Below, one piece after another: positions 1 through 26,283 of a DNA stretch of 26,283 bases. Under the pieces are notes generated by a model, which saw only the letters and a program-made list of their open reading frames with translations, was not told the origin of the DNA and searched no databases. Origin of the DNA: a virus; IMG/VR virus record IMGVR_UViG_3300032326_000054, positions 1 to 26,283 of that record; one strand, given 5' to 3'. Every line of letters starts with the position of its first letter. Position 1 is the stretch's first letter. A program made the translations under genes and the position numbers.

Positions 1-24
1 GGCTACGGCTACGGCTACGGCTGA
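1..24 (+). CDS. possible C-terminal end of an upstream gene (Gly-Tyr repeat)
   Basis: The first 21 bases read in frame 1 as Gly-Tyr-Gly-Tyr-Gly-Tyr-Gly followed by TGA at 22-24. The DNA is three copies of the hexamer GGCTAC plus GGCT. Repetitive Gly/Tyr tails occur on some small phage and bacterial proteins, so this may be the end of a gene that starts outside the window. Only seven codons are visible, so no function can be assigned. It could equally be a simple-sequence repeat. Confidence 0.25.
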   Translation, partial: GYGYGYG

Positions 25-111
25 CCGACCGACACAAACCACCAGCCCGAGAGAGAGCGCATCGAACCAGAAGCTCAGACCGTGGATCATCGCTCGCCCC
101 CTTCGGGGTCA

Positions 112-151
112 GGTGCTGCAAGCTCCTCGCAAGCTCGTCGCTCGCTGCACC
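112..151. repeat. imperfect inverted repeat
   Basis: Arms 112-123 and 140-151 pair at 10 of 12 positions around a 16-base gap. It lies next to a short C-rich/G-rich hairpin at 98-108 (four C-G pairs around TTC). Both are in the GC-rich non-coding region. Confidence 0.4.
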
Positions 152-212
152 CTCTCGCGCTGTTGCTCCCTCGTAAACGCTTCGGCTTCACCAAAATCGG
201 CTCAGCCTTGCA

Positions 213-252
213 CTCGGTCACATCCACGCTCTCACGCTTCCAGTGACCAGAG
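213..252. repeat. inverted repeat GGTCAC/GTGACC
   Basis: GGTCAC (216-221) pairs perfectly with GTGACC (243-248). CTC (213-215) then pairs with GAG (250-252) across a one-base bulge at 249. The spacer is 21 bases. Function unknown. Confidence 0.4.
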
Positions 253-279
253 CGGAAGGAACGCAACGCGACGAACCGA

Positions 280-327
280 CCCCGCCACGATCTTCGCTCG
301 CTTCGCTCGCCGAAGGTCGTAACGGGG
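280..327. repeat. long imperfect hairpin, loop overlaps a 17-base repeat
   Basis: CCCCG (280-284) pairs with CGGGG (323-327), and CGATCTTCG (288-296) pairs with CGAAGGTCG (311-319) with one G-U. The two helices are separated by a symmetric 3-base internal loop. The apical part overlaps one copy of an exact 17-base repeat (294-310) found again at 411-427. No T-run follows, so it is not a classical Rho-independent terminator. Confidence 0.5.
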
Positions 328-427
328 CATGGCGTAAGGCGTGGCAGATAGTCGCGCAACGCGCCCCGCGAACCGTTATCGAACACCTGTTCGGATAATA
401 AATCGCGCCCTCGCTCGCTTCGCTCGC
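294..427. repeat. 17-base exact direct repeat (two copies)
   Basis: The 17-mer TCGCTCGCTTCGCTCGC occurs at 294-310 and 411-427. Fragments of the same CGCTCGC motif also occur near 91-97 and 137-145. The feature spans both copies and the unrelated sequence between them. The repeat is unlike the coding part of the window in composition. Confidence 0.6.
376..398. promoter_or_regulatory. candidate LexA (SOS) box inside an extended inverted repeat
   Basis: Bases 380-393 read CGAACACCTGTTCG, a perfect palindromic arrangement CGAACA-N2-TGTTCG. The known Gram-positive/actinobacterial LexA box is built on CGAAC-N4-GTTCG, with A and T preferred inside the half-sites, so the core matches. The symmetry extends outward: TTATC (376-380) against GATAA (394-398) across a single unpaired G (393). 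A -10-like hexamer GATAAT lies at 394-399, immediately beside the box, but I see no good -35. If LexA binds, it would sit on a promoter reading toward terL. It could instead be only a hairpin. Confidence 0.45.
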
Positions 428-435
428 TCGGGGAA

Positions 436-474
436 AAGCCGATAGGCGCGCTAAAGCGCGCTCTTATCGGGCTT
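436..474. repeat. strong hairpin with GCGCGCT stem
   Basis: GCGCGCT (446-452) and AGCGCGC (455-461) are perfectly complementary around AA. Below this, CCGATA (439-444) pairs with TATCGG (465-470), and AAGC (436-439) with GCTT (471-474), with small bulges. This is the most stable structure in the upstream region. It is followed by GGAAAAGC rather than a T-run, so a terminator reading is weak in the + direction. Confidence 0.55.
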
Positions 475-487
475 GGAAAAGCATCGT

Positions 488-502
488 GTCGGCATAGCCG
501 AC
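488..502. repeat. perfect 6-bp hairpin
   Basis: GTCGGC (488-493) and GCCGAC (497-502) are perfect complements around a 3-base loop ATA. It sits 13 bases after the preceding hairpin and 13 before the next, giving an evenly spaced series. Confidence 0.45.
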
Positions 503-515
503 CCCAGTGCTTATA

Positions 516-530
516 ATCCCCGCCGGGGAT
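516..530. repeat. perfect 6-bp hairpin ATCCCC/GGGGAT
   Basis: ATCCCC (516-521) and GGGGAT (525-530) pair perfectly around GCC. An alternating AT run begins directly after it, marking the change from GC-rich to AT-rich sequence. Confidence 0.45.
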
Positions 531-715
531 ATATATACACTATCGCATCAAAATATTTTTCCAGTATTACGGGATGCTCAGTGTCTAAATGTCCGTATTT
601 ACCCCATATAGTAGTGACCTTAGTCACATTCTTTATATAGTGCCGTTCGTTTTTCCGTTTTGAACGGGTTAGTATATATAGACGAACGAATACAACATAG
701 TGAGTCTATCTCGCT
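531..715. promoter_or_regulatory. AT-rich control region with TATATAG motifs and competing hairpins
   Basis: This stretch is AT-rich and carries TATATAG-like motifs at 606-611, 634-640 and 673-681, plus TATATATA at 530-537. A 5-bp hairpin lies at 614-627 (GTGAC/GTCAC). GAACGG (662-667) can pair with CCGTTC (643-648), or its AACGG part can pair with the nearer CCGTT (655-659); these two structures exclude each other. TTGAAC at 660-665 resembles a -35, but no -10 lies at proper spacing. A late promoter or replication origin is possible; neither is proven. Confidence 0.35.
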
Positions 716-721
716 GTGAGA

Positions 722-779
722 GGCTGGCTTATTGCCAGCCACGAACCCGAGGGGTTAGCGAGGCTTGCCAAAGCAAGCC
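722..779 (+). promoter_or_regulatory. three tandem perfect hairpins in the terL leader
   Basis: Three perfect stems follow one another: GGCTGGC/GCCAGCC (722-728 with 734-740), AACCC/GGGTT (744-748 with 752-756) and GGCTTGC/GCAAGCC (762-768 with 773-779). Loops are 5, 3 and 4 bases. They end 45 bases before the terL start. No T-run follows any of them. They could be a structured 5' leader, an RNase processing site, or part of a packaging (cos/pac) site next to terL. Confidence 0.5.
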
Positions 780-813
780 GAGCGATAAAGGGGATTTTAT
801 ATAAGGTTTTTAT

Positions 814-820
814 AAGGGGA
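814..820 (+). promoter_or_regulatory. ribosome binding site deciding the terL start
   Basis: AAGGGGA lies three bases before the ATG at 824. The longer in-frame GTG at 716 has no comparable site, and its extra codons run through the three leader hairpins, so 824 is preferred. Confidence 0.6.
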
Positions 821-823
821 GTC

Positions 824-2692
824 ATGGCAGCGGTCAAAGGTAAAGAGCATCACAATGTGGTAGCCTTGAGAGAGGCAAAGTCTAAGGTTCTAGAGTTCGT
901 AAAGCAAGGACTCGACCTGCAAGATGCTATTGCCAGGGCTGACCGTAAGCCTGATGTGATGAAGGTCTGGCGTCAAGACGCCGCCTTTATGAAGGATTTA
1001 GAGAAGGCTCGCACTGAGGGTGCAAAGACTCTTAGCCTTGTCACTGGGGACGCTAAGTTTAAGATAGGCTTTGAGGAGTTCTCGAAGGAGTTCCTAGACA
1101 GCCCCATCTTTGACCATCACCGTTCCTGGATTGACGTCCTTGAGGGACGTGACCCAAGTTATATCCATGAGTCTATGGTTTATGAGCCTGCCAGCCCGAA
1201 GCGTTTGCTTATTAACGTCCCGCCTGAGCATGCCAAGTCTACGGTCATCACAGTCAACTACTGTGTCTACCGCATTGCCATGGACCCGAACATTAAAATT
1301 ACTATCGTTTCCAAGACCCAGGAGCGCGCCAAGGAGTATCTCTACTCAATCAAGCAGCGCCTGAGCCATGAACGCTGGGCTAAGATGCAATCCGTCTACG
1401 GTTCTGCTGGAGGCTGGAAAGAAGATGCGGATACTTGGAAGGCTGATAGGATTTACCTTTCTCGTGATTCAACCGAGAAGGACCCGACAGTGCAAGCGCT
1501 GGGTGTTGGTGGTCAGATTACTGGCGCCCGTTCGAACCTCATCATCCTGGATGACGTTGTTACGACTTCAAACGCGCATGAGTGGGAGAAGCAACTCCTC
1601 TGGCTCCAGCGAGATGTAGTCACCCGTCTGGGTGATAATGGCAAGCTGCTGATTGTTGGTACGCGTATTGCTGCCAATGACCTATACCGTGAGATTAGGA
1701 ATCCTGACCACTGGACTGGTGGCAAGACTCCCTTTACCTACATGTCTATGCCTGCTGTATTGGAGTATGACGATGACCCCAACAAGTGGGTTACACTGTG
1801 GCCCAAGTCTAATATACCCTGGGAAGGTTCGGAAGATAATATCCTTCCGGATGAAAACGGTCTTTATCCTAAGTGGAATGGGCCCGCTCTGTTTCGGAGG
1901 CGCTCTGAGGTATCCCCTGCAGCTTGGGCTCTGGTTTATCAGCAACAAGACGTACAAGAAGACTCCATCTTTCCGCCTGCGTGTGTCCAAGGTTCAGTCA
2001 ACAGGATGCGCAAGCGTGGGCCGCTAAAGCCTGGAACACCTGGACATCCTGCTGAGGCAGGGCACTGGTATACGATTATTGGTCTAGACCCTGCTATGGC
2101 AGGTAACACTGCTGCTGTAGTTATGACTGTTGACCGTCAGACTCGTAAGCGGTACATCCTAGATGTTGAGAACATGCAAGAACCTACCCCTCAGAAAATT
2201 CAGAATTTGATTGAGAGCTGGGTTGAGAAGTACCGCCCTCAAGAGATACGTATTGAGACTAACGCTCACCAGAAGGCTTACGCCCTGGATGAGAACTTGC
2301 GTACCTTTCTTGCTTCTAGCGGAGTTAGATTTTCTAGCCAGTTTACTGGCAAGAACAAATGGGACACTTCTTTCGGTGTAGCTGCTATGTCTGGTCTATT
2401 TGGAACCATGCGTAGTAACACACATCAAGATGATAACCTGATTGAGATTCCTTCTCAGGACGGTTCCGAAGGTATTAAGGCACTTATCCAGCAGTTAATA
2501 ACCTGGAAGCCTGACACCAAAGGAAAGACAGACTGCGTTATGGCACTCTGGTTCTGTGAACTCAGAGCACGAGAAGTCATTGGCAGTACAAGAATCAGTC
2601 AGAGTCACATACCAAACAAATGGGCCACAGCCCGCCAAGCAAATACTCGGTACATTGTAAATGTAAACGACTATGAATTTGGAACAGAATAG
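824..2692 (+). CDS. terL: terminase large subunit (packaging ATPase/nuclease)
   Basis: This is the motor that pumps phage DNA into the prohead through the portal and cuts the concatemer. Counted from 824 it is 622 residues, a usual TerL length. The N-terminal ATPase half has a Walker-A-like segment VPPEHAKST (132-140) and Walker B LIILDD (239-244), followed by a likely coupling motif LLIVGTR (275-281). The C-terminal RNase-H-like nuclease half has IIGLDPA (418-424), EIRIETN (474-480) and a third acidic position at D570 in GKTDCVMALW. Those three acidic residues match the metal-binding set expected of TerL nucleases. The P-loop departs from the classical GxxxxGKS form, which is common among TerL. 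No small subunit is visible nearby; it may lie upstream of the window. Confidence 0.93.
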   Translation: MAAVKGKEHHNVVALREAKSKVLEFVKQGLDLQDAIARADRKPDVMKVWRQDAAFMKDLEKARTEGAKTLSLVTGDAKFKIGFEEFSKEFLDSPIFDHHRSWIDVLEGRDPSYIHESMVYEPASPKRLLINVPPEHAKSTVITVNYCVYRIAMDPNIKITIVSKTQERAKEYLYSIKQRLSHERWAKMQSVYGSAGGWKEDADTWKADRIYLSRDSTEKDPTVQALGVGGQITGARSNLIILDDVVTTSNAHEWEKQLLWLQRDVVTRLGDNGKLLIVGTRIAANDLYREIRNPDHWTGGKTPFTYMSMPAVLEYDDDPNKWVTLWPKSNIPWEGSEDNILPDENGLYPKWNGPALFRRRSEVSPAAWALVYQQQDVQEDSIFPPACVQGSVNRMRKRGPLKPGTPGHPAEAGHWYTIIGLDPAMAGNTAAVVMTVDRQTRKRYILDVENMQEPTPQKIQNLIESWVEKYRPQEIRIETNAHQKAYALDENLRTFLASSGVRFSSQFTGKNKWDTSFGVAAMSGLFGTMRSNTHQDDNLIEIPSQDGSEGIKALIQQLITWKPDTKGKTDCVMALWFCELRAREVIGSTRISQSHIPNKWATARQANTRYIVNVNDYEFGTE

Positions 2693-2699
2693 GAAAACA

Positions 2700-3161
2700 A
2701 TGAAACTAAGAGGCGAATCAGGCGGTATGCCAGCTCGTATGGGTGGCGGAGCTAGAGCAGCATCACGTGGTGGAAAGTCTGTTAGTAGAGTTCTTAGCAA
2801 AACAGGAACAACCGCTAGAAAACGAACTATTAAAAATGCTGCTACAACAACAACTGGAAAAGTAAAGGCTGCTGAAAAATTAAAGCGTCTTAATGCAAGC
2901 GGTAAAGGTCTTCCAATTGCAAATGCTACTACTGCTATTAAACGTGCACCTAGTGGCAAGTCGGTTGGTAAAGTAAAAGTAGTTATAGAGGCTACAAACC
3001 CAACTGGAACTAGAGGTCCTCTTGAAGTTATAAGAGCATCTGGACGCAACCGAGATATTTTTAAAGGCAAAACAAAGTACATACAAAGTGATGGAACTGT
3101 TTTTCCAAGAACTCGCACTCAAAAGTCATTTCTTCGTCAAGAAGCAACAGGAAGAAAATAA
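2700..3161 (+). CDS. small basic protein between terL and portal, unknown function
   Basis: This 153-residue protein is strongly Lys/Arg-rich, with Gly/Ala/Thr runs and no cysteine. It resembles other small basic virion-associated proteins only in composition, and I do not recognise a family. The ATG at 2700 is preferred over an in-frame ATG at 2673, which would overlap terL by 20 bases; AGGAA at 2691-2695 serves the 2700 start. Its stop overlaps the portal start by one base (TAATG). The charge suggests nucleic-acid contact, either with packaged DNA or at the motor. That is inference. A 207-codon open frame on the opposite strand (2495-3118) is a shadow of this Lys/Ala-rich gene and the end of terL. 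Confidence 0.75.
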   Translation: MKLRGESGGMPARMGGGARAASRGGKSVSRVLSKTGTTARKRTIKNAATTTTGKVKAAEKLKRLNASGKGLPIANATTAIKRAPSGKSVGKVKVVIEATNPTGTRGPLEVIRASGRNRDIFKGKTKYIQSDGTVFPRTRTQKSFLRQEATGRK

Positions 3162-4903
3162 TGGCAGATATTAAAACAATTGCTAGACGAGTAGATGCTA
3201 TGAAGCATCGCGCCTGGGAGCGCGACGTTCAAATGGGCAACATCTTGTCTGTGCGTAAGGGTAAGATGGCAGAGGTTTTCCCTGACATGTTCCCGTCAGA
3301 CATGCCTAGCGCCATGATTGCTAACTTTATTGACGTTGCTGCACGTGACCTTGCAGAAGTTCTTGCACCACTGCCTTCGATTAACTGCTCTACTACTAAC
3401 GTTACATCTGACCGCGCTAGAGCTTTTGCTGATAAGCGTAGTATGATTGCTAACAACTATGTTTATACATCACGCCTACAGACTCAAATGTATCCTGGCT
3501 CAGACCAGTTCTTTACCTATGGATTCTTGCCAATCCACATTGAGCCTGATTGGGACAGTGATTTGCCACGCATCCGCGTGGAAGACCCTATGGGTGTCTA
3601 CTATGAGCGTGACCGATTTGGTCGCCTAGTAGCATATGCAAAGCGCTACAACAAGAGCATTGGTGAACTTGTTAATGAGTTCCCTGAGTACACTGGGGCT
3701 ATTCTTGGACAGCAAGGCTTTGACCAGAATCTAAATGCAGATATTGAAGTTATCCGCTATATGGATAAAGATTCAATTGTTTTATATGTACCATCACGTC
3801 AGAATCTTGCTCTTACACAGGCTAAGAACCCAATGGGCAAGATGACTGTTTTGATTGCTGAACGTCCATCTATTGATGGAAACCCACGCGGACAATTTGA
3901 CGATGTTGTATTCGTACAACTTGCTCGTGCACGTTTTGCTAACCTTGCTATGGAAGCGGCTGAAAAGTCAATCCAAGCCCCACTTGTTGTACCTGATGAT
4001 GTGATTGACCTGCCTATGGGTCCTGATGCAATCATCCGTACATCAAATCCTAATGGTGTTGGGCGTGTCCGTCTGGATATTCCCGCAGCTACTTTTCAGG
4101 AGCAATCAGCACTCCAATCTGAATTACGACTCGGTGCTCGATATCCCGAAGGTAGAACTGGAAACATTGACGCTAGTGTTATCACTGGTCAAGGTGTCCA
4201 GGCACTTCTTGGTGCTTTCGATTCTCAGATTAAGGCTGGTCAAACAGTACTTGCTGAGATATTGGAAGATGTCATCAAGCTGTGTTTTGAAATGGATGAA
4301 CTCCTTTTCAACAAGGATAAGAGTGTCAGAGGTGTAGCACAAGGTACGCCGTACGAGTTAAAGTACATGCCAGGCAAGGACATTAAGGGCGATACTTCGG
4401 TAGAAGTCCGATATGGCTTGATGGCTGGATTAGACCCTTCTCGCGCCCTGATTTTCTCTCTCCAAGCACTAGGTGCAGACCTAGTATCAAAAGATTTTAT
4501 TCGTCGTGAATTACCATGGAGCGTTAACGTTACTATGGAAGAACAGCGTATTGAAATCGAAAAGATGCGCGAGAACCTTACTGCAGCAATCACTGCAAGT
4601 GCGCAAGCAATTCCTGCTATGGCCGCACAAGGTCAAGACCCATCTAAGCTAATCCAGAATATTGCTGACGTTATTGAACGTCGCCGTAAAGGGGATAGTA
4701 TCGAAGCTGCTGCGTTGGCAGTGTTTAAGGTTGAAGAACCTGAACAACCGATGCAGCCAGAGATGGCTCCGCCAGGCACACAAGGCCCAGTTGAGCAAGC
4801 GCCCCCGTCCCCAGCGGCTCCTGGACAACCTTCTGGCGGAGCCCCTCAACAACAGGGAGCACCAGCAGATTTAACAACAATGTTAGCAGGTCTAGGAGGA
4901 TAA
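3161..4903 (+). CDS. portal protein
   Basis: The likely role is the dodecameric ring at one capsid vertex through which DNA enters and leaves. Evidence: position just after terL, length of 580 residues, a mixed alpha/beta body with an acidic-basic pattern typical of portals, and a disordered Pro/Gln/Ala-rich tail (about residues 525-580). The N-terminal part contains a long helical stretch leading to MIANFIDVAARDLAEVLAPL, and a middle stretch GFLPIHIEPDWDSDLPRIRV resembles the wing region of podovirus-type portals. No catalytic motif is expected. The start overlaps the previous stop by one base. The last codons contain AGGAGG, which forms the ribosome site of the next gene. Confidence 0.85.
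   Translation: MADIKTIARRVDAMKHRAWERDVQMGNILSVRKGKMAEVFPDMFPSDMPSAMIANFIDVAARDLAEVLAPLPSINCSTTNVTSDRARAFADKRSMIANNYVYTSRLQTQMYPGSDQFFTYGFLPIHIEPDWDSDLPRIRVEDPMGVYYERDRFGRLVAYAKRYNKSIGELVNEFPEYTGAILGQQGFDQNLNADIEVIRYMDKDSIVLYVPSRQNLALTQAKNPMGKMTVLIAERPSIDGNPRGQFDDVVFVQLARARFANLAMEAAEKSIQAPLVVPDDVIDLPMGPDAIIRTSNPNGVGRVRLDIPAATFQEQSALQSELRLGARYPEGRTGNIDASVITGQGVQALLGAFDSQIKAGQTVLAEILEDVIKLCFEMDELLFNKDKSVRGVAQGTPYELKYMPGKDIKGDTSVEVRYGLMAGLDPSRALIFSLQALGADLVSKDFIRRELPWSVNVTMEEQRIEIEKMRENLTAAITASAQAIPAMAAQGQDPSKLIQNIADVIERRRKGDSIEAAALAVFKVEEPEQPMQPEMAPPGTQGPVEQAPPSPAAPGQPSGGAPQQQGAPADLTTMLAGLGG
4894..4899 (+). promoter_or_regulatory. strong SD embedded in the portal 3' end
   Basis: AGGAGG lies inside the last codons of the portal gene, five bases before the GTG at 4905. 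It supports the GTG start of the next small gene. Confidence 0.7.
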
Positions 4904-4904
4904 A

Positions 4905-5135
4905 GTGGCAACTCGCAAAAAGCGCGTAGTAACAGTAGAAACCAACGAATATAATCGTTTGGAAATGTACTGTATCTGGCTTAACGAGTTCTACAACTCG
5001 CTGCTAAAAGCAGGGTTCAAGCATGATGTTGCGCTTGCCTTGATTATAGAAAAAGATTCATATCCTGATTGGGTTGAATGGAAAATCCCAACAGACGCTG
5101 ATATTTCAAAATACATGGATGAAGATGAGGACTAA
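4905..5135 (+). CDS. small conserved-looking phage protein, unknown function
   Basis: This 76-residue protein starts with GTG behind a perfect AGGAGG. It has a basic N-terminus (ATRKKR), an amphipathic helical middle rich in Trp/Tyr (YCIWLNEFYNSLLKAGF), and an acidic end (KYMDEDED). I recognise no domain. Its place between portal and the internal virion genes suggests a small structural or assembly factor. The next gene starts two bases after the stop. Confidence 0.75.
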   Translation: MATRKKRVVTVETNEYNRLEMYCIWLNEFYNSLLKAGFKHDVALALIIEKDSYPDWVEWKIPTDADISKYMDEDED

Positions 5136-5137
5136 AA

Positions 5138-5560
5138 ATGGCAGAGGTAGTTTCAGGAGTTGGTAAAAACTCCAGTCGTACTGACAAAAATCTTAGTGCT
5201 CGTGTACAGCGTGTAGTTAATGATGCAAAGATTCAGAACGCTCCTGGTGGAGCGTACTCAGACCGCTCACAGCTAACTAATCTTGCACAAGGTGCGCCTA
5301 CTGATGTTCCTGTAGCAAATCCTATGAATGGTGCTACTCCATCAATTCCAGTAACTACAACAAATGTATTTGCACCTGGAAGTATTGATAAGCCTTTATC
5401 TGATGGAGCTCCTGGTGGACCTGGAAGTAACGTTAGCACACAGATTCCTGTAGATGCTGTAAACCCAGACTCAATTTTTATTCGTGCATTAGCTAGAGCA
5501 AACCCTACATCTCGTCAACTTCTTATGATGGTGGAAGCCTATAACGAAATGGAAGGCTAA
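5138..5560 (+). CDS. Pro/Gly/Ser-rich small protein, unknown function
   Basis: The product has 140 residues. Residues about 30-110 are low-complexity (Gly, Pro, Ser, Thr, Asn) and probably disordered. The C-terminal ~30 residues form a likely helix (FIRALARANPTSRQLLMMVE). I do not recognise a family. GAGG at 5127-5130 precedes the ATG. The stop abuts the ATG of the following giant gene with no gap, so the two are probably translated together. It may be a linker or assembly factor for the large protein; this is inference from position only. Confidence 0.7.
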   Translation: MAEVVSGVGKNSSRTDKNLSARVQRVVNDAKIQNAPGGAYSDRSQLTNLAQGAPTDVPVANPMNGATPSIPVTTTNVFAPGSIDKPLSDGAPGGPGSNVSTQIPVDAVNPDSIFIRALARANPTSRQLLMMVEAYNEMEG

Positions 5561-8500
5561 ATGGCAGACAAGCTACCAGCCATTAAGCAGACTCCTGCTG
5601 ACCGTATGATTGCTATTCAGATGGGCTCTCTAAAGCCTTCTGATTACGATAACTTTAATAATATTACCAGTAAATATCCTGGAATCAGTAACGACCTTAT
5701 TTTATCAATGGTGCGTTCTGGTCTTACAGCAGATACTCCTGGACTTGACAAGATTGCTACTATTGACGGTATTGCTGCCCTCAAAGCAGACAAGTTTAAT
5801 GTCGATAAAATCAAGAGTACAGTAAAACCTAACCGTGGAATCCTTGGTACTTTGGCAAATGCTTTTGATGAAGCAGTTTATGACCCATTCAAGGGCTTTA
5901 CGCGACTAACTTTTGCTGCACTTCGCTCACCTTACGATGCTGCTACTACTTTTGCACGTAATACTACTGCAGTTATGCGTGGTGAAGAGGGTGCTGGACA
6001 GCAATTTGTTGATGACTTGAATCCTTTTACTGGTTTACTCTTTGGCGAAAACACTCTTTTAGGTCAGACAATACGTTCTGGTGCACGTGGAACTGGTTCT
6101 GGTTTCTTTATCACGCCTGAAACTAAGATTGGTAAAGAGCAAGCACGTAGAATGGCTCAATACGGCAAAGTTAATGGTAAATCATACACCATTGGTCGCG
6201 GTTTCTTCAATGGTATTGGCATGAATCCTAATAGTAATGCCTACAATATCATGTCTGGTATTCTAGATGCTACACTTAATATTGCTGCTGACCCAACTAC
6301 TTACCTTGGCCCTGGTGCTGTAACTAAAATTGTTGGTCAAAGCAAGAAAGTTGCGGGATTTGCTAACGATGTTGCTGATTTAACTAAGGCTAACTTTGAT
6401 TCTCTTGCAAAAGAGGCTATTGATGACCTTGAAAAGACTAATCAGATTGTACGCGATAAAATAACCAAGAAGATTTCTAGCCAATTCAAGCGTTATGCTA
6501 ACAATTTTAAGTCTAAAGAACAAGAAATTATTGCAACTGAAAAGCAACTTGTTTTACAACAGGTAAAAACTACCTCTAAGATTCTTAATACTGAAAAGAA
6601 AGTCTTTGCACTTGATGCTGCTGACGATACAGTTAAAGGAACTCTTGCTCCAAACTCTGTAGCTGAGTGGTTTATATCAAATCCAAAGAGTCAAACAGGT
6701 GAGCTTACAGAGGCAATCGACCTTCTTTCTGCAGATATGAAGAACACTGGTGGATTCTTTGATGGTAATATTATACTTGATGAAGTACCTCAGTATGGAA
6801 AGATTAGCGTTGGAGCACATGGTCTTGATGAGTATGTAGTTACTGCTAATAGTACAAAGGGATTTAAACTTCTCGATTTAGCAGATGACTTTACAAAAGC
6901 TGATGGTACTACACGTGTAATAGAGAGTTCTCGTCGTGCTAAGTTAGCGGACGCTCTTGATAAACTAGGCAAGAATGCATCTGACCCAGATTTTAAAATC
7001 TACAACGAACTAGCTACTAATCTACGTGATGGTGTCGCAAATCTTGATGGATTTGTAGGCTCACTATTTGCAGTAGGAGATGAGCTTGTAGCAGGTAAAA
7101 CTCTAGGTTCACTTATTGGTGATATTGCCCAGTATAAAAACCCTGCAGTTATGGCAAATATTGTAGATGCTGTAGAAGATATTTGGAAAGTAGACGGCTT
7201 TTCGAACATCCGTTCGATTTATGGCAAAGAAGGCGGCGTAGTTATCACCAAGAGTGAAAAACTTGCTGCTACTCGTGCAGAAGTAGGCAATGCTGCAGCA
7301 GAATTTGCTGACCCAACCAACCTTGGTCCTAATGTAATGAAGTTACTTGACTCTATTCAAGATACAAAGTCTTCACTTACTGCTCGTCAAAATGAACTAG
7401 ACGAACTCGTTAATAGTCAAATTGACCTTGAGGATAAAGAAAACTGGTTTAAGTTGCTACGCGAAAAAGCACACGGAGACCCAGATATTCTTCGTGAACT
7501 TATTCAAGACCCCAACAACTACGGTATCAAGAATCTTCTTAAACTTGAGCTTGAGATTGCAGATAACAATGTGCTACGTGAATCTATCCGTGCTCAAATT
7601 GGTATCACAGATAACTTTATGGGTAATGTTGGCGAAGACTTTTCTAAGCCACTCAAGTTCCTATTAGGACGTCAGTTCCAGCCTATTGGCGAGTTTATTG
7701 CTAAAGAAACAGACCCAGTAAAGTTGCGCCGTTTATTTGGTCGTAAGCTTGATGACCGTATGATTATGGAGCTGACAGAAGCTAAGTCTGCTGACGATGT
7801 ATTTAAGGTATTCCTTAATCAGTTCGTTCCTGGTGGAGACCCATTAAAGATTAAAGAGTCTATTTCTGCTGGTGTTAAGATTGCAACAAGTCCTGTTGCT
7901 CGTATGATTCCAGCAGTTAATTTACGCGCTATTAAGTATGCCGAAGATATAAACAAGGCACTTGGCCGCTTTTACATTCGCTCTACAGCGCTGAACCTTA
8001 ATGATATTACTGGTCTTAATAACGGTATTGAAGACTGGATGAGTTCTGCTGGTCTAAAGGGCATTATTCGTAAGCCAATGCAAGAAAAAATTATTGCTGA
8101 TACACAACGCGCTGTATTTAAGGCTACTACTAATGCTGAACGTGCTGCTGCTGTATCTAATGGCGTAGGTAAGCTTATTGATGAAGTAGGTAATGCACTT
8201 GGACTTGATGCAGCTTCTAGAGAAGTTTTAAAGAACGCAGCAAAGATTAATGGTGCTCGTGAGTCAATTATTGAATCTTACTCACTGAATAACATAACTG
8301 GTAACAAGGGTGCTGGTCTTGTAATATCTGGTGGTGAAAGTGTACGTCTTGAAAAAGGTATTCTTGAAGCACAGCTAGTTCAGGATGTAATCAATCTTCC
8401 AGATACACGTGCTTTGAATAAGGTTGCAGTTTCATTAAAAACTAACATACCTTTGTATGGTACTGCTAAAGCACTAAAGGTTGCTGCAGAAGAAGCAGGC

Positions 8501-11371
8501 GACATATGGCGTACAGCACAGCTAGTTGGACGTATATCTTATATTGCTCGTAACGTTGCAGAAATGCAAATGCGTCAGTTCTTCTCAGGTCACATGAGCC
8601 TATTCAATAACCCTATTGGTTTTATCTCAATGGTTATGGCTAACCCAGAGGGTACACTAATACAGAAGAAGCTTGCTAACCGTTCAAAATATGGAGTTAA
8701 TGCTCTTGGACAGTACTGGAAGTCTACTGATGCAGAAGTAGAACTATCTGATTCTCTTATTGCTCGTATGGGTATTCTTCGTCAGGAATCTGTAGGTGAC
8801 TACAGCAAGGCTAGCAGAAACGCTACTATCTTCCGTGCATACGAGGATATCACTACAGAGCATCCAGAGTTCTTGCAAGGATTAGCCTGGACAGCTAACA
8901 GCTTCTCATCAGATAAGTTCATGCCTGATGTAATTCGAGTCATGCAAAAAGGAACTAAAGAAGCTCAGGTAGCTTATGTAGATGAACTTGTTAAAACCTT
9001 TGATGAGCCAGGAAATAGATTAAAAGAATTCGCTTCTGCTATTTTTGAAAACAATGAGGGAATGCGTCAGATTCTTCTCAAGAATCCGTTTAAAGAAACT
9101 GGTCCTGGAGTAGTTGCTGATAACATTAACAAAGATAATATCCTTATCTGGCTCTTTGATGTTAATCAACCAGACAGCGTTGCTGGACAGTTAAATATGT
9201 TTGCTGGTCAAGGTTCAAAGCGTAATCAAATTCTTGACCTTATTCGAGATGGACAGGTTAAAGTTACTACTGCCAGTGGCAAAGTAATTACTATCAAAAC
9301 TCCTTATCGTCAAAAAGGACTTACAAGTGAACAAGTAATCCAGGCTGAGAAAGCATTTTCTCGCCAGATAGCTAAGTTCTTTAAGCCAGAAGAATTAACT
9401 GGCTCTGTCGTAAAGAACATGACTGAAAAAGCAGTTCACGAAGGAAATACAAAAGTAATAAAGCAGTTTGTTGATTGGTTCTTTGATAAGTCTACAATAG
9501 TAGAAAACAAGTTGAACTTTGGACCAGAGTTTGATGTTGCATATTGGGACTTTATTGTAGGATATGCAGATATGCTTGATACTCCATCTCTTAAAGAACT
9601 ACTTAGAAACGCTAACAAGGCTCTCGCTCCTACCTCAAAGGGTGGAAGAAAGCCTATTGGACGTGTTCCAAAGCAACTTCGTGTTTTAAATAATACTATT
9701 AAGAGACGTGAAGCTAACCCTAATTATGTACATAAAGGTGGAACAACGCTCAAGACTCTTGATTCAATGGCTGCAGAACAAGCTTCTAACTATGTTAAGG
9801 AACTGTTCTACGATGCTGGAAAACAGAAGCAGTGGGCAAATGCATACCGCTTGGTAGCACCGTTTGCTCAGGCTCACTACAATACGCTTGCTAAGTGGGG
9901 CCAACTTACTTGGTCAAATCCTGTTCCTATCTACAGAGCTGGTAAAGCCTTTGATGCTCTCACAAAAGAAGGCACAGGAGCTATCTATGAAGCTACAAAT
10001 GTTACATATGATGACAATCAGGGCTTCTTGTACAAGGATGAAGGTTCAGACCAGTTAAAGTTTAAGATGCCTATCGTTGGTAGCATACTTGGTGCTTTAG
10101 CCGGTGGTAATATTAATATGAAGGATGCACTGCAGATTACTTCTCCTGTGCAGTCTCTTAACCTTGCATTTGGTTCTGTGAACCCAGTTGTTCCAGGATT
10201 CGGACCTGCTATGTCTTTGGCGTATATAGCCGCTGGACGCAACACAGCATTTGGACCTATGGATTCAATTCTGAAAGACGTATTGACTCCATTTGGAGAA
10301 CCAAAGACTGCAACTGATATTATTTTTCCATCATGGCTCAAGAAAACATCTGCTGCTATACTTGGCAACGATGCAACAACACAGCGTGGTGTTAAAGACT
10401 GGGCATCATATCTAGCATCTACTGGTAAGTATGGAGATAATCCATTTGCTACAGATGCTGAACGTACACGTTTATTCAATGATGCAGAAAAACTTGCTCG
10501 TAATATGAACATAGTCGGTGCTCTATTCCAGAGCATTTCGCCAGCAACTCCTATTCAGGAAGTGCTTGCTAGCATTAAGACTCCTAACAACAAGAAGAAC
10601 TTCATTACAATGACTCTGCTTTATAAAGAGTGGAAGAACGTTAATGATAAGCATCCAGGAGACCGCAATGCAGCAGTAACTGAGTTTGCAGATAAATTTG
10701 GTATTGAAAATCTATTGATTGCTGTAAGTGAAACCACACCAGGAACTTCTGGTTCTGAGGATGCTTGGTCATTCTTGAATAACAACCCATCTATGGTTGA
10801 TAAGTATGCAACACCTAGCGGTGACATTGTTCCTTATTTCTATCCTGGTGGAGAGTTCTCTCTCAAATATTACAACTGGCAGAAGAAGGTCGGCTCACGT
10901 CGCCAACTATCTACAGATGAAATTACTCAAGAGTCAGAAGGCATGGTTTATTCAATGCTAAAAAGCCAGCTTGCTGAAAAGCAAATTGCTGGTGGGTACA
11001 CAGATTTCTGGTACAACGAGCAACTAGCTATGCTTGATAAGCAGTTTACTGCTCGTCCTGGAGACGTTATCATTACAGGTGTTAATGACCAGAAAGTTGC
11101 AAACATTGGACTTGCACTGCAAGAGCCTGCCTTCCAGAAGTCTCCTGTGTATAAGCAAGCCTCAGAGTTCTATGCGAAGTTCGACCAGTTTAAGAAAGTT
11201 CTTAACGATTTTAAAGTTACAAACTATGCCGAACTTTCATCTAAGGGTGGAGTTCCAACATTGATGCGTGATGAACTCATTGTATTAGGAGAAAAGTTAA
11301 TGACAGAAAACCCAGAGTTCTCTCGTATGTACTACGGAGTGTTTGCTGGACTATTAAGGGAGAATAAGTAA
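5561..11371 (+). CDS. giant virion protein, probable internal/DNA-ejection protein
   Basis: At 1936 residues this is the largest gene in the window, and nothing interrupts it. I do not recognise a catalytic domain: no lytic transglycosylase, protease or ADP-ribosyltransferase signature is evident by eye. Visible features include a Lys/Glu/Gln-rich likely coiled coil at about residues 287-347, long helical Ala/Lys/Asp-rich stretches, and more hydrophobic Gly/Pro/Phe-rich segments near 1000-1030 (FFSGHMSLFNNPIGFISMVM) and 1500-1600 (IVGSILGALAGGNINMKDAL onward). Giant mostly helical proteins next to structural genes in podoviruses (T7 gp16, N4 virion RNA polymerase) are carried in the capsid and injected. 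I infer a similar role. It shows no polymerase motif that I can identify. The stop overlaps the next ATG (TAATG). Confidence 0.75.
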   Translation: MADKLPAIKQTPADRMIAIQMGSLKPSDYDNFNNITSKYPGISNDLILSMVRSGLTADTPGLDKIATIDGIAALKADKFNVDKIKSTVKPNRGILGTLANAFDEAVYDPFKGFTRLTFAALRSPYDAATTFARNTTAVMRGEEGAGQQFVDDLNPFTGLLFGENTLLGQTIRSGARGTGSGFFITPETKIGKEQARRMAQYGKVNGKSYTIGRGFFNGIGMNPNSNAYNIMSGILDATLNIAADPTTYLGPGAVTKIVGQSKKVAGFANDVADLTKANFDSLAKEAIDDLEKTNQIVRDKITKKISSQFKRYANNFKSKEQEIIATEKQLVLQQVKTTSKILNTEKKVFALDAADDTVKGTLAPNSVAEWFISNPKSQTGELTEAIDLLSADMKNTGGFFDGNIILDEVPQYGKISVGAHGLDEYVVTANSTKGFKLLDLADDFTKADGTTRVIESSRRAKLADALDKLGKNASDPDFKIYNELATNLRDGVANLDGFVGSLFAVGDELVAGKTLGSLIGDIAQYKNPAVMANIVDAVEDIWKVDGFSNIRSIYGKEGGVVITKSEKLAATRAEVGNAAAEFADPTNLGPNVMKLLDSIQDTKSSLTARQNELDELVNSQIDLEDKENWFKLLREKAHGDPDILRELIQDPNNYGIKNLLKLELEIADNNVLRESIRAQIGITDNFMGNVGEDFSKPLKFLLGRQFQPIGEFIAKETDPVKLRRLFGRKLDDRMIMELTEAKSADDVFKVFLNQFVPGGDPLKIKESISAGVKIATSPVARMIPAVNLRAIKYAEDINKALGRFYIRSTALNLNDITGLNNGIEDWMSSAGLKGIIRKPMQEKIIADTQRAVFKATTNAERAAAVSNGVGKLIDEVGNALGLDAASREVLKNAAKINGARESIIESYSLNNITGNKGAGLVISGGESVRLEKGILEAQLVQDVINLPDTRALNKVAVSLKTNIPLYGTAKALKVAAEEAGDIWRTAQLVGRISYIARNVAEMQMRQFFSGHMSLFNNPIGFISMVMANPEGTLIQKKLANRSKYGVNALGQYWKSTDAEVELSDSLIARMGILRQESVGDYSKASRNATIFRAYEDITTEHPEFLQGLAWTANSFSSDKFMPDVIRVMQKGTKEAQVAYVDELVKTFDEPGNRLKEFASAIFENNEGMRQILLKNPFKETGPGVVADNINKDNILIWLFDVNQPDSVAGQLNMFAGQGSKRNQILDLIRDGQVKVTTASGKVITIKTPYRQKGLTSEQVIQAEKAFSRQIAKFFKPEELTGSVVKNMTEKAVHEGNTKVIKQFVDWFFDKSTIVENKLNFGPEFDVAYWDFIVGYADMLDTPSLKELLRNANKALAPTSKGGRKPIGRVPKQLRVLNNTIKRREANPNYVHKGGTTLKTLDSMAAEQASNYVKELFYDAGKQKQWANAYRLVAPFAQAHYNTLAKWGQLTWSNPVPIYRAGKAFDALTKEGTGAIYEATNVTYDDNQGFLYKDEGSDQLKFKMPIVGSILGALAGGNINMKDALQITSPVQSLNLAFGSVNPVVPGFGPAMSLAYIAAGRNTAFGPMDSILKDVLTPFGEPKTATDIIFPSWLKKTSAAILGNDATTQRGVKDWASYLASTGKYGDNPFATDAERTRLFNDAEKLARNMNIVGALFQSISPATPIQEVLASIKTPNNKKNFITMTLLYKEWKNVNDKHPGDRNAAVTEFADKFGIENLLIAVSETTPGTSGSEDAWSFLNNNPSMVDKYATPSGDIVPYFYPGGEFSLKYYNWQKKVGSRRQLSTDEITQESEGMVYSMLKSQLAEKQIAGGYTDFWYNEQLAMLDKQFTARPGDVIITGVNDQKVANIGLALQEPAFQKSPVYKQASEFYAKFDQFKKVLNDFKVTNYAELSSKGGVPTLMRDELIVLGEKLMTENPEFSRMYYGVFAGLLRENK

Positions 11372-12678
11372 TGGGCGATAAATTAACGGCATTTGCCCAA
11401 CTCTCTTCATTTAACTCTGCTCAACCTAATATTTATGGTACAGATGTAGGTGCTAATGACCTTCTTAATTTTGCAATGGCAACAGACCCAACAAGAAAAG
11501 CTCTTGCTCTACAAAATATCTATCGTGGTCTTGCTACAAGCAATAGTATTTCTTCGGCTAAAGGTTTTGCAGGAAGCAACCTTGATTACTTAAACTCTCT
11601 TATGCGGGCAAAGGGTGTTAGCAAATCTGCTCTTACAGACCCTACTGCTCTTACAAATGTAATCAATGCTTCTGTTGCTTTGAACCAAGACCCATTTACT
11701 TTCCTTGAGAACTACAACGCTAGCGTCAAGGGTAAGGAAATTGCTCAGCCTGATACTACAACTAAGTTTACCAAGCAGGTTCAATCGTCTTTGCAGTTAA
11801 AGGATTTAGGAGATGCTCGCCAACAATATAGCGATGCTTACTTCAAAGCTTATGGATACTTTCCTACAGCAGAACTTGATACTAAGTTCCAGCAATCATG
11901 GAACGCTAAGGCAAAAAGAGAACTACAGCCTACCACTACAGAAAGCAAGACTGAGTTTGCTCCTATCTACGATACTAAGAGCAAGCCAGTTATGGACAAG
12001 GCTACTGGTAAGCAGAAGGTAGACAAGTTTGGCAATAAGGTTTACTCAGGCATTAAGACTAATGCAGAGGGTGTTAAGCAGTACAAGACAGTAGTTACTG
12101 GTCAAACATCTGCACAGGGTGAGGGATTTACTGCCGAAGAACAGACACAGTTCCTTGCTACATTCTTGTCTGACAACTTCCCTGAGACACAATGGAACGT
12201 AGACGACATTGGTGGAGCAGCAAGAACTATCTACGAGACTATTAAGTCATACCATACAAGCAACTACGAAGATGCTCCTGACTTTGCATCAGTATCTCCT
12301 ATTATTAAAAATGTTCTTTCTACACCAGACCAAAAGGTTCAGGAAGAAATGTTTACTCAGTATGTTAATGGACTACAGAAAAAGGCAACAGGGCGTTTCA
12401 TGTCGCTTCAAGATTTAGTCCAACCAGGCGAGAGCGCAAACAAGTATATCGACCCAGTATTAAAATCACTGAGCGCTGGTCTAGAATCTAACATTACGGT
12501 TAAAGATGAACTTGCTCAAAAGGTTCTTAACTTTAAGGGTGATGACGGTAAGTACAGAATGCCTAATGATTATGAATTGAACCAATTAATGATGAGCGAT
12601 AAGCGTTTTGATGCGACATCTGGTGCAATTAATACAGCAGTCAATATGGCTCAAACACTTAGAAATGCGTTGAGGTAA
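11371..12678 (+). CDS. structural/internal virion protein candidate
   Basis: The product has 435 residues and no recognised domain. The N-terminal half is Asn/Ala/Ser-rich and helical. A Lys-rich linker with DKATGKQKVDKFGNKVYSG lies around residue 210-230. The C-terminal end YRMPNDYELNQLMMSDKRF followed by an Ala/Asn-rich helix looks like a compact domain. It is translationally coupled to the giant gene by a one-base overlap and is followed two bases later by another protein of similar size. The set of three consecutive large proteins suggests one complex, probably the internal ejection apparatus. That is inferred from position, not from homology. Confidence 0.65.
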   Translation: MGDKLTAFAQLSSFNSAQPNIYGTDVGANDLLNFAMATDPTRKALALQNIYRGLATSNSISSAKGFAGSNLDYLNSLMRAKGVSKSALTDPTALTNVINASVALNQDPFTFLENYNASVKGKEIAQPDTTTKFTKQVQSSLQLKDLGDARQQYSDAYFKAYGYFPTAELDTKFQQSWNAKAKRELQPTTTESKTEFAPIYDTKSKPVMDKATGKQKVDKFGNKVYSGIKTNAEGVKQYKTVVTGQTSAQGEGFTAEEQTQFLATFLSDNFPETQWNVDDIGGAARTIYETIKSYHTSNYEDAPDFASVSPIIKNVLSTPDQKVQEEMFTQYVNGLQKKATGRFMSLQDLVQPGESANKYIDPVLKSLSAGLESNITVKDELAQKVLNFKGDDGKYRMPNDYELNQLMMSDKRFDATSGAINTAVNMAQTLRNALR

Positions 12679-12680
12679 TC

Positions 12681-14009
12681 ATGGCTACTCCAGAAGAAAA
12701 CAAATCAACAATGGTTGGTGGCGTCAAAGTTACTCCTCCTAAAGTTAGCGCAGCTTCTGCTGCTAATGCAGCTGGTAAGGCTGCTGTTAAGAATCCTACT
12801 ATCAAAAACATTAATACTTTTATTGATACCCTGAAAGTAAGACTTGCAGAAAAAAATGTTGAAATGGGTCTTAACCCTGACGGAAGTACTAAGACAGTTG
12901 TAGAAAAGCCTTTAACACGCATGGAGTTAAACGCAAAGAATGAGGCTGCTGGCCCTCCAGGTGTTGCTCCTCAAGGATTTGTATATAAGTTTATGAAGAC
13001 AGTAGATGGCGGAAACTGGAAACTATTCTCAGTTTCTACTGGTGGTACTGGTGCTGGTGGTACAGATACCACTACAGTTACACCACAAACTCCGTCTACA
13101 AGCGTAGATGTCCTAAAGGCTCTTCTAAAGGCTCAGGGATTTTCATCTAAGATTGTTGATGCATCTGCTACATACTTGAACTCACTTCTCAAAGATAATC
13201 TTGATTATGATAACGCTATTGATGTATTCCTAAATACTAAAGACTACACTCTCAAGAATGGCACAAAGCTTACATCTCCGTTTTATACAGAGTATGGTTA
13301 TCTTAACGAAGGACTAGCTACTCCTAAGCAAGCCTCTGAACTGTTTAACGCAGTAGAAGGCTACAAGGGTCTTCAACAGAAGTATGGTTTTAGTGAAAAG
13401 TATCTTTCAACTGATAATATTAAAAAATATGTTAAAAACAACGTAACTGTAAATGACCTAGATGAACGTGCTAATACTGCTCGTCTTGCAGCTATTACAA
13501 CTGACGCTGCAAAAACAGATGCCTTTATTAAGCTTGGTTATATTGCAAACGAAGCAGGACTCCAGGACTTCTATATGGACTCCGCAATTGGTAAAGAACA
13601 GCTTGAGATTAACCGTAACACTGGAGCATTCGTTGCTGAGGCTATTCGCCGTAACAGCACTGGTATTGCTACAGGTGCAAATCAGCTTGCAGACTTTAGA
13701 AAGATTGCTGCAGATTTGACTGCTAAGGGTTATTCAGAAGCTCAGATTTCAGCAGCTGCTGCTACAGGATTCGAGAACATCGGAAAAGACCTTGGTCAAG
13801 TAACTGCTCTATCTGGTATCTTCGAGAAGACTGGCGGAACTGTAGAGTCAAATGCAACAGTTCAGAATCAAATTCAATCTGAACTTGTCCAAGAAGAATT
13901 TAGCAACATTGCATCTTCTCGCCGTAGAAAACTTGAAGAGCAGAATAGAAAGTCTTTCCAAGGAACAGCAGGACTTACAAGCGGTTCTCTTAAGACTGGC
14001 GTAATATAA
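12681..14009 (+). CDS. structural/internal virion protein candidate
   Basis: The product has 442 residues and no family I can name with confidence. The N-terminal ~130 residues are Ala/Thr/Gly-rich and contain a segment FVYKFMKTVDGGNWKLFSVS that could be a small beta unit. The rest is mostly helical. It ends in a basic, Ser/Arg/Lys-rich tail (ASSRRRKLEEQNRKSFQGTA) of a type I associate with podovirus internal virion proteins; that association is from memory. It is the last of three large genes before the capsid block, with a ~118-base non-coding gap after it. GAGG at 12672-12675, within the end of the preceding gene, precedes the ATG. Confidence 0.65.
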   Translation: MATPEENKSTMVGGVKVTPPKVSAASAANAAGKAAVKNPTIKNINTFIDTLKVRLAEKNVEMGLNPDGSTKTVVEKPLTRMELNAKNEAAGPPGVAPQGFVYKFMKTVDGGNWKLFSVSTGGTGAGGTDTTTVTPQTPSTSVDVLKALLKAQGFSSKIVDASATYLNSLLKDNLDYDNAIDVFLNTKDYTLKNGTKLTSPFYTEYGYLNEGLATPKQASELFNAVEGYKGLQQKYGFSEKYLSTDNIKKYVKNNVTVNDLDERANTARLAAITTDAAKTDAFIKLGYIANEAGLQDFYMDSAIGKEQLEINRNTGAFVAEAIRRNSTGIATGANQLADFRKIAADLTAKGYSEAQISAAAATGFENIGKDLGQVTALSGIFEKTGGTVESNATVQNQIQSELVQEEFSNIASSRRRKLEEQNRKSFQGTAGLTSGSLKTGVI

Positions 14010-14127
14010 AAGAATCCCTTCCGGACCCATCGGCCCCAGAAGGTGTACAAGACCGAGAGTACAAGCCAAGTCAGATTCCCCGTCTGAATTGAGGTGTGCG
14101 ACAACTACTAATAAGGGAGACAATCGC
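14010..14127 (+). promoter_or_regulatory. intergenic gap with two inverted repeats before the capsid block
   Basis: This is the longest gap inside the operon. CAAGTCAGA (14067-14075) pairs with TCTGAATTG (14083-14091) at 8 of 9 positions around TTCCCCG. A weaker CCTTC/GAAGG pair spans 14017-14043. A processing or regulatory site separating ejection genes from the highly expressed capsid genes is plausible. There is no T-run and no clear -35/-10 pair. AAGGGAG at 14113-14119 serves the next gene. Confidence 0.4.
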
Positions 14128-14604
14128 ATGAGCGATAACCGCGATAACTACTGGGAAGATGAAGACGAAGACGATACACCTACTGGTGCATTTGAATCGG
14201 ATACAGACCTCGTTAAGAAGCTACGTAAGGCGTTAAAGGCTGAACAGCGCAAGAACAAGGAACTAGAAACTTCATATGGTGAACTCACCAAAGCCCAAAA
14301 AGAGCGGATTTTAAAGGACGTACTTGCGTCCAAGGGTGTCAATCAAAAGATTGCACAGTTTATTCCATCTGATATCGAGGCATCTGAAGATGCTATTAGT
14401 GCATGGCTAGACAACAATGGTGATGTCTTCGGATACACACCAACTGCAAAGCCAGCAGTTAACCAAGAGGATATCAATTCCCTACGGAAAATGGACGCTG
14501 TGCTCACTGGAGCAGAAACATCCGCATCTTCTGACGACTTAATGAACCGCATCGCGGGAGCATCAAGCGAAGAAGAAATTTTATCCATCCTCAGCGGTCA
14601 GTAA
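14128..14604 (+). CDS. scaffolding-like acidic capsid assembly protein
   Basis: The 158-residue product is acidic (NYWEDEDEDD near the start), with a Lys/Glu-rich coiled-coil-like stretch (LVKKLRKALKAEQRKNKELE) and a C-terminal helical end GASSEEEILSILSG. Size, charge, coiled coil and the position directly before the major capsid gene fit a scaffold that guides prohead assembly and is later lost. The ATG at 14128 has AAGGGAG eight bases upstream; an in-frame TTG at 14089 falls in the hairpin region and is rejected. Some capsid assembly proteins also bind protease; no protease motif is seen. Confidence 0.72.
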   Translation: MSDNRDNYWEDEDEDDTPTGAFESDTDLVKKLRKALKAEQRKNKELETSYGELTKAQKERILKDVLASKGVNQKIAQFIPSDIEASEDAISAWLDNNGDVFGYTPTAKPAVNQEDINSLRKMDAVLTGAETSASSDDLMNRIAGASSEEEILSILSGQ

Positions 14605-14644
14605 AAAACCGCACACACTCTAATCAGAAAGAAGGTATCGGCAA

Positions 14645-15832
14645 ATGCCTGATATTTATTCAACTACAACATCTGGTTTAGGTTCCAATCTTGTCACTAT
14701 GGCATACGATAAGTTGATTGAACTCAACCTTCGTTCAGTGCCACAGTTCCGTGCTATCGCGGACAAGAAAATTGGAAACCCAACCCACGATGGTTCTTCA
14801 ATCCGTTTCCAGTTCCACAACGATATTGCTGACACCACAATTGCTGGTGCAACACTCGATGAAACTACAGACCCGGATGCAGTATCACTACCAGCGACTA
14901 CAACTCTTGACGTTTCAGCGCAAGAGCTTGGTCGCGTAGTGCTTCCAACTCGTAAGCTCTCACTTATGTCACTTGCTGATGTTGACCCATGGATTGCTAA
15001 CGCAGTTGCATTCAACATGGCAACAACACTTGATAACGGTATCGCTGCCATCCTTGATGCAGGTACAAACGTTATCCGTGAAGCTGGCGGAGCTCTTTCA
15101 ACAACTGCTGCTAAGACTTCAATCGTAGCATCAGACACATTCAAGGGACGCGACGTTCGTTACGCTGTAACAAAGCTTCGCGCTGCTAACGTTGTTCCAC
15201 GTGGCGGAATGTATGTTTCATACATCCACCCAGAAGTCTCACACGACCTTCGTACAGAGACAGGTAACAACATCTGGCGTACACCACATGAGTACCAGAA
15301 TGCTGGTCCACTTCTTGCTGGTGAGCTTGGCGCATGGGAAGGTGTCCGTTTCATCGAGACACCACGCATGACCAACTCAATCTCAGGTGGAGACCTAACA
15401 GCACTTGCTACTGCTCCTGCAGTAAGCGGTGTATCTGGTGCATTCACAATCGTCGTTGCAAACGGCGCATTCGGTGGTCTTGCTGAGGTCGGAGATAAGA
15501 TTTCCGGTACAGGCGTTGGAACTGGTGCAAAGATTACAGCAATCTCAGTTGGTACAACAAACACAACACTTACAGTGTCTGTTGCTAACTCAGGAACTGT
15601 TGGAACAAACACACTCACAGTTACACCTGGAGCACGTGTTTACAACACCTACGTACTCGGACAGCAAGCACTTGCTGAGGCAGTATGGAAGGAACCAGGC
15701 ATTGAGTTTGGTAACGTTGTTGACAAGTTGAACCGTTTCCGTCCAGTCGGATGGCACGGTATTATCAACTGGTCTGTTTACCGTCAAGAGGCGCTATACC
15801 GCATCGAGACAGCTTCATCAGTTCGTGCATAA
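14645..15832 (+). CDS. major capsid protein, N4-gp56-like, with an inserted Gly/Thr/Val-rich domain
   Basis: This is the likely shell subunit, 395 residues. Features that recall the N4-gp56 family of HK97-fold capsids are MPDIYSTTTSG at the start, a central GGMYVSYIHPEVSHDLRTETG (188-207) and the C-terminal WSVYRQEALYRIETASS (376-392). Between FIETPRMTNS (236-245) and RVYNTYVLGQQALAEAVW (331-348), residues about 247-330 are a Gly/Thr/Val/Ala-rich beta segment unlike the rest; I read this as a surface domain inserted into the capsid fold. GAAAGAAGG precedes the ATG by about ten bases. The codons are more biased toward C-ending forms than in neighbours, consistent with high expression. Confidence 0.85.
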   Translation: MPDIYSTTTSGLGSNLVTMAYDKLIELNLRSVPQFRAIADKKIGNPTHDGSSIRFQFHNDIADTTIAGATLDETTDPDAVSLPATTTLDVSAQELGRVVLPTRKLSLMSLADVDPWIANAVAFNMATTLDNGIAAILDAGTNVIREAGGALSTTAAKTSIVASDTFKGRDVRYAVTKLRAANVVPRGGMYVSYIHPEVSHDLRTETGNNIWRTPHEYQNAGPLLAGELGAWEGVRFIETPRMTNSISGGDLTALATAPAVSGVSGAFTIVVANGAFGGLAEVGDKISGTGVGTGAKITAISVGTTNTTLTVSVANSGTVGTNTLTVTPGARVYNTYVLGQQALAEAVWKEPGIEFGNVVDKLNRFRPVGWHGIINWSVYRQEALYRIETASSVRA

Positions 15833-15901
15833 TCTAAGTATTTAGATGGGTGGGGCTAGGGGAAACTCTAGCCTTATCCATAAAACGGCTTAGGAGGTCA
15901 A
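15833..15901 (+). terminator. two hairpins after the capsid gene (possible weak terminator/processing site)
   Basis: TCTAA/TTAGA (15833-15837 with 15842-15846) and GGCTAG/CTAGCC (15854-15859 with 15868-15873) are perfect stems just after the capsid stop. The second is followed by TTATCC rather than a T-run. A role in tuning capsid versus downstream transcript levels is likely; full termination is doubtful because genes continue 28 bases later. AGGAGG at 15892-15897 serves the next gene. Confidence 0.45.
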
Positions 15902-16153
15902 ATGGCATACAGATTCACGACACCGACAATCAGCGAAGGACCTGCTGGCGAAGGGCGTCTATTCAGCCGTTACAGGCTTACAAGGGGCATATCAGTCCTC
16001 AAGATAGACGGAGTTTACTATGAACTTCGCTATCCCTCAGCAGAGGAAGTGGCATCTGCCCAGGCTGCCTATATCGGTGGCTACTCCTATGAAGTTGATG
16101 AGGGCGAAAAGATTCAGTTGGAAGAAGCAGGATACACGGTGGAGACGGTATGA
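15902..16153 (+). CDS. small conserved phage protein after the capsid gene
   Basis: The 83-residue product begins MAYRFTTPTISEGPAGEG and continues RLFSRYRLTRGISVLKIDG. I recall this pattern from many phage genomes immediately downstream of the capsid gene, but no function is attached to it in my knowledge. It looks like a compact beta-rich domain with an acidic end. AGGAGG lies five bases before the ATG. Its last codons overlap the next ATG by four bases. A neck or capsid-associated role is inferred from position. Confidence 0.8.
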   Translation: MAYRFTTPTISEGPAGEGRLFSRYRLTRGISVLKIDGVYYELRYPSAEEVASAQAAYIGGYSYEVDEGEKIQLEEAGYTVETV

Positions 16154-16464
16154 AACACAGAGAGAAACACCCAGAGGATGTTGATGGTTGCTTTGGGTGC
16201 AAGGTAATCGGACTTCAACTTAACTCAGGAGATGCTTCCTCACAGAAGCAGACCAGCAATAAAAAGTGGGAAGGCGAACTAGAAGCCTACCGTTCAGCGC
16301 GAGCTCAAGGTATTCAACCTGCTGGTACAAGTATGGAAAAGATTCGTGAAGCACAACGTGCCTCCGATGTTATGGGTAAGGCATTTGATGCCAACACCAT
16401 GGGTAGTACAGAAATAATCCAAAATAAGACAGTATCTAAACTCAAGGAAGTGGGAGCAATATAA
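16150..16464 (+). CDS. small protein with CxxC/His motif, unknown function
   Basis: The 104-residue product has H3, H7, C14 and C17 in MKHREKHPEDVDGCFGCKV, a plausible zinc-binding knuckle. YRSARAQGIQPAGTSMEKI lies in the middle. I recall very similar sequences in metagenomic and actinobacterial phages beside capsid genes, always without a function. It overlaps the previous gene by four bases (ATGA), and its stop overlaps the next ATG by one base. The C-terminal part is probably helical. A structural zinc role is inferred; no enzymatic motif is seen. Confidence 0.8.
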   Translation: MKHREKHPEDVDGCFGCKVIGLQLNSGDASSQKQTSNKKWEGELEAYRSARAQGIQPAGTSMEKIREAQRASDVMGKAFDANTMGSTEIIQNKTVSKLKEVGAI

Positions 16465-16592
16465 TGCCAAAAGTAGGAAAAAAAGAATTTCCATACACAG
16501 CTAAGGGTATGGCTATGGCCAAGATGGAAGCCAAGAAGACTGGCAAGAAGATGGCTAAGAAGAAGACCATGAACCGCAAGAAGGGCATGTAA
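16464..16592 (+). CDS. 42-residue Lys-rich mini-protein
   Basis: ATG at 16464 overlaps the previous stop (TAATG) and the frame runs to TAA at 16590-16592. The product begins MPKVGKKEFPYTAKGMAMAK and ends with a Lys/Met/Arg-rich tail. Similar tiny proteins (KGMAxAKxxAKxTG) recur after capsid genes in phages in my memory; no function is known. The tight packing between genes and the Lys-rich composition shared with its neighbours support it as real. Confidence 0.7.
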   Translation: MPKVGKKEFPYTAKGMAMAKMEAKKTGKKMAKKKTMNRKKGM

Positions 16593-16594
16593 TT

Positions 16595-16756
16595 ATGTCT
16601 GTAAAGGGCGAGAAGTACAAGTCAATGGCTGCTAAGAAAAAGCACGAAAAGATGGAAGGCGCAAAAGAGCGCAAGATGGAATATGGGACTAAAAAGAAAA
16701 CCGCAAAGAAGGCAGTTAAGAAGGCTGCAAAGCGCGGACTATTTGGAGGCATGTAA
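16595..16756 (+). CDS. 53-residue Lys-rich mini-protein
   Basis: ATG at 16595 follows the previous stop by two bases, and TAA is at 16754-16756. The product is extremely basic (MSVKGEKYKSMAAKKKHEKM, then KKTAKKAVKKAAKRGLFGGM). Stop and start of this gene and its neighbours share the same TAATTATG junction at 16590-16597 and 16754-16761, suggesting copied cassettes. A histone-like nucleic-acid-binding role is inferred from composition only. Confidence 0.68.
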   Translation: MSVKGEKYKSMAAKKKHEKMEGAKERKMEYGTKKKTAKKAVKKAAKRGLFGGM

Positions 16757-16758
16757 TT

Positions 16759-17010
16759 ATGGGAATGTCATATCTAGATAACCTAAAAAAAGAACTAGCT
16801 CAAAAAGGTAAAGCTGGAGAAAAGCTATCAAAGGCAAAGTATAAGGCTACCTACGGAACAGCTGGTATTAAGTATCCTGCTGATAAGCCTGCTGCTTCAA
16901 GAGCTGCAAAGAATAACGATAAGGCTCTAGGTCAGCTATTCGGTGCTTTGCTTCAAGGTCGTCGTTATGATGACAAAACTGGAAAGCAGATTAAGGCTAA
17001 GAAGAAGTGA
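16759..17010 (+). CDS. small basic protein of the post-capsid cassette
   Basis: The 83-residue product (MGMSYLDNLKKELAQKGKAG and onward) is Lys/Ala/Gly-rich, with a central YKATYGTAGIKYPADKPAAS and a Lys-only end (KAKKK). I recognise no domain. It is joined to the previous gene by TAATTATG and to the next by a four-base GTGA overlap. Its C-terminal Lys tract resembles those of the neighbours, so the group may act together on DNA. Confidence 0.75.
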   Translation: MGMSYLDNLKKELAQKGKAGEKLSKAKYKATYGTAGIKYPADKPAASRAAKNNDKALGQLFGALLQGRRYDDKTGKQIKAKKK

Positions 17011-17189
17011 AGAAAGCAGCAAAATCTAAAGTCAACGCTGCTGGTAATTATACCAAGCCTGGCATGAGAGCTGCTTTGTTTAAGAAGATTAAGGCTGGTT
17101 CTAAGGGTGGAGACCCTGGAGAATGGTCTGCTCGTAAAGCACAACTACTTGCTGTTCAATATAAGAAAGCAGGCGGGGGTTACAAATAA
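17007..17189 (+). CDS. 60-residue basic protein, motif known from viral small proteins
   Basis: It starts with GTG overlapping the previous stop (GTGA). The core reads GNYTKPGMRAALFKKIKAGS followed by KGGDPGEWSARKAQLLAVQY. I recall this GGxPGxWSARKAQ motif from a domain of unknown function in phages and some large DNA viruses, but cannot confirm the family number. The stop overlaps the next ATG by one base. Function unknown. Confidence 0.8.
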   Translation: MKKAAKSKVNAAGNYTKPGMRAALFKKIKAGSKGGDPGEWSARKAQLLAVQYKKAGGGYK

Positions 17190-17425
17190 TGGCACTTGCT
17201 AAATCTCAACAGTCACTCAAGAAGTGGACTGCGCAGAAGTGGAAGACTTCTGATGGCAAGCCGTCAAAAGGAAAGAAAAGATATTTACCTGCTGCTGCTT
17301 GGTCTGCATTAAGTCCTGCAGAAAAAGCTGCTACCAACAAGGCTAAAGCCAAAGGTAACGCAAAGGGTAAACAGTTCGTAAGACAACCTAAAGCAATCGC
17401 AAAGAAAACAGCAGGTTACAGATGA
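17189..17425 (+). CDS. 78-residue basic protein with RYLPAAAWSALSPAEKAATN motif
   Basis: The product has SLKKWTAQKWKTSDGKPSKG near the start, then RYLPAAAWSALSPAEKAATN and a Lys-rich tail. This sequence type occurs beside the preceding WSARKAQ protein in other viral genomes as I remember it; both are uncharacterised. It overlaps both neighbours: TAATG at the start, and ATGA at the end, where the next ATG is 17422. A DNA-binding virion protein is a guess from charge. Confidence 0.78.
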   Translation: MALAKSQQSLKKWTAQKWKTSDGKPSKGKKRYLPAAAWSALSPAEKAATNKAKAKGNAKGKQFVRQPKAIAKKTAGYR

Positions 17426-17700
17426 AAGACTCAAGATTAAAACGGGCTGGGGTAGCTGGCTATAACAAGCCTAAGCGTACTCCAAGCCACCCTACTAAGT
17501 CACACGTAGTTGTGGCTAAGGTAGGTAGCCAGGTCAAAACCATTCGCTTTGGACAACAAGGCGTGTCTGGCTCACCTAAGAAAAAAGGAGAGTCTGCATC
17601 ATATGCAGCGCGTCGCAAATCCTTTAAGGCGCGTCATGCAAGCAATATATCTAAAGGAAAAATGAGTGCCGCATATTGGGCAGATAAGGTGAAATGGTAA
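17422..17700 (+). CDS. 92-residue basic protein, conserved viral family of unknown function
   Basis: The product contains KPKRTPSHPTKSHVVVAK, then IRFGQQGVSGS, a Ser/Lys linker and SFKARHASNISKGKMSAAYW just before the end. The FGQQG and RRKSFKARHA...KGKMSAAYWA pattern is well known to me as a phage/viral domain of unknown function, though I cannot confirm the accession. It is the most recognisable of the cassette. The start overlaps the previous stop by four bases and the stop overlaps the next start by one. Probably a small packaged nucleic-acid-associated protein; evidence is composition only. Confidence 0.82.
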   Translation: MKDSRLKRAGVAGYNKPKRTPSHPTKSHVVVAKVGSQVKTIRFGQQGVSGSPKKKGESASYAARRKSFKARHASNISKGKMSAAYWADKVKW

Positions 17701-18191
17701 TGGCAATTAAAGTTAAGCAAGACATGATTGACTTCATTAAATCTCAGGGAATGACTAAGGCGCTCAAGCGCGCTGGTGAAATTAAGGCTTCTGGAGCTAA
17801 AGGCGAAGCTGAGTTTCTAGAAGGTGTACGACGCATGTACGGTGCAAACCGTCTTTCTGCTGCAGCTAAGGCTGCTGCACCTAAGGCTGCTCCTAAGATG
17901 GATAGAGGACCTGCAACAAGAGTTTCTAAGATGGCAGACAGAGGACCAGCTGTAAGAACAGCAGCAAAGAAAGCTGTTGCGGATAGAGGGCCAGCTGTAA
18001 GAAAAATAACAAAGAAGGCTGTTGCTAATCCTACTGCAAAGAAGTCAGGAACTACTGACCCATTTGCTAAAGCAGTATTCGGTGTAGGTCGTGCTGTAGG
18101 ACGTGTTCTAAGTGGACAAGAAGCAGCCGATAGATTGAAGAAGGCTAAAGCTGCAGAAGCAGCACGTAAAGCCGCTGCAAACAAGAAGTAA
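17700..18191 (+). CDS. basic repeat protein with three DRGPA motifs
   Basis: The product has 163 residues from the coupled ATG at 17700; an in-frame ATG at 17694 is possible but would overlap the previous gene more. The N-terminal ~50 residues are helical (KVKQDMIDFIKSQGMTKALK). Residues 68-72, 80-84 and 95-99 are the same DRGPA followed by a basic linker. The C-terminus is an Ala/Lys-rich helix (EAADRLKKAKAAEAARKAAA) like histone H1 tails. It ends the post-capsid cassette of small proteins. A nucleoid-like role for packaged DNA is inferred from composition. Confidence 0.7.
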   Translation: MAIKVKQDMIDFIKSQGMTKALKRAGEIKASGAKGEAEFLEGVRRMYGANRLSAAAKAAAPKAAPKMDRGPATRVSKMADRGPAVRTAAKKAVADRGPAVRKITKKAVANPTAKKSGTTDPFAKAVFGVGRAVGRVLSGQEAADRLKKAKAAEAARKAAANKK

Positions 18192-18213
18192 TTAAACTTT
18201 AAAAAGGAAAACA

Positions 18214-19119
18214 ATGACAATAACCTATGCCGGTTTGGTGGACGATGTTCTGCTTAAACTATCAGGATACACTCTAAGACAAGACCGAACAACTCACCTA
18301 ACCAGTGAATTGTCATCTAGTGGGCTCTCTTTGAGTCTTTCTAGCGTACAGAATATCGGTAAAGGTTCTATTGAAATTGACGATGAACTTATCTGGATAG
18401 ATACATACGATAGAATTTCATCAACAGCAACTGCTGCACCTTATGGTCGTGGCTTCCAGGGAACAACTGCAGCACTACATCCTGTTAATTCAAAGGTAAC
18501 TATTGCTCCTACATTTCCAAGACAGTCAGTAAAAACTGCTATCAATGAAGCGATAGAGGGGCTTTATCCATCCCTCTACGCTATTGGTACATATACCTTT
18601 ACGTATAACACAACAGTTAATACTTACCCACTTCCTGCAGAGGTGCAGTCAATTCAAAACATTTCATGGTCTACAATAGGACCTACAAAAGAGTGGCTTC
18701 CGTTGCGTAACTGGCGACAGGATTCAATGGCTAACACAGCATCTTTCCCAACAGGAAACACTATTACAATTTACGACAATGTAGATGCTGGACGAACAAT
18801 TCAGATTACATATACAAAGATACCTACATCCCTTTCAGACTCTGCATCTAACGCAGTATTTGAGACAGTAACTGGACTTGCTTCATCAGTTAAGGATGTA
18901 GTTGTCTATGGTGCGGCTTATCGCCTTGCAGCGTTTATGGATGCTGGACGTCTGAACTACTCATCTGCGGAAGCGGATAATGCGGATACAAAGATTCAGT
19001 ATGGTTCTGGTGCGTCGAACTCACGCTTCTTCTTGGCGTTGTATACCCAGAGGCTCAAGGAAGAATCTGCAAAACTCAAAGACCTTTATCCAACCCGAAT
19101 CCACTACACGAGGTACTAA
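18214..19119 (+). CDS. neck/head-to-tail adaptor-like protein
   Basis: The 301-residue product likely joins the portal to the tail. It begins MTITYAGLVDDVLLKLSGYT and has a beta module at about 48-100 (GKGSIEIDDELIWID, then YGRGFQGTTAALHPVNSKV). It ends in a helical region with FFLALYTQRLKEESAKLKDL and YPTRIHYTRY. I recall the final LYPTRIHYTR-type ending from phage adaptor or tail-tubular-A-like genes in the same position. AAAGGAAAA precedes the ATG by about four bases. It stands between the basic cassette and the fibre. Exact family is uncertain; a pure tail protein is the alternative. Confidence 0.65.
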   Translation: MTITYAGLVDDVLLKLSGYTLRQDRTTHLTSELSSSGLSLSLSSVQNIGKGSIEIDDELIWIDTYDRISSTATAAPYGRGFQGTTAALHPVNSKVTIAPTFPRQSVKTAINEAIEGLYPSLYAIGTYTFTYNTTVNTYPLPAEVQSIQNISWSTIGPTKEWLPLRNWRQDSMANTASFPTGNTITIYDNVDAGRTIQITYTKIPTSLSDSASNAVFETVTGLASSVKDVVVYGAAYRLAAFMDAGRLNYSSAEADNADTKIQYGSGASNSRFFLALYTQRLKEESAKLKDLYPTRIHYTRY

Positions 19120-19122
19120 TCC

Positions 19123-21306
19123 ATGCCAATAAGAAAATATTCCTCAACTTCCCAGGAAGTAACACTTACTACAGCACTTAGTAACAGTGCGACAACTATG
19201 GTGGTTTCTTCTGCATCTGCTCTACTTAGCGGAATTACTCCAGCATCAGGTGAGACATTTACTGTTGTTATCGACCCAGATACATCTCTTGAAGAAATTG
19301 TAGATGTAACTACTCCTAGTGCTCCAGGAAGTAATACTCTTACAATTACACGTGGCACTGGTGTAGACGGCACTACAGCTATTGCGCACTCTGCTGGAGC
19401 TAAGGTACGTCACATGGCAATTGGCCGTGACTTCCGTGAAGCTAATAGCCACATTGAAAATGTAACTACAGCACACGGTTTGACTATTGCTAACGTGCTA
19501 GAGACAACCGACACAAACATGATTACAACAGCAATGTTGCAGTCTAACGCTGTAACCACAGCCAAGATTACTGATGCAAATGTAACTACAGCCAAGATAG
19601 CAGACTCTGCTATTACATCAGCCAAGATTGCAGACCTTACGATTGCTACAGGTGACATTGCTGACTCAGCTATTACAAGTGGTAAGATTGCAACTGGTGC
19701 TGTAGGCACAGTTAAGATTGATGACCTATCAGTTACTACAGCTAAGATTGCAGATGGTGCTATAACATCCGCTAAGTTGGCAGATGGTGGTATTGGAACT
19801 GCAGACATTGCTGACCTAGCCATTACAACAGGCAAGGTAGCAGACAGTGCTATTACTTCGGCCAAGATTGCTGACGGCACTATTGTCGCAGGCGACATAG
19901 CTGACGGCGCTATTACAAGCGCAAAGATTTTAGATGGCACAATTGTTGCTGGTGACTTAGCCGATGGCGCAGTAACATCTGCCAAGATTTTAGACGGTAC
20001 TATTGTCAACGCAGACATCAACGCTTCTGCTGGTATTGCTTATTCTAAGCTGAGCCTTGGTGGAACTATTACTTCTGCCGACTTAGTAGATGGAACTATT
20101 GTTGCCTCTGATATTGCTAACGGAACTATCACTGCAGCTAAGATGGTATCTGACCCTTATGCTCGCGCTAACCACACAGGCACACAGGCTGCTTCAACTA
20201 TCTCAGACTTTGATACACAGGTACGTACTAATCGTTTAGACCAGATGGCTGCACCTACTGGCTCGGTATCTCTTAACAGCCAGAAGGTAACATCTCTCGC
20301 TACACCAACTGATAACGCAGATGCTGCGACTAAGTTGTACGTAGATACAAAGGTCGCAGACCTGGTTAACTCAGCACCTGGAACTTTAGACACACTCGGT
20401 GAGATTGCTAACGCAATTCAATCAGGTGGAACTGTATACGAGTCATTCGTACTCAAGGCTGGTTCTACTATGACTGGTGCTCTTACACTCTCAGGTGCTC
20501 CTACTAGCAATCTACACGCTGCAACAAAGGCTTATGTAGATACAGTTGCAGGTTCTGCTACAGCTGCTGCAGCTAGTGCTACCGCTGCTGCTGCATCATA
20601 TGATTCTTTTGATGACCGCTACCTTGGCGCTAAGTCATCTGCTCCATCTGTAGATAATGATGGTAACGCACTTCTTGAAGGTGCTCTTTACTGGAACTCA
20701 GTAGACAATGCTATGTACGCTTGGACAGGTTCTGAGTGGGGTTCAATCTCATCTACCGCAGAAATCTATCGCTTCCGCTTCACAGCATCTGGCGGAGAAA
20801 CATCAGAGTCTGGTCCAGATGATAACGGTCTAACCCTATCTTACCTTCCAGGTAAGGAGCAGGTATACCTTAACGGTGTACTTCTTGCTCGCACATCTGA
20901 CTACACAGCTAGTAACGGTACAAGTATCTCATCTCTTGCAGCACTTGCTGCTGGAGATATTCTAGAAGTTATTACCTTTACATCATTTGAAGTTGCCGAT
21001 GCAATTGCTCGAACAGTCTTTGATGCTAAGGGTGACATCCTAGTAGGAACTGCAGCTGACACTGTAGGAAAGTTAACAGTTGGTACTAATGGCTATGCGT
21101 TAATGGCTGACTCATCAACAGCGACTGGTCTTAAGTGGGGCGCTGTATCAGTGTCACCACTTACAGGTACAGGTGGCGACTTAGGCGACACTATTTTTAC
21201 AGGAACAACTGAGCCTTCATCACCGACTACTGGTGATATATGGATTGATGCAGTTCCAAGCACACAAGCAGACCTAACAATAATGAACATTATGGGAGCG
21301 TACTAA
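19123..21306 (+). CDS. long tail fibre with 10-residue repeat shaft
   Basis: The product has 727 residues. The N-terminal module (about 9-100) is beta-rich and ends RGTGVDGTTAIAHSAGAKV; it probably attaches the fibre. Residues 147-341 are about eighteen 10-residue units of the form AKIADGAITS, built from exact 30-base periods from 19561, with one 12-residue unit (YSKLSLGGTITS). Such repeats make trimeric beta-helical shafts. Then come LKAGSTMTGALTLSGAPTSN (about 443-462), an Ala-rich stalk (about 480-495), and a C-terminal part with AKGDILVG...VGTNGYALMADS...TGLKW (about 635-673). Its last codons supply GGGAGC as ribosome site for the next gene. Host-range determinant by inference. Confidence 0.85.
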   Translation: MPIRKYSSTSQEVTLTTALSNSATTMVVSSASALLSGITPASGETFTVVIDPDTSLEEIVDVTTPSAPGSNTLTITRGTGVDGTTAIAHSAGAKVRHMAIGRDFREANSHIENVTTAHGLTIANVLETTDTNMITTAMLQSNAVTTAKITDANVTTAKIADSAITSAKIADLTIATGDIADSAITSGKIATGAVGTVKIDDLSVTTAKIADGAITSAKLADGGIGTADIADLAITTGKVADSAITSAKIADGTIVAGDIADGAITSAKILDGTIVAGDLADGAVTSAKILDGTIVNADINASAGIAYSKLSLGGTITSADLVDGTIVASDIANGTITAAKMVSDPYARANHTGTQAASTISDFDTQVRTNRLDQMAAPTGSVSLNSQKVTSLATPTDNADAATKLYVDTKVADLVNSAPGTLDTLGEIANAIQSGGTVYESFVLKAGSTMTGALTLSGAPTSNLHAATKAYVDTVAGSATAAAASATAAAASYDSFDDRYLGAKSSAPSVDNDGNALLEGALYWNSVDNAMYAWTGSEWGSISSTAEIYRFRFTASGGETSESGPDDNGLTLSYLPGKEQVYLNGVLLARTSDYTASNGTSISSLAALAAGDILEVITFTSFEVADAIARTVFDAKGDILVGTAADTVGKLTVGTNGYALMADSSTATGLKWGAVSVSPLTGTGGDLGDTIFTGTTEPSSPTTGDIWIDAVPSTQADLTIMNIMGAY
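19561..20145 (+). repeat. 30-base tandem repeats encoding the fibre shaft
   Basis: Starting at 19561 the DNA runs in 30-base steps (19591, 19621, 19651 and so on) with synonymous drift between units; one 36-base unit occupies 20041-20076. The unit typically reads [A/G]-K-I-A-D-G-A-I-T-S. These are coding repeats, not CRISPR: there are no conserved repeats separated by unique spacers. Confidence 0.8.
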
Positions 21307-22043
21307 TGCCAATCAAAAGATATAACGGAACCGCCTGGGAAGTCGTCGCAGGTGATGGAGTTGCTGGAGCACAAGGACCAGCAGGTGCTGATGGCTCTGC
21401 ACCATTAACAACCAAAGGTGATTTGCTTAGTAGAACATCTAGTGCAGTTGCACGCCTTGGTGTTGGTTCTAACGGCACAGTTCTTACTGCTGATTCAGCA
21501 GAAACAACTGGCTTAAAATGGGTTACACCTGCAACGAGCGCCAGCGGTTTAACATTTATCACTAAATCAACTGCATCAAGCGTTTCATCTCACACAATTT
21601 CAAACTGCTTTACCTCAACATATGCTAACTACAGAGTTATTTTTAATCTTACAGGAGTACAAAATACCGCAACAGATTTAACCCTTCAACTTACTGTTGG
21701 TGGTACAGCGACAACAAGCGGATATGCTTCTCAAAGATTATTTGCGACAAATACAAGCGTTGTAGCTGACCAAAGCAATCAGGGAACTGACGAATGGAAT
21801 TTTCATTATGTATCAAATGCTTATCCAGCTTCACCATTTGGCAAAATTGAATTTGGAAATCCAAATGTAGCGACAGATTCAAGTTTTACAAGCGAAGGTT
21901 ATTCACGATTTTCTGCTGGTCAATACATTTTTTATAATGCTGGAAATTTAAATAACACAACTCAATATGATGGATTTAAAATCCTGAGTGCAAGCGGAAC
22001 TTTTTCAGGCGATTTCTATGTGTACGGCTATCAGAAGGCATAG
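21306..22043 (+). CDS. second fibre/receptor-binding protein with collagen-like start
   Basis: The product has 245 residues and begins MPIKRYNGTAWEVV, followed by a short collagen-like GVAGAQGPAGADGSA (about 18-32). Next is KGDLLSRT...VGSNGTVLTADS...TGLKW (about 37-73), the same module as the end of the upstream long fibre. The rest (75-245) is a Ser/Thr/Asn/aromatic-rich beta domain, probably a trimeric receptor-binding tip. The start overlaps the previous stop (TAATG). It looks like a tip split off from a fibre. Receptor unknown. Confidence 0.75.
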   Translation: MPIKRYNGTAWEVVAGDGVAGAQGPAGADGSAPLTTKGDLLSRTSSAVARLGVGSNGTVLTADSAETTGLKWVTPATSASGLTFITKSTASSVSSHTISNCFTSTYANYRVIFNLTGVQNTATDLTLQLTVGGTATTSGYASQRLFATNTSVVADQSNQGTDEWNFHYVSNAYPASPFGKIEFGNPNVATDSSFTSEGYSRFSAGQYIFYNAGNLNNTTQYDGFKILSASGTFSGDFYVYGYQKA

Positions 22044-22051
22044 GGAGAATT

Positions 22052-22249
22052 ATGCAAACATCAATTTACGACGCAATTACAGGCGAAATTACAGTTCGCA
22101 ATTTAACACAAAATGAAATAGATGAATTAGAGGCTAAAGCATTAGCTAAAGTTGAAGCTCAAGAAGCAAAAGCAATAGCTAGGTCAGCATTACTTGAGCG
22201 TTTAGGTATTACTGAAGATGAAGCGCAATTACTTTTAGGAGCCTACTAA
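22052..22249 (+). CDS. small fibre-locus protein, possible tail fibre assembly chaperone
   Basis: The 65-residue product begins MQTSIYDAITGEITVRNLTQ, has a helical, charged middle (Glu/Lys/Ala repeats) and ends RSALLERLGITEDEAQLLLG plus AY. The LGITxDEAxLLLG ending is frequent in small proteins encoded just after phage fibres, in my memory. GGGAGA lies a few bases before the ATG. It could be an assembly chaperone or a coiled-coil trimerisation piece; neither is shown by the sequence. Confidence 0.7.
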   Translation: MQTSIYDAITGEITVRNLTQNEIDELEAKALAKVEAQEAKAIARSALLERLGITEDEAQLLLGAY

Positions 22250-22377
22250 TGACTAAAGCACGTGACCTAGCAAATCTTGCATCAACCGCTACAGTAATGG
22301 CGACAGATGCAGAAGTAGCAGCAGCAGTTGCTGCAGCAGATTCAACACCAACCGCATTAATGACAATGGGAGCATAA
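22249..22377 (+). CDS. 42-residue Ala-rich mini-protein (KARDLANLAS)
   Basis: ATG at 22249 overlaps the previous stop (TAATG) and the frame ends TAA at 22375-22377. The product is MTKARDLANLASTATVMATD, then an Ala-rich stretch ending ALMTMGA. TKARDLANLAS is a frequent start of phage tail-fibre segments, so this is either an independent small gene or a relic of a larger fibre. GGAGC six bases upstream supports translation. Confidence 0.6.
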   Translation: MTKARDLANLASTATVMATDAEVAAAVAAADSTPTALMTMGA

Positions 22378-22380
22378 CAA

Positions 22381-22710
22381 ATGCCAACAACATATAAAGT
22401 ACTAGGGCAAGTAGCCCCCTCAGCAACCACAGCAACCACTTTAGATACAGTACCTAGTGCTACTCAGTGCGTAGTATCTACTATTGTTGTATGTAATCGT
22501 GCTGCTACCGCAGCAACATATCGTATTGCTGTTCGTCCTGCTGGTGCAACACTAGCTAATGAGCATTACATTGCTTATGATTCTACAGTAGCTGCCAATG
22601 ATTCAACAATGCTTACTATTGGAATTACCCTTGCAGCAACAGACGTTATCAGCGTTTATGCTTCAAATGCTAATCTTTCATTTAGTGCTTTCGGAAGCGA
22701 GATTTCATAA
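22381..22710 (+). CDS. small fibre-locus beta protein, paralogue of the gene at 23537
   Basis: The 109-residue product reads MPTTYKVLGQVAPSATTATT, then LDTVPSATQCVVSTIVVCN, and ends SFSAFGSEIS. It is beta-strand and Thr/Ala-rich with alternating hydrophobic residues, probably a small sandwich domain. It shares the TVPSAT...STIVV core and the terminal EIS with the 100-residue product at 23537, so the two arose by duplication. It is joined by TAATG to the Gly-rich adhesin that follows, which suggests the pair acts together, for example as base and tip. Confidence 0.72.
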   Translation: MPTTYKVLGQVAPSATTATTLDTVPSATQCVVSTIVVCNRAATAATYRIAVRPAGATLANEHYIAYDSTVAANDSTMLTIGITLAATDVISVYASNANLSFSAFGSEIS

Positions 22711-23507
22711 TGGCTGTATCTAAACTTAATCCTATATCTGGTGCTAAATCAAAATTTTTTCAAGAGTTCACTTCTGGTGCTACATCTTGGACCGCTCCTA
22801 CTGGAGTAACCACTATTGAATGCTTGCTTGTAGCAGGCGGTGGAGCAGGTGGCGGAGTTGGAGGTAGCGTTGCATTTAGTGCAGGTGGTGGAGGTGGAGG
22901 ACAGGTAGTTAAGCAATACTTAACCGTTGTTCCAGGCACTTCATATACAGTAACAATTGGCGCTGGTGGAACTGGTGTTGCTGCTGCTAATGGCAATAAT
23001 GGAGCAAATTCATCTTTTGGTTCACTTCTTGTATGTGGAGGTGGCGGTGGTGGTGGAAGCGTTAACGGAGGCACAATTAATGCTGGTAGCATAGGCAACA
23101 CTGGAACAAATGCTTATGGTGGTAGCAATGCAAGCGGTCAAACTGGTGGCAATGTTGCCTCAGCCGCTCGTTCGGTTGGAGTTGCATTTGGTGGCTCAAG
23201 TGGCGGTCATCCACAAAATTCATCACATTTAGTAGCAACTGGCGGTGGTGGTGCAGGTGGTGCTTCAGCACCAATTGGCTATGCTAATGGTGTTTCAATT
23301 ATGAATGCAGGGTCTGCTGGTATGGGTCTTTATGGCTTTGGCGCTGGCGGCAATGCTGGTCTTGGAAATACTTCTGGACTGAATGGAATTTCCGCACCAG
23401 CAAACAGTGGAAATGGTGGCGGTGGTGCATTTGGAAACATTAACCCTGGAAACTACACTGGCGGTAATGGCGGTTCAGGATACTGCTTAATTACTTGGGA
23501 AGCGTAA
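22710..23507 (+). CDS. Gly-rich adhesin/receptor-binding protein, copy 1
   Basis: The product has 265 residues. A short beta N-terminus with FTSGATSWTAPTGVTTIECL leads into VAGGGAGG and then many Gly-rich stretches to the end, closing GGSGYCLITWEA. Known phage adhesins with poly-Gly type II helix bundles (for example gp38 of S16-like phages) bind bacterial surface receptors with loops between Gly strands; the same type is inferred here. The WTAPTGVTTIE segment is a standard entry to such Gly-rich domains. The start overlaps the previous stop. The complementary strand gives spurious Pro-rich frames. Confidence 0.8.
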   Translation: MAVSKLNPISGAKSKFFQEFTSGATSWTAPTGVTTIECLLVAGGGAGGGVGGSVAFSAGGGGGGQVVKQYLTVVPGTSYTVTIGAGGTGVAAANGNNGANSSFGSLLVCGGGGGGGSVNGGTINAGSIGNTGTNAYGGSNASGQTGGNVASAARSVGVAFGGSSGGHPQNSSHLVATGGGGAGGASAPIGYANGVSIMNAGSAGMGLYGFGAGGNAGLGNTSGLNGISAPANSGNGGGGAFGNINPGNYTGGNGGSGYCLITWEA

Positions 23508-23536
23508 ATAATCAATCGAGAAGAAAGTAGCGACTA

Positions 23537-23839
23537 ATGCCTACAATATCTAAAGCGCTGGCAAGAACAGCGGCAGCAACAAGCAACACAACACTATATA
23601 CAGTGCCGAGTGCAACAACTACAATTGTAACTAACATTGTAGTAGACAACACATCAGGTTCTGCACAGACATTTACAATCAATCTCGATGGAGTAGCACT
23701 ACTTTCATCTGCAGCAATTGATGCTAATGCTTCTGTATTTTTTGATTTAAAGCAGGTCCTTGCTACAACCAAAACAATTACTGGTTCAGCATCGGCTACA
23801 TCTGTTAACTTTCACATTAGCGGAGTGGAGATTTCTTAA
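23537..23839 (+). CDS. small fibre-locus beta protein, copy 2
   Basis: The 100-residue product has core TLYTVPSATTTIVTNIVVDN and ends VNFHISGVEIS, matching the 109-residue product at 22381 in order and spacing of the core motif and the end. The DNA around the stop is also alike in both (GAGATTTC, one base, TAATG). It follows the first adhesin after a 29-base gap and is coupled by TAATG to the second adhesin. Probably a base for the Gly-rich protein; this is inferred from the repeated pairing. Confidence 0.72.
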   Translation: MPTISKALARTAAATSNTTLYTVPSATTTIVTNIVVDNTSGSAQTFTINLDGVALLSSAAIDANASVFFDLKQVLATTKTITGSASATSVNFHISGVEIS

Positions 23840-24714
23840 TGAGTATCTCAGTATTTCCAGCTCCAGTAGTATCTACATTAAATTCTAGTGCTATTACTGC
23901 TGTTTCTCCAAACACTTTATATCAAGCAACTATTAATCTTGAAGCAGCAATCTATACTATTACTTGTGCATCAACAACAATAGCAACAGTAGAATTTTAT
24001 TCTGGTGCTGGCACTTTAGTCAATACAGCAGTTACTTCTTCTGGAACAGTATCGGTTAGCAATGCTTCGGCTTCAGATAGAGTTCGCATATGGACAAATA
24101 CTGGGTCTAACATTCCTGTAACAATTACAAAAACCGCTGCAGCATTAAGCAACACATTTAGCGGAACACTAGATACAGTAACAGCTAGTGGAACTTACAC
24201 TGGAACATCAACATCAGGATTTGGTTATGCCGTTCTTACTGGTGGTGGCGGTGGTGGAAACGGTGGTAACGGTTCATTTGGTCAAGGCGGTGGTGGAGCA
24301 GGCGGAACAGCTGCTAAATTAGTAGCACTGACTGGTTCAATGGCAGTTACTATCGGAGCACGTGGTAATGGTGGAGCACCTGGAACTGCGGGTACTGCTA
24401 GTTCATTTGCTGGAATGACGGCAAATGGCGGTGGAGCTGGTGGCGGTGGAGGCACCGCAACAGGCGGAACATATAACACTACTGGCGGTGGCGGTGGTGG
24501 AGGTGGTGGAGTACCTGGTGGTAATGGTGGCTCTCCTTCTACAACTTATACATTTGTTGTTTCAACAATTGGCACTGGTGGCAGTGGTGGTGGTGACGGC
24601 GGTAGTGGTGGTGCTGCTTCTGGTTATGGCGCAGGAGGCGGTGGCGGTGGTCGTGGTGGAGGAACAGTTGGCGGTAATGGAACTGCTGGCGTTCTTTACG
24701 TACTTCGTTTCTAA
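23839..24714 (+). CDS. Gly-rich adhesin/receptor-binding protein, copy 2
   Basis: The product has 291 residues. Residues 1-110 form a Ser/Thr/Val-rich beta domain lacking in copy 1; residues about 134-291 are very Gly-rich (runs such as GGGGGGNGGNGSFGQGGGGA). An MAVTIGARGNGG segment corresponds to TYTVTIGAGGTG in copy 1. It ends VLYVLRF. It is probably an alternative tip protein for the same fibre or a second receptor. GGT/GGC/GGA repeats make the DNA low-complexity and prone to slippage or recombination. Confidence 0.78.
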   Translation: MSISVFPAPVVSTLNSSAITAVSPNTLYQATINLEAAIYTITCASTTIATVEFYSGAGTLVNTAVTSSGTVSVSNASASDRVRIWTNTGSNIPVTITKTAAALSNTFSGTLDTVTASGTYTGTSTSGFGYAVLTGGGGGGNGGNGSFGQGGGGAGGTAAKLVALTGSMAVTIGARGNGGAPGTAGTASSFAGMTANGGGAGGGGGTATGGTYNTTGGGGGGGGGVPGGNGGSPSTTYTFVVSTIGTGGSGGGDGGSGGAASGYGAGGGGGGRGGGTVGGNGTAGVLYVLRF

Positions 24715-24777
24715 TTAATACATACCCCTGAGTACGGGTCTAAACTGCTCAACTAATTTTTCTATCTAAGGAGTAAC
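24715..24777 (+). promoter_or_regulatory. short gap before the last gene
   Basis: This 63-base gap has a weak ACCC/GGGT hairpin (24724-24739, eight-base loop), an AATTTTTC stretch and AAGGAG (24768-24773), which is the ribosome site of the next gene. The hairpin is too weak to call a terminator. Confidence 0.3.
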
Positions 24778-26283
24778 GTGGCATCACCAGACATTACGGA
24801 GAATATCCCGTTAAACGTAGGTAATCCTGGAACCTCGGGCTTTTGGACTAACAATGCAGAAGACTACGATGTTGCTATTGGTGGATTGCCATTCTTCATG
24901 GCTCCTACAGATGCAGTGCCTTACCAAAGAGAAACTTCTCCTTACCGTAAAGACCAGTTTGATAATGGTAAAGAGCCAGGTGAGCAATCACTTACTGGCT
25001 GGTGGATTCGTTCACAGTCATCTTTCCATGTTGGTCAGGGCATTAACTTCTATGACCCATCTAGCGGTGAGACAACCCCCTACCGTTTTAAGGATTCTCG
25101 TGGCGTAAATGTATGGACAAAGGGACAAGTTACGCTTCTTAAAGATGTGACTACAACTCACATTGTTACTGACGCAGTTACTTCCGATAATTACGATACA
25201 CAGCATTTGCGCTCTATTAAATGGAGCGGAAAAGATGGAGTTCTTGTCCATGATGGATATGACGTAGATAAGATTGACTCTACTGGAACTCAATACGATT
25301 TTGTAAATTATAATGCAGGAGCAGATACTAAGGTATATGCAATCTGTGATGATGGAACATACGCCTACTGGGTAACTAACACTTCTACAAAATTTGAAAT
25401 GTTCAAGAAGTTGCTTACATTAGACAGTAGCACTGCTGGTACTTCTATGATGACTTCACCAACGGTTGCTGTTGTTAATGCCGAAATGGAATTCGTTAAG
25501 GACCGTATTGTTCTTTGCTTGAATAATGCGGTATACGAAATATCACCTACCGCAACAGCGCTTCCTGGAACTCCTGTATATACTAACCCTAATGCAGACT
25601 ATAAGTACACAAGTATTGCCGCATCTGGACCTGCTATCTATACTGCAGGATATTCTGGACTTTATTCTTCTATCCAGAAATACACACTAAGTACTACTAC
25701 TGGCGCTATGCCAACTCTTTCTCAGGCATCTACTGCTGCAGAATTACCTGCTGGTGAGATAGTCCATAAGCTTTACTACTATCTTGGCTATATGGTTATC
25801 GGTACATCTAAGGGTGTGCGTGTAGCTATAGTTAATGACCAAGACGGTTCACTAGGTTACGGACCACTAATTGTCGAAACCAATCAACCAGTTTACGACT
25901 TTGCTGCTCGTGACCGTTTTATATGGTGCGCAACAGGCATAGATTCAACAGACGGTGGTCTTGCTCGTATTGACCTTGGTCAAACTATTGAAGGAGAGCC
26001 GCTACGTTTTGCATGGGCTTATGATTTACAATATGCCCAGGCATTAAAGCATCCAACAACTTCGGTTGCTTTTATTGGAGAGACTAATCGCCTTGCCTTT
26101 ACTACTGCAGGAATTACTGCTGGAACACTGGTTACAAACAAGTCTTTAACATCAAACGTAGCAACACTGACCACATCTACAGCACATGGGCTAGTAGCAG
26201 GTGATTCTGTATGGGTAGAAGGTGTTGGCTCACCTTTTGATAGCACAACTGACCCATACACGGTAATTGCAGCCCCAACTACA
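24778..26283 (+). CDS. large tail protein, probable beta-propeller/nozzle-type, truncated by window
   Basis: It starts with GTG four bases after AAGGAG and stays open for 502 codons to the window edge, so the C-terminus is missing. The product begins MASPDITENIPLNVGNPG. Repeated short motifs of the type AICDDGTYAYWVTNTS, SGPAIYTAGYSGLYSS and DFAARDRFIWCATGIDS suggest a beta-propeller as in podovirus tail nozzle or stabilisation proteins. The visible end contains VATLTTSTAHGLVAGDSVWV, a small beta module common in phage tail proteins. Position after the fibre/adhesin genes supports a tail role; a structural tail protein of another fold cannot be excluded. Confidence 0.7.
   Translation, partial: MASPDITENIPLNVGNPGTSGFWTNNAEDYDVAIGGLPFFMAPTDAVPYQRETSPYRKDQFDNGKEPGEQSLTGWWIRSQSSFHVGQGINFYDPSSGETTPYRFKDSRGVNVWTKGQVTLLKDVTTTHIVTDAVTSDNYDTQHLRSIKWSGKDGVLVHDGYDVDKIDSTGTQYDFVNYNAGADTKVYAICDDGTYAYWVTNTSTKFEMFKKLLTLDSSTAGTSMMTSPTVAVVNAEMEFVKDRIVLCLNNAVYEISPTATALPGTPVYTNPNADYKYTSIAASGPAIYTAGYSGLYSSIQKYTLSTTTGAMPTLSQASTAAELPAGEIVHKLYYYLGYMVIGTSKGVRVAIVNDQDGSLGYGPLIVETNQPVYDFAARDRFIWCATGIDSTDGGLARIDLGQTIEGEPLRFAWAYDLQYAQALKHPTTSVAFIGETNRLAFTTAGITAGTLVTNKSLTSNVATLTTSTAHGLVAGDSVWVEGVGSPFDSTTDPYTVIAAPTT

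Follow-up and report, generated by a model that had tools for sequence, protein, structure and literature searches.

Receptor-binding proteins of phages are known to be modular, and how an adhesin can be exchanged without breaking its attachment to the fibre is usually unclear. In phage Mu, two alternative fibre modules lie side by side in the invertible S/U tail-fibre cassettes. According to the accessible text of one report (PMC12892980), gp38 is a Gly-rich adhesin with variable loops that sits on the end of the trimeric fibre and binds the receptor. Gly-rich tips are already known not only from gp38 but also from gp24 of cyanophage Pam3 and from mycobacteriophage Bxb1. Polyglycine tail proteins are also known to occur in pairs: gp31 and gp32 of phage Mysterious are both predicted to have polyglycine-rich domains in the accessible part of the source (PMC13252515). 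Variable host-recognition islands have likewise been described (PMC3909814).

Here, we analyse a stretch of 26,283 bases, referred to as the window, which is a linear fragment from a tailed phage and carries two tandem pairs of a small protein (S) and a Gly-rich adhesin (A). We consider it likely that this region is a modular tail-tip locus in which the S proteins are connectors that join the C-terminal tail of a carrier protein to the N-terminal tag of an adhesin, in two largely orthogonal versions that would provide two parallel tips. The carrier tails, the adhesin tags, and the gene of the candidate carrier T (22249-22377), on which this mechanism rests, were all missed in an earlier note on the same DNA, which had drawn attention to the two pairs.

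The phage and its variable tail region

Terminase, portal, capsid, SU10-type adaptor, and tail-fibre genes are present in the window, and the gene content of the fragment comprises only packaging and structural functions. Judged by the terminase, the adaptor, and the tail gene downstream of the variable region, the nearest named phages are OX376640 and OX376641 (58.7% identity for TerL, 56.2% for the downstream gene, and 41.6% for the adaptor), which are E7 and F5, two Planktophila phages grown in culture on 'Ca. Planktophila' LanE-43 (PMC10202952). The window groups with these acI/Nanopelagicales phages, with which it shares related terminase and tail genes, and Streptomyces phages of the Beephvirinae are the next relatives. 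Because the closest relatives are Planktophila phages followed by Streptomyces phages, the host is probably a freshwater actinobacterium, and the group relates to phages whose hosts belong to a bacterial group that ranks among the most abundant in fresh water. Among the head genes, a 1936-aa ORF (5561-11371) that matches neither Pfam nor PHROG profiles at E 0.01 probably encodes a large internal virion protein, and residues 256-329 of the capsid protein (14645-15832) weakly match a tail-fibre PHROG and possibly form an inserted surface domain.

All features of the tail region described here lie on the plus strand. The main tail fibre, F (727 aa, 19123-21306), matches the tail-fibre family phrog_38058 (4.7e-85) and ends in the C-terminal tail TQADLTIMNIMGAY (21262-21303). 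Between F and the cassettes are encoded a 245-aa fibre-like protein (21306-22043) with weak matches to phrog_32934 and phrog_33513, a 65-aa protein (22052-22249) with no significant family match, which by its position is possibly the assembly factor of the 245-aa protein, and T, a protein of 42 residues (MTKARDLAN...DSTPTALMTMGA) whose tail occupies positions 22333-22374. The cassettes consist of S1 (109 aa, 22381-22710) with adhesin A1 (265 aa, 22710-23507) and S2 (100 aa, 23537-23839) with adhesin A2 (23839-24714), with coordinates and frames of the tandem pairs as the earlier note had given them. A conserved tail gene (24778-26283, open at the contig end; phrog_11667, 3.3e-89), which shows 56% identity to its counterpart in Planktophila phage E7, closes the variable region.

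S proteins and their adhesins

Both S genes end in GAGATTTC followed by A or T and TAATG (EIS-stop; GAGATTTCnTAATG), as had been noticed before, and in both cassettes the S stop codon and the ATG of the adhesin overlap by 1 nt, which is also the commonest S-adhesin junction in relatives (215 S genes) and accounts for 55/63 junctions in held-out loci. S1 and S2 are 39% identical over 111 columns (BLASTP E 5e-12 in a single comparison), and both match the phrog_1276 profile (2.8e-8 and 1.2e-6, respectively), as do 40 of 40 aligned members of the S family. The likeness of the small partners observed earlier is therefore homology, and the possibility raised at the same time that they might have unrelated folds does not hold, S1 and S2 being one sequence family. 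In a tree of 94 S proteins, the S1 and S2 clades are split by a branch with 100/100 support, and the window S1 is 94% identical to S1 of other phages versus 39% to S2. The duplication that the earlier note had proposed thus stands in so far as the tandem pairs are homologous, whereas a recent tandem copy is ruled out by the tree with its two old clades; judged from the sequences, the duplication of S is ancient. The S proteins of three loci (L018, L026, and L061) were first put in S1 by HMM bit scores and are placed in S2 by the tree, with which their adhesin tags agree. At fourfold sites, where composition alone would produce an agreement of about 0.4, the window S1 is 68-80% identical to that of L002-L008, as against 45-50% for the rest of the region, and is at chance compared with L053, although the adaptor and downstream genes of L053 are closer. 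By this measure, the window S1 has been exchanged horizontally.

S genes also occur in other arrangements. L140 has four of them (3132-9238), and in L138 (2951-3612) and L109 (956-1618) one S2-clade gene is directly followed by another in tandem. A single genome scan yielded one S1 relative in an Aquisediminimonas contig (L166, 5349-8144), where a collagen-like ORF ending in MMMGA is followed by the S1 relative and a 605-aa repeat protein; parts of the S system thus occur outside the phages of Actinobacteria.

The AlphaFold2 model of S1 (pLDDT 92.3) is an eight-stranded jelly roll, and its fold matches with a Z of about 10 include nucleoplasmin and trimeric phage cement (KHP40, Z 9.7), besides a turret protein. 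Since the fold resembles that of many jelly rolls, it does not by itself indicate a connector role. A PDB sequence search with S1 gave chance-level matches only, and the S profile matched no PDB chain.

The adhesins A1 and A2 contain 29% and 28% glycine, respectively. A1 is composed of the tag MAVSKLNP and a Gly-rich body (residues 21-263) and lies above the gathering score of Gly_rich_2 (PF21722, 4e-21; 76.5 bits, cutoff 24.3). A2 has no Pfam match at E 0.1, Gly_rich_2 included, and matches the same PHROG as A1, phrog_863 (8.8e-10). Because of the low complexity, pairwise BLASTP gives no alignment of A1 with A2; a profile-profile comparison aligns 96 columns (probability 96%, E 3.5e-9), a low-complexity match that calls for caution. 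The model of A2 (mean pLDDT 82) comprises an N-terminal tag of the S2 type (MSISVFPAPVVSTL, residues 1-14, 23839-23880, pLDDT <50), a beta sandwich termed the D domain (residues 15-102, 23881-24144, pLDDT about 88), and a predicted Gly-rich receptor-binding domain (residues 109-291, 24163-24714). In VIA-align, the Gly-rich domain matches the Bxb1 tail tip (9d93_Qa, Z 18.4) and the Pam3 fibre (7ypx, Z 17.9) over 167-175 residues, with the next unrelated rows at Z 8.7; S16 gp38 (6F45) is not among the 50 listed fold matches. PDB sequence matches of A1 were at chance level, and those of A2 to designed proteins were discarded as due to its Gly run. The Gly_rich_2 match of A1 and the phrog_863 match and tail-tip fold of A2 bear out the earlier description of both pairs as adhesin cassettes, and A1 and A2 would be tail-tip adhesins that bind receptors. 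A place on the head instead, with S and A serving as decoration or head-fibre proteins, would suit the resemblance of the S jelly roll to phage cement and to the turret protein, but is very unlikely in view of the tail-tip structures matched by A2, the tail-fibre family to which F belongs, and the position of S in cultured Streptomyces siphophages, where it is flanked by tape measure/minor tail genes on one side and by a minor tail gene on the other.

The extra domain of A2 reported earlier is present, with about 88 instead of about 110 residues. By HMM, the same swappable module is found behind S1 in L029, L053, L069, L136, and L140 and behind S2 in L015, L069, L086, L089, L129, and L136. Since it occurs behind both S classes, and hence in the other slot of other phages, it does not follow that the second copy gained the domain, as had been assumed. 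Most adhesins in relatives are followed by a fibre-assembly-factor-like protein of 57-90 aa (L003, L005, L007, L017, and others), which neither A1 nor A2 has behind it in the window. In L144, a 121-aa HNH-nuclease-like ORF follows S2 (5941-6255) in place of an adhesin and is perhaps a homing insertion.

The N-terminal tags of the adhesins vary with the S class. A tag of the F/Y/I-P type (e.g., MGISVFPAPS) follows S2 in 70/81 unique cassettes and S1 in 1/73; the corresponding numbers in held-out loci are 19/27, the tag being missing in 8/27 S2 adhesins, and 0/36. A third type of tag, SLKTG...LLVGN, occurs behind S1 as well as behind S2, and the tag rule is biased by S class and not strict. In the cultured Planktophila phages E7 and F5 (E7/F5, L249 and L250), in which the tail of F is of the S1 type, one S1 is followed by two Gly-rich proteins with this third tag. 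Twelve-residue windows of the bodies carried no S-class signal (controls near chance). The nearest body was located in the other slot for 36/95 adhesins, compared with about 49% expected under free mixing, and over aligned codons the A1 body shares 61% identity with the adhesin in the S2 slot of L018. An adhesin thus consists of a constant tag and an exchangeable body, and the recombination suggested earlier is evident in that bodies do cross between slots.

Carrier tails and S classes

MGA, or a variant of it, is a frequent ending of the ORF that precedes S. S1-type tails have DPTPTALMTMGA-like or DPTPSIFMLMGA-like forms and S2-type tails have TIMNIMGAY-like or ELTLILMGAL-like forms; in the window, the tail of F is of the S2 type (PSSM 27.2) and that of T of the S1 type (PSSM 36.6). 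When loci were retrieved through homology of S, the last 14 residues of the ORF product encoded just ahead of S assigned the S clade correctly in 87/87 cases (leave-one-out nearest neighbour, at most 65% identity), with a mean of 0.49 and a maximum of 0.64 in shuffled controls. For a stronger test, a set of 91 non-redundant complete loci was fetched by adaptor homology without reference to S and contained S1 only in 30, S2 only in 23, both in 22, and none in 16 loci. Here, the tail class of F was S1 in 30/30 S1-only loci and S2 in 21/23 S2-only loci, and F had a tail in 0/16 loci without S; for loci sharing no DNA with the training loci, the values were 27/27, 17/19, and 0/16, respectively. 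Of the two S2-only exceptions, L273 shows a register shift by one residue and L289 has a separate carrier of 56 aa. Among 1094 background ORF ends, none exceeded the tail threshold (best PSSM score 2.1, for the S2 tail). A matching carrier was found for 94/97 S-class occurrences; L224 and L308 have S2 and no detected S2-type carrier. In the two-class loci, F is of the S2 type in 18 and of the S1 type in 4 cases, and the other class is in most of them carried by a small T protein, which precedes S1 in most two-cassette relatives.

The N-terminus of F is constant across the adaptor-sampled loci. Mapped onto the adaptor tree, the tail label requires no fewer than 35 changes, compared with 39 for random labels, and some loci with identical adaptors carry different tails. 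Tail and S have therefore been switched together many times, and this nearly random scatter means that shared ancestry does not explain the match between them.

Phages without S have other fibre ends. FlowerPower has no S in the homologous region, and its homologous fibre ends without the tail. The fibres of the S-less relatives L244 (9906-12730), L302, L344, L347, and L364 share a VIGDIA-like tail, and in L244 a T-like protein after the fibre also ends in VIGDIA; this tail is perhaps a third plug for another partner.

The MGA-type tail might in principle be a translation signal for the next S gene (GGAG of ATGGGAGCA) and not a feature of the protein, as the tail is often located at most 60 nt from the S start and is encoded in the window by ATG GGA GCA TAA. 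However, F keeps its cognate tail at a distance of 175-2231 nt from S in 19/74 loci, and in four of these 19 (L188, L313, L327, and the window) the non-cognate S is nearer; in the window, S2 lies 2231 nt downstream of F, with S1 in between. The tail codons also differ freely at synonymous positions (variation of 0.46-0.48 versus 0.58 in the control), and class-specific residues extend up to 12 positions before the stop codon. A Shine-Dalgarno origin was rejected on account of the distant carriers and the synonymous variation, so that the tail is not an RNA signal and this explanation deserves almost no credence. The co-variation of tail and S denotes functional coupling rather than contact, and the link might run via an assembly step.

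Proposed tip assembly and comparison with known systems

In the mechanism that we propose, S would be a small jelly-roll connector which binds the C-terminal tail of the carrier on one side and the N-terminal tag of the adhesin on the other. S1 would accept carriers ending like DPTPTALMTMGA, and S2 those with TIMNIMGAY or ELTLILMGAL endings. In the window, F would mount S2-A2 and T, as a second mounting point, would mount S1-A1, so that the virion would contain both S proteins and both adhesins in two parallel tips; the length of T, only 42 residues, counts against its reading as a carrier. Two parallel tips, which the earlier note had also considered, explain the locus most economically, since the genome has one carrier for each tail type. 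With constant tails, connectors, and tags and variable bodies, the latter would be exchangeable between phages and slots while attachment is kept.

Two cassettes are not a new arrangement, as had been thought: both S classes are present in 22/91 non-redundant complete loci (about a quarter), in either order, and among 38 non-redundant two-cassette loci of the S-sampled set, S2 precedes S1 in 22 and S1 precedes S2 in 16. Two cassettes are thus common and their order is not fixed. In six loci (L133, L134, L146, and L148-L150), S1 is followed by a 73-aa protein with an S2-type tail and then by S2, which looks like the same parts in series. With slightly more belief than doubt, we extend the proposal to a general rule, in which the choice between S1 and S2 would be set by the last 14 or so residues of whichever carrier is present, a tag on any body would tend to go to the same connector, and tips would be modular and combined in parallel or in series.

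The cassettes could also be alternatives of which one is used at a time or per host. Such a host-range switch would fit the different bodies of the two adhesins and the low-complexity Gly DNA shared by A1 and A2, and the within-genome bodies of L069 and L026, which are unusually alike (rank 1 of 57), are consistent with occasional exchange. In the window, however, the A1 and A2 bodies are no closer than random pairs (29% identity, rank 43 of 57), and one carrier of each type is present. The inversion envisaged in the earlier note finds no support, as 21300-24780 contains no inverted repeat of at least 18 nt; no site-specific recombinase was found among the proteins scanned in the window, the contig being a fragment. 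In contrast to Mu S/U, both cassettes are complete and on one strand, with A1 and A2 intact, as are both adhesins in most two-cassette relatives, and the two orders are fixed states in different phages. A switch is therefore quite improbable, and the preferred reading is that of two tips used in parallel.

Alternatively, S might not be built into the virion as a connector but act during assembly, as a chaperone dedicated to the fibre end and the adhesin. Fibre chaperone genes commonly adjoin their clients, and for Pam3 gp25 the accessible text describes binding to both the TNF-like and the Gly-rich part of the fibre, together with absence from virions (PMC9608196); sequence evidence does not separate the two roles. 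On the other side, a separate assembly-factor-like protein already follows the adhesin in most relatives, S is nearly constant while the bodies vary, although a chaperone of the body should co-vary with it, and phiPsal1_021 is annotated as virion structural, by similarity only. A chaperone function of S is on these grounds unlikely, and we retain the connector as the working model.

Literature searches, which reached few subscription papers, yielded no account of a pairing of tail, connector, and tag in two classes. As a rule by which a short fibre tail predicts the connector gene, this pairing is not clearly contradicted in any of 53 single-class regions and shows few gaps in the others, and it would allow the pairing of tips and fibres to be read from sequence alone in these freshwater phages; the proposed connector role would give a function to the unannotated family phrog_1276. 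The T-even gp37-gp38 tip (Salmonella phage S16 and PP01 gp38, with a PGII sandwich) likewise ends in a Gly-rich adhesin, but, unlike in the window, no two-class small connector and no tail/tag code are described in the accessible sources. Pam3 gp24 shares the fold of the Gly-rich domain of A2 and has a small chaperone gene of its own, gp25; in the accessible part of the report, a single fibre docks by its own N-terminal helices and no connector is described (PMC9608196), and the chaperone, judged by the domain description given there, is not S-like. Bxb1 has Gly-rich domains like that of A2 at an actinophage tail tip, and neither for Bxb1 nor for Mysterious do the accessible texts report a tail/tag pairing; no PDB chain is matched by the S profile. 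A parallel in gene order comes from Camvirus, which has a single cassette with a collagen-like gp22, not Gly-rich in the manner of A1 and A2: gp21 of the cultured Streptomyces phage Saftant is S2-like and located among minor tail genes, and gp22 starts with MGFNVIPAP, so that a member of the S family (phrog_1276) is followed by a tag-bearing minor tail protein, as in the window.
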